64,000 bases of DNA. Origin: Thalassovita aquimarina (lineage in GTDB: Bacteria > Pseudomonadota > Alphaproteobacteria > Rhodobacterales > Rhodobacteraceae). The notes under the pieces are model-generated. The model was not told the DNA's origin. It saw only the letters and a program-made list of their open reading frames with translations, and did not search any database. This document shows, in pieces, positions 1 to 64,000 of this stretch. Both the position numbers and the translations under genes were made by a program. The DNA lies in assembly GCF_018219815.1 (NCBI RefSeq), contig NZ_JADMKU010000008.1, positions 1 through 64,000 of the forward strand. Direction: 5' to 3'. Numbering within the stretch: position 1 is the first letter of the stretch; every line of letters begins with the position of its first letter.

Positions 1-172
<172 letters not shown>

Positions 173-192
173 GGGATCGCAAGCGACCCGCA

Positions 193-897
193 TCAGACAC
201 CGATGAATTCATCCAGCAAAGTCGGCGTATCGCGTACCTGCCCGGCCGGTCCGGCCCACCTGACCCGCCCGGTTTCCAGGGCAAGGATCGTGTCGCTGAT
301 CGACAGCGGGATCGACAGGTTCTGTTCCACCAGAACGACGCCGACGCCCGCGTCGCGGATACGGCAGATCGCCTTGACCAGCTGTTCGACGACGATCGGG
401 GCCAGCCCCTCGGTGGGTTCGTCCAGCAGCAGAAAACGCGGATTGCACAGCAGCGCCCGGCCGATCGCCAGCATCTGCTGTTCGCCGCCCGACAATACGC
501 CGCCGAGCGCGGTTCGCCTTTCGCCAAGGCGGGGAAACAACTCCAGCACTTTGTCCGCGCTCCACTCCAGCGTCCGGTGCGCGAAGGTTGAGACAGCAAG
601 GTTTTCCATCACCGTCAGGTTCGGGAAGACCTGCCGGTCCTCCGGCACGTAGGCCAGGCCGAGCTTGTTCAACTGGTGCGGGGCGCGGTCAGACAGGTCG
701 TTGTCCCCCATCAGGCGCTGCCCGCGGGACAAGGGCTGCAGCCCCATGAGCGTTTTGAGCAGCGTCGATTTCCCGGCCCCGTTGCGGCCAACGATCGAAG
801 TGATCTGGCCGACCGACACCGACAGCGTCACACCGTGCAGCGCCTGCGCCTTGCCGTAGAAGGTATCGCAATCCTTGAGTACAAGATCCTGCATCAT
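193..897 (-). CDS. livF: Branched-chain-type ABC transporter ATPase, LivF family
   Basis: A 234-residue cytoplasmic ATPase, the usual LivF length. It has Walker A GRNGAGKST near residue 38, signature LSGGEQQMLAIGRALL near 136 and Walker B LLLDEPTEGLAP. It pairs with LivG to power uptake through LivHM of a substrate delivered by the LivK-like protein. The start overlaps the livG stop by 4 bases. LivF/LivG families also serve urea, amides and aromatic or dicarboxylic acids, so the substrate need not be an amino acid. The catabolic neighbours (acyl-CoA dehydrogenase, 2-oxoacid dehydrogenase) suggest a carboxylic acid. Confidence 0.93.
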   Translation of the reverse strand: MMQDLVLKDCDTFYGKAQALHGVTLSVSVGQITSIVGRNGAGKSTLLKTLMGLQPLSRGQRLMGDNDLSDRAPHQLNKLGLAYVPEDRQVFPNLTVMENLAVSTFAHRTLEWSADKVLELFPRLGERRTALGGVLSGGEQQMLAIGRALLCNPRFLLLDEPTEGLAPIVVEQLVKAICRIRDAGVGVVLVEQNLSIPLSISDTILALETGRVRWAGPAGQVRDTPTLLDEFIGV

Positions 898-1634
898 TCC
901 CCTCCCAGATAAGCGGCGCGGACGGTTTCGTTGGCGCGAATTTCATCCGGCGTTCCGGTGGCAAGAACTTGCCCGCCGGCCAGCACGACGATGTCGTCCG
1001 ACAATCCCATCACCACGTCCATGTTGTGTTCGACCAGAATGACGGTGCGCCCTTCCGCAACCGTGCGGATCAGCGCATCCATCCGGTCGATCCCGTTATG
1101 TCCCACACCGGCCAGCGGTTCGTCCAGCAGCACGATGTCCGGCTCGCCGATCAGCGTCAGGCCCAGTTCAAGTGCCCGCTGGTCGCCGTGGCTGAGCGCA
1201 TCGGCAGTCTGGTCCGCATGCGCGGTCAGCCCGACCATTTCCAGGATCTTGTCGGCCAGTTCGGCCAACACCCTGAGCCCCTGCGCCGGTCGCCAGAAAG
1301 GTTGCAGCCGGAACGCCCGCGCCTGCGCCGCAAGCTCGAGGTTTTCCCGCACCGACATTTCGGAAAACACGTTGATGGTCTGGAAACTCCGCCCCAACCC
1401 CATCTTGGTGCGTTTCGCCGGGCCGAACCGGTTCACCGTCCGCTTGCCGATCTTCACGTCGCCCCTCGAGGGGGCCACCGATCCGGTCAGCGCGTTGACC
1501 AGCGTGGTCTTGCCGGCGCCGTTCGGCCCGATGATGCTGGTGATCCGCCCGGGACGGAAGGACAGCGACACGTCGGACAGGGCGTGGAACGCGCCGTAGC
1601 TGACCCAAAGATTGTTGCAGCTCATTCCCTCCAT
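894..1634 (-). CDS. livG: Branched-chain-type ABC transporter ATPase, LivG family
   Basis: A 246-residue ATPase with Walker A GPNGAGKTTLVNALTG, a signature loop in the variant form LSHGDQRALELG (H for the usual second G, common in LivG) and Walker B VLLDEPLAGV. It partners LivF. The start overlaps the end of livM by 13 bases. ATG at 1634 is preceded by a GAGGGGGA Shine-Dalgarno at suitable distance; a second ATG three codons on (1625) is possible. Confidence 0.92.
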   Translation of the reverse strand: MEGMSCNNLWVSYGAFHALSDVSLSFRPGRITSIIGPNGAGKTTLVNALTGSVAPSRGDVKIGKRTVNRFGPAKRTKMGLGRSFQTINVFSEMSVRENLELAAQARAFRLQPFWRPAQGLRVLAELADKILEMVGLTAHADQTADALSHGDQRALELGLTLIGEPDIVLLDEPLAGVGHNGIDRMDALIRTVAEGRTVILVEHNMDVVMGLSDDIVVLAGGQVLATGTPDEIRANETVRAAYLGGE

Positions 1635-2641
1635 TTGCTTTCCCCCTCAAGAATGGTTTCCAGTTCGCCCTTGGATGCACGCCGCGAAGCGAACAGCCGG
1701 CCAAGCAGCCGTCCGGGCCGCAGCGACATCAGCCCCTCGGGCAGATGGATGGTGCACAAGATGAAGGCGAGGCCGAGAAGCCCGTACCAATGCACGGTCA
1801 GATCGCTCAGAACGTCGCGCATGGTCTCGAAGACCAGCGCGCCCAGGATCGGGCCGATCAGCGTCCCCGCGCCGCCCAACAGCGTCATGATCAGAACGTC
1901 GCCGGATGTCGTCCAGCTCAGCGTTTCGGGGCTGATGAACATCATCAAAGAGGCCAGCAATCCGCCTGAAATACCGCTGAACACACCCGAAACGAGCAGC
2001 GCAAGCGACCGTATGCGGGCGATGCGGAAACCGATATGTGTCATCCGGACGGGATTCAGGCGCACCCCCTGGCACAACCTGCCGAAGGGCGAACTGCGCA
2101 GGATAGCCAGCAGCAGCACGCTGACGAAAACGATCGCCAGGATCAGGTAGTAGAAGGTCGTGTTGTCATAGAAATCCCAGCTTGACCCGATCATCGGTCT
2201 GGGCACCGCCGGGAACCCGTCATGGCCCCCGGTGATGTCGCGCAGGGTGGATGAGATGAGGATATGGATCAGTTCCGCCGCGGCCAGCGAGACGAGCGCG
2301 AAGAACAACCCTCCGACCCGCATCGAAATCAGGCCATAGAGCAATCCCAGCAGCCCGGAAGTCGCCGCCCCCGCCACGAGGCCGATCCCCCAAGGAACGC
2401 CATAATCCGCCGTAAGTATGCTGAAGACATAGGCGCCGACGCCCAGCAGGGCCGCGTGCCCGAAGGACAGCAATCCGGTGACGCCGAAGCTGAGATCGAA
2501 AGCGGCGGCGAACAGACCCCAGATCAGAGTGAGCGACAGGAAGTAGATGGCCCGTTCGCCAGCGCCGAGTGATGGCACGAGGGCAAGGAAAGCGACGGCC
2601 GCGACGATGAATGTCAGGTTGAATGAAAGTTTCTCGCTCAT
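1622..2641 (-). CDS. livM: Branched-chain-type ABC transporter permease, LivM family
   Basis: A 339-residue hydrophobic protein with about nine predicted membrane segments and the LivM signature region AAAFDLSFGVTGLLSFGHA near residue 45. It forms the inner-membrane channel with LivH. The start overlaps the livH stop by 4 bases, showing tight translational coupling. The last 30 residues are hydrophilic and extend into the livG start. Confidence 0.92.
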   Translation of the reverse strand: MSEKLSFNLTFIVAAVAFLALVPSLGAGERAIYFLSLTLIWGLFAAAFDLSFGVTGLLSFGHAALLGVGAYVFSILTADYGVPWGIGLVAGAATSGLLGLLYGLISMRVGGLFFALVSLAAAELIHILISSTLRDITGGHDGFPAVPRPMIGSSWDFYDNTTFYYLILAIVFVSVLLLAILRSSPFGRLCQGVRLNPVRMTHIGFRIARIRSLALLVSGVFSGISGGLLASLMMFISPETLSWTTSGDVLIMTLLGGAGTLIGPILGALVFETMRDVLSDLTVHWYGLLGLAFILCTIHLPEGLMSLRPGRLLGRLFASRRASKGELETILEGESKWRE

Positions 2642-3495
2642 GCCATGCGCTCCTTGCGTCCGAAGATCCCCGAAGGCCGCACCAGCAGAACCGCGACCAG
2701 CACGCCGAAGGTCAGGGGATCGATGAATTGCGGGATGAAGTTCTGACCATAGGCGCGCGTCATCCCGATCAGGATGGCCCCGAGCACGGCACCCCGGATG
2801 CTGCCCATGCCGCCGATGATGATCACCAGAAAACAGTCGATGATGACGATCAGCCCCATGTCGAGGCTGAGCGGCACCATTGGCGCCGCGATCACGCCGG
2901 CGAAACCGGCAAGCCCGCCGCCGATCGCGAAGACCGAACTTCTAATCCGGCGCACGTTCACGCCAAGGCAGGACACCATCGCGCTGTTGGCGCTGGCGGC
3001 CCGCACCACCGTGCCGATGAGCGTTTTTTCGAGGACGAGATAAAGCCCCCCTGCCGCCGCGAGCCCGGCAAAGGCCACGAAAAGACGGTACACCGACACC
3101 TGGAATGTGCCGAAATCCACGCTTCCCTGCAGCAGCACAGGTGCGTCCACCCGCAGGTAGCCGACGCCCCAGACCAGCCTGACAAGTTCATTGATGACGA
3201 GGATCAGCCCGAAGGTCAGCAGGAACTGAAGATAGTGTTCGCGGTCGTAGAGCTTGCTGAGCGTCAGCCGCTCCGCAATCCATGCAACCGCCGCGACGAA
3301 CACCGGTGCCAGGGCGAGTGCCAGCCAGAAGTTGCCGGTCCAGGCGGCGATTTGATAGCCGACATAGGCACCCAGCATGTAGAAAGCGCCATGAGCCAGA
3401 TTGATAACCCCCAAAAGCCCGAAAACGAGAACGAGCCCGGCGGCGAGAATGAATAGCAGAGCTGCAAGGCTCAAGCCGATTACGAATGTACTCAT
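2638..3495 (-). CDS. livH: Branched-chain-type ABC transporter permease, LivH family
   Basis: A 285-residue integral membrane protein with the LivH motif FGLLGVINLAHGAFYMLGAY near residues 25-45 and about eight membrane segments. It pairs with LivM. It follows the substrate-binding protein gene by 37 bases, and the next gene overlaps it. Length and motif are normal for the family. Confidence 0.92.
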   Translation of the reverse strand: MSTFVIGLSLAALLFILAAGLVLVFGLLGVINLAHGAFYMLGAYVGYQIAAWTGNFWLALALAPVFVAAVAWIAERLTLSKLYDREHYLQFLLTFGLILVINELVRLVWGVGYLRVDAPVLLQGSVDFGTFQVSVYRLFVAFAGLAAAGGLYLVLEKTLIGTVVRAASANSAMVSCLGVNVRRIRSSVFAIGGGLAGFAGVIAAPMVPLSLDMGLIVIIDCFLVIIIGGMGSIRGAVLGAILIGMTRAYGQNFIPQFIDPLTFGVLVAVLLVRPSGIFGRKERMA

Positions 3496-3532
3496 GGCGC
3501 CCTCCCTAATTTGCGCGTGAGCGGACTGACCG

Positions 3533-4699
3533 TTACGGGCAGTCCGTGAACAGAGCGTCGGCCGGGAACTCTTCGACGATCTGCATCGTCAGTTCCGGTT
3601 GGTCGCCGACGCCGCGCCCGACCACTGCCATCAGCCCGATCTGTTCGGCCTGATTGTTGCAGCTGCGCATTGTCTTCACGCCCTCGATCGAGCTGTCGCG
3701 GGTCGAACCGCTGAACGCATCCACCCAGGCTTCCTTGTCCCAAGACCCGGTCGCCTCGACGGTGTCGAGGAACCAGCTCAGCCCGTCATAGGCCTCGCCG
3801 GCGAACACGCTGGGAACCTCGCCGAACTTTTCCTTGTAGGCGGCGACGAACTTGCTGTTCTGCTCGTTCTTGTAGCTGTAGTGATAGCGGACACCGGAAA
3901 ACACGCCCAGCGACGCCTCGCCGACCGCGGCGGCGGTCAGTTCCTCGAGAAGGGTCGGGCCAAAGATTTCGACCTTGCCTGTCAGGCCGACCTCGCCCGC
4001 CTGCTTGATGAAGTTCACCGCGTCACCGCCGGCCAGAACCGCGAGGACTGAATCGGCGCCGGAATTGGCGATCTTGTTGACGATGACCGCGTAATCCTTG
4101 TTGCCGAGCGGCGGGTAATCTTCGCCCGCGACACCGATGCCGAGGCCCGGCAACGAATCCTTCACCTTGCCCCACAAGTCACGCGCTGCGCCGACATCGG
4201 GGATGACGGCATAGACAGATTTGGGGCGCGCGGTTTCGTAGTAGGAAATCGTCATCTGCGTTTCCATTCCGAAATCGTTCGACGTGCGGAAGGTGTAGCG
4301 ATTGCCTTCGCTGCCGGTGATGCGTTCGTCCGCCGAAATCGTATTCAGCAGCGGAACCTTGCGCCGTCCCGCCAGTTTCGACAACGCCAGCGTCGCCGGC
4401 GAGCTGGCCTCGCCGACCAGCAGATGCACGTCGTCGGCAATCAGTCGGGTACCCTTTTTCAGCGTCACCTGCGGGTTTGCCTCGCCGTCCTCCCACGACA
4501 CTTCGATCGGCACGCCCAGAACCTTGCCACCACGTTCGTCGATCGCCATCTGCATGCCCGCCTTGGCGGCTTCTCCGCCGAAAGCATAGGGCCCGCTGAA
4601 AGGCAGGATCGCACCGATGTGGAATGCCTCATCGGCGACTGCGCCTTGGCTTAGCACGCCCATCAGGGCGGCCAGCGCCACGGATTTAAAGTTGGTCAT
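3533..4699 (-). CDS. Periplasmic substrate-binding protein, LivK / Peripla_BP_6 type
   Basis: A 388-residue secreted receptor. The signal peptide (MTNFKSVALAALMGVLSQ, then cleavage near AVA-DE) is followed by the type I fold start FHIGAILPFSGPYAFGGEA. I chose ATG at 4699 over the one 12 bases upstream because GGAGGAG lies 4 bases before it. It is the first gene of livKHMGF and sits 11 bases after the acyl-CoA dehydrogenase stop, so importer and catabolic genes probably share a transcript. The ligand cannot be read from sequence; this family includes receptors for amino acids, amides and aromatic acids. Confidence 0.9.
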   Translation of the reverse strand: MTNFKSVALAALMGVLSQGAVADEAFHIGAILPFSGPYAFGGEAAKAGMQMAIDERGGKVLGVPIEVSWEDGEANPQVTLKKGTRLIADDVHLLVGEASSPATLALSKLAGRRKVPLLNTISADERITGSEGNRYTFRTSNDFGMETQMTISYYETARPKSVYAVIPDVGAARDLWGKVKDSLPGLGIGVAGEDYPPLGNKDYAVIVNKIANSGADSVLAVLAGGDAVNFIKQAGEVGLTGKVEIFGPTLLEELTAAAVGEASLGVFSGVRYHYSYKNEQNSKFVAAYKEKFGEVPSVFAGEAYDGLSWFLDTVEATGSWDKEAWVDAFSGSTRDSSIEGVKTMRSCNNQAEQIGLMAVVGRGVGDQPELTMQIVEEFPADALFTDCP

Positions 4700-4722
4700 A
4701 GTCTCCTCCATGTTTTCTCGGA

Positions 4723-5895
4723 TTAGTAGGATCGCGCCATGCCGAGATCATGTTGCGCGATGAAATTCAGAACCATCTCTTCGGAGATCGGCGCGAAGCG
4801 GAACAGGCGCGCGTCGCGCCACAGCCGTTCGACGTGAAATTCCTTGGAATAGCCCATGCCGCCCATGGTCTGCATCGACCGTTCGGTGGCCATTGCCGCG
4901 GCCTGCGCGGCGATCAGTTTTGCCGCGTTGGCTTCGCTGCCGTAAGGCAGGTTGTCGTCGCAAAGCTGCGCCGCGCGCAGGTTCATCAGCCGGGCGCATT
5001 CGTTCAGCGCATGGGCCTGCGCCAGCGGGAATTGCAGCCCCTGGTAGCTGGCGATCGGACGGTTGCCGAACACCTTGCGGTCATTGGCGTAGTCGACGGC
5101 CAGACCGGTCGCCAGACGCGACGTGCCCGACAGGCCCGCCGTGGTCACGATCCGTTCGCCGTTCAGCACTTCGAGAAGCTGCGGCCAACCGGCATCCAGC
5201 GTGCCGACCAGGTCCGACGCATGAACCGGCACGTCGTCGAAATAGACCGAGGACGAGGTCAGCGTATTGGTGCCGAGCTTGTCGATGGCGGTGTGGCTCA
5301 GACCCTCGCGGTCAGTGTCGATCAGGAACAGGCTGATACCGTCGGTTTTCCGCTGCACCTGGTCGGCGGGCGTGGTGCGCGCCACCACCAGCATTTTTTG
5401 CGCCTCGGGCACGCCGGTAATCCAGACCTTGTTTCCGGACAGGCGCCATCCGTCGCCGTCACGGCGGGCAACGGTGGAAATCGACAGGCTGTTGCTGCCA
5501 GCATCGGGTTCGGTCAGCGCCATGCAGAACTGCATGTCACCTGACACCAGTTGCGGCAGCCATTGGGATTTCATTTCATCGGTGCCGAATTTCGAAATCG
5601 CGACACCGCCGAAAATCGGGTTCAGCATGAACAGTTGCGCCACGGTCGCGCCACCGCCGGACATCGACAGCGCCTCGATCACCAGCGCCATTTCGACCAT
5701 GCCGAAACCGGCGCCACCATGTTCTTCTGGCAACGCCACACCGCACAGCCCGGCCTCGCAGACCTCTTTCCAGAACTCCGCCGGGAAACGCTTTTCCTGG
5801 TCGCATTGGCGCCAGTATTCCAGGCCGTATTTTTCGCCGACCTGTTCGGCCGTGCGGATGATCATCGATTGTTCCGGGGTGTTAACTTGCAACAT
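4723..5895 (-). CDS. Acyl-CoA dehydrogenase
   Basis: A 390-residue FAD enzyme introducing an alpha-beta double bond into an acyl-CoA. It shows the family signature MALTEPDAGSNS near residue 125, FAD-contacting KVWITG near 155-161 and GGMGYSKEFHVERLWRDAR near the C-terminus. The position of the usual C-terminal catalytic Glu (EGT motif in medium-chain enzymes) reads API, but a Glu is present at about residue 247 in NGERIV, the helix-G position used by isovaleryl-CoA and long-chain acyl-CoA dehydrogenases. This hints at branched or bulky substrates. The start overlaps the E2 stop by 14 bases. Confidence 0.9.
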   Translation of the reverse strand: MLQVNTPEQSMIIRTAEQVGEKYGLEYWRQCDQEKRFPAEFWKEVCEAGLCGVALPEEHGGAGFGMVEMALVIEALSMSGGGATVAQLFMLNPIFGGVAISKFGTDEMKSQWLPQLVSGDMQFCMALTEPDAGSNSLSISTVARRDGDGWRLSGNKVWITGVPEAQKMLVVARTTPADQVQRKTDGISLFLIDTDREGLSHTAIDKLGTNTLTSSSVYFDDVPVHASDLVGTLDAGWPQLLEVLNGERIVTTAGLSGTSRLATGLAVDYANDRKVFGNRPIASYQGLQFPLAQAHALNECARLMNLRAAQLCDDNLPYGSEANAAKLIAAQAAAMATERSMQTMGGMGYSKEFHVERLWRDARLFRFAPISEEMVLNFIAQHDLGMARSY

Positions 5896-7132
5896 GGGTT
5901 TGCCCTTGCATTGGAGTTGCCATCAAGAGGAGCGGGTTTTCGAGGTAGTGGGTGATGCCGGCCAGAATCCGCGCCCCGTCGACCCCGTCGAGGACGCGGT
6001 GATCCGCCGCCAAAACGAACGACAGTTCGCGGCGCAGTTCGGGATTCCCGTCCGCATCGGGACGGAAGACTTCGCGCATGTCGCCGACACCAAGGATCGA
6101 AGATTGCCCCGGGTTCACGATCGGCGTCAGAGACGTGGCGCCGAACATTCCGACATTGGACACCGAGGCGGTGCCTCCGGTCAGGTCGTCCGCAGTGAAA
6201 TTGCCGTCGCGGGCCCGGGACAGCACCGCGCCGATGTGCCGCGCGGCCTGATCAAGCGGCAGCAGCCCCAGATCACGGACCACCGGCACCAGAAGGCCAC
6301 GTTCGGTCTGAACCGCGATGCCGATATCGGTCGTCGGGTAGCTGACATATTCGCCGTCGCGCCAGACGCGGTTGCATTCGGGCAGGTCGTTAAGCGCCCG
6401 AGCAAAGGCCACGACGATACAGTCGTTCAGGCTGATCTTTTGTCCGGTCAGTTCCGTGAGCTGGCGACGGAAAGCCGTCAGTTCGGAAATTTCGGCTTCG
6501 CGGCTGACATAGAAATGCGGGATCGTCGTCTTGGCCTCCAGCACCCGGCGCGCGGCGGTCTGCTGCAGCGCGGGAACAGGTTCGACCCGGGGCTCTTGCC
6601 GGGGGGCATCGCCGCCCGGATTTGCCGCCGGTTTCGCCGCCTCGTGGTGGCGACGCACGTCTTCGGCCTTGATACGGCCGCGCGGCCCGGTACCGGTCAC
6701 CGTCGCCAGATCCGTCCCCCACTCTTCCGCCAGGCGCCGCGCCAGCGGCGTTGCCGGCACCCGTTTCCTCAGGGGCTTGGCGGTCTTGCCAGCGCTGTCC
6801 TGGGAATCCGCCGGCGCGTCCGGCGCTTTAGGTTCGGGTTCCGATGATGCGGACGCATCGGCGGTTTCGGCGTCACCTGCCATGCCGATCCCGGTCCACC
6901 GGGCCACCGCTTCGCCGACCGGGACCGTCGCCCCTTCACCGAAGAGGATTTCGACGATTTCACCGTCGCTGGGGGCTTCGATCTCGGTCGCGATCTTGTC
7001 GGTTTCGACGACGAAAACGATATCGCCCTGCTGGACCCGTGCGCCTTGAGCGGCGCGCCATTCGGTGATGACGCCTTCGGTCATCGTCAGGCCCAGCTTC
7101 GGCATCGTCAGTGATGTGAGGGTAACATCCAT
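5882..7132 (-). CDS. Dihydrolipoamide acyltransferase (E2) of a 2-oxoacid dehydrogenase complex
   Basis: A 416-residue E2 with three parts in order: a lipoyl domain (residues 1-80, lipoylated Lys in ETDKIATE), a subunit-binding domain (about 140-180, PATPLARRLAEEWG...TGPRGRI) and a catalytic domain ending in ADHRVLDGVDGARIL with the active-site His and Asp. I chose ATG at 7132, which gives the standard MPKLG lipoyl start; a longer reading frame upstream has no homologous look. It lies 4 bases after the enoyl-CoA hydratase stop. Whether the complex uses pyruvate, acetoin or a branched oxoacid cannot be decided here. Confidence 0.92.
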   Translation of the reverse strand: MDVTLTSLTMPKLGLTMTEGVITEWRAAQGARVQQGDIVFVVETDKIATEIEAPSDGEIVEILFGEGATVPVGEAVARWTGIGMAGDAETADASASSEPEPKAPDAPADSQDSAGKTAKPLRKRVPATPLARRLAEEWGTDLATVTGTGPRGRIKAEDVRRHHEAAKPAANPGGDAPRQEPRVEPVPALQQTAARRVLEAKTTIPHFYVSREAEISELTAFRRQLTELTGQKISLNDCIVVAFARALNDLPECNRVWRDGEYVSYPTTDIGIAVQTERGLLVPVVRDLGLLPLDQAARHIGAVLSRARDGNFTADDLTGGTASVSNVGMFGATSLTPIVNPGQSSILGVGDMREVFRPDADGNPELRRELSFVLAADHRVLDGVDGARILAGITHYLENPLLLMATPMQGQTHVAS

Positions 7133-7136
7133 CGCT

Positions 7137-7919
7137 TTACCTGCCCTGGAATTCGGGTTGACGTTTTTCGATGAAAGCACCGCAGCCTTCGTGCGCATCG
7201 TCGCTGTCCAGAACCAGCCCGATCATCGCCTGCTCATAGGCCAGCGCGGCGGGTTGCGGCATCGACACGCCGTGCCGGAGCGTGCGCTTCATCAGTTTGA
7301 GAACCAGCGGCGACTTCGATGCCACCGTGGCCGCCATCGCCTTGGCCGCGTCCAGCACCGAGCCGTTTTCGATCACGGAATTCACCAGCCCGAGGCTCAG
7401 CGCCGTGTCGGCATCGATCCGGTTGCCGGTGAACATCAGTTCGCGCGCCCGGCACGGGGCGATTTCACGGATCAGCCGTTGCGTCCCGCCGGCACCGGGG
7501 AAAAGTCCGAGATTGATCTCGGGCAGCCCGAAAGTCGCCGAGGCGCCGGCAATCCGCATATCGGTGCACAGCAGCAGTTCGACACCGCCGCCAAGCGCCC
7601 AGCCGTCGATGGCGGAAATCGTCGGCTTGTCCGAAGCCTCGATCCGCGCAAAGCAGCCATGCAGGTCTTCGGCCAGCTCCTGATAATGGGCGAGCCCCCG
7701 GCGGCTGTTCAGGTCGCGGATATCACCCCCGGCGACGAAGGCCCTATCGCCCGCCCCCGCCAGCACGATGACACGGACATCCGTGTCCCTGTTGAGCCGG
7801 TCGAAAGCGGCGTCGAGTTGTTTCAGGGTCGGGCCGTCAAGCGCGTTCAACGCATCCGGCCGGTTGATCGTCAGGATGCCAATCCCGTCCGTAATTTCTG
7901 TTTGGACATGTTCCGGCAT
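7137..7919 (-). CDS. Enoyl-CoA hydratase/isomerase family protein
   Basis: A 260-residue crotonase-fold protein. The oxyanion-hole region reads AFVAGGDIRDL, and both catalytic Glu positions of classical hydratases are present: ALGGGVELLLC and GLPEINLGLFPGAGGTQRL. It probably hydrates the product of the adjacent acyl-CoA dehydrogenase. Its place inside the E1-E2 gene set (E1 alpha, E1 beta, hydratase, E2, acyl-CoA dehydrogenase) suggests all act on one carbon skeleton. Confidence 0.92.
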   Translation of the reverse strand: MPEHVQTEITDGIGILTINRPDALNALDGPTLKQLDAAFDRLNRDTDVRVIVLAGAGDRAFVAGGDIRDLNSRRGLAHYQELAEDLHGCFARIEASDKPTISAIDGWALGGGVELLLCTDMRIAGASATFGLPEINLGLFPGAGGTQRLIREIAPCRARELMFTGNRIDADTALSLGLVNSVIENGSVLDAAKAMAATVASKSPLVLKLMKRTLRHGVSMPQPAALAYEQAMIGLVLDSDDAHEGCGAFIEKRQPEFQGR

Positions 7920-7928
7920 GAGGGTCTC

Positions 7929-8903
7929 CTATTGCATGACGCGACGAACGGCGTCGGCGATCTTGTTGGCATTCGGGCGGTATTCGGCTTCGAGTTCGCG
8001 GGAGAACGGCACCGGCATATGCGGCGCGCCGACGCGCAGAACCGGCGCGTCGAGTTCATCGAAGCCCGCATCCGCTACATGGGCGGCGATTTCGGCGCCG
8101 ATGCCGAATTCGACCCCCGCTTCGTGCACGATGACCATGCGATGAGTTTCGGAAAGCGACGCCAGCACCTGGTCCTTGTCCCAGGGCTGCAGGCTGCGCA
8201 GGTCGAGGACTTCGGCCTCCACCCCTTCGGCCGACAGGACCTCGGCCGCCGCAATCGCCTCGGCCACCATCGCGCCATAGGCAACCAGCGTGACGTCGGA
8301 CCCGGCGCGCGCGCGGCGGGCCTTGCCGATCTCGACCGGTTCGGGATCATCGGCCAGTTTCCCCGGCGTGCCGTACATCGCCTTGTTCTCGACGAAGATG
8401 ACAGGATTGGGATCGTCGATGGCCGCGCGCATCAGGCCGTAGGCATCGGCCGGATTGGACGGGCAGACGAGCTTCAGCCCCGGCACATGGGCGAACCAGG
8501 CCTCAAGGCATTGCGAATGCTGCGGCCCCGCGTTGATGCCCCCGCCATGCGGCGTGCGCAGCACCATCGGAACCGAAACCTGGCCACCGAACATGAAATG
8601 CGCCTTCGCGGCCTGGTTGACCAGGGCGTCCATGGTGAAGGTGGTGAAATCCATGAACATGATCTCGACCACCGGCTTCAGCCCGGTCATCGCCGCCCCG
8701 ACCGCGGCGCCGACGATCGCGGCCTCGGAAATTGAGGTGTCGCGCACCCGCTCAGAGCCGAAACTCTTCTGCAGCCCCCGCGTCACCCCGAACGGGCCAC
8801 CGACGGCGCCGATATCTTCGCCCATCACGATCACCGACGGGTCGGCTTCCATTGCGTCATTGAGAGCGCGCGTGATCGCGCGGCCATAGCGGGTATCAGA
8901 CAT
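7929..8903 (-). CDS. 2-oxoacid dehydrogenase E1 component, beta subunit
   Basis: A 324-residue E1 beta subunit starting MSDTRYGRAITRALNDAM, with the TPP-proximal GEDIGAVGGPFGVTRGL and ISEAAIVGAAVGAAMTGLKP. With E1 alpha it decarboxylates a 2-oxoacid (or cleaves acetoin) and loads the acyl group on E2. I chose ATG at 8903 on homology; the frame continues 49 codons upstream inside E1 alpha without meaning. The start overlaps the E1 alpha stop by 8 bases. Confidence 0.93.
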   Translation of the reverse strand: MSDTRYGRAITRALNDAMEADPSVIVMGEDIGAVGGPFGVTRGLQKSFGSERVRDTSISEAAIVGAAVGAAMTGLKPVVEIMFMDFTTFTMDALVNQAAKAHFMFGGQVSVPMVLRTPHGGGINAGPQHSQCLEAWFAHVPGLKLVCPSNPADAYGLMRAAIDDPNPVIFVENKAMYGTPGKLADDPEPVEIGKARRARAGSDVTLVAYGAMVAEAIAAAEVLSAEGVEAEVLDLRSLQPWDKDQVLASLSETHRMVIVHEAGVEFGIGAEIAAHVADAGFDELDAPVLRVGAPHMPVPFSRELEAEYRPNANKIADAVRRVMQ

Positions 8904-9888
8904 GATGAGATCCGATCGTATTTCTGTGGACGTCACCCAGGGCGGTTGCGAAACTGGGGGATGCACCGTTGCGGGCGGCGATGACGACGGCCTCGACCTC
9001 GGCCTTGACCTCGGCATCGAGCGCATCGAGCGTCGCGGCATCAAAGCCATCGCCGATGAGGCTGTCGCGTTCGAGCGCCACGCAATCGGTCGACGTCGCC
9101 GTTTCCTGATCGCCTTCGGCGCGGTATTTTTGCGGATCGCCTTCGTAATGACCGTGCCAGCGCACCGTCAGGCATTCGAGGATGGCAGGCCCCTGCCCGG
9201 TCCGCAGCCGGTCGCACAGATCGGCGGTCATGCTGCGAACGTCGCGCACCTTGGTGCCATCAACGCGTTCGAACGGGATCGAGAACGCTTTCGCGAGGTC
9301 TCCGATCTCGGCCCTGATCTGATCCGAACTGCGCGAAAATTCCGACCAGCCGTTGTTTTCACAGACCATCAGAAGCGGCAGGTTCCACAGCGCCGCGAGG
9401 TTCATCACCTCGTGCACGGCCCCTTCGCCAAGCGCGCCATCGCCAAAAAACACCACCGCAACCTGATCCGACTTCTTGATCGAATGCGCCAGGGCGCTGC
9501 CAAGCGCGATGGGAAGCCCGCCGCCGACGATGCCGTTCGCGCCCAGCATACCAACCGACATGTCGGCGATATGCATCGACCCGCCGCGGCCGCGGCAAAT
9601 GCCGCCATCCTTGCCAAACAGTTCGAGGAAGAACTGGTCGAGCGATACCCCCTGCGCTAGGGCATGACCGTGACCGCGATGGTTCGACGCCAGCGTATCG
9701 CCATCCCGCAGCGCGTCGCAAACGCCGGCCGCGACTGCTTCCTGCCCCAGCGAGAGGTGAATGAAGCCCGGGATTTCATTGTTGGCGAACAGCCCGGACA
9801 GGGCCGTTTCCGCTTCCCGGATCACCCGCATCTTGCGGTAGAGACCCAGCAGATCCGTATCGGATTTATCGTTGCGTTTTTTCGTCAT
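8896..9888 (-). CDS. 2-oxoacid dehydrogenase E1 component, alpha subunit
   Basis: A 330-residue TPP-dependent subunit. The TPP motif reads GDGALGEGAVHEVMNLAALW then CENNGW near residues 165-195, and GRGGSMHIAD near 105 is the usual GKGGSMH element. The start at 9888 is preferred because GAGGTG precedes it, although an in-frame ATG at 9909 exists without a ribosome site. It is the first gene of the E1/E2/liv transcript. A 16-bp palindrome (9918-9933) just upstream is a likely TetR operator. Confidence 0.92.
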   Translation of the reverse strand: MTKKRNDKSDTDLLGLYRKMRVIREAETALSGLFANNEIPGFIHLSLGQEAVAAGVCDALRDGDTLASNHRGHGHALAQGVSLDQFFLELFGKDGGICRGRGGSMHIADMSVGMLGANGIVGGGLPIALGSALAHSIKKSDQVAVVFFGDGALGEGAVHEVMNLAALWNLPLLMVCENNGWSEFSRSSDQIRAEIGDLAKAFSIPFERVDGTKVRDVRSMTADLCDRLRTGQGPAILECLTVRWHGHYEGDPQKYRAEGDQETATSTDCVALERDSLIGDGFDAATLDALDAEVKAEVEAVVIAARNGASPSFATALGDVHRNTIGSHHV

Positions 9889-9917
9889 CACCTCACCAGA
9901 GATTCGCATTATGAATT

Positions 9918-9933
9918 ATGAATCATGATTCAT
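9918..9933. promoter_or_regulatory. Perfect 16-bp palindrome, probable TetR operator
   Basis: ATGAATCATGATTCAT is identical to its own reverse complement and lies 30 bases upstream of the E1 alpha start and about 65 bases beyond the tetR stop. A near copy sits upstream of the thiolase (16249-16264) and a degraded one upstream of tetR (10671-10686). Placement at the head of both transcripts suggests repression by the adjacent TetR protein. Confidence 0.65.
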
Positions 9934-9998
9934 TTTATGTTCATGCGAACAATCCGGTCAAGGAAAACCTTCCCAACGCTTCCGGTGGTTTACGGATG

Positions 9999-10631
9999 TT
10001 AGAACTTAAATAGCCCTGAACTCACGATTTTTTCGTAAGCGCTGTAGACCTGCGGCGGGACCTTCCGGGACCGTCCTCCGCGCACGGCGTAGCCGAGACT
10101 CAGGTATCCACGCGCGGCGAGCAGGATATAGGCGATGACTTCCAGTTCCTCATCGGTGTAATTCTGCAACTCGTCGCGGTCGCGGCTTCTGCGAAAGGCG
10201 GACATGTATCCGGCGATCAGCATGTTGAAATGTTTCTCATGCGCTTTCGGCGCGAAAATCTCCGCCTCGTTCAAGATCCTGTAAAACTCAGGATTTTCAT
10301 GCAGATAGTCGAAATAGGCGGTCAGCCTCTGAAGTTCACGTTCGACCCCGGACACGGACGTGTCCACCTGTTCCTTGATATGGTCCAGCATGTTGCCGCC
10401 AACCTCGGGCAGCAGTTGATCGAACAGATCCTGCCGCGTCTCGAAGTAGTTGTAGAACGTGCCCTGGGCGATGTTGGCTTCGGTGGTTATGCGCGAGATC
10501 GAGGCGTCGGCATACCCGTATTTACCGACGACCTTGGCCGCAGCCCGGAACAGGGCCCGGCGAGTTTCTTCCGCTTTTTCTTCACGGCTGAGACGTTTTT
10601 TCCGACGATTGGGGGTATGCGCGAGGGCCAT
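9999..10631 (-). CDS. TetR/AcrR family transcriptional regulator
   Basis: A 210-residue repressor-type protein. The N-terminal helix-turn-helix is clear (about residues 20-70: RRALFRAAAKVVGKYGYADA, then ITTEANIAQGTFYNYFETR). The C-terminal ligand domain resembles regulators of fatty-acid or aromatic-acid catabolism but does not name an effector. It lies between two catabolic blocks on the same strand, and both, plus itself, carry variants of one palindrome upstream. An acyl-CoA intermediate would be a natural inducer (inference). Confidence 0.9.
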   Translation of the reverse strand: MALAHTPNRRKKRLSREEKAEETRRALFRAAAKVVGKYGYADASISRITTEANIAQGTFYNYFETRQDLFDQLLPEVGGNMLDHIKEQVDTSVSGVERELQRLTAYFDYLHENPEFYRILNEAEIFAPKAHEKHFNMLIAGYMSAFRRSRDRDELQNYTDEELEVIAYILLAARGYLSLGYAVRGGRSRKVPPQVYSAYEKIVSSGLFKF

Positions 10632-10670
10632 AACAATCCAGTTCTGAATATTGATGTCACGCCCGATAAT

Positions 10671-10686
10671 ATGAACAATGAATCAC
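10671..10686. promoter_or_regulatory. Degraded copy of the TetR-type palindrome upstream of tetR
   Basis: ATGAACAATGAATCAC matches 12 of 16 bases of the perfect palindrome at 9918-9933. It lies 40 bases upstream of the tetR start and touches the end of the MmgE/PrpD gene, consistent with autoregulation. The match alone is weak; position is the main support. Confidence 0.35.
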
Positions 10687-10687
10687 A

Positions 10688-12058
10688 TTAGCAATGAACG
10701 AACATCGCTGCCGAGCGCACCTCTTCGAAAACCCGCTCAACCGCGCTGAGGTCGGGCTGCTGCCGCCGCAAAGCCTTGTCCAATCGCCCCAGCGTTCCCG
10801 CCGGTGCCGATACGTCGCGCAATGCCCGCTCCAATGACGACGCGAGGTCGAATTCCTGCGGGTTGGGACCGGCTTCCGCAAACAGCGTGGGGCCGTCTGC
10901 CGTCTTCAGGTACATTCTGCAGTTCATGGGCGCCACCGCCTCATCGGGATGGACCTGAATCTTGCGGATGAGATCACGTAACTCGTCGCAGCCCCCCGCA
11001 GTCAGGTTGCCCATGTTCGGAGCGCCGTCGATCAAGGTCGCGGCCACGGCGAATGGAACGCTCATGATGGCTTCGGTCATGCCGGAAAAGGGTCCGGGCG
11101 ACGGAATGCCCGGAAGCCCGTATTCGAACGGGTTCATGAAAATGCCGATGCTGGCGACATTCCGGGCCACGGTCCGGGTGATCGACAGAGACGCCGCCGC
11201 CTTGCAGGCGGATTGGGCATAAGCACAGACCGGGTAGGCCTTGAAGGCGACGCGCTCGATGGCCCAGTCCTGCCCCAGCCGATCGAAGTCCGGTTCCGGG
11301 ACGGACCCGCAAGCCGCCCTGATCAATCCATAATGTCCTTCCAGCGCGTTTGGGGCGGCCACCGCTCCGGCAGCGCTCAGCTCCACCGCGGACAGCGCCA
11401 GCTGTGCCGATAGTCCGGCCTGGTAGCGCCAGTCGTCGCTGCCGTCGACGAAGGATTGCCCGCCGCCCCCGGCCCCGCCGGCGGCAAGCGCAATGGCGGC
11501 CCCGACCCGTTCGGCAGGCAGGTCCATCGCATAGGCCGCCGCCGCCGCTGCCGCGACCGGCGCGTAAAGCGGGGTCGACCGGTTGCCGCGCCCGGTCGAT
11601 ATCCGCCCGCAAGCGGCATCCAGAAGGCCACCGACCTCGTAGGCGGCCAGCAGCGCGGCATTCATCCGTTCCGGCCGGGCCGCACCGCTTTGCGACAAGG
11701 CCAAGAGCACCGGCACCACGACACAACCGATATGGGTGCCGCCCAGGGTGTCTTCCTGTGTCCGGCCGTGCAGCAACACCGCGTTCGCGAAGGCTGCCGC
11801 TGACGGGCTGATTTTCGCCCCCGAAGCAAGGATGGTACAGTCCCCGCGCAGGCCCGAGAGATGCGAAGCCGCCTTTTGCGCGACCTGCGCGTAGGGCGTT
11901 GCCAAGGAGGCAAGCCCGACGCCAAGCGCGTTCAGCCAGCAATCGGCGACCCGCGCCGCGATCCGGTCGGGGATCGTGCCCGGCCCAAGGCTAGCCACGA
12001 AATCCCCCAACCGCGCGGCCATGCCGCCCACTGCCACGTCCGTTACCACCTTGTTCAT
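10688..12058 (-). CDS. MmgE/PrpD family protein
   Basis: A 456-residue protein of the family containing 2-methylcitrate dehydratase and cis-aconitate decarboxylase. The N-terminal helical domain (RIAARVADCWLNALGVGLAS) and Gly/Ala-rich core (AAAIALAAGGAGGGGQSFVD) are typical. Family members act on tricarboxylic or substituted acids, and many are uncharacterised, so a specific reaction should not be assigned. It is the last gene of the ligase-thiolase block and starts 4 bases after the SDR stop. Its product could finish a short-chain acid left by beta-oxidation. Confidence 0.8.
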   Translation of the reverse strand: MNKVVTDVAVGGMAARLGDFVASLGPGTIPDRIAARVADCWLNALGVGLASLATPYAQVAQKAASHLSGLRGDCTILASGAKISPSAAAFANAVLLHGRTQEDTLGGTHIGCVVVPVLLALSQSGAARPERMNAALLAAYEVGGLLDAACGRISTGRGNRSTPLYAPVAAAAAAAYAMDLPAERVGAAIALAAGGAGGGGQSFVDGSDDWRYQAGLSAQLALSAVELSAAGAVAAPNALEGHYGLIRAACGSVPEPDFDRLGQDWAIERVAFKAYPVCAYAQSACKAAASLSITRTVARNVASIGIFMNPFEYGLPGIPSPGPFSGMTEAIMSVPFAVAATLIDGAPNMGNLTAGGCDELRDLIRKIQVHPDEAVAPMNCRMYLKTADGPTLFAEAGPNPQEFDLASSLERALRDVSAPAGTLGRLDKALRRQQPDLSAVERVFEEVRSAAMFVHC

Positions 12059-12062
12059 GACA

Positions 12063-12779
12063 TCAGATCAGGTGATGACCGCCCGAGACCACCAGCGCGG
12101 TGCCGGTGACGAAGCGGTTTTCCATCAGGAACAGGACCGCATGGGCGATTTCCTCGGGATCGGCGAAGCGTCCCGCCGGGACGTTTTCGCGGAAGAACTC
12201 CTTCACCGCACCGGCATGATCGCCAAGGATCCCGTTGAGGAACGGCGTGTCGGTTGCGCCCGGTACGATCGCGTTGAAACGGATGGGTTTCATTTCCATC
12301 GCCAGTGACCGGGCCAGCGTTTCGACCGCGCTGCACGACATCCCGCCGATGCCTTCACCCGGAATTGTCTTGTGTGCCGAAATCCCCGAGGTGAAGGTGA
12401 CCGAACCGCCTTCGCGGATCTTGGGCGCGGCGTATTTCGCCGCCAGGATGGCCGCCTTGATCCGGTCATCCACCATCGGCATCATATTATCGAGCGTTTC
12501 GCCCAATGCATGCACCTGGTAGCCGGACCCGACAGAAACGTAGACGTGATCGATTGCATCCTGCTTGTCGAAGAACGCCTTGACCGCCGCTTCGTCGGTG
12601 CCCTGCAGGACCTCTGTCTTGATCGCGGGAAAGTTCTGCTTGAGTTCGTCCAGCCGATCGGCCCCGCGCGCAGCGACGGTGACGGAGGCACCACGTTCCA
12701 GTGCGGCGGCCGCGGTGGCACGGCCAATCCCAGAGCTGCCGCCAATGACCACGACATGTTGTTGATCGAGACTCTTCAT
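12063..12779 (-). CDS. SDR-fold protein lacking the catalytic Tyr and Lys
   Basis: A 238-residue protein with a clear Rossmann start (VVVIGGSSGIGRATAAAALE, residues 9-28) and the SDR C-terminal RFNAIVPGATDTP and VTGTALVVSGGH. Where active SDRs have YxxxK, this one reads GGMSC between SGISAHKTIPGEGI and SAVETLARSLA, so both catalytic residues are missing when aligned from the following helix. It may be a non-redox member, a regulatory subunit or use other residues. It sits in the operon with OsmC, ligase and thiolase, with 11 bases to the OsmC stop. Confidence 0.82.
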   Translation of the reverse strand: MKSLDQQHVVVIGGSSGIGRATAAAALERGASVTVAARGADRLDELKQNFPAIKTEVLQGTDEAAVKAFFDKQDAIDHVYVSVGSGYQVHALGETLDNMMPMVDDRIKAAILAAKYAAPKIREGGSVTFTSGISAHKTIPGEGIGGMSCSAVETLARSLAMEMKPIRFNAIVPGATDTPFLNGILGDHAGAVKEFFRENVPAGRFADPEEIAHAVLFLMENRFVTGTALVVSGGHHLI

Positions 12780-12790
12780 TGTTCTTATCC

Positions 12791-13297
12791 TTAGTTAACT
12801 GCAAGTTTTTGATCGGCATCTGCCGGGGAAATGTTCCAGTCGTGGACAACTTCCGCGCCCGTCGCCGCGAACATCTGAGTGAACGGATCGCGGCGGATGA
12901 CTTCCTTGAACAGGCGATCCACATCACGGGAGTCGGCCGGGCTTTCGCCCTCGATGCTGATGACAACGCCGGGGAAAGGCTTGGCGACCGGCGCCTTGCC
13001 AAGGAATCCGTAGGTATCGAGATCGGCCTTGATGTCGACGCGGTGCAGTTTCACCTCGATCCCCATTTCCTCGCTCACCAGCGTGACAAGGCAATTGGTG
13101 ACCGCCGCGGCGCTGCCAAGCGCGTATTCCAGCGGTGCCGCGCCAAGATCGGTGCCGCCGAATAGTTCCGGTTCGTCCACCGTCCAAACATGGTCCCGAA
13201 CGGTAACCTGGCTGCAAATGGCGTCTTTGCACTCGGCCGAAGCCTGCATCGTGTATATGCGCGGCAATTCGTAGAGCGCCGGATTGATTACGCCCAT
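12791..13297 (-). CDS. OsmC family protein
   Basis: A 168-residue protein with the OsmC/Ohr fold pattern: GGTDLGAAPLEYALGSAAAVTNCLVTLVSEEMG, where the Cys after the first core helix is the usual redox Cys. A second Cys in the expected place is not evident, so peroxidase activity is uncertain. OsmC-like proteins occur in acyl-CoA and sulfur-related operons without known role. GGGAGGAAC precedes the start. Confidence 0.82.
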   Translation of the reverse strand: MGVINPALYELPRIYTMQASAECKDAICSQVTVRDHVWTVDEPELFGGTDLGAAPLEYALGSAAAVTNCLVTLVSEEMGIEVKLHRVDIKADLDTYGFLGKAPVAKPFPGVVISIEGESPADSRDVDRLFKEVIRRDPFTQMFAATGAEVVHDWNISPADADQKLAVN

Positions 13298-13338
13298 CGT
13301 TAGTTCCTCCCTGTTTTTTTATCTCCTGACGGTCTGCC

Positions 13339-13370
13339 GCTGCGCCCGCGACCAAGTCATCGGGCGCAGC
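13339..13370 (-). other. Intercistronic stem-loop between acyl-CoA ligase and osmC genes
   Basis: GCTGCGCCCG (13339-13348) pairs perfectly with CGGGCGCAGC (13361-13370) around a 12-base loop, with a further flanking repeat of CTGACGGT and ACCGTCGTCAG. No T run follows on the transcribed strand, so an mRNA stability or processing element is more likely than a terminator. Confidence 0.5.
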
Positions 13371-13384
13371 AACGTGTACCGTCG

Positions 13385-14923
13385 TCAGGCGTCCTCCCCG
13401 ACGCCTTCCATCGCTTTGCGCAGGTCCGTCTTGAGAACCTTGCCGTAGTTGTTCTTCGGCAGTTCCGAAACGAACTCGTAGCGCCTCGGCCGCTTGAACC
13501 CGGCAAGGTTGTCGCGGCAAACCGTGTCCAGATCGTCCTTGCCGATCTTGCTGGCTTCCGAGGTCACGACGAAGGCCACCGTTTCCTCGCCCCATTCGCG
13601 GTTCGGGACACCGATGACCGACGCCTCGACGACATCAGGATGGGTCAGCAACGCCTCTTCGACCTCGCGCGGGTAGATGTTCAGCCCGCCGCTGATGATC
13701 AGGTCCTTCGAGCGGTCCTTGAGCGTCAGGAAGCCTTCTTCGTCGATCAGCCCGACATCGCCGGAATAGAGCCAGCCATCGCGCAAGGTTTCGGCGTTCG
13801 CCTCCGGACGATTGAGATAGCCGGTCATCACCACATCCCCACGGATGGTGATTTCCCCGACTTCCCCCGCAGGCAAGGGGTTGCCGGCCTCGTCGCGAAT
13901 GACGATTTCGGTCCCCATGAACGGAACCCCGACCGAACCGAGATGATCGTCGTAGCGCGGATGGTTCACGTCGCCATGCATCGCCTTGGACAGTCCCGAT
14001 ACCGTGAGTGGTGCTTCGGTCAGCCCGTAACCCTGGTGGAACCGGTTGCCGATCGCCGCCATCGCCCGCTTGATGTCCTGGACATACATCGGGCCGCCGC
14101 CGTAAATGATCGTTTTCAGATTCTCGATTTTTGCATTTGCCAGCGACGGATCATCGATCAGGCGCATCACCATCGTCGGCGCGCCGAACATCGATACGTT
14201 CTCGAAGGTCGACAGCAGGTCGTAGATTTCGGCCGGGCGGAAACCCTTGGATTCCGGAATGATCTGTCGCCCCCCCTGCAGCAGGTAGGATATCCCGAAG
14301 GCGCCCGCGCCGTGCGACATGGCGGCAGCATAAAGCTTCGCGTCATCCGGGCCGACCGGTTCCATCGAATAGTGGCGCAGCGCCGTTGTCATCAGCGATT
14401 TGTGCGACAGCATCGCGCCCTTGGGCCGACCGGTCGTCCCCGAGGTATAGCCAAGCCAAGCGGTTTCGCCCCCCGTCAGTTCGGTGACCGCGATCGGGTC
14501 CGCCTTCAGCAGGTGCTGGAATTCGTCGCTTGATACGCAGATCAGCCTGCCGTTTTCCAAGAAGTCAGACGCTTGCGGCAGGAATGCCTCGCCGATCTCG
14601 GCGGTGCAGAAACAGACCTTGGCGCCGGAATCTTCGAGAATGTAGGCAAGTTCCTTGGGGTGCAGCCGCGCGTTGGTCGGCACCAGCGTCAGCCCCGCCC
14701 ACCAGCAGGCATATTGGATTTCCAGGAACTCGGGGCAATTCAGCATCGCCAGCGCGACGCGATCGCCGGGTTTCAGGCCCAGCTTGTCGCGCAGCGCACC
14801 GGCCAGCGTGGCAACCCGGTGCCCGAATTCGTTGTAGGTCGAGACCTGCGTTGTGCCCACGTAGATCGCGGGACGTTCCGAATGCAGGCGGACGACCCGC
14901 TCTACAAGTTTCGCAATATTCAT
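13385..14923 (-). CDS. AMP-dependent acyl-CoA ligase
   Basis: A 512-residue ANL-superfamily enzyme that activates a carboxylic acid to its CoA thioester with ATP. Motifs in order: P-loop GYTSGTTGRPKGAMLSH (about 172-188), GYGLTEAP, YSGDVGLIDEEGF, KDRSKDLIISGGLNIYPREV (hinge) and the catalytic Lys in NNYGKVLKTDLR. It probably makes the entry CoA ester for this block, thiolysed later by the adjacent thiolase. Substrate is not readable; long, medium, branched or aromatic acids are all possible. The start overlaps the thiolase stop by 4 bases. Confidence 0.92.
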   Translation of the reverse strand: MNIAKLVERVVRLHSERPAIYVGTTQVSTYNEFGHRVATLAGALRDKLGLKPGDRVALAMLNCPEFLEIQYACWWAGLTLVPTNARLHPKELAYILEDSGAKVCFCTAEIGEAFLPQASDFLENGRLICVSSDEFQHLLKADPIAVTELTGGETAWLGYTSGTTGRPKGAMLSHKSLMTTALRHYSMEPVGPDDAKLYAAAMSHGAGAFGISYLLQGGRQIIPESKGFRPAEIYDLLSTFENVSMFGAPTMVMRLIDDPSLANAKIENLKTIIYGGGPMYVQDIKRAMAAIGNRFHQGYGLTEAPLTVSGLSKAMHGDVNHPRYDDHLGSVGVPFMGTEIVIRDEAGNPLPAGEVGEITIRGDVVMTGYLNRPEANAETLRDGWLYSGDVGLIDEEGFLTLKDRSKDLIISGGLNIYPREVEEALLTHPDVVEASVIGVPNREWGEETVAFVVTSEASKIGKDDLDTVCRDNLAGFKRPRRYEFVSELPKNNYGKVLKTDLRKAMEGVGEDA

Positions 14924-16164
14924 GCTGCCCTCCCTTCGGCAGGCCGTTCGAGGATTGAAACCACGCAGGACGCTTCGTCGAATCCGATGAAGCCGCCGCC
15001 GTTTTCCTGAACAGCGATTTTCGCACCTTCGACCTGGCGCTGTCCCGCTTCGCCGCGAAGCTGCGTCACAAGTTCGTGGATCTGTGCGATACCCGTCGCG
15101 CCCAGCGGATGACCACGGCTGACCATCCCGCCCGACGGGTTGATTGGAATGCGTCCCCCGACCGTGGTTTCGCCCCGCTCGGCCGCCGCCGCGCCTTCGC
15201 CATAGGCAAACAGGCCAAGGTTTTCGGACTGGGCGATTTCCCCGAAGGCCGATGCATCATGTACCTCGGCGACCGAAACCTCTTTCGGATCGACGCCCGA
15301 TTTTTCATAAGCCTGAAGCGCGGCGAGCCGACCGATCTGCTTCTCGAGCTCGCCCGCTTCCCGGTCGACGCTGCCGGTCAGGATCGAGGCCCGCAGCAAC
15401 ACGCTGCGCGACAGGCCCAGCTTTTTCAGCATCCGCCCGGAACACAAGATTGCCGCCGCGGCGCCATCCGAAATCGGCGAACACATCGGCACCGTCAGCG
15501 GCGAAGTGACCTGGCGCGCCGCCAACACCTCTTCGACTGTCATGGGCTTCTGGAACTGCGCCATCGGATTGAATTGCGAATGAACGTGGTTCTTCGCGGC
15601 CACAGCGGCGATCTGTTCGACCGTCGTTCCGAAGGTGTTCATGTGCCGGCGCGCCAGCGCCGCGAGAACTTCAACGAAGATGGATTGCTTCCCCTCGTTC
15701 TTCGGCGCCTCGGGATCTGCCGCAAGCTTTGCAAGATATTCCAGGTTCCGCTCCGGTTCGTGCACGTCCCAGCCGCCATCGAAGACGCTGAGCAACGCGC
15801 GCTTGTCGCCGACGACCATTTTTTCGGCCCCGACGGCAAGCGCAATATCCGCCGCCCCGGCACGAATGGCGTTCTGCGCCAGATGGAACGCCGTCGACCC
15901 CGAGGCGCAGGCATTTTCGACATTGGTGACGGGCAGGCCGGAAAATCCCATGGCGCGCAGGGCGATCTGCCCACGGATCGCATGCTGCCCTTCGAGCGCG
16001 CCCTGCGCGGCATTGCTGAAAAACGCGGTCTGGATGGCCGATCTTTCAAGCTGCGCATCATCCAAAGCATCGACCACGGCCTCTGCGACCAGATCCTTCA
16101 CCGAACTGTTCGTGCGTGCCCCGAACTTCGTGATGCCCACGCCAATTACATAGACGTCATCCAT
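14920..16164 (-). CDS. Thiolase family protein (SCP-2-like acyl-CoA thiolase)
   Basis: A 414-residue thiolase-fold enzyme starting MDDVYVIGVGITKFG. The acylated Cys lies in ENACASGSTAFHLAQNAI near residue 90, and GGMVSRGHPLGATGIAQ supplies the active-site His. This non-decarboxylating lipid-transfer-type thiolase subfamily often cleaves branched or sterol-like chains. It is first in its operon; ATG at 16164 is preceded by GGAAACG-type purines after GAGAGG. The near-perfect TetR palindrome at 16249-16264 lies 85 bases upstream. Confidence 0.88.
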   Translation of the reverse strand: MDDVYVIGVGITKFGARTNSSVKDLVAEAVVDALDDAQLERSAIQTAFFSNAAQGALEGQHAIRGQIALRAMGFSGLPVTNVENACASGSTAFHLAQNAIRAGAADIALAVGAEKMVVGDKRALLSVFDGGWDVHEPERNLEYLAKLAADPEAPKNEGKQSIFVEVLAALARRHMNTFGTTVEQIAAVAAKNHVHSQFNPMAQFQKPMTVEEVLAARQVTSPLTVPMCSPISDGAAAAILCSGRMLKKLGLSRSVLLRASILTGSVDREAGELEKQIGRLAALQAYEKSGVDPKEVSVAEVHDASAFGEIAQSENLGLFAYGEGAAAAERGETTVGGRIPINPSGGMVSRGHPLGATGIAQIHELVTQLRGEAGQRQVEGAKIAVQENGGGFIGFDEASCVVSILERPAEGRAA

Positions 16165-16601
16165 CGACGTTTCCTCTCCTCTTTTTTGGGAATCCCAAAA
16201 TCTCCTTGAAGGCCACACTACCACGCGGGGCCGCAGGGCGCAACAATTATGAATAATGGTTCATCATTCATATATTGAGAAAGCGGGCGCCTGGCGGCAG
16301 CGATTTCGGCGACGGACAGGAAAACAAAGCGCCATCGGCGACGCTGATTCGAATGGAAGATGCAATCGGACGGCAAGCCCAGCGATCAGGCAGCAAGCCC
16401 CCTGCCCTGTCCCGTCATGAACAGGCCCTTGCGACCGGGCCACGTGGAACAAACCGGTACGAGGCAAAGGGAAAGTCCGACGAGTCGCGTGAACCGAAAC
16501 GGATCGCACCGGGCTGTTCGGGATGGATGATCAGACGTCGGCTGTGGTGGCTCGTTCAGCCTGCCGACGCGCATTCCCCGAACTGAGACAGCCCGAGGCC
16601 A
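16165..16601. other. 437-bp noncoding stretch with the thiolase promoter
   Basis: It holds the promoter region of the leftward thiolase operon (A/T-rich 16240-16280 with the palindrome) and the 3' end region of the leftward LysR gene. Reading frames of about 80-100 codons exist but lack a ribosome site and have no protein-like pattern. Nothing else recognised. Confidence 0.6.
16249..16264. promoter_or_regulatory. Second TetR-type operator, upstream of the thiolase operon
   Basis: ATGAATAATGGTTCAT matches 14 of 16 bases of the perfect palindrome at 9918-9933. It precedes the first gene of the thiolase-ligase-OsmC-SDR-MmgE operon, linking that operon to the E1/E2/liv operon under one regulator. 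Confidence 0.6.
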
Positions 16602-17504
16602 TCAACCCGGGCGACTGCCGTCATCAGGCAAACGCAGAAAAGGATCGGAGCGCGCAGTTTCAATCACGAAGTCAAAAAATGCACGAATGCGCGCAGTTCG
16701 ATGCATGTCTTTGTGACAAACGATCCAGAGTTCGCCAGCGACTTCTGGAATCGGGGCTTCGACGCACCGCAGACCCGGCCAGCTTTCCCCGAGAATGCAG
16801 GGGAGCAATGCCGTGCTCCTGCTGGCCTGCGCAATCGCCGCATTGGTCACGAGGCTGTTGCTGCGCCAGAAAACTTCCGAATGCTTCGAAGTCGCACGGC
16901 CAAGCAGCTTTTCCTGAATGCTGATTGGCCCCGAAGAATACCCGATGATTTCTTCCAGTTCCCGGTCACTTTCCCTCCCCTCAGCCGCGCCTTGAGGGGA
17001 AGCGCTGCAATACCGTCCCCAATGCAACTCGGCGACTTTCCGGCCAACCAAGTTCACGTCGGTCGGACGAACGGGACGCAATGCGATATCGGCCGTCTGA
17101 TCCTCCAGGCTGAAAATACTGTTCCCGCTGAGGATCTCCATGCTGAGCTGGGGATGCCGCGTCCTGAAATCGGGGATGTGACGCGCCAGGAAATAGTTCG
17201 CGATGACCTCGCTTGCGGTAACCCGCAGCGTGCCGGTCAGTTGCTGATCTCTTCCGCTGATTGCCCGCTCACCTCTTTGCACCTCGGTCTCGATACTCTC
17301 GGCCACGCGCACAAGCTCGATCCCGATTTCCGTCGGCACATAGTCCTGCCTGGCCCTGGTAAAAAGCCGCTGCGCGCGCTCCTCCTCGATTTTCTCCAAG
17401 CGCCGGAAAACCGTCGAAACGGATACGCCCAGTTCGCTGGCGGCACCGGGAAGACCGCGGCTTCGGGCAATCGACAGCAACAGGCGATAGTCATCCCAGT
17501 CCAT
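16602..17504 (-). CDS. LysR family transcriptional regulator
   Basis: A 300-residue LTTR. The N-terminal winged helix (residues 1-60) reads MDWDDYRLLLSIARSRG, ELGVSVSTVFRRLEKIEEE; the effector domain follows from about 90. I chose ATG at 17504, which gives the canonical start; the frame extends 21 codons upstream. It is divergent to the flavoprotein gene at 17622 with a 117-bp gap, the classic LysR arrangement, so that gene is its likely target. The MDWDD start and short linker recall regulators of the GcvA/TfaR-like groups, but no ligand can be given. Confidence 0.9.
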   Translation of the reverse strand: MDWDDYRLLLSIARSRGLPGAASELGVSVSTVFRRLEKIEEERAQRLFTRARQDYVPTEIGIELVRVAESIETEVQRGERAISGRDQQLTGTLRVTASEVIANYFLARHIPDFRTRHPQLSMEILSGNSIFSLEDQTADIALRPVRPTDVNLVGRKVAELHWGRYCSASPQGAAEGRESDRELEEIIGYSSGPISIQEKLLGRATSKHSEVFWRSNSLVTNAAIAQASRSTALLPCILGESWPGLRCVEAPIPEVAGELWIVCHKDMHRTARIRAFFDFVIETARSDPFLRLPDDGSRPG

Positions 17505-17621
17505 GCAACAACTTCCATTTATGCAAATTATTACTTCAAAATAGAAACTTTTCTTGCCCTTTCGCAAGTCCTAGTTACCGCCCGTCGATGAAGAAATCGC
17601 AACGGAATAAAGGAAACCCAC

Positions 17622-18767
17622 ATGGGCAATATCTCGATCATCGGAGGCGGCTTCGCCGGAGTATGGGCCGCACTGAGCGCCGCCACCGAGCTTGACACGC
17701 ATGGCGTTCAAGATGTTGATATCCGGCTTTTCAGCCAGGACGACTATCTGACGATCCGGCCGAGGCTGTACGAAGCGCCCACCGACGACATGACGGTTCC
17801 GCTGGCGCCCCTGCTGTCGGAAATCGGTGTCGGCTTCACGAAAACAAAGGTGTCGGCCATCGGCGACACCGCGGTGGAAACCGAAAATGGCCAATCTGCA
17901 TATGATCGCCTGATCCTGGCCACGGGAAGCTCCCTGCGTCAGATCGATGGTCTTTCAAACGCCCCGGGTGTCTATTCGGTCGACACCTACAGCGATGCCG
18001 AGAAGCTGGAGTCTCATCTTCAGTCCCTGGAAGAAGGCGCCACGCTGGTTGTGGTCGGCGCGAGCTTTTCCGGCATCGAATTGGCCACCGAACTTCGTTC
18101 CAGAACGGGCGACGACAAACGTATTGTCCTGCTGGAACGCGCGGATGTCGCCGGCGGGGAACTGGGCGAAAGCCTGACGGATGTTCTGCAGGAGGCCTTT
18201 ATCGAGGCGAATATCGAAGTCCTGACAGGCAATTCCATTCGCGAAATCAACGACGGCACCCTCGTGCTGGACGACGGTCAGACCATTGCAAGCTCGACTG
18301 TCATCCTGACGACAGGCCTCGAAGCCAGCCCGCTGACCAAGACCATTTCGGGCGGCAGCACCGGTTCGGACGGCCGCCTGGCGGTTGATGCGCATCTCAG
18401 GATTACGGGCCGCGATGGCCTCTACGCAGCCGGAGACGTCGGCAAAGCCATGGCCTCGGTCGATCATGCGACCTTGATGTCCTGTCAGCACGCGATGCCC
18501 ATGGGGATGGTTGCAGGCAGGAATGCCGTGCGCGACATTCTTGGCAAAGACCTTTTGCCCTACAGCCAGGAATTCTACGCAACCTGCCTCAGCCTTGGCC
18601 CGTGGGGGGCCGTTTTCACCACCGGTTGGGATCGTCAAATCGCCAAGACCCGGGATGAGGGCGCAGCAATGAAGCAGGAAATCAACCAGGCTTGGATCTA
18701 CCCGCCGAAGCCGGAAATCGGGAAAGAAGCCATCCTCGACGCCATGCGCAGCGCCTTCGAGGGCTGA
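17622..18767 (+). CDS. FAD-dependent pyridine nucleotide oxidoreductase (Ndh/AIF-like)
   Basis: A 381-residue two-dinucleotide-binding flavoprotein. FAD site ISIIGGGFAGVWAALSA at the N-terminus, NAD(P) site TLVVVGASFSGIELATELRS near residue 145, and the FAD-binding GLYAAGDVGKAM near 268. These match type II NADH dehydrogenase / ferredoxin-NAD reductase relatives. No C-terminal membrane anchor is obvious. It stands alone, divergent from the LysR regulator. It may oxidise NAD(P)H with a quinone or small dye-like acceptor; a real assignment is not possible. Confidence 0.85.
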   Translation: MGNISIIGGGFAGVWAALSAATELDTHGVQDVDIRLFSQDDYLTIRPRLYEAPTDDMTVPLAPLLSEIGVGFTKTKVSAIGDTAVETENGQSAYDRLILATGSSLRQIDGLSNAPGVYSVDTYSDAEKLESHLQSLEEGATLVVVGASFSGIELATELRSRTGDDKRIVLLERADVAGGELGESLTDVLQEAFIEANIEVLTGNSIREINDGTLVLDDGQTIASSTVILTTGLEASPLTKTISGGSTGSDGRLAVDAHLRITGRDGLYAAGDVGKAMASVDHATLMSCQHAMPMGMVAGRNAVRDILGKDLLPYSQEFYATCLSLGPWGAVFTTGWDRQIAKTRDEGAAMKQEINQAWIYPPKPEIGKEAILDAMRSAFEG

Positions 18768-19009
18768 CCTGCACCGGCCTGTTCCCCTGAAACGACTTCT
18801 CTTTGTCATCTGCCTCATCAAGACCGGGCAGATCCAGTGCAAAGCTGGGGGAGTTTCAGGGGCTCGGTTCACGAACGGCTAGCGGCCGAGTTTCGCGTCG
18901 GCCTGGGCGAAAGTCCGGGCCGAGTTCAACCGGCTTCACGAGAACGGTTTCGCCGTCAGACAGAGACACAAACCATTGGAACGAAGGACTAACTTTCTTC
19001 CGTTAGCGT

Positions 19010-19198
19010 TCAGCGGAGCAGTTCAGGAGGCGCAGGCATGACGATGCTGGCCTCACCCAGAGAAGCGCCAAGAGCGGCCCATCCAATGACGCCGATCGCC
19101 GCCATAGCCGCGAGCAACACTGCCCCATTCAAAAGGATGCGTTGAACCGACTTTGCGATCCGGTTTTGTTCAAGTTTTTCAGTGTAGGCCAAATACAT
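19010..19198 (-). CDS. Small membrane protein, uncharacterised
   Basis: A 62-residue frame beginning MYLAYTEKLEQNRIAKSVQ with one hydrophobic segment (about residues 22-48, rich in Ala/Ile/Leu/Gly) and a short tail. AGAGGGG precedes the ATG. The same frame stays open up to a TTG at 19477 overlapping the aspA stop, which would give 155 residues, but the upstream part is Arg-rich and looks non-coding. It is the last possible member of the orotate/aspartate operon. The 240 bp between it and the flavoprotein stop at 18767 show nothing recognisable. Confidence 0.4.
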   Translation of the reverse strand: MYLAYTEKLEQNRIAKSVQRILLNGAVLLAAMAAIGVIGWAALGASLGEASIVMPAPPELLR

Positions 19199-19473
19199 TT
19201 TCTCGCCCCTCTGCTCGTCCTGAAATTGTATAGAGGCCAAATGCGGCATTTTCGGGGCCAAGGTCACCGCGGCGAAGACGGCCACCAGATTGCCCGCAAT
19301 CGTCCGGATGCGGATGCCAACGACAAGGATGCGGGCCAGCGACGTTTTTTCGGTGCCGCCATCGACCTGATCGGCATCACCCGGAGCCTGCCTCGCGGCC
19401 AGACGCCGTGGTGACGCAACACGTCTTGGTCGAAGGGATTTCACATATCCGGGCGCGTTCTTCGCATTTCCTT

Positions 19474-20859
19474 TCAAAGATGTTCGAAACTTTTCTCGAT
19501 GGTGTCCTGAAACGCGGCGCTGGTCATCAGACCTGCTTCCACGACAACCGACTTGATCGAACGGTGGCTGGCCTGGGCTTCCTTGGCGACCTTTGCACTG
19601 GTTTCATAGCCGAGTTCCGGCACCAGGGCGGTGGCCAGTACCAGGCTGCTGGCGAACAGGTCCTCACAACGTTCCCGATCGGCCTGGATGCCATCCACGC
19701 AGCGCACCCGCAGCGTCTTCATCGCGTTTTCGAGCATCCGCATGGACTCCAGAAGGTTATAGGCGATCACCGGCTCCATCGCGTTGAGCTGAAGCTGCCC
19801 GGCTTCGGCGGCCATGGTGATGGTCACGTCGTTGCCGATGACCTGATAGGCAACCTGGCTGACGACCTCCGGGATCACGGGATTCACCTTGCCCGGCATG
19901 ATCGAGGACCCGGCCTGAACCGCCGGCAGGACGATTTCACCGATACCGGCCCGGGGGCCCGAGTTGAGCAGGCGCAAATCGTTGCAGATCTTGGAGATCT
20001 TGATCGCCACGCGGCGCAGCAGTCCCGAGAACGACACCAGTGCCCCCATATTGGAAGACGCATCGACCAGATCCCGGGCACATCTGAGGTCTTGGCCGGA
20101 AATCGCGCTCAGATGCCGCACGGCGACTTCTGCATAACCGGCCGGTGTGTTGATGCCGGTTCCGATCGCGGTGCCCCCGAGATTTACAACACGCAGCACC
20201 TTGGAAAGATCCTCCAGCCGGGTGATCTCTTCGGTGAGCGCCGCCGCGAAGGATGCAAACTCGCGCCCGACCGTCATTGGAACCGCGTCCTGCAACTGCG
20301 TTCTGCCCACCTTGCGGATGTCCGAAAATGCCTCCGCCTTGGCGGAAAACGCCGCCAGCAGAAGGCGCTGTTCCTCGATCAGCCGATGGCACTTGAACAG
20401 GACCGCAAGACGGATCGCCGTCGGGTAGACGTCATTGGTGGACTGCGAGCGGTTCACATGATCGTTGGGATGGATGTAGTCATATCCCCCGAGCGGGCGG
20501 CCTGCCTTTTCAGCGGCCAGGTTTGCGATGACCTCGTTGGCGTTCATGTTCGTCGAGGTTCCGGCACCGCCCTGGATCATGTCGACGACAAAGGCGTCAT
20601 GCTTTTTCCCGGCGATCAGATCCCGGCAGGCGCTGCCAATCCATTTCGCGCGTTCAGCGTCCAGGGCGCCCAATTCCGTATTGGCCCGTGCCGCCGCAAG
20701 TTTCACCATGGCCAGCGCGCGGACAAGATCCGGAAAATGACTGAGGCTAACCCCGGTGATCGGGAAATTTTCCACCGCACGCACCGTGTGAATGCCGTAG
20801 TAAGCTGTTTCCGGCACCTCTTTCGTGCCGATCGAATCTTGTTCCAATCGGGTATTCAT
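19474..20859 (-). CDS. aspA: Aspartate ammonia-lyase
   Basis: A 461-residue member of the fumarase/aspartase superfamily, converting L-aspartate to fumarate plus ammonia. It shows GGAGTSTNMNANEVIAN, NDHVNRSQSTNDVYPTA and the signature GSSIMPGKVNPVIPE with the catalytic Ser loop. Aspartases and class II fumarases are close; the TSTNMNANEV and HPNDHVN blocks and the operon context (dihydroorotase, carbamoylase making aspartate) favour aspartase. It would deliver the carbon of orotate to the TCA cycle as fumarate. Confidence 0.9.
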   Translation of the reverse strand: MNTRLEQDSIGTKEVPETAYYGIHTVRAVENFPITGVSLSHFPDLVRALAMVKLAAARANTELGALDAERAKWIGSACRDLIAGKKHDAFVVDMIQGGAGTSTNMNANEVIANLAAEKAGRPLGGYDYIHPNDHVNRSQSTNDVYPTAIRLAVLFKCHRLIEEQRLLLAAFSAKAEAFSDIRKVGRTQLQDAVPMTVGREFASFAAALTEEITRLEDLSKVLRVVNLGGTAIGTGINTPAGYAEVAVRHLSAISGQDLRCARDLVDASSNMGALVSFSGLLRRVAIKISKICNDLRLLNSGPRAGIGEIVLPAVQAGSSIMPGKVNPVIPEVVSQVAYQVIGNDVTITMAAEAGQLQLNAMEPVIAYNLLESMRMLENAMKTLRVRCVDGIQADRERCEDLFASSLVLATALVPELGYETSAKVAKEAQASHRSIKSVVVEAGLMTSAAFQDTIEKSFEHL

Positions 20860-20885
20860 AGTGCTTTCTCTTTGTTTCGGCCGTG

Positions 20886-21206
20886 TCAGGCGTTGCGGCT
20901 AGCCAGGTCCGATGCGATCCTGTTCACGGCAGCAAGAACCTCTGCCGGTTTCCCGCCGCCGAAGACATCTTCCAACTGCGCGGCGGTGTCCGAAAACTGC
21001 TCGAACGCGGCAATGGTATGCGCCACCGTGATCGCCATTCGTTCGTTGCTTTCGATGAAATCCTCCGCCAGCGCGGCCAGCAGGAAATACGCCACGGCCT
21101 GATCGGGTGATGCGGCTGCCTTTTCACGGGCCACACCCGCGCATTTGCGGAACGCGTGAATGCCCTTGCCGTTTTCGGCGATGATATCTGCGAGTTCGAT
21201 GAACAT
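20886..21206 (-). CDS. Uncharacterised helical protein in the orotate operon
   Basis: A 106-residue acidic, probably all-helical soluble protein (MFIELADIIAENGKGIHAFR start, Ala-rich helices). No signal peptide, no membrane segment; a few Cys/His but no metal motif. I do not recognise the family. It lies between pyrE and aspA with gaps of 13 and 26 bases and a GGAGAA ribosome site, so it is a genuine operon member. It could be a subunit, chaperone or regulator of a neighbouring enzyme. Confidence 0.7.
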   Translation of the reverse strand: MFIELADIIAENGKGIHAFRKCAGVAREKAAASPDQAVAYFLLAALAEDFIESNERMAITVAHTIAAFEQFSDTAAQLEDVFGGGKPAEVLAAVNRIASDLASRNA

Positions 21207-21219
21207 GGTAGTTCTCCTG

Positions 21220-21915
21220 TCAAAGGGATATTGATGTGGCCCCGCCATGGTCACCCGACCATGCGAGGGGTTCGTTCAGAAACCGTTCAACTTCTGCCAG
21301 CGCTTCCGTGTCAAAATAGTTGGTCTCTTTGCTGACCTGCAGAACATCCCGCCAGGTGGCGAGCGCATGCAGGGTCAGATTGTGGTCTTTAAGTTTGGCG
21401 CGGGTTTCGGGGAAGATATCGTAGTAGAAGATCATGATCGTATGATCGACCACCGCGCCTGCACGGCGCAGGGCCTCGCAGAACTTGATCTTGCTGCCCC
21501 CGTCCGTCGTCAGGTCTTCGACCAGCAGAACGCGCTGGCCCGCCGCCACATCGCCTTCGATTTGCGCGTCGCGGGCAAAGCCTTTGGCTTTCTTGCGCAC
21601 ATATTGCATCGGTAGGCCAAGGTCGGCGGCAAGCCAGGCCGCGAACGGTATGCCCGCGGTTTCTCCACCCGCCACGGCATCGAATTGTTCGAACCCGATC
21701 TCGTTCAGCAGGAGCGCGCCGGCAAAACCCATCATCGCCTCGCGCACCCTCGGGTAGGAAATAACCTTCCGGCAATCTATGTAGACCGGGCTTGCCAGAC
21801 CGGAGGTGAACGTGAACGGATGATCGGCCCGGAAATGGACTGCGTTGATCTCCAGCAGCATCTTCGCCGTCATCCTGGCGATGACATCGCGGCTGGGAAA
21901 GTCATGTAGTTTCAT
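21220..21915 (-). CDS. pyrE: Orotate phosphoribosyltransferase
   Basis: A 231-residue enzyme joining orotate to PRPP to make OMP. The PRPP-binding motif reads [15 protein letters not shown] near residue 127, preceded by [20 protein letters not shown] (orotate-side region) and [14 protein letters not shown]. Length and motifs are normal. In this operon it offers a salvage route for imported orotate to UMP, parallel to degradation. The gap to pyrC is 24 bases. Confidence 0.92.
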
Positions 21916-21939
21916 GGTGAATGTCCTTCTGACCGGCCG

Positions 21940-22995
21940 TCAGGCCGCCGTGCCTTCGATTGCATCCCAATAGACCGGAAACCCGGGATCGCAGACTGTG
22001 ACGTCTTCCTGTCCCGCTCTGATCCGTTCCGGCCACACCTGCGGCTCTGCCCGCTTGCGGAGATGCAGTTTGCCTGAATTCCGTGCCAATCCGTAGAACG
22101 CGGCGCCGTTCAGCGAGGTGAAGGCTTCGATCCGGTCCAGCTTCGCAACCTGTTCGAACAGCGTGGCGAGAATGGGCATGGTGTTCACCGAAGTGAACAT
22201 CCCGGCACAGCCGCAGGCGGTTTCCTTCGCCGTCGTCGGGTGCGGCGCGGAATCGGTTCCCAGAAAGAACCGCGCATCCCCCGAGGTCGCCGCCGCCAGC
22301 AGCGCCTGGCGGTGCTCTTCTCGCTTCAGGACCGGCAGACAGTAGTAATGCGGCCGTATCCCGCCGGCCAATATGTCATTCCGGTTCAGGCTCAGATGGT
22401 GCGTGGTCAGCGTAGCCGCGAGCCCGGCATCCGCGGATTTCACATAGTCCACCCCGTTGCGCGTCGTAACGTGCTCCAGCACCACGCGCAGCTCCGGCAA
22501 CTCCTTGCGCAGCGGGTCCAGGACATGGTCGATGAAGACCGCCTCGCGGTCGAAGATGTCGATCTCCGGGTCCGTCACCTCGCCATGCACCAGCAGCGAG
22601 ATTCCGGCGTCCGCCATCCGTTCCAGCACCGGCATGACGTTCCGGATGTCGCGGACACCGCTGTCCGAATTCGTGGTCGCGTCTGCCGGATAGAGCTTCG
22701 CAGCCTTGACGATCCCGTCCCGGAAACCGGCCTTTAGCTCGGCGGGATCGGTGGTTTCGGTCAGATAGAGCGTCATGAGAGGTTCGAAAGCATCCGTTTC
22801 GGGGACTGCCGCCAGGATCCGGCCACGATAGGCCCGCGCGGCTGCCGCGGTGGTAACCGGCGGCACAAGGTTCGGCATGATGATCGCGCGGGCAAAATCG
22901 CGGCAGGAACAGGGCGTCACGGCCCCCAGCATTTCCCCGTCGCGCAGATGCAGGTGCATATCGTCGGGACGGGTGATGACCAGATCTTCAGTCAT
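21940..22995 (-). CDS. pyrC: Dihydroorotase (class II)
   Basis: A 351-residue amidohydrolase interconverting dihydroorotate and N-carbamoyl-L-aspartate. Metal ligands begin at [12 protein letters not shown]; further ligand histidines are in [14 protein letters not shown] and VLEHVTTR, and the Asp in [10 protein letters not shown]. This is the E. coli PyrC type (about 348 residues). In the operon it would run in the hydrolytic direction, opening the ring. The start overlaps the M20 hydrolase stop by 4 bases. Confidence 0.93.
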
Positions 22996-24275
22996 GCGCG
23001 TGCCCCCCCTCGCAGATATTCGTAGATGATTGACGTTCCGGCCATGAAGTCGTCGATTTCCATCGCTTCATCGGGATTGTGCGAACCGTTCTGGTTGCGC
23101 ACGAACACCATGGCACTGGGAACGCCCGCATTTGCAAAGACCGCAGCGTCATGCCCGCCGCCCGACGCCATGACCATCGGCGCCAGCCCGATACGTTCCA
23201 TTGCCGCGCTCAGCCCGTCGACGACAGACTGGCTCATCCGGGCCGGCGCAGTCGCATTGAGGCTGCCGGTCGCGAACGTCACTTTCCGCTCGTGGGAAAT
23301 CTGCGCCATCTCATCGGCCAGCAGCTGACGCATTCCCCGCAGCGTTTCCGGGTCCTGGCTGCGAATATCGAGGCTGAAGTCAACCTGATCCGGGATCCGG
23401 GACATTGCGTTTGTCTCGCTGTCGGTGTGGACGACGCCCGAGGTCACGACCAGATCGCCTCCTTTCTGCACGATCGACAACCAGGCTTCGTCGAGCCGGG
23501 TCAGAAGGTCCGACATCGCCAGAACCGGATCTTTGCGGAACGCGCGCGGCACCGCACCCGAATGCCCGGCTTCGCCGGTGCAGCGGATCGCTTTGTATCG
23601 GAAGTTTCCGCGGATGCCCGACACTATGGCGGCGGGACGATCCTTGCCGATCAGAAGCGGCCCCTGCTCGATGTGCAATTCGATATACTCCAGGATATCC
23701 CCCGCCTTCATCAGCGGGACGCCGGAGCGGATCGGCGCCATCTCGATGCCAGCGCCTTCCATATGCGTGTCCAGAGAGCGCCCGTCGCCCTTGTGCGGCG
23801 CAGCCAGCTCTTCCCGGCTCAACACCCCCATCAACGCCTTGGACGCAATGTAACACGGGCCGAACCAGGCGCTTTCCTCGCCACGCATCGCGATGACCTT
23901 CAGCGAACGGGCAAACCGTTCTCCCCTCGCCTTGGCGCGCAGCAGGCACATGACCCCGGCAATGACGCCGGCCATCCCGTCATAGTTGCCGCCCATGGGC
24001 ACGCTGTCCACATGGCTGCCGACCAACACGAACTGTTCGGCGCCCGCATCTTCGGGCAGCGACATGACAAGGTTCTGCCCGGCGTCGTAAGCCGTCGAAA
24101 GCCCGGCGTGCACCGCCAGTTCTTCAAGAAACTTCAGCACAGCCGTTTCCGTTTCGGAATAGGCGGGGCGGCTGACGCCGGCCCTGTCGCGGCTCATCCT
24201 GTAGACCGCGCTGAAAATCTCTGCCGCCTGCTGGTGCTCTGCCGCCGCGGCATGCCCCACCGCACACTGTGTCAT
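22992..24275 (-). CDS. M20-family N-carbamoyl-L-amino-acid hydrolase / allantoate-amidohydrolase-type enzyme
   Basis: A 427-residue binuclear metal hydrolase. Metal-binding blocks: [20 protein letters not shown] near residue 82 (His, Asp), [18 protein letters not shown] near 130 (Glu), [12 protein letters not shown] near 193 (His) and [19 protein letters not shown] near the C-terminus. The family removes a carbamoyl group as CO2 and ammonia. Between pyrD and pyrC, its natural substrate would be N-carbamoyl-L-aspartate, giving L-aspartate for the aspartase downstream, i.e. ureidosuccinase (EC 3.5.1.7). Family is seen; substrate is inferred from context. Both neighbours overlap it by 4 bases. 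Confidence 0.88.
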
Positions 24276-25216
24276 GGCGCGGCCTCCATGAAGACGACGG
24301 AATCCGCCGCATCATCATCGCGAACGGTACCGATCAGTTCGGAAACATCGGTGATGTTCTGGGAGGCGAGGAAATGTCTCAGTTCCTCCACCAGCGTCAC
24401 CATCGTGGTCGGCTTGATGAAGGTTGCGGTGCCGACCTGCACGGCGGTGGCGCCTGCGATCAGGTACTCGGCGACATCCTCGACGGTTGAAATGCCGCCG
24501 CAGCCGATCACTGGAATGTCCACGGCCTTGGCGCATTGATAGGCCATGCGCAGGGCAATCGGCTTCAGCGACGGACCGGAAAGCCCGCCCATCAGGTTGC
24601 CCAGTTTCGGCTTTCTTGAATGGATATCGATGGCCATCGACAGCAGCGTGTTGGACACCACCAGCGCATTCGCGCCCGCGTCCTGGGCGGCCTCTGCGAC
24701 TTCGGTCGTCTCGCCGGTATTGGGCGTCAGCTTGGCCCAGAGCGGCAGGTCCGAGGCCGCCCGCAGCCGGGTCATCACCGCATGGGTGGAAGATGGCCGC
24801 ATGGCAAAGGCCTTACCGTCCTCTTCGATGTTCGGACAGGAGATATTCACCTCGATAGCATCCACGCCGGGCACCGAAATCTCTTCGCAGATCCGCGCGA
24901 AGTCATCCGCACTATGGGCCGAGATGCTGACGACAAACGGCGCGTCGTAGCGCTGATAGAACGGGATCACATTCTCGATGAAGTCGTCGATGCCTTTCGA
25001 CGGGATCCCGATCGAGTTCAGCATCGATCCGCGCACTTCACAGACCCGCGGCGTCGGATTGCCGCCGCGCTTTTCGCGGGTGATTGTCTTGGTGACATGG
25101 GCGCCGATCGCACCGATATCGATCACGTCCACCAGGTCCTCGGAGAAGGTGCCAGAAGCCGGCATGATCGGGTTTGCAAGGGTCAGGGACCCGATTTTTG
25201 TAGTCAGATTTACCAT
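24272..25216 (-). CDS. pyrD: Dihydroorotate dehydrogenase, class 1B catalytic subunit type
   Basis: A 314-residue FMN TIM-barrel protein. The catalytic loop reads EVNISCPNIEEDGKAF with the class 1 Cys base; LPLWAKLTPNTGET supplies the FMN/orotate Lys, and PVIGCGGISTVEDVAEYL the phosphate site. There is no N-terminal membrane helix as in class 2 enzymes. Its partner is the 2Fe-2S/FAD subunit encoded just upstream (7-base overlap), so electrons come from or go to NAD(H). In a catabolic setting the enzyme would reduce orotate with NADH. Confidence 0.92.
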   Translation of the reverse strand: MVNLTTKIGSLTLANPIMPASGTFSEDLVDVIDIGAIGAHVTKTITREKRGGNPTPRVCEVRGSMLNSIGIPSKGIDDFIENVIPFYQRYDAPFVVSISAHSADDFARICEEISVPGVDAIEVNISCPNIEEDGKAFAMRPSSTHAVMTRLRAASDLPLWAKLTPNTGETTEVAEAAQDAGANALVVSNTLLSMAIDIHSRKPKLGNLMGGLSGPSLKPIALRMAYQCAKAVDIPVIGCGGISTVEDVAEYLIAGATAVQVGTATFIKPTTMVTLVEELRHFLASQNITDVSELIGTVRDDDAADSVVFMEAAP

Positions 25217-26052
25217 TCCATCGCCTCCTGCATGTCAAAGACGGGGCCCTCGCGGCACACACGTTCGTGGATGATCTTGTCGTTGCGGCGGAAAGAGCGC
25301 ACGCAGCACTGGCACATGCCGACGCCGCAGGCCATCTGCTGCTCCAGTGCGATCTCGCCCGGGATTCCGTGTTTGGCGCCGAGGCCCTGCAGCAGCTTCA
25401 GCATCCGGTTCGATCCGCAGGTATAAAGCGCATCCACCGCGCCCGCGGCGATCCTGCCCTCGACGATGGCCCGGATGTTGTACATGTCCGAAGTGCCCTC
25501 GGCATCCGTAACGGTGATCACCTCGGCGCCCATTTCGCGGAACAAGTCCGTCGACATCAGCACGTCGGGGCTGCGGGCCGAACAGATCGCGGTGAGCTTG
25601 CGGCCCAGACGGCGGGCTTCCTGAGCCAGAGGAGCCAGGGTGGCAAGGCCGACGCCGCGCGCGACCAGAAGCAGGTTGTTCCAGTCGTCCTGGATCGAGT
25701 AGCCTTTGCCAAGCGGGCCTAACACGTTGAAACCGTCGCCCTCTTTCAGGTCTGCCATCGCTCGGGTGCCTTCACCGGCCACCTTGTAGAGAAAGTGCAG
25801 CTCTCCCTTTTCCGGGTAATAGCCGTAGATGCTCATCGGGCGGCGCAGGTAGGGCTGGTGCCCGCCGGACACCGGGCAAAGAAGGTGGAAGAATTGGCCG
25901 GGCTTGCAATTCAGGATCTTTTGCGGCGCGTCCAGAACCAGGTGGCGGTATTCGCCGTTCACTTCCACGTTGCTTTTGACACGGGTTTCAGTTTCGAAGA
26001 CTTCCCCGTTCGCCGAAGCGAGCGCTTCGGCGTTGAGCTGTCTGTCTGTCAT
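25210..26052 (-). CDS. pyrK: Dihydroorotate dehydrogenase electron-transfer subunit (PyrK-like)
   Basis: A 280-residue ferredoxin-NADP-reductase-fold protein: FAD-binding RRPMSIYGY near residue 87, NAD-binding LLLVARGVGLATLAPLAQEA near 137, and a C-terminal 2Fe-2S site with Cys in QQMACGVGMCQCCVRS plus a later Cys in HERVCREGPVF. This is the PyrK arrangement that lets PyrD class 1B use NAD(H). A 40-residue N-terminal extension precedes the FAD domain. It follows the TRAP dctM gene by 13 bases. Confidence 0.9.
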   Translation of the reverse strand: MTDRQLNAEALASANGEVFETETRVKSNVEVNGEYRHLVLDAPQKILNCKPGQFFHLLCPVSGGHQPYLRRPMSIYGYYPEKGELHFLYKVAGEGTRAMADLKEGDGFNVLGPLGKGYSIQDDWNNLLLVARGVGLATLAPLAQEARRLGRKLTAICSARSPDVLMSTDLFREMGAEVITVTDAEGTSDMYNIRAIVEGRIAAGAVDALYTCGSNRMLKLLQGLGAKHGIPGEIALEQQMACGVGMCQCCVRSFRRNDKIIHERVCREGPVFDMQEAMEW

Positions 26053-26065
26053 TGGTTTCCCTTTC

Positions 26066-27346
26066 TTAACCGAAGATCATTTTCGGGATGAAAAGCGAGA
26101 TTTCAGGCACATAGGTCACGATCAGCAGGACGATGATGTTGACTGCAACGAACGGCCAGACCCCCTTGATGATGTCGAGGGCAGGTTTTCCGAGCGTCGA
26201 CGACGCCACGAAGATGTCGAGCCCGAAGGGCGGTGTGATCATGCCGAGGCTGATGTTCAGCGTTACGATCATGCCGAAGTGGACCGGATCGACGCCCAAC
26301 GCCACGGCAACCGGGTAGAGCGGCGGCACCAGGATCAGAAGGGCGGAGTTCGGGTCGATGAGCATCCCGGCGATCAGGAAGCAGACGTTGACCACCAGCA
26401 GGAAGGTGATCGGGCCCGCGTTGATGGCCGTCAGGAAATCGGTGATCTGGGCGGGCACCTGCGCGAGTGTCACGAAGAAGGAAATCAATCCGCCCATCGC
26501 CAGAAGCACGAAGATGACCGAGGTCGAGATCGCACTTTGTTCGGTGATGCGGAACAGGTCCTTGAAGCCGAAGTTCCGGTAGACAACCATTTCCACGAAG
26601 ATGGCGTAGATGACGCTCACCGCGGCGGCTTCGGTCGGCGTGATGTATCCCGAGTAGATGCCGCCCAGAATGATCCCCGGCATGCCCAGGGCCCAGCCGG
26701 CGTCCTTGACCGCCTTCAGCCGATCTTTCCAGGACGAACGCGCGCCCGGTTCGATGCCATTACGACGGGCTTCGAGCATCACCATCAGCGCGAAGGCCAA
26801 GCCGAGGAAAAGGCCAACGGCCAGCCCGCCCGCGAACAGCCGTGCGATCGAGGTGCCGGTCATCCAGCCGTAGATGATGAAGGTGATCGACGGCGGGATC
26901 AGCAACGCGGTTTCGGCGCTCGCTACCAGCAGGCCGAGGCTGAATTTCTGGCTAAAGCCGGTCTTGCGCATCTCCGGATAGACCATCTTGCCCATCGCCG
27001 CGACCGTGGCCGGCGCCGAACCGGACACCGAACCGAAGGCCATCGACCCGCCGATCACGGTATGGCCCATGCCGCCCCGCGTGTGACCGATGAGCGACCG
27101 CACCAGACCGGTCAGGTTGCGAGCAATCTGCCCCCCGCCCATCAGGTGCGCCGCAAAAATGAAGAAAGGGATGGCAAGCAGCGTCGAATGGTCGATGCCG
27201 CCAAAGATCTTCTGCACGACCGCCGGATCAGGCAGGCGGCCATAGAAGGCTTCCTTGATTGCGATTGCCGGGATCCCCAGCACCAGGAACATCTCGAACC
27301 CGAGCACCAGAAGCGCGACGGCAAGAAGAAGGATCAGGATCAGCAT
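26066..27346 (-). CDS. dctM: TRAP transporter large permease subunit (DctM)
   Basis: A 426-residue membrane protein of normal DctM length with about 12 hydrophobic segments; FFIFAAHLMGGGQIARNLTG and SGSAPATVAAMGKMVYPEM are family-typical. It forms the Na+-coupled channel with DctQ. Its start shares one base with the dctQ stop (TGATG). Co-transcription with pyrK/pyrD/M20/pyrC suggests orotate or dihydroorotate as cargo. Confidence 0.93.
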   Translation of the reverse strand: MLILILLLAVALLVLGFEMFLVLGIPAIAIKEAFYGRLPDPAVVQKIFGGIDHSTLLAIPFFIFAAHLMGGGQIARNLTGLVRSLIGHTRGGMGHTVIGGSMAFGSVSGSAPATVAAMGKMVYPEMRKTGFSQKFSLGLLVASAETALLIPPSITFIIYGWMTGTSIARLFAGGLAVGLFLGLAFALMVMLEARRNGIEPGARSSWKDRLKAVKDAGWALGMPGIILGGIYSGYITPTEAAAVSVIYAIFVEMVVYRNFGFKDLFRITEQSAISTSVIFVLLAMGGLISFFVTLAQVPAQITDFLTAINAGPITFLLVVNVCFLIAGMLIDPNSALLILVPPLYPVAVALGVDPVHFGMIVTLNISLGMITPPFGLDIFVASSTLGKPALDIIKGVWPFVAVNIIVLLIVTYVPEISLFIPKMIFG

Positions 27347-27849
27347 CAGTACGCCTCCGCGTCTTCGGCTTCGGGCTTTCCAAACCGGTCGATGACACCA
27401 AAGAAGCTCAGCGCGAAGCGCAGTCCCAGCAGGCAGAACCCGATCACCGGGGCGAGATAGACATACCCCATCGGCACATCCAGGGTCGGGCTCCGCTGCC
27501 CGGTTCTGAGGACGAATTCGAACAGCGTATAGCCCAGCCAGACGAGGTACATGGAAAAGGCAAATCCGGCAGCGTCGATCAGTTTCAGCAACGGGATGCG
27601 CAGACCCTCCGGAAGGCGGTCACGCAGCGTATCGATCCCCATGTGACGGCCGCGTTCGAGCGCAAGGCCGAGTCCCAAAAAGACCAGCAGGGTATTGAGC
27701 AACCGAACCGCTTCCTCGATCCAGGCGAACTGGCTTGCAAAGGATCCGCCGATTTCGCGAGCGACCACGTTGAAGAAAAAGAGCGCGGCCATGGTCAGGA
27801 AAATGACGACAAGGCTGGCCCGCTCGGCGATTCTGAGTATCTGAAGCAT
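27346..27849 (-). CDS. dctQ: TRAP transporter small permease subunit (DctQ)
   Basis: A 167-residue protein with four membrane helices. I chose ATG at 27849 (MLQILRIAERASL), preceded by GGAGGACG; an upstream extension of the frame lacks a ribosome site. ASQFAWIEEAVRLLNTLLVF matches the conserved W-E-E region of DctQ. It lies 105 bases after dctP with a stem-loop in between. Confidence 0.92.
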   Translation of the reverse strand: MLQILRIAERASLVVIFLTMAALFFFNVVAREIGGSFASQFAWIEEAVRLLNTLLVFLGLGLALERGRHMGIDTLRDRLPEGLRIPLLKLIDAAGFAFSMYLVWLGYTLFEFVLRTGQRSPTLDVPMGYVYLAPVIGFCLLGLRFALSFFGVIDRFGKPEAEDAEAY

Positions 27850-27898
27850 GGAAACACGTCCTCCCTTCGGCACAATCGCCGCTGCGGCTAGCGCCAAC

Positions 27899-27931
27899 CC
27901 GGCGCGGGACGCTTCATCTGCCCCGCGCCGG
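27899..27931 (-). other. Intercistronic stem-loop between dctP and dctQ
   Basis: CCGGCGCGGG (27899-27908) pairs exactly with CCCGCGCCGG (27922-27931). No T run follows in the transcribed direction. Such hairpins after a binding-protein gene commonly stabilise its mRNA relative to the membrane subunits. Confidence 0.55.
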
Positions 27932-27953
27932 TGGTTATCTTAGTTCAGGCGGC

Positions 27954-28976
27954 TCAATTGGCGGCTTGCGCCTCGTAGACTTCGATCAGCGCCGCACCTT
28001 CGTCGCCAGCCTGGTCGATATAGGCTGCCCGCGCAGGTTCATACATCTTGGTGCGCAGTTCCTGGCGTTCTGCTTCCGAGGCCACCCGCACGTTGATATC
28101 GCCACCCGAGATCTCCTCCAGCGCGCTGGCCACGGCCGCGGATTTGTGTGCCGTCAGTTCTGGCACCACTTCCGAGAAGGCATCGGTGATGATGGTGCGG
28201 TATTCTTCCGGCAGGCTTTCCCAGAACATCGGGTTAAACAGCACTACGTCTTCCATCGCCCCATGCTCGGAGACGACCAGGTAATCCTGCACCTCGTGGA
28301 ACTTCATGCGCAGGATCGTGTCGAGCGGGTTTTCCTGACCGTCCACAACGCCGGTTTGCAGCGAGGTGTAAAGCTCGCCGAACGGCAGCGCGATGGCGGA
28401 TGCACCCAGCGCGTTAAACTGCTCGATCAGGATCTTGCTGTCCATTACCCGGAACTTCTGGCCGGCAAATGCCGAGATGTCGTCCAGTGCCTGATTCGAG
28501 GTGAAGTTCTTGCGCCCGTTGGGCCACAGAGCCACACCAACAACCCCGCGGCTGGAAAAGGACTCCAACAGCGCCTTGCCGAAGTCGCCGTCGCGCAGGG
28601 CTTGCGCCTTGGCTTCGTCGGTTGGCAGCAGATAGGGGATATCCAGGACCGAAACGGCCGGATTGAAGCCGCCCAGGAAGGCGGCGGGCGAAACGGTCGC
28701 TTCCAGCGCGCCAAGCTGCACACCTTCGGTCATTTGCCGCTGGTTGCCAAGCTGGCCCTGCGGAAAGATCTGGAACTCAACTGCACCACCGGTTCGCTCC
28801 GAGACCAGAGCGGCAACTTTTTCCAGGTGGATGTGGCGGCTCTGCTGGGTCGATTCCAAGTGACCGATCCGGGCAATATAGTCCTGCGCCATTGCCGGTA
28901 CTGCAGTCAGGGCAAACACCCCGGCGGACAGCGCGATCATGCCCCGCTTCAGAAGAGATTTCTTGGTTTCAGACAT
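27954..28976 (-). CDS. dctP: TRAP transporter periplasmic solute receptor (DctP)
   Basis: A 340-residue receptor with a signal peptide (KR then hydrophobic core, cleavage near AMA-QDY) and the DctP fold. The ligand-anchoring Arg region reads GQKFRVMDSKILIEQFNALG, followed by PFGELYTSLQTGVVDGQENP, the strongest family motif. It is the first gene of the operon, divergent from the XRE regulator. The cargo is inferred from the neighbours to be orotate or a related pyrimidine acid. The conserved Arg fits a carboxylate. Confidence 0.93.
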   Translation of the reverse strand: MSETKKSLLKRGMIALSAGVFALTAVPAMAQDYIARIGHLESTQQSRHIHLEKVAALVSERTGGAVEFQIFPQGQLGNQRQMTEGVQLGALEATVSPAAFLGGFNPAVSVLDIPYLLPTDEAKAQALRDGDFGKALLESFSSRGVVGVALWPNGRKNFTSNQALDDISAFAGQKFRVMDSKILIEQFNALGASAIALPFGELYTSLQTGVVDGQENPLDTILRMKFHEVQDYLVVSEHGAMEDVVLFNPMFWESLPEEYRTIITDAFSEVVPELTAHKSAAVASALEEISGGDINVRVASEAERQELRTKMYEPARAAYIDQAGDEGAALIEVYEAQAAN

Positions 28977-29136
28977 GGCTTTCTCCCATTATTGATGCCG
29001 GGATATTCTGGCGACCGGGTATCACAGTCAAGATAATTCTCACTTTTGAGACGATTATTCAAATTATACAATATTTGCGATTCCATCCATGCCCTGATAT
29101 TGTGCTTTGCAATCAATTGGTGAGGATTCTGCAGGC
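28977..29136. promoter_or_regulatory. Divergent promoter region of dctP operon and XRE regulator
   Basis: This 160-bp A/T-rich gap separates two divergent starts. It contains an imperfect dyad, CAAATTATACAATATTTG (29059-29076), and a shorter one, TTTGCAATCAATTGG (29106-29120). One of these is the probable binding site of the adjacent helix-turn-helix regulator. Confidence 0.5.
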
Positions 29137-30018
29137 ATGTCCACGCAATACGACGCGATACTCCAGGTCGGAGAGCGGCTTCGCTCCTATCGGCTGGGCA
29201 AGGGGCTGACCCCGGAACAGGTCGCCAAGGAGACGGGAATCTCGCGGGCGGCGATCTATCGGTACGAATCCGGGCAGCCGATCAGGGTCGATGCGCTCGG
29301 CAAGATCGCTGACCTTCTTGACGTCTCCCTTACATCGCTGTTTGGCGTCGGGTCCGAATATATCACCTCCGCCCTGACGTTCTTTGAGCGCATGAAACAG
29401 ATCGAGGACACGGCGGAACAGATCAGCGTTCTGTTCGGCCCGGTGTCCTATCTGCTGACCACCCAGCAATTTGACGCCATTCTCGGCCAGGTGCTGAACG
29501 AAAGCGTTCCCGAAGGCGCCACCGACCGCGAAAACCTGGAAACCGAGGTCCGGAAAATCGTCGAAACGCTGCGCGAACGCAAAGCCACTTTTCAGAAGCG
29601 CCGCCCAAATATCGTCAGCCTGGTCTCCAGTGCAGAACTGGAACAGTTCGCCCTGTCCGGCTTTGTCGGAAAACAGGGCATCACCGGCCCCGAGCTTGAC
29701 GAGCGGAAGGCAATCGCCAGAGGGGAAATCGAGAACATCATAAGACTGCTGGAGGAGCAGCCGATTGGCGTGCAGATCGGCGTCGTCGAAGATTCCACCC
29801 CCGGGTCGAGTTTCCAGATCTTTCGGAACGGCAACAAGGCCCAGGTCGCGGTAAGCCCCTTCCGCTTGGGTTCCTTTCCCAATATCCGCATCGGGGTTGC
29901 GACGATCACCTCTGCACAGGAATCCATTCAGCTTCACCAGCAAGTGACCGAACAGCTTTGGAAGAACAGCCTTAAAGGCGTGGAAGCCGTAAACCGGCTG
30001 AAGAAAATTCTGCAATAA
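29137..30018 (+). CDS. XRE-family transcriptional regulator of the orotate/TRAP operon
   Basis: A 293-residue protein. The N-terminal XRE helix-turn-helix spans about residues 10-65 (GERLRSYRLGKGLTPEQVA, TGISRAAIYRYESGQPIRV). The rest, about 220 residues, is an unassigned sensor domain with a C-terminal part rich in beta strands (IGVQIGVVEDSTPGSSFQIF). Start ATG at 29137 (MSTQYDAIL) follows GAGG at a slightly long distance. Divergent placement makes it the likely controller of dctPQM-pyrKD-amidase-pyrCE-aspA, with orotate or dihydroorotate as candidate effector (inference). Confidence 0.85.
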   Translation: MSTQYDAILQVGERLRSYRLGKGLTPEQVAKETGISRAAIYRYESGQPIRVDALGKIADLLDVSLTSLFGVGSEYITSALTFFERMKQIEDTAEQISVLFGPVSYLLTTQQFDAILGQVLNESVPEGATDRENLETEVRKIVETLRERKATFQKRRPNIVSLVSSAELEQFALSGFVGKQGITGPELDERKAIARGEIENIIRLLEEQPIGVQIGVVEDSTPGSSFQIFRNGNKAQVAVSPFRLGSFPNIRIGVATITSAQESIQLHQQVTEQLWKNSLKGVEAVNRLKKILQ

Positions 30019-30132
30019 TCGCAAATCGGGTGCGGCCCCGTTGCCGCCACCAAAGCCGGTTCCGCATTTTTCCAGGCAGGCGTAACAGGCGACAATGCCG
30101 GGCCCCTTGATCCGACGCGTGTTCGCCGTCTC

Positions 30133-30927
30133 TCACCCCTGTTTGAGGATCGCGAGAATCTCGGCATGCAGTGCCGCCGTCGCCGCGGCAACGACACGCC
30201 CGTCGGACCCGAGACCGAGCGGGCGCCCCTGCCAGTCGGTGATCACACCGCCGGCACCTTCGACCACGGGAACAAGCGCCAGAAAATCATATGGCTGAAG
30301 GTTCATTTCGATCACCGCATCCACATGGCCGGAGGCGAGCAATCCGTAGCTGTAGCAATCCCCGCCGAAGCGGCGCAGAGCGGCCCCGGCCGTCACTTTT
30401 TCGAAAGCCGCCAATCCCTGCGCGTCGAAGCTGTCGGGTGAGGTTGTGTAGACACTGGCATCGGACAGGCGGCGGCAGCCGCTGCTCCGGCAGGCCTTGT
30501 CCCCGAACTGGGTCGCTTCGCCCGCACGCCCCACCCAGCATTCCGCGGTGGGCGGGATCGAAATGATCCCGACCGTCGGCACTCCCTCTTCCAAATACGC
30601 GATAAGCGTGCCGAATGTCGGCATGCCCGTAACGAAGCTCTTGGTGCCGTCGATCGGGTCGAGAACCCAGACATGGGCGCTGTCGAGATTGGCGTTTCCG
30701 TGTTCTTCGCCAAAGATGCCGTGGCTGGGAAAGGCCTCGGCGATCCGCTGTCGCATCGCCGCCTCGACCGCCCTGTCCGCCTGGGTTACCGGCGACAGGT
30801 CAGCCTTCCTCTCCACATCAAGCGGGGTACGGAAATAGGCCAGCGATATCGGCGCCGCCAAATCGGCAAGCCCACATGCGAACGCGGTCAACGTCTCGGT
30901 ATCCGGCGTATCCTTCACTCTCTGCAT
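30133..30927 (-). CDS. Inositol monophosphatase family phosphatase (HisN-like)
   Basis: A 264-residue Mg2+-dependent phosphatase. Metal sites: GEEHGN near residue 70, WVLDPIDGTKSFVTGMPTFG near 86-105 and the C-terminal LQPYDFLALVPVVEGAGG. I chose ATG at 30927 (MQRVKDTPD), preceded by GAGGAAAA. Members hydrolyse inositol-1-phosphate, histidinol phosphate or other monoesters; this clade is often annotated as histidinol-phosphatase. It is divergent from an importer of the Afu/Phn type, which raises the alternative that it dephosphorylates an imported phosphate ester. Confidence 0.88.
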   Translation of the reverse strand: MQRVKDTPDTETLTAFACGLADLAAPISLAYFRTPLDVERKADLSPVTQADRAVEAAMRQRIAEAFPSHGIFGEEHGNANLDSAHVWVLDPIDGTKSFVTGMPTFGTLIAYLEEGVPTVGIISIPPTAECWVGRAGEATQFGDKACRSSGCRRLSDASVYTTSPDSFDAQGLAAFEKVTAGAALRRFGGDCYSYGLLASGHVDAVIEMNLQPYDFLALVPVVEGAGGVITDWQGRPLGLGSDGRVVAAATAALHAEILAILKQG

Positions 30928-31148
30928 AGATTTTCCTCGATTGAATGACTGGGCGCCCGGGCTCGCACGCGGTTTCAAAATATCAGTAGACAAAACGCAA
31001 AAAAATGCAAGACTACACAAATATCCTCATCCGGGCAAAATTGCAGCCATGACGGGGGAGGCAATAAATCGGGTAAAAAACAAACCCACACTGCCTCGGC
31101 GCCGTGCGTCACGGCCCGCCGGGACACCTGCCAACAAGGAGATGAAGA

Positions 31149-32156
31149 ATGAAAACCTGGATTCCCAAGCTCGCGACATCCCTTCTTGCGCTCGGCGCGG
31201 CAACGGCGGCCACAGCCGGTGAAATCACCGTTTACACGGCGCTGGAAGAGGAAGAAATCGCCGGTTACATCGCCGCTGCCAAGACCACGATGCCGGATCT
31301 CGAAATCAACGTCCTGCGCCTGTCGACGGGCAAGCTGGGCGCCCGCATCCTGGCCGAGGCCGACAACCCGCAGGCCGACGTGATCTGGGGCTGGGCCGTC
31401 ACCGCGATGATGGATCCGCGCATTCTCGACATGATGGAACCCTACAAGGCCAAGGGCGCCGAGGTTCTGGGCGACGCCTTCCGCGACCCCGACGACCGCT
31501 GGTTCGCGCCGATCGGGTACATGGGCGCCTTCTGCGTCAACACCGCGCGGCTGCAACAGAAGGGCCTGCCGATGCCCAAAAGCTGGAAGGACCTGGAAGA
31601 CCCCGCCTTCGAGGGCGAGGTGCTGATGCCGGATCCGAATTCCTCGGGCACCGGCTATCTGCACGTGAACGCCGTGCTGCAGAGCATGGGCGAAGATGCC
31701 GGTTGGGCCCAGCTGGAAGCGGTCGATCCCAACATGGCGCAATACACGTCGTCGGGGTCGAAGCCCTGCAAATCGGCGCGTGTCGGCGAATACACGGTGG
31801 GCATCTCGCTGGCCTTCACCGCCATGCAATCGATCGAGGAAGGGTATCCGCTGGCCATGGTATTCCCCGAAGGCGGCGTCGGATATGAATTGGAAGCCTC
31901 GGGCCTGATGGCCAGCAGCGACAACAAGGACGACGCGAAGAAGTTCCTCGACTGGACGATGTCGGATGAGGCGATCGCGCTTTATGGTCAGTACAAGGCG
32001 CTGATTACGGTGCCGGGCGTGAAAGCCTCGGCCGTTTCAGAAAAGGCCGGCCTGCCGGCGGATATCGGCACCGTTCTGGCGAAGGTCGATTTCGCGAAGT
32101 CGGCCAAGAACCAGACCGCCGTCAAGAAAACCTGGAAAGAAAAGCTGGGCCGCTGA
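31149..32156 (+). CDS. ABC transporter periplasmic binding protein, AfuA/PhnS type
   Basis: A 335-residue receptor with a signal peptide (MKTWIPKLATSLLALGAA, cleavage near ATA-GE) and the type II fold start EITVYTALEEEE. PDPNSSGTGYLHVNAVLQS near residue 165 is the region that binds the anionic group in ferric, phosphonate and sugar-phosphate receptors. None of the Tyr pairs of true iron-binding FbpA proteins stands out, so an organophosphate or phosphonate ligand is more likely than iron. AAGGAG lies upstream of the start. A stem-loop separates it from the ATPase gene. Confidence 0.85.
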   Translation: MKTWIPKLATSLLALGAATAATAGEITVYTALEEEEIAGYIAAAKTTMPDLEINVLRLSTGKLGARILAEADNPQADVIWGWAVTAMMDPRILDMMEPYKAKGAEVLGDAFRDPDDRWFAPIGYMGAFCVNTARLQQKGLPMPKSWKDLEDPAFEGEVLMPDPNSSGTGYLHVNAVLQSMGEDAGWAQLEAVDPNMAQYTSSGSKPCKSARVGEYTVGISLAFTAMQSIEEGYPLAMVFPEGGVGYELEASGLMASSDNKDDAKKFLDWTMSDEAIALYGQYKALITVPGVKASAVSEKAGLPADIGTVLAKVDFAKSAKNQTAVKKTWKEKLGR

Positions 32157-32195
32157 TTGACGGCCCGGTGCGGCGATGGTCCCCTCGGCACCATT

Positions 32196-32215
32196 GCCGC
32201 CTCCTTTGCGGCGGC
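32196..32215 (+). other. Stem-loop after the binding-protein gene
   Basis: GCCGCC (32196-32201) pairs with GGCGGC (32210-32215) around an 8-base loop, followed by TTTC. It is probably a leaky terminator or mRNA 3'-end stabiliser favouring expression of the binding protein. Confidence 0.4.
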
Positions 32216-32266
32216 TTTCGGGTCGCCGCGCCCTTTGACACCTGCGCCCAACCGAGACACCGCCAC

Positions 32267-33295
32267 ATGTACCTGACCGTCCGCAACGCCACCAAGACAT
32301 ACGGGACCTTCACCGCGCTGGACGATGTGTCCATTTCGATCGAACAGGGCGAATTCGTCTGCCTTCTGGGGCCGTCGGGCTGCGGCAAGACCACGCTGCT
32401 GCGCCTGATCGCGGGACTGACCGATCTCGACGCGGGCGAAATTTGCCTGGAAAACGAAACCCTGTCTGCCCTGCCCGCCCGCAAGCGCGGCTTTGGCATC
32501 GTGTTCCAGTCCTATTCGCTGTTTCCGAACATGACGGTGGCCGAAAATATCGGCTACGGGCTGAAAATCCGCCACGTCCCGGCCGACAAGATCGCGGCCC
32601 GTGTGCGGGAACTGTTGGAGCTTATCAAGCTGCCGTATCTGGCCGACAATCTTCCGGGGCAACTTTCGGGAGGACAGCAGCAACGCATCGCACTTGCCCG
32701 TGCCATCGCCGTCGACCCGCGTGTCCTGCTGCTGGACGAACCGCTTTCGGCGCTTGATGCGAAGGTGCGCGCCGACCTGCGCAGCGAAATCCGCCAGCTG
32801 CAACGCGCGCTTGGCATTCCCACGCTTATGGTCACCCATGACCAGGAAGAGGCGCTGGCATTGGCGGACAAGATCATCTGCATGAACCACGGCACCGTGG
32901 TGCAGGCGGGCAGCCCGGAAGAGCTTTACCACAGGCCCGCGACGCGCTTCGTGGCCGATTTCATGGGCATCAGCAACCTGATCGGAACGGCGGTCATCCG
33001 GGACGTGCAACCCGACCTCCTGAGCAACCGCCCCGACGGCACGGACGACGCCTATGTCGCCTGTATCCGGCCCGAACAGATCGCATTGACACCGGACAAC
33101 AACGGTCCGGCAACCGTGCGGTCGATCGGCTTTCTCGGCAATCTGCGGCGGATCGATCTGGATAGCCCGTTCGGCCCTCTTGTCGTCGAAACCCACGGCA
33201 GCATCGACTGCCGCGAGGGACAATCAGTGCAGCTGACGATCACGCCCGAAGCCTGCACCTGGGTCGCCAATGATGATGCGGGGGGCGCGGCATGA
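32267..33295 (+). CDS. ABC transporter ATPase, PhnT/FbpC type
   Basis: A 342-residue ATPase with Walker A GPSGCGKTTLLRLIAG, signature LSGGQQQRIALARAIA and Walker B VLLLDEPLSALDAKVR, plus a C-terminal TOBE-like regulatory region (about 250-340). I chose ATG at 32267 (MYLTVRNATKTYG) because it gives the normal N-terminal strand; the frame is open further upstream. The permease start overlaps its stop by 4 bases. Confidence 0.92.
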   Translation: MYLTVRNATKTYGTFTALDDVSISIEQGEFVCLLGPSGCGKTTLLRLIAGLTDLDAGEICLENETLSALPARKRGFGIVFQSYSLFPNMTVAENIGYGLKIRHVPADKIAARVRELLELIKLPYLADNLPGQLSGGQQQRIALARAIAVDPRVLLLDEPLSALDAKVRADLRSEIRQLQRALGIPTLMVTHDQEEALALADKIICMNHGTVVQAGSPEELYHRPATRFVADFMGISNLIGTAVIRDVQPDLLSNRPDGTDDAYVACIRPEQIALTPDNNGPATVRSIGFLGNLRRIDLDSPFGPLVVETHGSIDCREGQSVQLTITPEACTWVANDDAGGAA

Positions 33296-34983
33296 CCGGC
33301 GCGGCCCAAACCGCGCGCGTCGCTTCACGCAGTCCCCGGATCGACGGCGACAGGTTGCTGACGCTTGTCTGCGTTGGCCTGCCCCTGATCGGGCTGCTGT
33401 TGTTCTTCCTCTACCCGATGGCGATCGTGTTCCTGCGGTCGCTGACCACGGCGGACGGTTCCTACGGTCTGGGCAATTATGCCGAGGTTCTGGGATCCTC
33501 CGGTTTCTGGCGCGCCACCCGGCATTCGCTGATCATGGGCGGCGCCACCACGGTTCTCAGCGTGGTGCTGGGCTTCGTCATCGCGCACGGGCTCTACCGC
33601 TGCGCCTTTCGCGGCAAACGGGTGATCCGCGCCGTGATCGTGCTGCCGCTGCTGGCGCCATCGCTGGTTCAGGCGCTCGGGCTGATTTTCCTGCTGGGAC
33701 GCAACGGGCTGATGAACCGCTTCTTCGGCCTGGAAATCGAAATCTACGGCTTCTGGGGATTGCTGTTCGCCAACACGCTTTACGCCCTGCCGCAGGCGGT
33801 GATGATCATCGGCGCCGCGCTGGTGCTGCTGGACGCCCGCACCTACGAGGCGGCCGAGGTCATTGGCGCAACGCCCGCGCGGCAGTTCCGCGACTTGACC
33901 CTGCCCGCGGCGCGGTTCGGCATCCTGAACGCCGCCTTCGTCACCTTCACCATCACCATCACCGATTTCGGTAACGCCGCGGTGATCGGCGGCGACTATT
34001 CGGTTCTCGCCACCGAAATCTATTCGCAGGTCATCGGCCAGCGCAATTTCAACATGGGCGCGGTGGTCGGCATCATGCTGCTGCTGCCGACCGTGTTGTC
34101 CTATTACATCGAACGGCAGGCGATGAAGCGCCAGCAGGGCCAGCAGGCCACCAACGCCCAGCCCTTCGTGCCGCTATTCGCGGCGCTGCGCGACCTGCCG
34201 ATGGCCGGACTTTGCCTTGCCATCTGCGCGGCGATCGGCGCCGTCATCGGCATCGTCGTCTATGCCAGCTTCGTGCGGCTGTGGCCCTACAATTTGTCGC
34301 TGACCCCGCGCCATTACGACATCACGCTGGCGGGGGGCTATTCGTCGCTCTGGATCACCATCCTGATTTCGCTGATGGCGGCGGCGGGCGGCACCTTGGC
34401 GGTCTTCCTGCTGGGCATCGGGTTGCGCCGCCTGCCGAGGGCGCTGATGCAGCCGATCCAGCTGCTGGCGGCGATGCCCGCCGCGGTGCCGGGCATGGTG
34501 CTGGGCCTGGCCTATATCCTGACCTTCAATTCCACCGCGACGCCGCTTTACCTGCTCTATGGCACGGCGGCTCTGATCGCGATCGTCAATTTCTACCACT
34601 ACCACACCCAGGCCTTCCTGACCGTGATGACCGGGTTCCGGCAATTGCCGCCCGCGCTCGAGGAAGCGGCGGGCAGTCTTGGCGCGGGCATGGGGCGGAT
34701 CGCGGTCAACATCATCGCGCCTTTCGTCGCGCCGATGCTGGTGTCGGTGTTCTTCTTCCTGTTCATGCGTTCGATGGTGACGCTGTCGGCGGTGGTGTTC
34801 CTGACCACGCCGCATCTCAGCGTCGCCGCGGTCACCATCATGCGGCTGGACGATGCCGGGCTGACTTCGCAGGCGGCGGCCTTTTCCACTTGCGTCATGG
34901 GCGTCGTGTGCATAGCCCTGCTTGGCATGAAAGCGCTGCTCGCCTATCTCGGACGGCGCAGCGCAAGGGAAAAGGCAGACTGA
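33292..34983 (+). CDS. Fused two-domain ABC permease, AfuB/PhnU type
   Basis: A 563-residue permease with about twelve membrane segments and two copies of the BPD-transporter domain. The ATPase-docking EAA loops are visible in both halves: TYEAAEVIGATPARQFRDLT near residue 184 and ALEEAAGSLGAGMGRIAVN near 455. The fused form is typical of Afu hexose-phosphate, putative 2-aminoethylphosphonate and ferric importers. It follows the ATPase with ATGA overlap and precedes the DeoR gene by 3 bases. Confidence 0.9.
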   Translation: MTGAAQTARVASRSPRIDGDRLLTLVCVGLPLIGLLLFFLYPMAIVFLRSLTTADGSYGLGNYAEVLGSSGFWRATRHSLIMGGATTVLSVVLGFVIAHGLYRCAFRGKRVIRAVIVLPLLAPSLVQALGLIFLLGRNGLMNRFFGLEIEIYGFWGLLFANTLYALPQAVMIIGAALVLLDARTYEAAEVIGATPARQFRDLTLPAARFGILNAAFVTFTITITDFGNAAVIGGDYSVLATEIYSQVIGQRNFNMGAVVGIMLLLPTVLSYYIERQAMKRQQGQQATNAQPFVPLFAALRDLPMAGLCLAICAAIGAVIGIVVYASFVRLWPYNLSLTPRHYDITLAGGYSSLWITILISLMAAAGGTLAVFLLGIGLRRLPRALMQPIQLLAAMPAAVPGMVLGLAYILTFNSTATPLYLLYGTAALIAIVNFYHYHTQAFLTVMTGFRQLPPALEEAAGSLGAGMGRIAVNIIAPFVAPMLVSVFFFLFMRSMVTLSAVVFLTTPHLSVAAVTIMRLDDAGLTSQAAAFSTCVMGVVCIALLGMKALLAYLGRRSAREKAD

Positions 34984-34986
34984 CGC

Positions 34987-35745
34987 ATGTGGTCGAAGGA
35001 ACGGCATCAACGCATCCTGGCCATGCTGGAAACCAACCGGCAGGTCAGCGCCAACGACCTTGCCGAAATGCTGGGCGTTTCGCGGGAAACGGTGCGTCGC
35101 GACCTGGTCGACCTGGAACGTGACGGCCGCGTGAGCCGGGTACATGGCGGCGCCGTCCTGCCCCAGCCGCGTGGCGAGGAACCGTTCCAGCAACGGATGG
35201 GGGAACAGATCCGGGCAAAGCGCGACATTGCCCGCAAGGCGGCGTCGTTGATCCGACCGGGCCATTCGATTCTGGTCGACGCGGGCACCACCACGTCGAT
35301 CTTCGCACAGGAACTGGTGAAGCTCTCGGGCTTCATGGTCATCACCAATTCGATCGACATCGCGACGACGATCCAAGGCGCCGGGGCCGATATCGACCTG
35401 CTGCTGCTTGGCGGTCGCGTCGCCTCGGACGTACCGGCCACGCTGGGCGAACTGACGCTTGCCGAAATCCGCCGGTTCAACGTCGACATGGCCTTCATCG
35501 CACCGGTTGCCCTGCAGGCCGGCAAAGGCGCCTTTTCCTTCGATCTGCACGAGGCGGAGATCGCCACCGCGATGGCCGAACAGGCGCGCGAAACCGTGAT
35601 CCTCGTCGATCACACCAAGCTGGGCGAAACCAGCCGGGTGCTGTCCTGCGCAGCGTCACGCATCGACATCCTCGTTTCGGACAAGAACGCGTCCCCCGGC
35701 GCCCTGCAGCCATTTCGCGACGCCGGGGTGAGAGTCATCGCCTGA
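34987..35745 (+). CDS. DeoR/GlpR family transcriptional regulator
   Basis: A 252-residue regulator. The N-terminal DeoR helix-turn-helix (residues 5-58: RHQRILAMLETNRQVS, MLGVSRETVRRDLVDLERDG) is followed by the sugar-phosphate-isomerase-like sensor domain with DAGTTTSIFAQEL near residue 98 and VDHTKLGETS near 203. DeoR proteins usually sense phosphorylated sugars or polyols. Being last in the importer operon, it supports a phosphate-ester substrate for this transporter. Confidence 0.9.
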   Translation: MWSKERHQRILAMLETNRQVSANDLAEMLGVSRETVRRDLVDLERDGRVSRVHGGAVLPQPRGEEPFQQRMGEQIRAKRDIARKAASLIRPGHSILVDAGTTTSIFAQELVKLSGFMVITNSIDIATTIQGAGADIDLLLLGGRVASDVPATLGELTLAEIRRFNVDMAFIAPVALQAGKGAFSFDLHEAEIATAMAEQARETVILVDHTKLGETSRVLSCAASRIDILVSDKNASPGALQPFRDAGVRVIA

Positions 35746-35825
35746 TCTGTCGCAACGGCGGCATCGGACCGTTACCGCACCGCTGTCGAGCGCGTCAGGC
35801 TTTTCGATCCGGCGCTCGCCAGGCT

Positions 35826-36821
35826 TTACGCGGCGACCGACCGAGCGTCGGCAAACGACAACAGCTTGCGGCTGTTCTCGTCCCAAAGGTGAAGCCGCAC
35901 GCAGCGGAAGCTTTCCCACAGGGTAAGGCGTTGGGACTGCGCGAGCAGGTCATGATCCCGGACCACTTCGCTCAGGCGATAGAACGGAATGCGGCTGGCC
36001 AGATGATGCACATGGTGGACACCGATATTGGCGGTGATCCAGCGCAGGATACCGGGCAGATCGTAATAGGAACTGCCGTTGAGGGCGGCCTCTTGCACGT
36101 TCCACTGGTCATCGTGGTCCCAGACGGTGTCTTCGAACTGATGCTGGACGTAGAAGAACCAAACCCCGGCGATTGCGGCCAGAAGCGTCGTCGGCAGGAA
36201 CACGAACAGCAGCACGTCCAGCCCCCCCAGCCAGCCGATCACACCAAGCGCCGCGCCGATCACGGCATTTGTCGCCAGCGCGCTTAGCCAATATCGCCGC
36301 CCCGATCGCATCTGGCCGACGGGCAGCCGGTTTTGCAGGAAAAACAGGTAGAACGGGACGATGCCGAACAGGAAGAACGGGTTCCGGATCAAACGATACA
36401 AGGCCCGCCCGGCCCATGTCTTTTCCCGGTATTCGCGCACCGTCAGCGTCGGCAGATCGCCGGTGCCGCGCTGGTCGAGATTGCCGGTGGTGGCATGGTG
36501 AATCGAATGGTTCTTGCGCCAGACGTCATAGGGGGTCAGCGTCAGAACGCCCAGAAACCGCCCGACCCAGTCGCTCAGCCGGCGGTTCTTGAAGAACGCA
36601 CCGTGACCGCAATCGTGCTGGATCATGAACAAGCGAAGAAGGAAGGCCGCGTTCGCCATCGCCAGCGTCAATGCCAACCACGGGCTGAACGACAGCGCCC
36701 ACCAGGCCAAGGCCCAGATCGCCACGAAAGGCACCAGCGTCACGGTCAGTTCGAAAATACTACGTGTAAGGATCGGTTCGCGGTATTTGACGAGGATCCG
36801 GGTCCATTCTTGGGGCTGCAA
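35826..36821 (-). CDS. Fatty acid desaturase, acyl-lipid type
   Basis: A di-iron membrane desaturase of about 331 residues. The three His boxes are present: HDCGHGAF, HSIHHATTGN and HHVHHL, with four hydrophobic segments between. No ATG gives a sensible N-terminus. I propose a TTG at 36821 (reads LQPQEWTRILVKYREP), which matches where relatives begin, behind a weak AAAGAGA site. The frame is open further upstream but with Arg/Pro-rich noise. It probably introduces a double bond in membrane lipids; closeness to a cold-shock gene fits a temperature response, though that is only context. Confidence 0.85.
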   Translation of the reverse strand: MQPQEWTRILVKYREPILTRSIFELTVTLVPFVAIWALAWWALSFSPWLALTLAMANAAFLLRLFMIQHDCGHGAFFKNRRLSDWVGRFLGVLTLTPYDVWRKNHSIHHATTGNLDQRGTGDLPTLTVREYREKTWAGRALYRLIRNPFFLFGIVPFYLFFLQNRLPVGQMRSGRRYWLSALATNAVIGAALGVIGWLGGLDVLLFVFLPTTLLAAIAGVWFFYVQHQFEDTVWDHDDQWNVQEAALNGSSYYDLPGILRWITANIGVHHVHHLASRIPFYRLSEVVRDHDLLAQSQRLTLWESFRCVRLHLWDENSRKLLSFADARSVAA

Positions 36822-36906
36822 CGGGGTCTCTTTCGTTTGAAGTGTCTCAGGCGCCCTTCGTTCTCGGGGCGTCTTTCGATTTCGAATTGCGCCGCGTTTC
36901 GGCTTT

Positions 36907-37143
36907 TCAGTCAGCCTTGGCGCGGGGTTTCTTGCGCGTCCCTGTGACCGCAGTCTCGGGGGCGTCGACAGGTGTGCTGGCCTCTCTCTCGAGCCGCGCC
37001 TTGCGCAGGCGTGCCGTCTTGGTTTCGCGCTGCTCAGCTTCGTCGTCGAGAATTTCCCGAACGGCGCGCGAGGTCTTGTCCATCGTCGTTTCGGCACGGG
37101 GCTTGCCGGCCTTGAACAATGTGTCTTTCGTGAGTTTCGCCAT
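36907..37143 (-). CDS. Small basic protein, uncharacterised
   Basis: A 78-residue highly charged protein starting MAKLTKDTLFKAGKPRAETT, with a probable central helix (REILDDEAEQRETKTARLRK) and a Lys/Arg/Pro-rich tail. AAGGAG lies 9 bases before the ATG. No family recognised; proteins of this look are found in alphaproteobacteria. It precedes the desaturase on the same strand and may share its transcript. Confidence 0.65.
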   Translation of the reverse strand: MAKLTKDTLFKAGKPRAETTMDKTSRAVREILDDEAEQRETKTARLRKARLEREASTPVDAPETAVTGTRKKPRAKAD

Positions 37144-37206
37144 CTTTCAGTCTCCTTGACAGGATGTGTACCGGGACGGGCCGCTCAGCTACAAAGCCAC
37201 CTTGGG

Positions 37207-37488
37207 CTAGCAAATGGCGGCGGTATCGGCGCCGGTGTGATCCGGCATGAAACCGGCGGTCCTGGCCGCCGAAATGAAAGCTTTGCGGGCGGTGCCGACC
37301 GGCACCAGGCAATGCATAGCGGCATCGATCTGATCGAGCGCGAAGTCCCGTTTACGGTCGGAGACCGGCCATTTCTTGCGCAGCCAGTAACAGGCCTGTT
37401 CAATCGTGCTGATTTTTTGCGTGTTGCCGTTGGGTGAAACGACAACTGTCATGGGATGACCCCAGTTAATTTCTATCAAGTTTCTCAT
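37207..37488 (-). CDS. DUF982-like small protein
   Basis: A 93-residue protein with the DUF982 pattern: W..P[VM]TVVV near the N-terminus, then STIEQACYWLRKKWP and ALDQIDAAMHCL. The function of the family is unknown. The longer start at 37488 keeps the conserved Trp; ATG at 37452 is an alternative. It lies between the small basic protein and the cold-shock gene, all on the minus strand. Confidence 0.7.
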   Translation of the reverse strand: MRNLIEINWGHPMTVVVSPNGNTQKISTIEQACYWLRKKWPVSDRKRDFALDQIDAAMHCLVPVGTARKAFISAARTAGFMPDHTGADTAAIC

Positions 37489-37597
37489 ATCCTTGAATTT
37501 CGTGATGGCCGTCTCTGAAGTTCAGGGGCCATATCTAATGAAAAGACGGAAACAGCCCGAAGGCCGTTCCCGCCTCGTATTTTTTTCCTACGCAGCT

Positions 37598-37804
37598 TTA
37601 TGCCAATGCGAGGTTGATCGCGGATTCACGGCCGTCGCGGCCACCTTCGATGTCGAAGGTGACAGCCTGGCCATCGTCCAGCTGTTGAATCCCGGCGCGT
37701 TCGAGGGCCGAGATGTGAACGAAGATATCCTTCGATCCCTGCTCGGGGGCGATGAAGCCGAAACCTTTTTGGGGGTTGAACCATTTCACGGTGCCATTGG
37801 CCAT
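37598..37804 (-). CDS. Cold-shock domain protein
   Basis: A 68-residue CspA-type RNA/DNA chaperone. RNP1 reads KGFGFIAPE and RNP2 DIFVHISAL, both complete. ATG at 37804 (MANGTVKWF) is preceded by AGGAGA. A long leader upstream (to about 38110) would fit cold-regulated translation. It is a single-gene unit. Confidence 0.95.
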
Positions 37805-38114
37805 CGTGGTGTCTCCTAGATGAATTGCCATCCACATAACGCGATGGCCCGGCTCAGTGTCGTCATAAAATCAACTGAGGCCGTTAGGAAACAGAAGGTC
37901 GTAGGAAGAAGCTTTGCAGGGTTTAGATAGTTACCCTTCGACATCATTACAAGCCGGGAAGCCCGGAAGGCGGGAAAACGGCGTTGCCCCGTCATACCTG
38001 GGCGCCTGCCGCAAAGCCGGCACCTCGCCCCCTCGCCCGCCTGCGCGCCGCACCCGGTGCAGGCAATGATCGGCATTCGCATGGCAAGGCCAGGCGTCCA
38101 GGGGCACGCGAAGA
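37805..38114. other. 310-bp noncoding stretch upstream of the cold-shock gene
   Basis: It holds the cold-shock leader and promoter (A/T-richer part about 37850-37950) and the 3' end region of the MFS gene. Long cold-shock leaders often act as thermosensing RNA; no specific cold box could be asserted. No credible gene seen. Confidence 0.5.
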
Positions 38115-39341
38115 TCAGGGCCGGCGGGCTTTCGCCGCGCCACGCAGCCGGCGCCGGAGAGGCAGCAGGCCGATCGCGGCGGTCGCGGCAAAGACGGCCC
38201 CGGCCACGAAGGTCCATTGCGCGCCATACACCTCCCAAAGCCCGCCGGCGATGACGCTGGCAACCAGAAGCGTTCCCCCCGTCACGAGGTTGAACATGCC
38301 GAATGCGGTCCCCCGCAGTTCCTCCGGCACCGTCTCGGCGACAAGGGCCGATAGCAGACCCTGGGCAAAGCCCATGTGAAGCCCCCAGATCAGCACCCCC
38401 GACGCGATCCCAGCAAGCCCGTTCGAGAGGGCAAGGAACAGGTCAGCGACGATCAAGAGCCCCAGCCCGGCCAGCAGCAATCCAACCCGTCCGATCCCGT
38501 CCGACAGCACCCCCACCGGCCAGGCAGACATCGCGTAGACGACATTCATACCCACGAGCACCAGCGGCACATACATGACCGGCACCCCCGTCCCCTGCAC
38601 TCTGAGGATCAGAAATGCCTCGCTGAACCGGGCGAGCGTGAAAAGCATGGCCACGGCGACAACCCACCAATAGACGCCCCCAAGCAGCCGCAGTTCGGCG
38701 CGGGACAGTGGATTGCGAACCTTCCGCAGGCCGGGTTTGCGTTCGGGTTCCTTCACCACGAACAGGATCAGGGCGAGCGAGATGAACGCCGGAATGACGG
38801 CGAACCAGAAAACACGGCGAAAATCGTTCGCGAATAGATACATCAACCCGACCGCCGCGAGCGGACCGAGGAAAGCCCCGACCGTATCGAGTGACTGGCG
38901 CAGACCGAAGGCGGCACCGCGCATCCCCACCGGGGTGATGTCGGCGACAAGTGCGTCTCTTGGCGCGCCCCGGATGCCTTTGCCGACCCGGTCGACAAAG
39001 CGCGCCGCGACCACCCAGCCAAGAGACGGGGCAAGCGGAAAAACCGGTTTGGTCAGCGCCGCCAGCCCATAGCCAAGAGCCGCCAACTCCTTGCGGCGGC
39101 CGATCCGGTCCGACAACGCGCCGGAAAAAACCTTGGTGATCGCGGCGGTCGCCTCGGCAATACCCTCGATCACGCCGACGGTCAGCGCCGTGGCGCCAAG
39201 CCCGACGGTCAGGTAGACCGGCAAAAGCGCGTGGATCATCTCGGACGAGATATCCATGAACATCGACACGAACCCAAGCGCCCATATGCCTGAAGGCAAA
39301 CGGCGCCAGTGAGGCGTCTTTTCGGGGGCAGAACTTGGCAT
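38115..39341 (-). CDS. MFS transporter
   Basis: A 408-residue, 12-segment major facilitator protein. The loop 2-3 motif reads GALSDRIGRRKELAALGYGL, followed by DRVGKGIRGAPRDALVADIT, which is typical of a proton-linked efflux-like clade. No operon partner; it is preceded and followed by gaps above 100 bp. Substrate unknown. Confidence 0.88.
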   Translation of the reverse strand: MPSSAPEKTPHWRRLPSGIWALGFVSMFMDISSEMIHALLPVYLTVGLGATALTVGVIEGIAEATAAITKVFSGALSDRIGRRKELAALGYGLAALTKPVFPLAPSLGWVVAARFVDRVGKGIRGAPRDALVADITPVGMRGAAFGLRQSLDTVGAFLGPLAAVGLMYLFANDFRRVFWFAVIPAFISLALILFVVKEPERKPGLRKVRNPLSRAELRLLGGVYWWVVAVAMLFTLARFSEAFLILRVQGTGVPVMYVPLVLVGMNVVYAMSAWPVGVLSDGIGRVGLLLAGLGLLIVADLFLALSNGLAGIASGVLIWGLHMGFAQGLLSALVAETVPEELRGTAFGMFNLVTGGTLLVASVIAGGLWEVYGAQWTFVAGAVFAATAAIGLLPLRRRLRGAAKARRP

Positions 39342-39460
39342 CGGGCCACGCCGCAGGAAAATTGGATCCAGGTCAGAAGAGGCCAGAAACCGTCAAAAAA
39401 CAACCTCGATGCCGGCCGGAGGCGCCAACCACACGGATTGGCAACCGCCCGCCCGTGGCC

Positions 39461-40282
39461 TCAGTCGAACCAGTTGTCGTCGAGTTCCGGCAACGGGATC
39501 GCACCGAGCAATGCCTTGGTGATGTCCGATTTCGGCGCATCGAAGACCTCTGCGACCGGCCCCTGATCCACGATTTCGCCGTGGTTCAGGACGATCACCT
39601 CGTCGCACAGATGCCGGATCACCGACAGGTCGTGGCTGATGAAGGCGACAGTCAGCCCCATGTCGCGGGCCAGATCCTTGAGCAGGGCCAGAACCTGCGC
39701 CTGGCTCGACACGTCCAGCCCCGACACGATCTCGTCGGCAAGGATGAAACGCGGCTCCAGCGCGATGGCGCGGGCGATCCCGACCCTCTGACGCTGACCG
39801 CCCGACAGTTCGTGCGGGTAGCGGTCGGCGAAGGCGGCGGGCAGGCCGACCTTGGTCAGGGCTGCGATGGCATCTGATTTGCTGCCGCCGCGGCCATAGC
39901 GCTTCATCGGCTGCGCGATGATCCGCCAGACCTTGTGACGCGGATTGAGCGATGACATCGGGTCCTGGAAAATCATCTGCAGGTCGCGGCGCAGCGGGCG
40001 CAGCGCGCCTTCGTCCAGATGCGCGATATCGGTCCCGTCGAACAGAACCTCGCCCGAATCCGGCTCCAGCAGCCGCACCAGAACCCGGCCCAGCGTCGAT
40101 TTCCCCGACCCGCTTTCACCGACGATGCCGGTGATCTTGCCGTCGGGAATGTCGATGCTGAAGCCCTTGAGCACCTCGATGCGGGGCGCCGCCCCGATCA
40201 GCGATTTATGCGCGCGGTCGGGAAAGGACAGGCGCAGGTTGCGCACGGAAATCAGCGGCGCGGTGGTGTTCGTCGAGGTCAC
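39461..40282 (-). CDS. Dpp/Opp-type ABC transporter ATPase (DppF position)
   Basis: A 273-residue ATPase with Walker [19 protein letters not shown], signature [17 protein letters not shown] and Walker [14 protein letters not shown]. It forms a heterodimer with the ATPase gene just upstream (4-base overlap). Shorter than classical DppF and without the long C-terminal extension. Last gene of a five-gene importer set. Confidence 0.92.
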
Positions 40283-41172
40283 CTTCTGGCCCCCTTGTAA
40301 AGCGCGTCATCCTGCGCGATCTGCTGATGCAGATCGGAAATCAGCGACGCGGGCACTGGCGAGAACGGGCGTTCCAGGTCGGCATAGCTCGGCGTCGCCG
40401 CGATCAGCGCGCGGGTGTAGGGATGTTGCGGATCGGTGAAGACCGCCTTTGTCGTAGCGTCCTCCATCACCTTGCCGGCGAACAGCACCGTCACCTTCTG
40501 GCTGATCTTGGCGACCACGCCCATGTCATGGGTCACGAACAGAACCGCCGTCCCGGTTTCCTGCTGCAATTCGCGGATGAGGCGCAGGATCTGTTTCTGC
40601 ACCGTCACGTCGAGCGCCGTCGTCGGTTCGTCCGCCACGATCAGCCGCGGCGACGGGGCGAAGGCGGCGGCGATCAGGATGCGCTGACGCATGCCGCCCG
40701 ACAATTCATGCGGATAGCTGTTCATCACCCGTTCCGGCGCGCGGATATGCACCCGGTCCAGCAGGTCGAGCGCCCGCGCCCTGGCCTTGTCCGCGCTCCA
40801 GCCGTGGATGCGGATCAGCGGGTCGACGATCTGCGGTCCGATCTTGCGCACCGGATTGAGAGCGGTCAGCGGGTCCTGCGGGATCAGCGCCGCGGTCTTG
40901 GCAACGGTGGTGCGCCGGGTCGACGGCGACATCGCGTTGAGATGCTGCCCTTCGAGGATGATTTCGCCCTCGGTGACCCGCAGGCTGGGCGGCAGGATGC
41001 CCAGAACCGATTTGCCGATCATCGACTTGCCTGCGCCGGATTCCCCCACCAGAGCCCGCACTTCGCCGGGTTCGAGCGACAGCGACACGTCGCGCAGAAT
41101 CCGCACGCCATTGGGCAGGGCGATGTTCAGGTTGATCACGTCGAGCGTGGTTTTGTGAGTGGCTACGGTCAT
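40279..41172 (-). CDS. Dpp/Opp-type ABC transporter ATPase (DppD position)
   Basis: A 297-residue ATPase: Walker [18 protein letters not shown], signature [15 protein letters not shown], Walker [15 protein letters not shown] and the C-terminal peptide-type extension [14 protein letters not shown]. Met replaces the usual Thr/Ser after GKS in Walker A, a tolerated change. ATG at 41172 overlaps the permease stop by 4 bases. Confidence 0.92.
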
Positions 41173-42035
41173 TGGAGCACCGGGTCGAAACGTTGTTTGA
41201 GACCCTCGCCAAGCGTCGAAAAGCTCAGCACGGTCAGGAAAAGCGCGATCAGCGGGAACAACAGCACCCACCATGCGAAGTGAATGGCGTTGCGGCCCTC
41301 GGCGATCATCGATCCCCAGGTCGGGTCGTCCGACGAAATCGACAGGTTCACGAAGCTCAGGATTGCCTCGACGATCACCGCGATACCCATTTCAAGCATC
41401 AACAGCGCGATGATCGACGGCAGCACGTTGGGAAGGATTTCGCTGGCCAGCGTCGCGATCCGGCGCGCGCCGCCGATGCGGGAACTGTCGACGTAATCCA
41501 TCCGCGACTGCACCATCGTTTCGGCCCGGATCACGCGGGCGAAACGGGTCCAGTCGATCAGCGCGATCGCCGCGATAACCGAGGTCAGTCCGGTGCCCAT
41601 GACGGCCACCAGAAGCACCGCGAACAGAACCGGCGGGAAGGCCATCCAGATATCGACGAGGCGGGAAATGACGCGATCCCACCAACCGCCGAAATACCCC
41701 GCGACAAGGCCCAGGACCGATCCGAACAGGCAGGTCGCCGTCGCCGCGATCAGGCTGACGAACAGCGCGATCCGCGCGCCATGGATCATCCGCGACAGCA
41801 CGTCCCGGCCCAGGCTGTCGGTGCCGAGCAAGTAGCCCGGCTCGGTCCCGTCGATGAAAAACGGCGGCAACCGTTCAAGCATGAGATCCTGCGTCAGCGG
41901 ATCATGCGGTGCGACCAGCGGCGCCAGGATCGCGGCCAGCGCGACAAAACCCAGCCACAAAAGCGGCAGCCAAAGGCGCAGGTTTGGCTTGCCCGAACGG
42001 CGCGCGCGCGGGGTGGAAATGGTGGTATCAGCCAT
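41169..42035 (-). CDS. Dpp/Opp-type ABC transporter permease (DppC position)
   Basis: A 288-residue permease with an N-terminal hydrophobic anchor, GTDSLGRDVLSRMIHGARIA (family signature near residue 72) and the EAA-like loop SRIGGARRIATLASEILPN. About six membrane segments. The start overlaps the DppB-type gene by 8 bases. Confidence 0.92.
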   Translation of the reverse strand: MADTTISTPRARRSGKPNLRLWLPLLWLGFVALAAILAPLVAPHDPLTQDLMLERLPPFFIDGTEPGYLLGTDSLGRDVLSRMIHGARIALFVSLIAATATCLFGSVLGLVAGYFGGWWDRVISRLVDIWMAFPPVLFAVLLVAVMGTGLTSVIAAIALIDWTRFARVIRAETMVQSRMDYVDSSRIGGARRIATLASEILPNVLPSIIALLMLEMGIAVIVEAILSFVNLSISSDDPTWGSMIAEGRNAIHFAWWVLLFPLIALFLTVLSFSTLGEGLKQRFDPVLQ

Positions 42036-43035
42036 GTCGGAGCCTCGGATTCAGAAGCGTGTAGGACAGATCGACGATCAGGTTGATCACGATGAAAAGG
42101 GCGGCGAACAGCAGCACGATCCCCTGGATCAGCGGCAGGTCGCGGTTGATCACGGCGTCGATCGCCATGTTGCCCAGACCTTCATAGGCAAACAGCCTCT
42201 CGACGATCACAGTGCCGCCGATCAGGAAGGTGAACTGCACCCCCACCAGCGTCAGCGTCGGCAGCGCGGCATTGCGCAGCGCTTCGCGCAGGATCACGGC
42301 GGTTTCGCCGAAACCGCGCACCCGCGCCAGCGTGGTGTAATCCTGAACCAGCACTTCCTTGAGGTTCTGCTTGAGCAACTGCGCGATCATCGCCGCCAGC
42401 GGCAGCGCCAGCGACATCGCCGGCATCAGCATATGGCCGAGCGTCGAACCGACCACGTCGAAACGCCCGCGCACAAGCCCTTCGAACAGGTAGAAGTTGG
42501 TGGTGAAATCGATCGCGATGCGCGGATCGACGCGGCCCGAAATCGACAGAACCGGCCACAGCACGCCGAAGATCAGAACGAAGACGAGCCCCCAGAGGAA
42601 ATCGGGAATGGACAGAACGGCGCCGCTGACAAGGTCGACCCCGATCTCGGTGCCCGTTCCGCGCTTGCGCGCGCCGATCACGGCGGTGAGCCCGCCAAGT
42701 GCAACGGCGATCAGAAGCGCCATGAGCGACAGTTCCAGCGTCGCCGGCAGCCGCCCGAGCACCAGTTGGTCAACCGGTTGGCGCAGCGTGATGGAAGTGC
42801 CGAAATCGCCCTGCACCACGCCGCCAAGCCAGATGATAAACTGTTGCGGCAGGCTTTTGTCGAAGCCGTAAAGCGCCTTGAGGTTTTCGATATCCGCCTC
42901 GGTCGCGCCCGGCGGCAGCATCATGGCAATCGGGTTGCCCGGGGCGACGCGCACAAGCGTAAAGACCACGACGGCGACACCAAACAAGGTGACCGCCGTC
43001 GTGAGCAGACGGATCAGAACGGTTTTGAGGAGCAT
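42028..43035 (-). CDS. Dpp/Opp-type ABC transporter permease (DppB position)
   Basis: A 335-residue permease with six membrane segments. RVAPGNPIAMMLPPGATEAD near residue 29 and DYTTLARVRGFGETAVILRE (docking loop) are family-typical. It follows the binding-protein gene by 69 bases containing a terminator-like hairpin. Confidence 0.92.
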   Translation of the reverse strand: MLLKTVLIRLLTTAVTLFGVAVVVFTLVRVAPGNPIAMMLPPGATEADIENLKALYGFDKSLPQQFIIWLGGVVQGDFGTSITLRQPVDQLVLGRLPATLELSLMALLIAVALGGLTAVIGARKRGTGTEIGVDLVSGAVLSIPDFLWGLVFVLIFGVLWPVLSISGRVDPRIAIDFTTNFYLFEGLVRGRFDVVGSTLGHMLMPAMSLALPLAAMIAQLLKQNLKEVLVQDYTTLARVRGFGETAVILREALRNAALPTLTLVGVQFTFLIGGTVIVERLFAYEGLGNMAIDAVINRDLPLIQGIVLLFAALFIVINLIVDLSYTLLNPRLRHG

Positions 43036-43058
43036 GAAAGCCTCCGGTCGTCAAAAAG

Positions 43059-43087
43059 GCGCGGGCCAAGAGGGATAAGGCCCGCGC
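43059..43087 (-). terminator. Intrinsic-terminator-like hairpin between binding protein and permease genes
   Basis: GCGCGGGCC (43059-43067) pairs with GGCCCGCGC (43079-43087); on the transcribed minus strand the stem is followed by CTTTTTGA. This is a good partial terminator, expected to make the binding protein more abundant than the membrane subunits. Confidence 0.65.
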
Positions 43088-43104
43088 AAGTAAGCCTGCG
43101 GGGA

Positions 43105-44643
43105 TCAGGCTTTGCCAACGGCCTGCGGCAGCAGGTCGCCCGAGGTGTAGGGCGTGACAGTGACATCGGATGCGAAGACCACCGGCATCACGTATTGCAG
43201 CAGCGGGATCACATAGCCCTCTTCCGCGATGTATTTGGACACGGCCTTGTAGCCGGCGATCCGCTTTTCTTCGTCGGGTTCGCCAAACAGCGGTCCGATC
43301 TTCACGGCCAGGTCGGGGGTATCCCACACCGCATGCGGCGACGGGCCGAACATGGAGAAACCGGTGGAGGTCGACGGGTCGCCGATCGAGTTGCCCCAAT
43401 TGTAGAAGGCCGCCGGCGCCAGAGTATCCGCGGCGCGCAGTTCGTAATGCTTGGCGATCTCATAAACCTCGATCTCCGCCTCGATCCCGACCTTGCGCCA
43501 CATGCCGACGACCGCCTGGATCATTTCATAATCCTTCGGCTTGAAGCCGCGGGTTGTCTGGACGGTGAACTTCACCGGATTGTCGGTTGAATAGCCCGAC
43601 GCAGCGAGCAGTTCTTTCGCCTTCTCGGGGTCGTAATCGACCTTGATGCTTTCGTCATAGGCGGCATAGCCTGGCACTTCGAGCGTCGAGAGCGGCACAC
43701 CGTAGCCGCGCAGCAGGCGGTCGATGATGAGCTGCTTGTTGATCGCGTGATGCGCGGCAAGACGCACGTTCTTGTCCAGCATCACGTCGATATCGTTGAG
43801 GAAGATCATGCCGATATCGGTGATCGGCACCGCTTCGCCGGACAACCCGTCCTTTGCGATCAGGCGATCGTATTCCTCGTAGGGGATGTTGGTGGTGATG
43901 TCGGAATTGCCGGATTCGACCTCGGCCACGCGCGAAGCGGCGTCGGTGACGAACTTGAGCGTCACGGTTTCGAACGCCGGCGCATCGCCCCAGTAGTCGG
44001 GGAAGGCCTTCAGCCGCACATAGGCGCCCTGCTCAAACGCATCGACCATGTAGGGGCCGGTGCCGATCGGGGCTTTTTCGAAGCCTTCCGCGCCGACTTT
44101 TTCGTAGTAGTTTTTCGGCAGCACGAAGGCGGTCAGGAAGGCCATCCACTTGAACAGCGCCGGTTCGAAGGTCAGCAGGTCGGCGGTGATAACATTGCCG
44201 TCGATCACGTAGTTGCCGATCTTGCCCCAGACGAACTGCATCGGGTTGCCGGTTTCCGGATTCGCCGCGCGCTCCAGCGACCACACGATGTCTTCCGGCG
44301 TGAAGTCGTCGCCGTTGTGCCATTTGACGCCTTCGCGGACGGTCATGGTGATCTTAGTCTTATCTTCGCTGAATCCCCAGTCGGTCAGAAGACCGGGACC
44401 GAAGGACAGGTCGGGGCCCTGCCCGACATAGCGGTCGAAAACGGCAAGATAGATCGACTGCAGCGCCGGGTTGACGGCCGCCGGACCGGTGGTCGGATCC
44501 CAGCTCTGGACGGGCAGGTTATAGGCGATGGTCAGGCCGTCCTTCCCCTGCGCCATAAGCCCCGAGCCGGAGGCCAGGAGCGCGCTCAGCGCGACTGAGG
44601 CTCCCATGAACCCGCGACGGGTAAGCTGTACGTTCGAAGTCAT
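43105..44643 (-). CDS. Dpp/Opp-type ABC transporter substrate-binding protein
   Basis: A 512-residue type II receptor of normal SBP_bac_5 length. The N-terminus LTRRGFMGASVALSALLASG has a twin-Arg pattern, so Tat export is likely. Family motif: VREGVKWHNGDDFTPEDIVW near residue 95. ATG is preceded by AGGAGAG. These receptors bind peptides but also sugars, opines, nickel chelates and aromatic conjugates. Its position directly after the CrtI/Ior genes on the same strand suggests it imports the substrate of that pathway. Confidence 0.92.
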   Translation of the reverse strand: MTSNVQLTRRGFMGASVALSALLASGSGLMAQGKDGLTIAYNLPVQSWDPTTGPAAVNPALQSIYLAVFDRYVGQGPDLSFGPGLLTDWGFSEDKTKITMTVREGVKWHNGDDFTPEDIVWSLERAANPETGNPMQFVWGKIGNYVIDGNVITADLLTFEPALFKWMAFLTAFVLPKNYYEKVGAEGFEKAPIGTGPYMVDAFEQGAYVRLKAFPDYWGDAPAFETVTLKFVTDAASRVAEVESGNSDITTNIPYEEYDRLIAKDGLSGEAVPITDIGMIFLNDIDVMLDKNVRLAAHHAINKQLIIDRLLRGYGVPLSTLEVPGYAAYDESIKVDYDPEKAKELLAASGYSTDNPVKFTVQTTRGFKPKDYEMIQAVVGMWRKVGIEAEIEVYEIAKHYELRAADTLAPAAFYNWGNSIGDPSTSTGFSMFGPSPHAVWDTPDLAVKIGPLFGEPDEEKRIAGYKAVSKYIAEEGYVIPLLQYVMPVVFASDVTVTPYTSGDLLPQAVGKA

Positions 44644-44777
44644 GTCTTGTCTCTCCTGTTGGCGTTTGACGGTCCGTTGTTCGGACTCGATAGAATTGAC
44701 GTTTTTATTTTAGATATAATATTTCATATTTAAAGCAAAAAGATACACGGTAAACCCGCTTTCTGCATTGCGAATGC

Positions 44778-46325
44778 TTATTTAATATCCTGCGCCGCGA
44801 AAAAGCCCGAAGCCGCGCCGGTCCCCGCGCCGGGCCAGCAGGCAGCGCCGATCATCTGAAGGCCATCAATCGGCGTGGAGCGGTCCGCGAATCCGCGCAC
44901 CGGGCGATACAGGAAGTTCTGGTTCAGGTGATGTGAACCGCAGATCTGGTCACCGCCCACGAGATTCGGGTTTTCCGCTTCCAGGTCCAGCGGCGACACG
45001 ACCGTTTTTGCGGCGATCACATTACGGAAGCCCGGGGCCTGTTCTTCTATCAGGTCCAGTGCCCTCTCGGCCATTGCCGCCTTTGCATGTGCCCAGTTTG
45101 TTTCGGATATTTCGCCCTTCGCGTCCCCCTTGATCTCGGCCGGCACCATGCGGACCTGCACCCAGAGCGTATGTTTCCCCGCGGGGGCGCGGGACGGATC
45201 GAACAGGGTTGGCTGGCCAACGACAAGAAGCGGGCTGGCAGGCAGATACCCGGCCGCGGCCTGCGCATAGGTCAGCGACGCGGCATCGATGGAGCGGCCG
45301 ATATGGACATAGGCGAACTTGCCCAAGGCGTCCGCCTTCCACGGCACGGGAGCGTCGAGCGCGAGATGAACCATCATGGTACCGGGCGCATGGCGGAACT
45401 TTTCCAGCCCCCGGTCAAAGCGCGGATCGCCTGAATCCCAGCCGATGAGGCGCAGCAGATGCTTCGGCGCAAGCCCGGCCAGAATAGTTGAAGCCTCGAC
45501 CTTTTCACCGTTCACGACAAGACCGACTGCCCGGCCGTTCCGATGCAGGATTTCGCTGACCTCGGCGTTGCAGGTGACGGTCCCGCCATGCGCCTCGATC
45601 ATTTTCACAAGCGCGCGGGTCGCGACATCGGCACCCCCCTTGCCGATCACCATGCCCATGGCCTGCCCGCCCATCGCCTCGAGGTAGGGAAAGATCGCAC
45701 CGCCCGCGATGTCGGGCGCGAAATCTAGATGCATCCCCCAGGTCGAAAGCGCGGTGTGCAGCCTGGGATCTTCGAAGGTTTCTTCCAGCCAGCTGCGCGG
45801 CGAGGACATCAGGAAACGCGCGATCTCGAGGCTTTTCGCGGTGCCGAGCGCGCGCCATTTCGACCACAGGAACTTCGCCAGCGGCCAGCGTTTCATCGGC
45901 GTGCCGAGCAGACCGCCAACGACGCCGGCCCGTTCGGGGAAGTCTTCCATCAGGGCGCGCCATGTCGCCTTGTCCGCCTCGGACCCGAACGTGGCCAGCG
46001 TTTCGTCCAGATCAGTCGAAACACCGAGGTAATCGCCGGGCTCCATAGCCTGCGCGAAGGGATGGGTGATCGGGACGAACTCCATCCCGTGGCGAGCCAT
46101 TTCTTCCCCGTGCTTCGCCATGAAACCCGATCCGGCGAACATCGACAGATTCATCGCCGCCACGTCGTGACGGAACCCCGGCAGGGTGAGCTCTTCGGTG
46201 CGCACCGCGCCGCCCGGGATCGGGCCGCGCTCGAAAACCTGAACCGGTTTGCCGCGCGCGGCCAGGTCCGCCGCGGCGACCAGCCCGTTGATGCCGGCCC
46301 CGATGATGACGATTGGCTTGGCCAT
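44778..46325 (-). CDS. CrtI/phytoene-dehydrogenase-like FAD oxidoreductase, copy 1
   Basis: A 515-residue flavoprotein: FAD-binding VIIGAGINGLVAAADLAARG with the second glycine set GGAVRTEELTLPG, and the C-terminal FAD motif DGLQMIGAACWPGAGTGAA. It is paralogous to the protein at 50522-52084; both share GxGINxLxA, NLVGGD near the C-terminus and the same length. Carotenoid genes are absent, so a desaturase or isomerase role on another substrate is likely. It starts 3 bases after the iorB-like stop. Confidence 0.85.
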   Translation of the reverse strand: MAKPIVIIGAGINGLVAAADLAARGKPVQVFERGPIPGGAVRTEELTLPGFRHDVAAMNLSMFAGSGFMAKHGEEMARHGMEFVPITHPFAQAMEPGDYLGVSTDLDETLATFGSEADKATWRALMEDFPERAGVVGGLLGTPMKRWPLAKFLWSKWRALGTAKSLEIARFLMSSPRSWLEETFEDPRLHTALSTWGMHLDFAPDIAGGAIFPYLEAMGGQAMGMVIGKGGADVATRALVKMIEAHGGTVTCNAEVSEILHRNGRAVGLVVNGEKVEASTILAGLAPKHLLRLIGWDSGDPRFDRGLEKFRHAPGTMMVHLALDAPVPWKADALGKFAYVHIGRSIDAASLTYAQAAAGYLPASPLLVVGQPTLFDPSRAPAGKHTLWVQVRMVPAEIKGDAKGEISETNWAHAKAAMAERALDLIEEQAPGFRNVIAAKTVVSPLDLEAENPNLVGGDQICGSHHLNQNFLYRPVRGFADRSTPIDGLQMIGAACWPGAGTGAASGFFAAQDIK

Positions 46326-46328
46326 GGC

Positions 46329-47876
46329 TTACCCCGCGAAGCTCTTGACGGTGGCCAGCGCACCGTCGAGTTTCTCGCCCTCGACATCGTCGAGCGCGGC
46401 GGTACGCAACCGGCGCATCCAGTCGGCGGCATCTTCGCGCCCCTTGAGCATGTCGACAGCCCCCATCACCCGGGCGAATTTCGACAGGCCGCGTGCGTGG
46501 GTGTCGGAATAGCCCTTGATCAGGCGGTAATTGGCCAGCAATTCCTCGGCCAGCGCCCGGTCGCTGCCGGCCACCTCAAGCACGGTGGCGAACCACCGAT
46601 CGACATGGGCCATTTCGCTTTCATGGCGCAGCAGACGGCGGCGCATCGGGCGCAGCGACGACACCATCCAGAGCATCAGGAACCCGCGCAGGCTGTCGGT
46701 GCGGATGCGCCGGCCCTTGTCGAACCGCTTGGCATACCAGGCCTCGAAGCCTTTGCGTTTCTGGAACCACTTGCCCAGGCGCTTTGGCAGGGTGGTGGTG
46801 AATTCCTCGTAACGCGGGTGGAAATATTCGGTCAGCATCAGGACCTGATCGTCCTTGACCACGACCTCGTCCTTGACCCGTTCGATACGGCTTGCGCGGG
46901 TCTTGATATCCGCCACCCGCAGGATGTCGTCATAGCACAGCGCGCGGGCGATATACTTCGCCGCCGTGGTGCTCATGTCAAAGGGCGCCGCGTCCAGCGC
47001 GACCACCTTGTCGAGCATGTCGAGATACTGCGCGCCGTATTCGATGTCCTGGTAGTCCACGACCTTCTTCAGGCCAAGCTCGGCCATTTCCTGCACCTCC
47101 GAGGGCAGCGCAGCGAGACGCTTTTCCAGCGCGGCCCATTTGCGTTTCAGCTTTGCGGGCACATGCAGGACGGGGATTGATTTAACCGGGGCCTCCGCCT
47201 CAGGGGCGGGTTTGGCGCCGGTGGCGATGTCGTAGGCTTCACCGAAGGATCGCAGCGAGGCTTCTACGCCACGGCCCGATTTCCGGATAACCTCCTCGTA
47301 GCTTTCGCGCGGGAAAGGCAGCGCACCGGACCCCGCCAAGGCGCCCAGAAGCGACGACGAAATCACCGAACCCGCGTCTTTCGCAACGGTTTCCATGTCG
47401 AAGGCGACGACATGATCGGCAGCGATGCCCATCGCCTCGATCACCTCGGCGCCGTTGGCGCGGCCGTCGCCGGGGACGACCTTTTCTGACACGGCGGGAA
47501 TACGGTGGGTGGAGGCGATCAGCGTCGTGCGCCCCGGCGTCACGAACCCGCGCATGATCGCCCGGCCGCCTTCCATCAGTTCCGACGCCATCAGGATGTC
47601 GACATCGCCCACGGCGGGCGACAGGGCGAATACCGGCTGGCGGCCGGTGTCGCGGCACATCTCGATGTAGTAGATCGTTGCGCCGGTCCGCTGCGCCACG
47701 CCCGCGACCGAGGTGGACTGCGCATTATAACCGTTCGCTTCGGCGACATCGACGATCCAGTTGGTCAGGACACCACCGCCCTGCCCGCCCACGGCGAGCG
47801 CCGCGAGCGTGATGACTTTCTCCCCGTCGGGACCCGGGGAGCGGCGTGCGATAACCGGTTTGGCTTGCATGTTCAT
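46329..47876 (-). CDS. iorB: Indolepyruvate:ferredoxin-oxidoreductase beta-type subunit with long C-terminal extension
   Basis: A 515-residue protein, more than twice the classical IorB length. Residues 20-210 are the 2-oxoacid:ferredoxin oxidoreductase gamma-type domain (VGGQGGGVLTNWIVDVAEAN, SVAGVAQRTGATIYYIEM). The remaining 300 residues form an extension of the DUF6537-like kind seen in aerobic bacteria. With IorA it should oxidatively decarboxylate an aryl pyruvate to its CoA ester. 11 bases separate it from iorA. Confidence 0.85.
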   Translation of the reverse strand: MNMQAKPVIARRSPGPDGEKVITLAALAVGGQGGGVLTNWIVDVAEANGYNAQSTSVAGVAQRTGATIYYIEMCRDTGRQPVFALSPAVGDVDILMASELMEGGRAIMRGFVTPGRTTLIASTHRIPAVSEKVVPGDGRANGAEVIEAMGIAADHVVAFDMETVAKDAGSVISSSLLGALAGSGALPFPRESYEEVIRKSGRGVEASLRSFGEAYDIATGAKPAPEAEAPVKSIPVLHVPAKLKRKWAALEKRLAALPSEVQEMAELGLKKVVDYQDIEYGAQYLDMLDKVVALDAAPFDMSTTAAKYIARALCYDDILRVADIKTRASRIERVKDEVVVKDDQVLMLTEYFHPRYEEFTTTLPKRLGKWFQKRKGFEAWYAKRFDKGRRIRTDSLRGFLMLWMVSSLRPMRRRLLRHESEMAHVDRWFATVLEVAGSDRALAEELLANYRLIKGYSDTHARGLSKFARVMGAVDMLKGREDAADWMRRLRTAALDDVEGEKLDGALATVKSFAG

Positions 47877-47887
47877 GACAATACTCC

Positions 47888-50032
47888 TCAGGCGAAGGCG
47901 ACGCGCTTGGCGTCACGGCGCGATTGCAGCCAGGAAATGATCTTCCGTGCGCGAGAGGCGCGACGTTTTTCCTTTGCCGACGGGTTGGTGACGATTTCGG
48001 CCTGGTAGAAGGACGGGCACAGGACGGCGGCATCGGCAACCTCGCCGCAGTTGCCGCAGCCGACACAGGTCTGGTCGATGGCGGCGACCGGATCGTCGCG
48101 TAACGGATCGCCGGTATCCTTGACCGACAGCGACGGGCAGCCCGACAGGCGCATGCAGGCGTGATCGCCGGTGCAGACATCTTCGTCCACGCCGAAGCGG
48201 GGGCGGACGACGCGTTTGCCGTCTTTCGCGGCCTTGGCCGTTTGCGGTTTCACCCGGCGCTGCTTGTTCAGCATGCATTCCGACGACGCGACGATGACCT
48301 TGGGGCCTTCTTCCTCGGTGGTCAGCGCTTCTTTAAGCGTGTCGCGCATCTTGGTGACGTCATAGGTGCGGTCGATCTGGCGCACCCACTTGACGCCCAT
48401 GCCCTTGACCGCGTCGACGATGGAATTCTGCGTCTGCTTGGTCTTGTTGAAGGCGCGCGACGACAGGATGTCCTGACCGCCGGTCGCCGAGGAATAGAAA
48501 TTGTCGACGATGATGATCACGTTGTCCGACTTGTTGAACACCGCGTTGCCGATCGAGCTGGTCAACCCGTTGTGCCAGAACCCGCCATCGCCCACGAAGG
48601 AAATCGAGCGACGGCCCTTCTTGTCCTCGTTATGAAACGCGGCGGCCGAGGCCGGACCAAGACCGTAGCCCATGGTCGTCGCCCCCAAATCGAAGGGCGG
48701 CATGATCGAAAACAGGTGACACCCGATATCCGACGAAATGTGGTGCGGCCCCAGTTCTTCCTCGACCAGCTTGGTCGCGGCGAAGATCGGGCGCTCCGGG
48801 CAGCCGGTGCAGAACCCCGGCGGGCGGGCCGGCAGGGTTTTCGACAGGTCCGGGATCGCGACGGGTTCTTCGTTGGTGGCGACCTTCTGAACCGGCAGCA
48901 TCGCCGGCGCATGTTCGGCCAGGAAGGCGCCGATCCCGTCCACCATCACCTGGCCTGTATATTCGCCGCCCATCGGCAGCATGCCCTTGCCTTCGAGCTT
49001 GGTGGTCTTGCCCGCCTTGTACAGCATATGGGCGACCTGCTGTTCGATGTAATTGGGCTGACCTTCCTCGACGATCAGGACCGCGTCCTTGCCCTCGCAG
49101 AATTCCATGATCTGGCTGTCGACCAGCGGGTAGACGCAGTTCAGCACCAGTATGTCCAGTTCGGTATCGCCGTAAAGGTCGGCGATCCCAAGCCGGTTCA
49201 GCGCCCGGATCACGGTGTTGTAGGTGCCGCCCTGCAGGATCACGCCGACCTTGCCCGACGGGTTGCCGAAGCGTTCGTTGATGCCCTTTTCGAGGATGTA
49301 ATTCTGCGCCGCTGGCAGGCGCTTGGTCAGCTTTTCCTCTTCGTGCAGATAGGTCGCCGGGGGCAGCACGATCCGGTCCAGTTTCCGCTTCGGGTTTTCC
49401 AGCGCGTCGGACACGGTCATTTCGGGACGTTTGTTGTCCTTGGCGGTGAAATGGCCGTGGACGTGACAGGACCGGATGCCGACCTGCAGCATCACCGGCG
49501 TGTTCGACACCTCGGACAGTTCGAACCCGTCGCCCACCGCCTTGACGATCGAGGGCAGGTTCGGCCGCGGGTCCAGCATCCAGACCTGCGATTTCATCGC
49601 GAAGGCATAGGTGCGCTCCTGCATGATCGAGGACCCTTCACCGTAATCTTCGCCGACGATGATCAGCGCGCCGCCCGTCACCCCGCCCGAAGCCAGGTTC
49701 GACAGCGCGTCCGATGCCACGTTGGTGCCAACGACGGATTTGTAGGTCACCGCGCCCCGGATCGGATAATGGACCGAGGCCGCCAGCATCGCCGTGGCGG
49801 TCGCTTCCGACGCCGAGGCTTCGAAATGCACGCCCAGTTCGCCGAGGATTTCCTGCGCATCGGCCAACACGTCCATCAGGTGCGAAATCGGCGAGCCCTG
49901 GTAGCCGCCGACATAGCCGACGCCGTTTTCCAAAAGGGCCTTGGTGATGCCGAGAATGCCCTCACCGGTGAAGGTCTTGCCTTCTCCCTGCTTGAGTTTC
50001 TGGACTTCCTTGGCGAAGGATCTTTCGGCCAT
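47888..50032 (-). CDS. iorA: Indolepyruvate:ferredoxin-oxidoreductase alpha-type subunit
   Basis: A 714-residue TPP and Fe-S enzyme. The TPP motif reads GDGGFWHNGLTSSIGN then IVDNFYSSATGG near residue 460. FCTGCPERPIF near 390 is the IorA-type CxGCPxRP. The C-terminus carries two cysteine groups for 4Fe-4S clusters: CTGDHACMRLSGCPSL and CVGCGNCGEVADAAVLCPSF. The start ATG at 50032 (MAERSFAKEV) gives the normal N-terminus. It makes aryl-acetyl-CoA from aryl pyruvates in known cases (indolepyruvate, phenylpyruvate); here substrate is unproven. The electron acceptor in an aerobe is unclear; the flanking flavoproteins are candidates. Confidence 0.9.
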   Translation of the reverse strand: MAERSFAKEVQKLKQGEGKTFTGEGILGITKALLENGVGYVGGYQGSPISHLMDVLADAQEILGELGVHFEASASEATATAMLAASVHYPIRGAVTYKSVVGTNVASDALSNLASGGVTGGALIIVGEDYGEGSSIMQERTYAFAMKSQVWMLDPRPNLPSIVKAVGDGFELSEVSNTPVMLQVGIRSCHVHGHFTAKDNKRPEMTVSDALENPKRKLDRIVLPPATYLHEEEKLTKRLPAAQNYILEKGINERFGNPSGKVGVILQGGTYNTVIRALNRLGIADLYGDTELDILVLNCVYPLVDSQIMEFCEGKDAVLIVEEGQPNYIEQQVAHMLYKAGKTTKLEGKGMLPMGGEYTGQVMVDGIGAFLAEHAPAMLPVQKVATNEEPVAIPDLSKTLPARPPGFCTGCPERPIFAATKLVEEELGPHHISSDIGCHLFSIMPPFDLGATTMGYGLGPASAAAFHNEDKKGRRSISFVGDGGFWHNGLTSSIGNAVFNKSDNVIIIVDNFYSSATGGQDILSSRAFNKTKQTQNSIVDAVKGMGVKWVRQIDRTYDVTKMRDTLKEALTTEEEGPKVIVASSECMLNKQRRVKPQTAKAAKDGKRVVRPRFGVDEDVCTGDHACMRLSGCPSLSVKDTGDPLRDDPVAAIDQTCVGCGNCGEVADAAVLCPSFYQAEIVTNPSAKEKRRASRARKIISWLQSRRDAKRVAFA

Positions 50033-50078
50033 GGGTGGTCTCCTAGTTTTTTGTGCGGTGCCCGTCGTCGAAGGGGGC

Positions 50079-50525
50079 TTAAAAATCGTGTTTGCGGATG
50101 TCGTAGAAAATCCGCAGCAGCAGGCTGTTGAACGTGAGCCGTTCTTCATCGCTCAGCGAATCAAGCATCGTTTCACGCATCGTCAGCATCGCGGGCCATG
50201 CCGCCTGATAGGCTGCACGGCCTGCATCGGTCAGGCTGATCTGACGAAAACGGCTGTCATCGTCCTGCGCTTCGCGCCGGATCAGCCCGGCCTTTTCCAT
50301 AGTGACCAGCGTACGCGACAGCGTGGATTGCTTGATCACCGTCTGGACCGACAATTCATTGATCGTGCAGGGGCCGCTTTCGTGCAGCACGGCAAGCGCG
50401 CGCATCTGGGCGACGGAAACGCCAACCTCTTTCAGCGCCGATTCCACCCCCTTGTTGTACCGCGCCATGATGCGGTTCATCAGGTAAGGGGTGAATTCCT
50501 GCAGATCGTCTGACCGATCGCTCAT
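50079..50525 (-). CDS. MarR family transcriptional regulator
   Basis: A 148-residue winged-helix protein starting MSDRSDDLQEF. The recognition region reads VIKQSTLSRTLVTMEKAGL and the wing RREAQDDDSRFRQISLT. The start overlaps the stop of the CrtI-like gene at 50522 by 4 bases, and iorA follows after 46 bases, so it is embedded in the operon it probably controls. The 9-bp inverted repeat at 52915-52939 is its likely target. Confidence 0.9.
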   Translation of the reverse strand: MSDRSDDLQEFTPYLMNRIMARYNKGVESALKEVGVSVAQMRALAVLHESGPCTINELSVQTVIKQSTLSRTLVTMEKAGLIRREAQDDDSRFRQISLTDAGRAAYQAAWPAMLTMRETMLDSLSDEERLTFNSLLLRIFYDIRKHDF

Positions 50526-52084
50526 GCGCCCAGTTCCTTGGCGGTCAGGAACCCCGATCCCCCCGACAGGCCCGGCCCCGGATGGGTGGAGGCGCCGATG
50601 TGATACAGCCCCTTGATGCCGGTGTCGTGGCGGTTGGTGTCGGCGAAGGGTCGCCACAGGAAGAACTGTTCCAGCGAACAGGCCCCGCCATAGGGATCGC
50701 CGCCGACAAGGTTCATGTTGTAGCCTTCCAGATCCGCCGGAGAGATGGCCCGACGGGTCACGACGTTTTCCCTGAACCCGTCGATATGGGCGGCAAGGAT
50801 ATCCTCGATGCGGTCGGCATAGGCTTCGCGCAGGGTCTCGGTCCACTGCCCGTCCTCGGGCACCTCGATTTCGCCCTTAGCGTCGCCTTTGACGAAACGC
50901 GGGGCTTCGGGCATCTGCAGCCACAGCACCGATTGGCCTTCGGGTGCGCGCGACGGATCGGCGGCGGTGGGTTGTCCGACACAGATCGTCGGCACTTCGG
51001 GAAGCAATCCGCGCTCGGCTTCGTTGCCAGCTTTCGACACGCCGTCCAGACCCGGGGTGATGTGCAGCAGCTGAACCTCACCCAGCCCGTCGGATTTCCA
51101 TTTCACCGGTCCGTTGAGCAGGTAATGAAGCTGGAAGTTGCCCTTGCCATAACGGTACTTGCGCAGGTCGTCCTTGCGTTCGGGCGCGGGGGCCAATTTG
51201 CCGTAAAGCTGGTTCGGCGTGACCGAGGCCAGGACCTTGCCCGCTTTCACCTGCTCGCCGCCCGCCAGCTTCAGACCCGTCGCGCGGCCGCCGGAAATCG
51301 TGATTTCGGAGATTTCGGCATTGGTCCGGACGGTGCCGCCGTTTTCTTCGATGATGGCGATCAGGCCGCGCACCATGTTGGCGGTGCCGCCCTTGACCAC
51401 CGGCGCGCCGGCGACTTCGAGCGCAAATCCGATCACCTGCCCCATCTGGCCGGAAAACGACGCCTCGGGGCCAAGCCCCGCATGCAGGCACCACGGCGCC
51501 CAGAGCGCCCGGTTCAGGTCGCTTTCGAACGAGGTTTCGAGCCAGCCGCGCATCGATTGCAGGGCCCCGCCCATGGTCGTCGCCAGCCCGCGGGGCTTGC
51601 GTTTCCAGGTTTCCTTGGCGAGCAGCTTCGCGGTGGATTTCGACCACGGATCGCCGCCCATCAGGCCGAACAACAGATCGGCATCGGCCGCGAAGGCATC
51701 GAGATCGGCGGCCAGCTGCCCGCCGTCGCCGGGATGTCCGGCATCGAAGGCCGCGACATTGGCCGCGCGATCCATCTTGTAGGTCAGCGCCCGGCCATCA
51801 GGCAGCAACACGCCGGTCGGCGTGTCGGTGGCGCAAAACTCGACACCGTGCCGCGCGAGGTCCGCGCCCAGAACGGCATGCGCCGCCCCGGTCACCCAGA
51901 GAACGAACGTGGTGGCGAGGGGGTCGTAAGTGACCCCCTCGGCCAGGGTTTCAGAGCGCATGCAGCCCCCGGCCACCGCTTCGCGCTCGAAAAGCGCGAC
52001 CCGTTTACCGGATTTGGCAAGCATCGCGCCAGCGGTCAGGGCGTTGATGCCGCTGCCGATGATGGCGATTTCGGGGGCTGACAT
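50522..52084 (-). CDS. CrtI/phytoene-dehydrogenase-like FAD oxidoreductase, copy 2
   Basis: A 520-residue flavoprotein: AIIGSGINALTAGAMLAKSG with GGCMRSETLAEG and C-terminal GLYHIGASTHPGPGLSGGSG. It resembles the 44778-46325 protein along its length, suggesting an old duplication and perhaps a two-protein enzyme. It starts 12 bases after the cyclase-family gene. Likely substrate is an intermediate of the IorAB pathway; function unknown. Confidence 0.85.
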   Translation of the reverse strand: MSAPEIAIIGSGINALTAGAMLAKSGKRVALFEREAVAGGCMRSETLAEGVTYDPLATTFVLWVTGAAHAVLGADLARHGVEFCATDTPTGVLLPDGRALTYKMDRAANVAAFDAGHPGDGGQLAADLDAFAADADLLFGLMGGDPWSKSTAKLLAKETWKRKPRGLATTMGGALQSMRGWLETSFESDLNRALWAPWCLHAGLGPEASFSGQMGQVIGFALEVAGAPVVKGGTANMVRGLIAIIEENGGTVRTNAEISEITISGGRATGLKLAGGEQVKAGKVLASVTPNQLYGKLAPAPERKDDLRKYRYGKGNFQLHYLLNGPVKWKSDGLGEVQLLHITPGLDGVSKAGNEAERGLLPEVPTICVGQPTAADPSRAPEGQSVLWLQMPEAPRFVKGDAKGEIEVPEDGQWTETLREAYADRIEDILAAHIDGFRENVVTRRAISPADLEGYNMNLVGGDPYGGACSLEQFFLWRPFADTNRHDTGIKGLYHIGASTHPGPGLSGGSGFLTAKELGA

Positions 52085-52096
52085 GAGCCGATCCTC

Positions 52097-52885
52097 TTAC
52101 GCGGAAACCAGAGCCAAGGCACGGACCGGCGAACCGGTGCCGTTCTCGATCTTCAGCGGCGCGGTGACGAAGATCGCGCCTTTCGGCGGCAGCTTGTCGA
52201 GGTTGGTCAGCGAGGCCAGACCGTAGCGGTTATGCTTGTGCAGCAGGTTGTGCGCCGGGAACGGCGGTTCGAATCCCGCGGCTGCGCCCGCGTCGGTACC
52301 GATGCACTGCGTCCCCCAGCCGAGGGCTTTCTTGTCCATCAGGTACTGGATGCAGCCGGCGTCGGGTCCGGGGGTGTGCGGGCCGGTTTCGTCGGCATTG
52401 AGGAACTTGTCCTCGTCATCGTTATACTGGTCCCAATCGGTGCGCATCAGCACCCATTCGCCTTCCTTGATCTCGCCATGTTCCTTTTCCCAGGCGATCA
52501 CGTCTTCCTTGGTCAGCAGGAAATCGGGATCGGCGGCGGCTTCTTTCGAACAGTCGATGACGTTGGCCGGGGCGACGAAATACTGCGGGTTGATCGTGTC
52601 GACGGCGCCGTCGGGGAAATCCTTGCCGGTGATCCAGTGGTGCGGCGCGTCATAATGCGTGCCGGAATGTTCGCCGAGCTTGAGCCAGTTCCACGCCCAG
52701 AACGGACCGCGGTCGCCATATTCGGAAATCTTGTGAATCTCGATCGGCGGAGTGTCGTCGGCAAGCTCCGGCGGCAGCTTCAGAAGCGGGGTTTTCGGAC
52801 CGAGCACGGCGGCGCAGTCAATCACCTTGATGGAGCCGTCAAGCAGGCCGGTCGCAAGCTGGGCAAGGGTTTCCTGTGAAGTCAT
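52097..52885 (-). CDS. Cyclase-family metal hydrolase (isatin hydrolase / kynurenine formamidase-like)
   Basis: A 262-residue PF04199-type enzyme. The metal motif reads GEHSGTHYDAPHHW near residues 71-84, with later GTDAGAA and FPAHNLLHKHNRYGL. Such enzymes open N-formylkynurenine, isatin or lactam-like rings. ATG at 52885 is preceded by GGGAGAC. It heads the operon that runs through CrtI-2, MarR, IorA, IorB and CrtI-1. In indole-degrading bacteria a protein of this superfamily forms anthranilate from 3-hydroxyindolin-2-one, which fits the indole oxygenase genes at 61-63 kb, though a kynurenine or other role is possible. Confidence 0.85.
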   Translation of the reverse strand: MTSQETLAQLATGLLDGSIKVIDCAAVLGPKTPLLKLPPELADDTPPIEIHKISEYGDRGPFWAWNWLKLGEHSGTHYDAPHHWITGKDFPDGAVDTINPQYFVAPANVIDCSKEAAADPDFLLTKEDVIAWEKEHGEIKEGEWVLMRTDWDQYNDDEDKFLNADETGPHTPGPDAGCIQYLMDKKALGWGTQCIGTDAGAAAGFEPPFPAHNLLHKHNRYGLASLTNLDKLPPKGAIFVTAPLKIENGTGSPVRALALVSA

Positions 52886-53235
52886 GATTGTCTCCCTGTA
52901 GAGGCTAGAGTGTGTTTGCATATTTTTAGTATATGCAAATGCATGTAGTTATTTTCTTCAAGAACAAAATTCATTTCTGTGCAATTTTTTTCATATTCCG
53001 CCACCGGAAGATGGGACCAAAGCTGCCTTCAGACAGGGAAATACGCCCAATTTTAGAGATATTGGCAGATATGCGAAAAACCGAAGCAGTTTTCCGAAAG
53101 CCGCCCCTCGGAAGTCGATTTTCCGCGAATCCGACGAATCAAACACAAAATGCTTGAGGTTTAAAATATTTGATGGCAATCTGCCGTCGTTCCCGGTTCC
53201 TAACCGACAACCATTCCATGAGGGAGGTATTCCAC
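52886..53235. other. 350-bp divergent intergenic region
   Basis: A/T-rich spacer between the leftward cyclase operon and the rightward cupin operon. It contains the inverted repeat at 52915-52939; the rest shows no gene and no other clear motif apart from a GAGGGAGG ribosome site for the cupin at its right end. Confidence 0.6.
52915..52939. promoter_or_regulatory. 9-bp perfect inverted repeat, probable MarR operator
   Basis: TTTGCATAT (52915-52923), 7-base spacer, ATATGCAAA (52931-52939). It lies 30-54 bases upstream of the cyclase start, a typical place for a repressor site overlapping a promoter. The size and A/T-rich arms fit MarR dimers; the nearest candidate protein is at 50079-50525. 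Confidence 0.6.
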
Positions 53236-53661
53236 ATGAGCGAGAAAGTCGTTCCCGTCATCACCCGCGCAGGCGAGCTTGATGAATCCACGCTGCAATC
53301 CGGCGAATGCGTTCGCAAATCCGGCGTCAGCCCGCAGCACACCCCGGCCACCAAAATCTGGTTCGGCCGCGTCACCAACGAACCCGGCCACCGTTCGCCG
53401 CCGCACCACCATGAGGAATGCGAAACCGGCGGTTATGTCCTCAAGGGGCACGGCCGGATCTACTTCGGCGATGACTACAAGGAATATGTCGACATGTACG
53501 AAGGCGATTTCGTCTTCGTTCCGCCCTACATGCCGCATATCGAGGTCAACATGAGCACGACCGAAGAACTGGTCTGGCTGACCTGCCGGACGCCGGACAA
53601 CCTGGTGACCAACCTGCCCGACGTGCCCGACGAAGCTCTCGAAGGCTATCGCCGCGCGTAA
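53236..53661 (+). CDS. Small cupin-domain protein
   Basis: A 141-residue single-cupin protein. Metal motif 1 is visible as SPPHHHEECETGGYVLKGHG (His, His, Glu) and motif 2 as GDFVFVPPYMPHIEVN. It begins MSEKVVPVI after a strong GAGGGAGG site. Too short for gentisate dioxygenase. It could be an oxygenase, isomerase or binding protein. First gene of the cupin-FAH-SDR operon, divergent from the cyclase operon. Confidence 0.85.
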   Translation: MSEKVVPVITRAGELDESTLQSGECVRKSGVSPQHTPATKIWFGRVTNEPGHRSPPHHHEECETGGYVLKGHGRIYFGDDYKEYVDMYEGDFVFVPPYMPHIEVNMSTTEELVWLTCRTPDNLVTNLPDVPDEALEGYRRA

Positions 53662-53675
53662 CTTCTGAAGACCCC

Positions 53676-53701
53676 GCCCCCGCTGCCCAGGCCGCGGGGG
53701 C
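53676..53701 (+). other. Intercistronic stem-loop after the cupin gene
   Basis: GCCCCCGC (53676-53683) pairs with GCGGGGGC (53694-53701), with a 10-base loop and no T run. Likely mRNA-stabilising or differential-expression element. Confidence 0.45.
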
Positions 53702-53720
53702 ATCCCTGAAAGGACGTTTC

Positions 53721-54563
53721 ATGAAGCTTCTCCGCTACGGGCCGCACGGCGCCGAACGCCCCGCCTTGCTGGATCAAGACGGCAATATGCGCGATCTGTC
53801 CGGGGTCGTCGCCGATATCGACGGCGACACGCTCGCCCCCGAAAACCTGACGAAACTCGCTGCCCTGGATCTGGCGTCGCTGCCGCTGGTCGAAGGCACG
53901 CCGCGGATCGGTTCCGCCATCGCGCGGCCCGGAAAATTCCTGTGTGTCGGCCTGAACTACGCCGACCATGCCCGCGAAACCGGCAAACAGCCGCCCGCCG
54001 AACCGGTGCTGTTCGCCAAGGCCGCGACGGCCATTTGCGGCCCGAACGATGATGTCGAAATCCCGCGCGGATCGGAAAAGACCGATTGGGAAGTCGAGTT
54101 GGGCATCGTCATCGGCAGCCGCGCGAAATACGTTTCCGAAGAAGACGCGCTGAACCATGTCGCGGGATATGCACTGGTCAATGACGTGTCCGAACGCAGC
54201 TTCCAATCCGAACGCGGCGGCCAGTGGATCAAGGGCAAGAGCCATGACACGTTCGGCCCCGTCGGCCCGTGGCTGGTGACCAAGGACGAAATCGCCGACG
54301 TGCAGAACATCGACCTGTGGCTCGATGTCGATGGCGAACGGCGCCAGACCGGCAATACCAGCACGATGATCTTCGGGGTGGCGCACCTGGTGCACTACAT
54401 TTCGCAATTCATGACGCTCGAACCCTGCGACATCATCGCCACCGGCACCCCGCCGGGCGTGGGGCTGGGCATGAAGCCGCCGGTATTCCTGAAGGAAGGG
54501 CAGGTCGTAACCCTCGGCGCCGCCGGTCTGGGCGAGCAACGTCAAGTGATGGTGAAGACATGA
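53721..54563 (+). CDS. Fumarylacetoacetate hydrolase family protein
   Basis: A 280-residue FAH-fold enzyme: KFLCVGLNYADHARETG near residue 73, TDWEVELGIVIG near 115 (metal-binding Glu residues) and DVSERSFQSERGGQWIKGKS near 155. The C-terminal TGTPPGVGLGMKPP is conserved. Members hydrolyse C-C bonds of diketo acids or act on rhamnonate-pathway diketo sugars and ureidoglycolate. With the following SDR it recalls sugar-acid gene pairs; with the aromatic neighbours it could cleave a ring-derived diketone. Its stop overlaps the SDR start by 4 bases. Confidence 0.9.
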   Translation: MKLLRYGPHGAERPALLDQDGNMRDLSGVVADIDGDTLAPENLTKLAALDLASLPLVEGTPRIGSAIARPGKFLCVGLNYADHARETGKQPPAEPVLFAKAATAICGPNDDVEIPRGSEKTDWEVELGIVIGSRAKYVSEEDALNHVAGYALVNDVSERSFQSERGGQWIKGKSHDTFGPVGPWLVTKDEIADVQNIDLWLDVDGERRQTGNTSTMIFGVAHLVHYISQFMTLEPCDIIATGTPPGVGLGMKPPVFLKEGQVVTLGAAGLGEQRQVMVKT

Positions 54564-55369
54564 GCATCGATTTCGAAAAAGTGAAAAACGCCCTGACGGA
54601 CCTGTCCGGGAAAACCGCGATCGTGACCGGGGCCGCACGCGGCCAGGGCGCGATCGAGGCGGAATTGCTGGCCACCGCTGGCGCCTCGGTCCTGTTGTGC
54701 GATGTCCTCGAGGAAGACGGGGCCGCGCTGGCCGAACGCCTGACCAGCGAAGGCAAGGACGTCCGCTTTCTCAAGCTCGACGTGACCTCCGAAGCTGACT
54801 GGCAGGACGCGCTGGCGACGTTGCGGGACTGGACCGGGCGGCTTGACATCCTGGTGAACAACGCCGGCATCATCAACCGCAAGATCATCCGCGACATGTC
54901 GGTGGACGAATGGAAAAAGGTGCTGGAAGTGAACGCCACCGGCGCCTTTATCGGCATCAAGCTGGCGGCCCCGATGATGGCGGAAACCGGCGGCGGCAGC
55001 ATCGTCAACATTTCCTCGAACAGCGCCTTTTCCGGTCACTACGACCCGGCCTACACGTCGTCGAAATGGGCATTGCGCGGGCTGACCCGTACCGCGGCGA
55101 TGGAATTTGCCGACGACAAGATCCGCGTCAATGCCATCTGCCCCGGCCTGATCGTCACCGACCTGAACCGCAATTCGCCGCACTTGGGGCCGATGATCGA
55201 AATGACCCCGGCGCAGCGCGCGGGCGAGGCGGACGAAGTGGCGCAGCTGGTGCTGTTCCTCGCCTCCGATGCCTCCGGCTTCATCACCGGCGAGGACTTC
55301 GTGATCGACGGCGGCTTCACCGCCGGGGCCGGCTATCGCCGCGTGGCCAAGGAAACCGGGCTGCTCTGA
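54560..55369 (+). CDS. Short-chain dehydrogenase/reductase
   Basis: A 269-residue SDR: cofactor motif TAIVTGAARGQGAIEAELLA, NNAGI, Ser in NISSNSAF and the catalytic YTSSK. Normal classical length and complete active site. It closes the cupin-FAH-SDR operon and is followed by a bidirectional terminator. Substrate unknown; a hydroxyl/keto step before FAH cleavage is a reasonable guess. Confidence 0.9.
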   Translation: MSIDFEKVKNALTDLSGKTAIVTGAARGQGAIEAELLATAGASVLLCDVLEEDGAALAERLTSEGKDVRFLKLDVTSEADWQDALATLRDWTGRLDILVNNAGIINRKIIRDMSVDEWKKVLEVNATGAFIGIKLAAPMMAETGGGSIVNISSNSAFSGHYDPAYTSSKWALRGLTRTAAMEFADDKIRVNAICPGLIVTDLNRNSPHLGPMIEMTPAQRAGEADEVAQLVLFLASDASGFITGEDFVIDGGFTAGAGYRRVAKETGLL

Positions 55370-55396
55370 TCCCCCTGCCCCGAACACCAAACAACT

Positions 55397-55424
55397 AAAA
55401 GCCCGCCAAACCGGCGGGCTTTTT
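55397..55424. terminator. Bidirectional intrinsic terminator
   Basis: AAAAGCCCGCC, 3-5-base loop, GGCGGGCTTTTT. It separates the rightward SDR gene from the leftward MarR gene, with A and T runs on both sides serving each direction. Confidence 0.85.
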
Positions 55425-55444
55425 CATGTCCTGCCCCCTACGGG

Positions 55445-55909
55445 TCAGTCCTTCTGCCTGATATCCAGCATGATGGAGATACCCCGCGCGGCATCGGCCT
55501 CGGACACGTCGTCGAACATCTCGTCGATCCAGCGCAGATGCTCGGCGGTCATTTCGTCCATGAGCGTGCGCCCCTTTTCGGTAATGCGCACCAGAAAGGC
55601 ACGGCGGTCCGTGGCCATGTTTTCCCGCTCGGCCAATCCTTCGCTGACAAGACGGTCCACAACGCCGGTCACATTCCCGTTCGACACCACAAGGTGATGG
55701 GACAGCTCGCTCATCTTCATGCCCTCCGGATTGGCATGAAGCGCGGCCAGCACGTCAAAGCGGGGCAGCGTGGTTTCATACCCCGCCCGCAACCTTTCGC
55801 GCAGCGTGCCCTCCACATAGCGCACCGCCTTGAGCATCTGAAGCCACAGGCGCAGGCGCTGACGTGCGAGCGCTTCGTCTTCGATGTCGTGTTGAATTTC
55901 CGTAGTCAT
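55445..55909 (-). CDS. MarR family transcriptional regulator
   Basis: A 154-residue protein starting MTTEIQHDIEDEALARQ. The winged helix reads MKMSELSHHLVVSNGNVTGV, VDRLVSEGLAEREN and the basic wing TDRRAFLVRIT. Length and pattern match MarR regulators of aromatic-acid pathways that respond to aryl-CoA ligands. It is set off from its neighbours by two terminators, so it is monocistronic. Candidate targets are the ACTTTA-type motifs at 60.3, 60.6 and 63.8 kb. Confidence 0.88.
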   Translation of the reverse strand: MTTEIQHDIEDEALARQRLRLWLQMLKAVRYVEGTLRERLRAGYETTLPRFDVLAALHANPEGMKMSELSHHLVVSNGNVTGVVDRLVSEGLAERENMATDRRAFLVRITEKGRTLMDEMTAEHLRWIDEMFDDVSEADAARGISIMLDIRQKD

Positions 55910-55940
55910 ATCAGGACCCGCGTCACTTAGGAACAGATTT

Positions 55941-55956
55941 GCTTTACATATAAATA
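55941..55956. promoter_or_regulatory. Weak copy of the ACTTTA...TAAAGT-type motif upstream of marR
   Basis: GCTTTACATATAAATA keeps the CTTTA and ATAAA half-site cores of the motif found at 60347, 60565 and 63757, 32 bases upstream of the MarR start. About 10 of 16 positions agree with an ideal dyad; suggestive of autoregulation only. Confidence 0.3.
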
Positions 55957-55993
55957 TAAGCGCTTCACTTCTCAACAGTACATATTAGAAACA

Positions 55994-56035
55994 AAAAAGC
56001 GCGCGCCAATCCTGAAAGTCCGGCGCGCGCTTTTT
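55994..56035. terminator. Intrinsic terminator of the five-gene aminobenzoyl-CoA operon
   Basis: AAAAAGCGCGCGCC (55994-56007) pairs with GGCGCGCGCTTTTT (56022-56035). On the minus strand the stem ends in a T run, 15 bases after the last gene of the leftward operon. Confidence 0.85.
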
Positions 56036-56049
56036 CAATCATACATATT

Positions 56050-56427
56050 TCAAAGAAGCTTACGGGGCTTCCCATCTTCATCAACGGCCACCAGGAGCAC
56101 ATCTGCGGTCAGTATCCGGCGACATTCCGCATCCGGCTCCGCCCAAGCAGAAACCGACAGGTTAAAAGAACTGGACCCGCGGCGGCTCAGCTCCGCATGG
56201 ATCGTGAATTCTTCGCCCGGATGTAGCGCCGCGTGAAAGCTCAACTCCTTGATTGCAACGATCAGAGCATCACCGCCGGAAATCTTGCGCCCCGCAAGCC
56301 CCGCCGCATAGTCAAGCTGCGTCAGAATCCAGCCGCCAAGCACCGCGCCGCGCGGCGTGGCCTGATCATAGGGCGCGACCGTCACCAGAACCGGGGCGCT
56401 ATTAGGGCGTTGCGCAACCTCAGTCAT
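56050..56427 (-). CDS. Hotdog-fold acyl-CoA thioesterase, YciA-like
   Basis: A 125-residue hotdog protein. RGAVLGGWILTQLDYAAG near residue 26 matches the YciA-type GGxILxxxD catalytic helix. The second half (FTIHAELSRRGSSSFNLSVS) forms the expected strands. It would release CoA from a pathway intermediate or prevent CoA trapping. Last of five overlapping genes; the start overlaps the RidA gene by 8 bases. Confidence 0.85.
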   Translation of the reverse strand: MTEVAQRPNSAPVLVTVAPYDQATPRGAVLGGWILTQLDYAAGLAGRKISGGDALIVAIKELSFHAALHPGEEFTIHAELSRRGSSSFNLSVSAWAEPDAECRRILTADVLLVAVDEDGKPRKLL

Positions 56428-56833
56428 TCGGAATGACAGCCGTGGCTTCGATTTCGACCTTGGCCTCGTCTTCCATCAGCGCGACCACCTGCACGACAGC
56501 CATCGCCGGGAAATGGCGCCCGATCACATCGCGATACGCCGCGCCGATACCACGCAGGTTATCAAGGTATTCCGACTTGTCGGTGATGTACCAGGTCAGG
56601 CGCACCAGGTGTTCAGGCTTCGCCCCGGCCTTATCCAGAACGGCGACGATGTTTTCGAGCGTCTGGCGGAACTGGCCCACCATGTCTTCATGTTCCCATT
56701 TCTGTTCGGCATTCCACCCGACCAGCCCGCCGGTGTATACCGTGCGACCTTCGGCCAGAACGCCGTTGGCATACCCTTTTGCGGGGACCCAGCCGTCGGG
56801 CTGGAGGAACGTGTGGGGGCTGAGCACAGTCAT
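56420..56833 (-). CDS. RidA/YjgF family protein
   Basis: A 137-residue RidA-fold protein: VYTGGLVGWNAEQKWEHED, FRQTLENIVAVLDKAGAKPE and C-terminal EAKVEIEATAVIP. In archetypal RidA an Arg follows FPA (FPARS) and is needed for imine hydrolysis; here the sequence is FPAMAVVQV, so that Arg is missing. It may belong to a RidA subgroup with other chemistry. In an operon with an aminobenzoyl-CoA dearomatising enzyme, whose product is an enamine, a deaminase role is attractive but not proven. Both neighbours overlap it. Confidence 0.88.
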   Translation of the reverse strand: MTVLSPHTFLQPDGWVPAKGYANGVLAEGRTVYTGGLVGWNAEQKWEHEDMVGQFRQTLENIVAVLDKAGAKPEHLVRLTWYITDKSEYLDNLRGIGAAYRDVIGRHFPAMAVVQVVALMEDEAKVEIEATAVIPND

Positions 56834-57273
56834 AGCGCCTCTTTCTCTATTACTTTGGAAGTCATGTAACGGGACATCCGTTCGCGCACGGCATCGGGCC
56901 AGGGCGCGGAAGCCCCTTCTGTTGTGTCGGCGTAAACCACCGTGGAGGTGCAGCTGAAACGGATTTCCCCGTCGCTGGCACAGATGATCGCGAAGGTCGC
57001 GGACGACCGGCCAAGGCGTTTGATCGACAAGGAAAAATCAAGCCAATCGCCAAGGCGCGACGGCTTGTGAAAACGCACCTCGATATTACCCGTCGGCGTG
57101 CCCATGCCACCGCCGAGCGCACCCATCTCGATCCAGCTGAAGGACACGCAGTCGGCGAAGAACCGTTCGACCAGCGACGAAATCATTTCGAAATAGCGCG
57201 GGTAAAACACCATCCCTGCAGGATCGCAGTGATTGAATTCGACCTGCCGTCTGAGGGTAAAGATCTCGCTCAC
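56830..57273 (-). CDS. 4-hydroxybenzoyl-CoA-thioesterase-type hotdog protein
   Basis: A 147-residue 4HBT-family protein with the active-site motif NHCDPAGMVFYPRYFEMISS near residue 14 (Asp then GxVxxxxY) and GNIEVRFHKPSRLGDWL. Probably hydrolyses an aryl- or cyclohexenyl-CoA ester. ATGA overlaps with both flanking genes (RidA and SDR) show translational coupling. Confidence 0.88.
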   Translation of the reverse strand: MSEIFTLRRQVEFNHCDPAGMVFYPRYFEMISSLVERFFADCVSFSWIEMGALGGGMGTPTGNIEVRFHKPSRLGDWLDFSLSIKRLGRSSATFAIICASDGEIRFSCTSTVVYADTTEGASAPWPDAVRERMSRYMTSKVIEKEAL

Positions 57274-58013
57274 GTCTCACCGCCCGAAATCGAAATGCTT
57301 TGTCCGGTAACCATGTCCGATCCGTCCCGGCACAGCCACAGAACCGCGCGCGCGACGTCCTCGGGCGGGACCAGCCGGTGCATCGGGTTGGTGGCCTCCA
57401 GCGAGGCGCGCGCCTCTTCCGGGCTGCGGCCGGTTTTTTCGACGATATTGGCGATCGAGCGTTCGGTCATTTCGGTATCGAGGAACCCGGGACAGATCGC
57501 GTTGGCGGTGATCCCCTTGCGCGCCAGCTCAAGGGCGATGGATTTGACCATGCCGACGACGCCGTGTTTCGCCGCCGCGTAGGGCGCGACATAGGGATAG
57601 CCCTTGAGCCCGGCGGTGGACGCGATGGCGATCAGGCGGCCCCAGGGCTTTCCCTTCATCGCCTTGACGCCCTCGCGCAGGGTCAAAAAGGTGCCGGTCA
57701 GGTTCACCGTCATCATCCGTTCGAACGCCGCCAGTTCGGTTTTCACGAAAGGCGCGCTTTCCGACGCACCCGCATTGGCCACGACGATGTCGGGCGCCGC
57801 CGCCGCGATGGCGGCGGAAATCGCCGCCTCGTCGGTGATGTCGGCAACCACGGCCGAGATATTGGCGTGCCCGGAAGCCACCGCTTCAAGCGGCGCAAGC
57901 CGGCGCCCGCATATCGTGACCTCGGCGCCCGCTTCGGCCAGCATGGTGGCGATGACGGCCCCGACCCCGGAACCGCCCCCCGTCACGAAGGCTTTCTTGC
58001 CTGCAAGGGTCAT
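57270..58013 (-). CDS. Short-chain dehydrogenase/reductase of the aminobenzoyl-CoA operon
   Basis: A 247-residue SDR: AFVTGGGSGVGAVIATMLAE, VANAGASE, IASTAGLKGYPYVAPYAAAK with complete Ser-Tyr-Lys, and the C-terminal GQSISISGGET. It overlaps the large fusion gene by 4 bases and would act on the ring-hydroxyl or keto group of the dearomatised CoA ester, in the way 3-hydroxyacyl-CoA dehydrogenases do. Confidence 0.9.
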   Translation of the reverse strand: MTLAGKKAFVTGGGSGVGAVIATMLAEAGAEVTICGRRLAPLEAVASGHANISAVVADITDEAAISAAIAAAAPDIVVANAGASESAPFVKTELAAFERMMTVNLTGTFLTLREGVKAMKGKPWGRLIAIASTAGLKGYPYVAPYAAAKHGVVGMVKSIALELARKGITANAICPGFLDTEMTERSIANIVEKTGRSPEEARASLEATNPMHRLVPPEDVARAVLWLCRDGSDMVTGQSISISGGET

Positions 58014-60295
58014 GTCGCCATCGCCCTGGCGCGTTCCGCCAGCAGGTTGGCCTGTCGACGGCCGCCCTCATAGGGCGCGGGCCAGTCCTGTTCGGCATCG
58101 CCCAGCTCGACCGCCGCGTGCAGCGTCCAATAGGGATCGGCCAGATGCGGACGGGCCAGCAGCACCAGGTCGGCGCGCCCCGCCATCAGGATCGAATTGA
58201 CGTGGTCGGGTTCATAGATGTTGCCCGCGACCAGGGTCGGCAGGTCGATTTCGTTGCGAACGCGGTCGGCGAACGGCACCTGGAACATGCGGCCATATAC
58301 CGGTTTTTCGGCCTTGTCGGTCTGTCCCGAAGAGGTGTTGATCGCATCGGCGCCGGCGGCCTTGAACATGGCCGAGATCTGCACCGCCTCTTCCGGCGTC
58401 ACGCCTTCGTCGCCCATCCAGTCATGCGCCGAGATACGAACCGTCATCGGTTTTTCCTCGGGCCATTCGGCGCGCATGGCGTGGAAGATTTCCAGCGGGA
58501 AACGCATCCGGTTTTCAAGGCTGCCGCCATATTCGTCATCGCGGATATTGGTCACCGGGGAGATGAAGGACGCCAGCAGGTAGCCGTGGGCGGCGTGCAT
58601 TTCGATCATGTCGAAACCGGCCGCGTTCGCGGATTTCACCGCTTCGATGAACTGCGCCTTGACCATGTCCATGTCGGCCGGGTCCATTGCCTTGGGCACG
58701 ACATTGCCTTCCATCAGCGGGATCGCGGAGGCCGACAGCAGCGGCCAGTTCTCGCCCTCGGGCAGCGGCATGTCGATCCCGTCCCACGCCAGGCGGGTCG
58801 ATCCCTTGCGACCGGCATGACCGATCTGGGCGCAGATCTTCGCGGGGGTTTCCGCGTGGACGAAATCCACCAGGCGCGACCAAACAGGCAGCTGTTCTTC
58901 GCCGATGCGGGGGCAACCGGGGGTGATCCGGCCTTCGTGCGACACGCACAGCATTTCGGTGAACACCAACCCGGCCCCGCCCTTGGCGCGTTCGGCGTAA
59001 TGCACGAAATGCCAATCGTTCGGCATGCCGTCCTTGGCCTTGTACTGCGCCATCGGGGACACCACGACGCGGTTCACCAGCTCCATGTCACGCAGCTTGA
59101 ACGGTGCGAACATCGGACGGCGGGTGGAATTGCTGCCGGCCTGTTTCTGGAACCAGCTTTCCGCAGACGCCAACCATTCGGGATCGCGCAGGCGCAGGTT
59201 TTCGTGGCTGATCCGCTGCGACCGGGTCAGCAGCGCATAGTTGAACTGCATCATGTCCAGATCGAGGTAACGCTCGACCTCTTCGAACCAGGTGGTCGAA
59301 TTGCGCGCCGCCGAAGTGACGCGGATCACCTGCAGCTTGCGTTCGTCCTGATAGCTTTGCAGCGCATCCTCGAGCGGCTTGCCCGAGCTCAGTTCGTCGG
59401 CCAACATGATCGCGCTTTCCATCCCGAGCTTCGACCCGGATCCGATGGAAAAATGAGCCGTTGCCGACGCGTCGCCGAGCAGAACCACGTTGTCGAAATA
59501 CCAGTTTTCACAGGTGACGCGCGGGAACTGGATCCAGGCCGAGCCGCGGATGTGGTTGGCGTTGGTCATCAGCGCGTGACCGCCAAGGTGCTTGGCGAAG
59601 ATCTTTTCGCACAGCGCGATGCTTTCTTGCTGATTCAGCTTATCGAAGCCGAACGCCTTGAATACCTCGGGGCCGCATTCCACGATGAAGGTCGCGGTGT
59701 CATCGTCGAACTGATAGGCGTGCGCCCAGATCCATCCGTGTTCGGTCTTTTCAAAAATGAAGGTGAAGGCGTCGTCGAATTTCTGATGCGTGCCGAGCCA
59801 GACAAAATGGTTCTTGCGCATGTCGATTTCGGGCTTGAACTCGTCCGCGTAGATGCTGCGGGTCTTGGAATTCAACCCGTCGGCCGCCACCAGTAGATCG
59901 TGGGACGTTTTCAGCGCCGCGATCTTTTCTTCCGACATGTCGGATTCGAATTCCAGCTTGACGCCCAGTTCACGCGCGCGCTGCTGAAGCAGCAACAGCA
60001 TCTTCTTGCGCCCGATACCGCAGAACCCGTGCCCGCTCGAAGTCATCGCCTCGTCGCCGCGGATCGTTTTAACATCGTCCCAATAGGCGAAGTTATCGCG
60101 GATCATCTTTTCGGAAACCGGGTCGTTGCCTTCGAAGTTGGACATGGTTTCGTCCGACAGCACCACGCCCCAGCCGAAGGTATCGTCCGCGCGGTTACGC
60201 TCGTAGACGGTGATGTCATGGCTGGCGTCCCGAAGCTTCATCGAGATGGCAAAGTAAAGTCCGGACGGCCCACCGCCGAGAATCGCAATTTTCAT
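58010..60295 (-). CDS. Fused flavin monooxygenase / Old-Yellow-Enzyme reductase, 2-aminobenzoyl-CoA monooxygenase/reductase type
   Basis: A 761-residue two-domain flavoenzyme. Residues 1 to about 390 are a PHBH-type FAD monooxygenase (ILGGGPSGLYFAISMK; VLLGDASATAHFSIGSGSKL near 270). From about 400 on it is an OYE-type FMN reductase (MFAPFKLRDMELVNRVVVSP, IGHAGRKGS, MHAAHGYLLASFISP, with the ligand-binding His pair). This architecture is that of Azoarcus 2-aminobenzoyl-CoA monooxygenase/reductase, which hydroxylates and dearomatises anthraniloyl-CoA; salicylyl-CoA 5-hydroxylase matches only the first domain. First gene of the five-gene operon. ATG at 60295 gives the canonical start. Confidence 0.88.
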   Translation of the reverse strand: MKIAILGGGPSGLYFAISMKLRDASHDITVYERNRADDTFGWGVVLSDETMSNFEGNDPVSEKMIRDNFAYWDDVKTIRGDEAMTSSGHGFCGIGRKKMLLLLQQRARELGVKLEFESDMSEEKIAALKTSHDLLVAADGLNSKTRSIYADEFKPEIDMRKNHFVWLGTHQKFDDAFTFIFEKTEHGWIWAHAYQFDDDTATFIVECGPEVFKAFGFDKLNQQESIALCEKIFAKHLGGHALMTNANHIRGSAWIQFPRVTCENWYFDNVVLLGDASATAHFSIGSGSKLGMESAIMLADELSSGKPLEDALQSYQDERKLQVIRVTSAARNSTTWFEEVERYLDLDMMQFNYALLTRSQRISHENLRLRDPEWLASAESWFQKQAGSNSTRRPMFAPFKLRDMELVNRVVVSPMAQYKAKDGMPNDWHFVHYAERAKGGAGLVFTEMLCVSHEGRITPGCPRIGEEQLPVWSRLVDFVHAETPAKICAQIGHAGRKGSTRLAWDGIDMPLPEGENWPLLSASAIPLMEGNVVPKAMDPADMDMVKAQFIEAVKSANAAGFDMIEMHAAHGYLLASFISPVTNIRDDEYGGSLENRMRFPLEIFHAMRAEWPEEKPMTVRISAHDWMGDEGVTPEEAVQISAMFKAAGADAINTSSGQTDKAEKPVYGRMFQVPFADRVRNEIDLPTLVAGNIYEPDHVNSILMAGRADLVLLARPHLADPYWTLHAAVELGDAEQDWPAPYEGGRRQANLLAERARAMAT

Positions 60296-60346
60296 GGTCT
60301 CATCCTTTGCTGGTCTGACGGAAACCACGCCTCCGCCGCATCATTT

Positions 60347-60362
60347 ACTTTAAGCATGAAGC
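60347..60362. promoter_or_regulatory. Motif ACTTTAAGCATGAAGC, probable MarR site for the leftward operon
   Basis: The 16-mer is a partial dyad (ACTTTA ... TGAAGC) 52 bases upstream of the fusion gene start. It differs at one position from the copy at 63757-63772, far beyond chance for the two promoters of one pathway. Confidence 0.6.
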
Positions 60363-60564
60363 TAAATCGAGAATCTGCCGCTGTCAACGCCAATTGCTTT
60401 AAGTTGCGTGAATTTTGCAAACTGCTGCAATTCAACGAAATCCCCAGCAAATCTAGGGATATATGCCAATATACCTCCAAATTACCTCGAAATTCCGGGC
60501 CGCGCCCGGCCGTGACGCCACGGTTTCTCGCGCTCCGGATTTCTATCGTTTGACTTCCCCAGAA

Positions 60565-60580
60565 CCTTTAAGCATAAATT
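60565..60580. promoter_or_regulatory. Motif CCTTTAAGCATAAATT, probable MarR site for the rightward thioesterase
   Basis: It shares the CTTTAAGCAT core with the copy at 60347 and lies 54 bases upstream of the thioesterase start, i.e. in promoter position for the divergent gene. Confidence 0.5.
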
Positions 60581-60633
60581 ATATGAAAACGAGTTGACCT
60601 CTCTTCGATCGGAACCAAACAAAAGGACCGGAC

Positions 60634-61053
60634 ATGCCCTTCACGATATCCAAACCAATGCGGTTCGGCGATTGCGACCTTACCGGCATCGCCTATCACC
60701 CCGCATATCTTTCCATGCTCGTCGACGTTAACGAGGCGATGTTCGCCTCGTTCGGCGTGACCTGGAAGGAACTGATGTTCGAACGCCACCTTGGCCTGCC
60801 CAGCGTCAAGATGAACATCGAATTCAAGAAACCCGCCATCTACGGTGACACGCTGGAATTCAACGTCCATGTGCGCAAGATCGGCAGGGCATCGCTTGAC
60901 CTCTATACCGTGGTGACCGTCGACGGCGAAGTGATCTGGACCATCGAACAGCTCATCGTCATGACCTCGACCAAGGATCACAAATCCCACCCGTGGCCGG
61001 ACGATTGCCGGGCGGGGCTTGAACGGTACCTGCATCCGGAACTCGCCAAGTGA
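60634..61053 (+). CDS. 4-hydroxybenzoyl-CoA-thioesterase-type hotdog protein, second copy
   Basis: A 139-residue protein starting MPFTISKPMRFGDCDLTG, with the 4HBT active-site region GDCDLTGIAYHPAYLSMLVD (Asp, GxxYxxxY). It is single-gene, divergent from the aminobenzoyl-CoA operon and ends in an intrinsic terminator. It is distinct from the copy at 56830-57273, so the region carries three hotdog proteins. Confidence 0.87.
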   Translation: MPFTISKPMRFGDCDLTGIAYHPAYLSMLVDVNEAMFASFGVTWKELMFERHLGLPSVKMNIEFKKPAIYGDTLEFNVHVRKIGRASLDLYTVVTVDGEVIWTIEQLIVMTSTKDHKSHPWPDDCRAGLERYLHPELAK

Positions 61054-61055
61054 CG

Positions 61056-61083
61056 AAAAAGGCCCCCGAAATCGGGGGCCTTT
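61056..61083. terminator. Bidirectional intrinsic terminator
   Basis: AAAAAGGCCCCCG AAAT CGGGGGCCTTT, directly after the thioesterase stop and 19 bases beyond the end of the leftward flavin reductase gene, serving both. Confidence 0.85.
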
Positions 61084-61101
61084 CCTTTTCTGCCGGAGCC
61101 A

Positions 61102-61590
61102 TCAAGCGACGGCGGCCAGCCGGTGGAATCCGGATTGGGCGTAGATCAGCGCCTCGCCATCGGCAAAGGCGACGTCCTCCATCCGACCGATGAACACCAT
61201 GTGGCTGCCTGCTTCGGTCGCCATGATCACCTCGCAGGAAATGCTGGCAAGGGCATCCACCAGGCGCGGCTGCCCGTTCGGGCAGGCGACCCAATCGCCC
61301 ATGGTGAACTTCTCTTCCCCGCTCTGACCCTTGGCTCCGGCAAAAGCCATCGCGACGTCAGCATGGCACTGGCCAAGCAACTGTACGGAAAACAGGCCCG
61401 AGCGCATGATTTCCATGCAGGTACCGGTCTTGCGGTTGACGCAAACCAGCAGGCTCGGCGGCGTATCTGAGACGGAACAGACGGCGGTGGCGGTGATGCC
61501 CCGGCGCAGATCCCCCTGACCGGTGGTGATCAGGGTGACCGCGCCGGGAAACAGGCCCATCGTCTGACGAAAGGTCTGAAGGTCAACCAT
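61102..61590 (-). CDS. Flavin reductase, StyB/IndB-like small component
   Basis: A 162-residue FMN-binding split-barrel reductase: LFPGAVTLITTGQGDLRRGI, TATAVCSVSDTPPSLLVCVN and GRMEDVAF. It supplies reduced flavin to a partner monooxygenase. ATG at 61590 lies 2 bases beyond the stop of the StyA-like gene (TGA-A-ATG), the pairing found for styrene and indole oxygenases. An N-terminal extension of the frame lies inside the upstream gene and was excluded. Confidence 0.9.
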   Translation of the reverse strand: MVDLQTFRQTMGLFPGAVTLITTGQGDLRRGITATAVCSVSDTPPSLLVCVNRKTGTCMEIMRSGLFSVQLLGQCHADVAMAFAGAKGQSGEEKFTMGDWVACPNGQPRLVDALASISCEVIMATEAGSHMVFIGRMEDVAFADGEALIYAQSGFHRLAAVA

Positions 61591-61591
61591 T

Positions 61592-62821
61592 TCAGGCCGC
61601 CTGCAAGCTGTTGAGATACTCGTCCGCCGCGGATGGATCGGCAAACCACGGGAAGAAATCGCGCGGGTCGTCGAAGCCGTTGGCAATCCGATGCGCCAGC
61701 CCCGGAAGAACCTGCGCCGATCCCATGATGTTGAGAACGAAGGGCGGCGGCGGCAGCAGCATCATGTTGGTCCACTGCACCACCCACTGCGCGTAATCCC
61801 AGAACCGTTCGAAGGTGGCGGTCATCCATGCCTCGTCAAAGGCTGCATCGCCTCTTTCCAGGATCGCGTCGAGATAGACCGCCGCCGCCTTGGCAGCATT
61901 GTTGGCGCCCTGCCCGGTGATCGGATCGTTCAGGCACACCGCGTCGCCCAGCCCCATCACCTTGGCACCCGAGGGCAGCGTGCCCACCGGCTTGCGCACG
62001 GTCGGCGGGAAGCGGCCGGCCAGAATGCCGTTATCGTCGGTAAGTTCGATATTGCGGCAGCGGTCGGCTTCCCACGGCACGAACGTGTCGAGGATCTCCT
62101 TCGACTTCGCCAGGTGCTCTGCCGGGGTCTTAACGTCACGCCAGCAATCCATCGGGCCGTTCGGCACGCCTTCGAACACCATGATCTCGCACGGGCCGGA
62201 TTTGGTCAGCGCCGGGAATACGAAATATTCGCCGACACCGGGGATCAGGTTGAAATTCACCGCCGAATGCTTTTCGCGCGGGGTCATGCCGTGCACATAG
62301 GTCAGCGCCAGCGCGCGCTGCGGCGCGTCGAACGGCGAACGGGCGGCGTCACGTTCGAACAGTTTGCCGATGTCGCCCTTGCCGGATGCGACGATCACCA
62401 GATCCGCGGTGCGGGCCTCAGATTCCAGCATCGGGATGTCGGCCAGCGCGATGTCGAGCTTGCCGCCGAGGCGTTCGAATTCTTCCAGCCAGCGCGGCAT
62501 CTTCACCCGCTGGTCGACCGACTGCGCCTTGGCATCGAGCTTCGCCGCCCAGTCCACCGCCTTGCCCGGCCCATCGGGATTGGGAACCGAAAAGGAAATC
62601 CCCTCGACCGGCGGGCACTCATCTTCCCAGAAATTGATGCCAAGCGCGCGTTCGTGATCGAGCGAGGCGTCGAATTGGCACTGCGAAGACAGCACGCGAC
62701 CGGCTGCGATCTGGTCCGGCGTGCGGTCCTGGATGACCTTGACGTCATAGCCTTTTTGCAAAAGCCCGATACCCAGCTGAAGGCCGGACTGGCCGCCGCC
62801 GACAATGGAAATGCGTTTCAT
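61592..62821 (-). CDS. StyA/indole-oxygenase-type FAD monooxygenase
   Basis: A 409-residue two-component flavoprotein monooxygenase. FAD site ISIVGGGQSGLQLGIGLLQK, followed by RVLSSQCQFDASLDHE; GLGDAVCLNDPITGQGANNA near residue 295 is the second FAD motif. Length and pattern match styrene monooxygenase StyA and the indole oxygenases (IndA/IifC). Such enzymes epoxidise styrene or indole. No styrene-oxide isomerase or phenylacetaldehyde dehydrogenase is nearby, and anthranilate-type genes are, so indole is favoured. GGAGAAAC precedes the ATG. Confidence 0.88.
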   Translation of the reverse strand: MKRISIVGGGQSGLQLGIGLLQKGYDVKVIQDRTPDQIAAGRVLSSQCQFDASLDHERALGINFWEDECPPVEGISFSVPNPDGPGKAVDWAAKLDAKAQSVDQRVKMPRWLEEFERLGGKLDIALADIPMLESEARTADLVIVASGKGDIGKLFERDAARSPFDAPQRALALTYVHGMTPREKHSAVNFNLIPGVGEYFVFPALTKSGPCEIMVFEGVPNGPMDCWRDVKTPAEHLAKSKEILDTFVPWEADRCRNIELTDDNGILAGRFPPTVRKPVGTLPSGAKVMGLGDAVCLNDPITGQGANNAAKAAAVYLDAILERGDAAFDEAWMTATFERFWDYAQWVVQWTNMMLLPPPPFVLNIMGSAQVLPGLAHRIANGFDDPRDFFPWFADPSAADEYLNSLQAA

Positions 62822-62874
62822 TTTGTTTCTCCTGTTGGGGTCAGTTTGGCGGGTGTTCCGCCTGATTTGGTTTT

Positions 62875-63651
62875 TCAGTCCATGAGCCGGGGGATCGCGG
62901 GCGTCATCCCTTCGGGACCCATCGCGGTGTAACCGCCATCGACACGGATATCGGTGCCGGTGACGAAGCTGGCGTTGTCGGAACACAGGAATATGATCGC
63001 CTCGGCCACCTCTTCCGGGTCGCCGACGCGGGGCATCAGGTGGAAATCAGCCCCCACCTTGTCGGTCTTTTCACGATCGCCATTGGTGAGGCTGTCCATG
63101 ATGTTCGACCAGGTCCAGCCCGGCGACACCGCATTCACGCGGATACCGTCGGGGGCCAGATCCATCGCCTGGTTGCGGGTTAGCTGCAGGATCGCGGCCT
63201 TCGACACCGGGTATAGCCAGCGGCCCGTTTGCGCGACCCGTGCCGAAATCGATCCGAAATTGACGATTGCGCCCTTGTTCTTCTTCAGCTCCTCGCGCGC
63301 CGCCTGCATCAACATGGCGGACCCGACAAGGTTTACATCCAAAGCTTCCAGCCATTCCGCCCGCGTGCTTTCCGCACCGTTGTCGAGATAGGTCGCAGCG
63401 ACGTTCACCAGGAAATCGATACGGCCGTAGGTATCCTTGGCTTCCTTGACGATCCGCGCGATGTCGTCGTCCGACCGCAGATCCGCCTTAATGAAATGCA
63501 CACCGTCGGTTTCGAGCTTCGCCCCGTTCTCCGCGTCGATATCGGCAACGATCACCTTGGTTCCGCGGGCCCGAAACGCCTCGACCACGGCAACGCCGAT
63601 TTTGGTGGCCCCGCCGGGAACAATCGCCACTTTGTCTGTCAATCCACGCAT
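62875..63651 (-). CDS. Short-chain dehydrogenase/reductase in the indole-oxygenase operon
   Basis: A 258-residue SDR. Cofactor loop VAIVPGGATKIGVAVVEAF is slightly unusual (PGGATKIG for TGGxxGIG); the active site is complete (GSISARV, YPVSK). ATG at 63651 is preceded by AGGGAGCG; the upstream ATG at 63672 has no ribosome site. In indole clusters an SDR oxidises indole-2,3-dihydrodiol to 3-hydroxyindolin-2-one, the step that would follow the adjacent oxygenase. First gene of the operon. Confidence 0.88.
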   Translation of the reverse strand: MRGLTDKVAIVPGGATKIGVAVVEAFRARGTKVIVADIDAENGAKLETDGVHFIKADLRSDDDIARIVKEAKDTYGRIDFLVNVAATYLDNGAESTRAEWLEALDVNLVGSAMLMQAAREELKKNKGAIVNFGSISARVAQTGRWLYPVSKAAILQLTRNQAMDLAPDGIRVNAVSPGWTWSNIMDSLTNGDREKTDKVGADFHLMPRVGDPEEVAEAIIFLCSDNASFVTGTDIRVDGGYTAMGPEGMTPAIPRLMD

Positions 63652-63713
63652 TATGCGCTCCCTGTCTGTCATTTTTCTGTAATGAAAGCTTGCCGAGCCT
63701 AGGGGTTAACGGG

Positions 63714-63749
63714 CTATCCTATTTGCGCAGCCCCTATCCGGTTTGCGCA
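63714..63749 (-). promoter_or_regulatory. Two direct repeats, AraC/XylS-type activator boxes
   Basis: CTATCCTATTTGCGCA (63714-63729) and CTATCCGGTTTGCGCA (63734-63749) repeat at exactly 20-bp spacing. Read on the minus strand each is TGCG-N6-GGATA, close to the XylS box TGCA-N6-GGNTA. They lie 63-98 bases upstream of the SDR start, where an AraC-type activator would contact polymerase. The neighbouring gene at 63796 encodes such a regulator. Confidence 0.6.
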
Positions 63750-63756
63750 AATAGTT

Positions 63757-63772
63757 ACTTTAGGCATGAAGC
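63757..63772. promoter_or_regulatory. Motif ACTTTAGGCATGAAGC, third copy of the MarR-type site
   Basis: Identical to the 60347-60362 copy except for one base. It lies between the AraC boxes and the AraC-type gene start, 24 bases from the latter, so it may control araC expression or link the operon to the aminobenzoyl-CoA genes. Confidence 0.55.
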
Positions 63773-63795
63773 ATATCGATGAAAGGAGAGCGGAA

Positions 63796-64000
63796 ATGGA
63801 GATGTTTCAGACCGCGCAAGGCGGAGATTCCCTGCCCCTTGCCGGGCATCCGCTTTTTAGCAGTGACGACCTCGATGAGGCGCGCGATTCGGTGGCACGG
63901 GTCTATTGTGACCACCGTCTGGAGGTCATGGGGAAACACCGTTTCATGGCGCGTCACAATCGTCTGTCGGGCAGCGCCCTGTCGATCAACGTCATGACCT
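63796..64000 (+). CDS. AraC family regulator, N-terminal part (cut by window end)
   Basis: ATG at 63796 follows AAGGAGAG. The 68 visible residues begin MEMFQTAQGGDSLPLAGHPL and continue with SSDDLDEARDSVARVYCDHR and MARHNRLSGSALSINVM. This is the pattern of the AraC-binding-like sensor domain (PF14525 type) that precedes an AraC helix-turn-helix pair; the DNA-binding domain would lie beyond the edge. Divergent from the indole-oxygenase operon, with AraC-type boxes in the gap, so it is the probable activator. Confidence 0.75.
   Translation, partial: MEMFQTAQGGDSLPLAGHPLFSSDDLDEARDSVARVYCDHRLEVMGKHRFMARHNRLSGSALSINVMT

Follow-up and report, generated by a model that had tools for sequence, protein, structure and literature searches.

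Organization and distribution of the gene cluster

Ten open reading frames follow one another on the minus strand of the window, i.e., the whole 64,000-nucleotide stretch of Thalassovita aquimarina DNA that was analyzed, from position 28976 to 19474 and in the order dctP, dctQ, dctM, pyrK, pyrD, an M20-family gene (M20), pyrC, pyrE, an unnamed gene and aspA. The initial annotation had proposed such a single-strand cluster, and all of its reading frames were found at that place and in that order, with names backed by the family scans; the extent it gave holds for the ten genes, but leaves out a divergent regulator gene (29137..30018) and an operator candidate (29038..29051). Neighboring genes mostly overlap or are separated by short gaps: 56 bp between dctP and dctQ (whose TTG start is uncertain), an overlap of 1 bp between dctQ and dctM, 13 bp between dctM and pyrK, overlaps of 7, 4, and 4 bp at pyrK-pyrD, pyrD-M20, and M20-pyrC, 24 bp between pyrC and pyrE, 13 bp between pyrE and the unnamed gene (counted from the ATG of the latter at 21206) and 26 bp between this gene and aspA. 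The arrangement is far beyond chance, since dozens of genomes share this gene order. An Rfam scan of positions 18500-30500 gave no match, and no promoter or terminator is claimed because sites resembling them were rarer in the locus than in shuffled sequence.

Relatives of PyrK were found 253 times, and the best 80 were kept for locus counts, all of them alphaproteobacterial according to record titles and our knowledge of the genera. Among these best 80 loci, pyrK, pyrD and M20 were present in every one (M20 partial in two) and the TRAP transporter genes in 76, with dctQ and dctM each counted in 76. Other transporters also lie beside the same enzymes: an MFS transporter in two Klebsiella, one Variovorax and one Pseudomonas plasmid, and an ABC transporter together with a nucleoside phosphorylase in three loci (L070, L097, L136). 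A form of the regulon that feeds on orotidine, through an ABC importer, a nucleoside phosphorylase and a phosphopentomutase, is a weaker lead. The two Klebsiella clusters have no annotated pyrE, and the first of them also lacks a tblastn match to pyrE; a near-match search of the Klebsiella cluster against E. coli genomes gave no match. On one Agrobacterium plasmid a gene annotated as pyrF adjoins pyrK, and the existence of plasmid copies suggests that the trait moves between bacteria. PyrK relatives do not all sit in a full operon. Nine further genomes of the class were considered and six places with a PyrK relative were inspected in five of them: two carry M20 and pyrE, three carry pyrK-pyrD without M20, pyrC or pyrE, and the sixth, on a 10.9-kb contig, has pyrE and pyrC without M20. 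Neither a DctP match nor the 106-aa protein encoded by the unnamed gene was found at any of the six.

Transporter and enzymes encoded by the cluster

The three components of the TRAP importer, all encoded on the minus strand, score above their Pfam cut-offs: DctP, the solute-binding protein (27954..28976; PF03480, 267 bits), DctQ, the small permease (27346..27897; PF04290, 98.9 bits), whose true start may be internal to the listed TTG, and DctM, the large permease (26066..27346; PF06808, 374 bits; TIGR00786, 391 bits). The best PDB match of DctP, both by sequence and by fold, is 4NN3 (Desal_2161 of Maridesulfovibrio salexigens), a TRAP binding protein known as a structure with its ligand, which is orotic acid according to a passage of a 2024 paper (PMC11668362). 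Identity to this close relative reaches 64% (203/316 residues), and the next PDB matches are near 30%. The predicted model of DctP was poor (mean pLDDT 68) and was used solely to rank PDB entries. In an alignment of sequences of our choice, including that of the window, N78 was kept in 14 of 15 rows and K156 in all 15; we take these two residues for the unusual Asn and Lys of the orotate-bound protein. Given the identity to this relative, DctP probably binds orotate and DctPQM is probably an orotate importer.

The two following genes would encode a soluble, NAD(P)H-linked dihydroorotate dehydrogenase. PyrD (24272..25216, minus strand) belongs to class 1B (NF005574, 345 bits, cut-off 269; TIGR01037, 315 bits, cut-off 270), with 5ue9_A as its closest solved relative (E 1e-69), and is predicted to work as an orotate reductase. 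PyrK (25210..26052, minus strand; PF10418, 44 bits, cut-off 23.9), the FAD/[2Fe-2S] subunit that would oxidize NAD(P)H, is closest to Lactococcus lactis PyrK (1ep1_B, E 8e-25), and its Fe-S cysteines 242, 247, 250 and 266 are conserved in 98% or more of the covering rows (83 loci). It stays under all four NCBIfam equivalog cut-offs for PyrK (133.9/314, 124.5/270, 123.5/219, and 111.2/224), and its glycine-rich loop is altered, which counts against the reading of the locus as an orotate operon.

The M20 product (22992..24275, minus strand) is an amidase/carbamoylase that we propose to be the N-carbamoyl-L-aspartate amidohydrolase, or ureidosuccinase (EC 3.5.1.7). Its score exceeds the cut-off of the hydantoinase/carbamoylase family (TIGR01879, 269 bits vs. 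204), a family membership that is assumed for ureidosuccinase rather than known to define it. Because it reaches no equivalog cut-off among the 25 of 31 family matches listed, its substrate is one that we infer; no model for N-carbamoyl-L-aspartate hydrolysis occurs among those listed matches. The nearest solved relatives are an N-carbamoyl-L-amino acid hydrolase (3n5f) and an allantoate amidohydrolase (1z2l), and the motifs GSHxDS, GEES, LHIEQG and GSHNP, presumably those of the metal site, are mostly invariant over 83 loci. Ureidosuccinase has been known as an enzyme since the 1950s and, to our knowledge, has no assigned gene.

The cluster also holds second genome copies of pyrC, for a dimeric dihydroorotase (21940..22995, minus strand; TIGR00856, 416.5 bits, cut-off 293), and of pyrE, for an orotate phosphoribosyltransferase (21220..21915, minus strand; NF001729, 376 bits, cut-off 245). 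A search for a separate biosynthetic set found adjoining pyrE and pyrC genes on another contig (C11:72007-72678 and C11:72731-73762), a quinone-type pyrD (C15:17275-18141) and pyrB (C44:194001-194894), therefore the set in the window is extra, and the initial annotation's concern that its genes might be the only copies is removed. Operon and housekeeping copies share 65.6% identity for pyrC and 58% for pyrE. A recent duplication of the housekeeping gene as the source of the operon pyrC is ruled out by a starred clade (99/98) that joins it with 10 other operon copies; the tree's remaining 25 copies all fall outside this clade of 11. The operon copies of pyrC overall do not form one clade: the label needs four changes, three of them forced by starred branches, and a single origin was recovered in 0% of bootstrap trees. 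Among the branches listed for the pyrE tree, the window copy groups with those of L056, L057 and L125 (98/85). Within the best 80 loci, full-length pyrC was found in 36 and full-length pyrE in 62; pyrE is partial in three and absent downstream of pyrK in 15, two of which end early. The genes absent from loci are mostly those repeated by housekeeping enzymes, namely pyrC and pyrE.

The gene listed in the initial annotation as unknown (20886..21206, minus strand) is indeed present, and it proves to be a core member of the operon, found in 73 of the best 80 loci; three records (L133, L136, L202) show it as a C-terminal fusion to the carbamoylase. Its 106-aa product has no Pfam or NCBIfam family above cut-off; a Pfam match to MCR_alpha was rejected (22.1 bits vs. 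a cut-off of 25). The AlphaFold model is confident and all-helical (mean pLDDT 95, five helices), and its fold has no PDB match below E 1, the best being CheA P1 (E 1.2). The protein is not orotate-specific, since it occurs without the operon beside a dihydropyrimidinase-type gene in one genome (G721) and about 10 kb from the operon in another (G075). Another genus gave weak matches (27.6-29.9 bits) in three of its genomes, where no operon protein gave a tblastn match within about 1.5 kb.

The last gene, aspA (19474..20859, minus strand), encodes a lyase of the aspartase subfamily (NF008909, 696 bits, cut-off 510) that stays under the aspA equivalog cut-off (TIGR00839, 608 vs. 681). The aspartate-consuming step attributed to it earlier may apply in this lineage, but not as a general component of the operon: aspA follows the operon in two full and one partial case among the best 80 loci, as a rare, lineage-specific addition.

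Regulator and operator candidate

Divergently from the operon, on the plus strand, lies the gene of an XRE-type (HTH_3) regulator (29137..30018; PF01381, 50.6 bits). A homolog was found somewhere in 77 of the best 80 loci, on any strand; of the 76 TRAP loci, 52 have it in divergent orientation no more than 700 bp from dctP. The region that separates the regulator gene from dctP contains a palindrome, TCTCACTTTTGAGA (29038..29051, unstranded), which follows the pattern TCTCA-N4-TGAGA and is the only exact site in the window and in the whole 4.33-Mb assembly. Exact sites were present in 39 of 53 intergenic regions and in none of 200 composition shuffles, and this recurrence makes the pattern a likely operator of the regulator, not universal among loci. 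No exact site was found in the stretches L081, L085, L106, L123, L133, L134, L135 and L137 (L135 has one site with one mismatch, inside the regulator gene), in L201 and L203, or in eight further stretches, six of them with pyrK; in L120 the exact site is located elsewhere than before dctP.

Proposed function of the locus

Homology, synteny, gene loss and gene fusion together indicate a regulated operon for orotate utilization, in which import would be followed by breakdown to aspartate; we give this reading a probability of about 0.86. Orotate catabolism, as first suggested by the initial annotation, is well supported by the separate biosynthetic genes, by the 64% identity of DctP to the orotate-bound 4NN3 and by the conservation of pyrK-pyrD-M20 with the TRAP genes. 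Orotate would enter through DctPQM and be reduced to dihydroorotate by PyrD-PyrK working in reverse of the biosynthetic direction; the ring would be opened to N-carbamoyl-L-aspartate by PyrC, with the housekeeping enzyme standing in for operons that encode none, and the M20 carbamoylase would release aspartate, CO2 and ammonia. AspA may, in this lineage, take aspartate on to fumarate, and an aspartate or C4-acid product fits both aspA here and the gene resembling malic enzyme that the P. putida copy of the cluster carries. The extra PyrE would divert part of the imported orotate to OMP for UMP; this branch is probably important, as the carbamoylase would deplete carbamoyl-aspartate, an intermediate also needed in de novo synthesis. 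As long as neither orotate nor a product is bound, the XRE regulator probably keeps the operon repressed by way of TCTCA-N4-TGAGA. For the 106-aa protein the most likely role, at about even odds, is to bind the carbamoylase and to stabilize, channel or restrain it; more tentatively, and with somewhat less than an even chance, it may be an unnamed subunit or controller of ureidosuccinase that paces carbamoyl-aspartate breakdown to orotate supply and so spares pyrimidine synthesis.

The operon could instead serve mainly salvage, with orotate imported for conversion to UMP through PyrE and the other enzymes removing an excess or recovering nitrogen. The frequency of full-length pyrE, its second copy in this genome and the pyrF-annotated gene beside pyrK on the Agrobacterium plasmid are in line with this, but salvage alone requires neither the reductase nor the carbamoylase, and these are precisely the genes that never fail among the best 80 loci, while pyrE is absent downstream of pyrK in 15 of them, partial in three, and missing from the annotation of both Klebsiella clusters; we consider it improbable. 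The same operon logic might also apply to a relative of orotate, such as dihydroorotate, a 5-substituted orotate or carbamoyl-aspartate, as TRAP binding proteins can take several related acids and the DctP pocket is poorly modeled. Nevertheless, DctP is close to an orotic-acid-bound protein with which it presumably shares the unusual Asn and Lys, and with dihydroorotate or carbamoyl-aspartate as the sole substrate PyrD-PyrK would have nothing to do, making this quite improbable. A second biosynthetic set with an NAD-linked dehydrogenase for low oxygen is hardly credible: the enzymes can run in both directions, and in Gram-positive bacteria class 1B dehydrogenases act in biosynthesis, but pyrB, carAB and pyrF are absent from the ten genes, a synthetic pathway has no use for an M20 carbamoylase or for an importer whose binding protein is of the orotate type, and the carbamoylase would destroy the precursor.

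Orotate utilization is the preferred reading; it would link genes of marine and soil bacteria to a pathway long known to biochemistry. Ureidosuccinase gains a testable gene candidate, and a conserved small protein unnamed by Pfam and NCBIfam is brought out. It is also a warning for annotation, as such copies of pyrC and pyrD are probably degradative, yet carry biosynthesis terms in public records.

Comparison with known systems

The initial annotation knew of no operon of this kind with a TRAP transporter in an alphaproteobacterium, and no description of one was found among the open-licence papers listed (titles and abstract openings); as a claim of novelty this is nonetheless too strong, since the structure of a TRAP protein with bound orotate had been solved before and relatives of PyrK are frequent. 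The pathway chemistry and that protein are already known; what is new is the predicted gene candidate for ureidosuccinase and the candidate for its unnamed small partner.

Clostridium (Zymobacterium) oroticum ferments orotate to aspartate with an NAD-linked dihydroorotate dehydrogenase, dihydroorotase and ureidosuccinase, the same chemistry as proposed for the operon, a likeness of pathway and not of compared genes. The present case differs in being found in a presumably aerobic alphaproteobacterium, as one operon with an importer, a regulator, an operator candidate, PyrE and a new small protein. The reductive pathway for uracil and thymine (PreAT, dihydropyrimidinase, beta-ureidopropionase) shares the logic of reducing the ring, opening it and removing the carbamoyl group, but employs the PreA reductase instead of PyrDK and another ring-opening enzyme; this genome has a preA/dihydropyrimidinase/M20 cluster on its contig C55, whose M20 protein is 26% identical to that of the operon. 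The lactococcal OroP, a single orotate transporter for salvage, has bacterial orotate uptake in common with the operon, whereas breakdown genes accompany only the latter.

Operon content and the separate biosynthetic genes

The ten genes lie on the minus strand from 28976 to 19474, in the order dctP-dctQ-dctM-pyrK-pyrD-M20-pyrC-pyrE-unknown-aspA given by the initial annotation, with overlaps or short gaps throughout save for 56 bp after dctP, and their names are backed by Pfam and NCBIfam family scans; PyrK and AspA passed the general models and missed the strict equivalog cut-offs. The loop ARGVGLATL of PyrK (25210-26052), where Lactococcus lactis PyrK has GGGIGVPPL, is near-invariant across 83 loci and, on its sequence, might change NADH/NADPH use.

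A second pyrC/pyrD/pyrE set was searched for elsewhere in the 67-contig T. aquimarina genome (4.33 Mb, stated completeness 100) and found: a second pyrE and a second pyrC adjoin each other on contig C11, while a pyrD on C15 passes the quinone-type cut-offs (TIGR01036 383 vs. 200) and a pyrB on C44 scores above its cut-off. The operon set is extra to pyrimidine biosynthesis. PyrC and PyrE of the window share 65.6% and 58% identity with their counterparts, and a comparison of 25 family genomes, T. aquimarina counted, gave a pair of full-length hits to the window PyrC in T. aquimarina alone, a single one in 22, two pieces of apparently one gene in G017 and none in G016. Contig C11 also encodes a second lyase, an aspartase or fumarase (NF008909 532 vs. 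cut-off 510). A cluster of PreA, dihydropyrimidinase and carbamoylase genes on C55 shows uracil-type breakdown to be separate from the orotate operon.

Together with this separate set, the likeness of DctP to an orotate-bound protein and the conservation of pyrK-pyrD-M20 support the proposal that the operon imports orotate and breaks it down to aspartate, in which we infer the direction of every reaction, the M20 substrate and the role of PyrE. The best solved relative of DctP, first also by fold, is the TRAP binding protein 4NN3, with 203 of 316 residues identical (64%). According to PMC11668362, the ligand in 4NN3 is orotic acid, and an asparagine and a lysine replace the acid and the arginine, respectively, of the other structures; N78 and K156 of the window DctP are taken to be their counterparts, and occur in 14 and 15, respectively, of 15 aligned sequences, those of the window and of 14 loci hand-picked out of 76. 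Orotic acid also appears among the TRAP ligands that the EFI project is described as having found (PMC5812351).

Conserved core, often-missing genes and regulation

A PyrK scan of genome contigs returned 253 relatives, the best 80 of which were kept, so that the counts are biased to close kin. All 80 loci carry pyrK, pyrD and M20 (M20 partial in two), 76 the TRAP genes and 77 a regulator homologue anywhere in the locus. Downstream of pyrK, pyrC is full in 36 loci, absent from 41 and partial in three, of which one is a remnant and two are truncated where the locus ends; pyrE is full in 62, partial in three and absent from 15. The most frequent absences are therefore of genes whose reactions are duplicated by the housekeeping PyrC and PyrE. 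Quinone-linked PyrD is not easily run in reverse, which may be why PyrDK is retained. No pyrC match occurs between M20 and pyrE in G006 (apparently the same genome as L057), and in G027 (apparently that of L061) pyrC has shrunk to a frame of 94 codons that matches its inner part over 66 columns, with a gene end recognisable by eye. Such remnants between M20 and pyrE (L061 7326-7511, L050 9189-9473) point to loss of the operon's own pyrC. Of the two remaining genes that the initial annotation had placed in the operon, the unknown one proved central, being detected by iterated profile in 73 of the 80 loci (two of the seven misses end before its place), and aspA peripheral (full in two, partial in one).

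The divergent XRE-type regulator gene (29137-30018), which faces away from the operon, belongs to the orotate system and would respond to a presumed ligand. Among the 76 TRAP loci, 52 have its homologue in divergent orientation no more than 700 bp from dctP, and in the 53 intergenic regions of these loci and the window, the other 24 loci being left out, the palindrome TCTCA-N4-TGAGA is exact in 39, with one mismatch in ten and two in four; these regions share descent and are not 53 independent events. None of 200 composition shuffles contained an exact copy. The candidate operator at 29038-29051 (chance expectation in the window 0.03) is the sole exact copy in the assembly, which fits a putative dedicated regulator with one target in T. 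aquimarina. In L109 (5012), L111 (4971) and L120 (4932) an additional regulator homologue, sharing 65% identity with that of the window, lies upstream near the operon.

The 106-aa protein

The product of the unknown gene (20886-21206) matches no named family in Pfam or NCBIfam, and its model, five helices at high confidence, has no good match among solved folds. It is fused to the carbamoylase end in L133 (559 aa) and on two closely related Agrobacterium plasmids (552 aa each), and is also detected in Klebsiella, Variovorax and Pseudomonas clusters; all five plasmid records that match it at E 0.01 are among those matching PyrK. It is rare (4 of 398 phylum and 4 of 385 class genomes) and also occurs outside the operon: some 10 kb from it in G075, and in G721 as a strong match adjoining a gene of dihydropyrimidinase type. 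That neighbourhood also holds a D-glutamate-cyclase-family gene and an ABC importer, and the 18 kb covered there gave no match to pyrK or M20. We therefore read it, at roughly even odds and with the fusion as main clue, as a helper of carbamoyl or ureide hydrolysis and not as an orotate-specific part. In L191 (8636-15863) a homologue overlaps a dihydropyrimidinase-type gene, and the genes beside them, of the D-glutamate-cyclase and ureidoglycolate-lyase families and for an ABC importer, may belong to a further cyclic-ureide pathway.

Transporter variants and distribution

The same enzymes stand beside an MFS gene on two Klebsiella, one Variovorax and one Pseudomonas putida plasmid. The Klebsiella clusters (L135 and L201, both 7302-18750) lie near lacY and lacZ, and one such record comes from milk, which is rich in orotate. 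On the P. putida plasmid (L203 6527-15857) the 453-aa protein annotated as dihydroorotase gave no blastp hit to the window PyrC; its gene is followed by the small-protein homologue and then by genes for a malic-enzyme-like protein and a chemotaxis receptor.

Four of the best 80 loci lack TRAP genes. An ABC permease is present in L133, whereas L123 yielded no identifiable transporter. The other two, L070 (13613-18928) and L097 (13599-17776), pair an ABC importer with a gene that resembles uridine phosphorylase but scores below the equivalog cut-off, as does the Agrobacterium plasmid L136 (4410-8499); in L070 the importer includes an NMT1-type binding protein, and a phosphopentomutase above cut-off is also present. 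In L070 and L097 the exact operator stands both in front of pyrK and where the ABC group begins, and L136 has two exact sites in the stretch that lies between the two groups and is shared by them. These variants suggest orotidine as a possible source; the second Agrobacterium plasmid, L202, has pyrF in place of the ABC/phosphorylase group.

Beyond close kin, PyrK is patchy. Strong matches (at least 57% identity) occur in 4 of 101 relatives, T. aquimarina counted, any match at E 0.001 or better in 24, and matches at E 1e-40 in 11 of 385 class genomes, including T. aquimarina and G075. Five of the other nine were inspected at six places: M20 and pyrE accompany the PyrK relative in L193 and L195, pyrE and pyrC without M20 in L198, and pyrK-pyrD are the sole enzyme genes, without M20, pyrC or pyrE, in L194, L196 and L197; none of the six has a DctP match or the small protein. 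A regulator homologue lies close to the pyrK-pyrD pair in L194 and L196. Plasmid records matching PyrK at E 1e-30 number 77, of which 53 are from Klebsiella.

Orotate breakdown was reportedly worked out in Clostridium oroticum, and we know of no gene assigned to EC 3.5.1.7, the ureidosuccinase activity proposed for M20. Many Alphaproteobacteria, and also plasmids of other bacteria, carry the system, and a structure had already linked one part of it to orotate, so that the surprise of finding it here is moderate.
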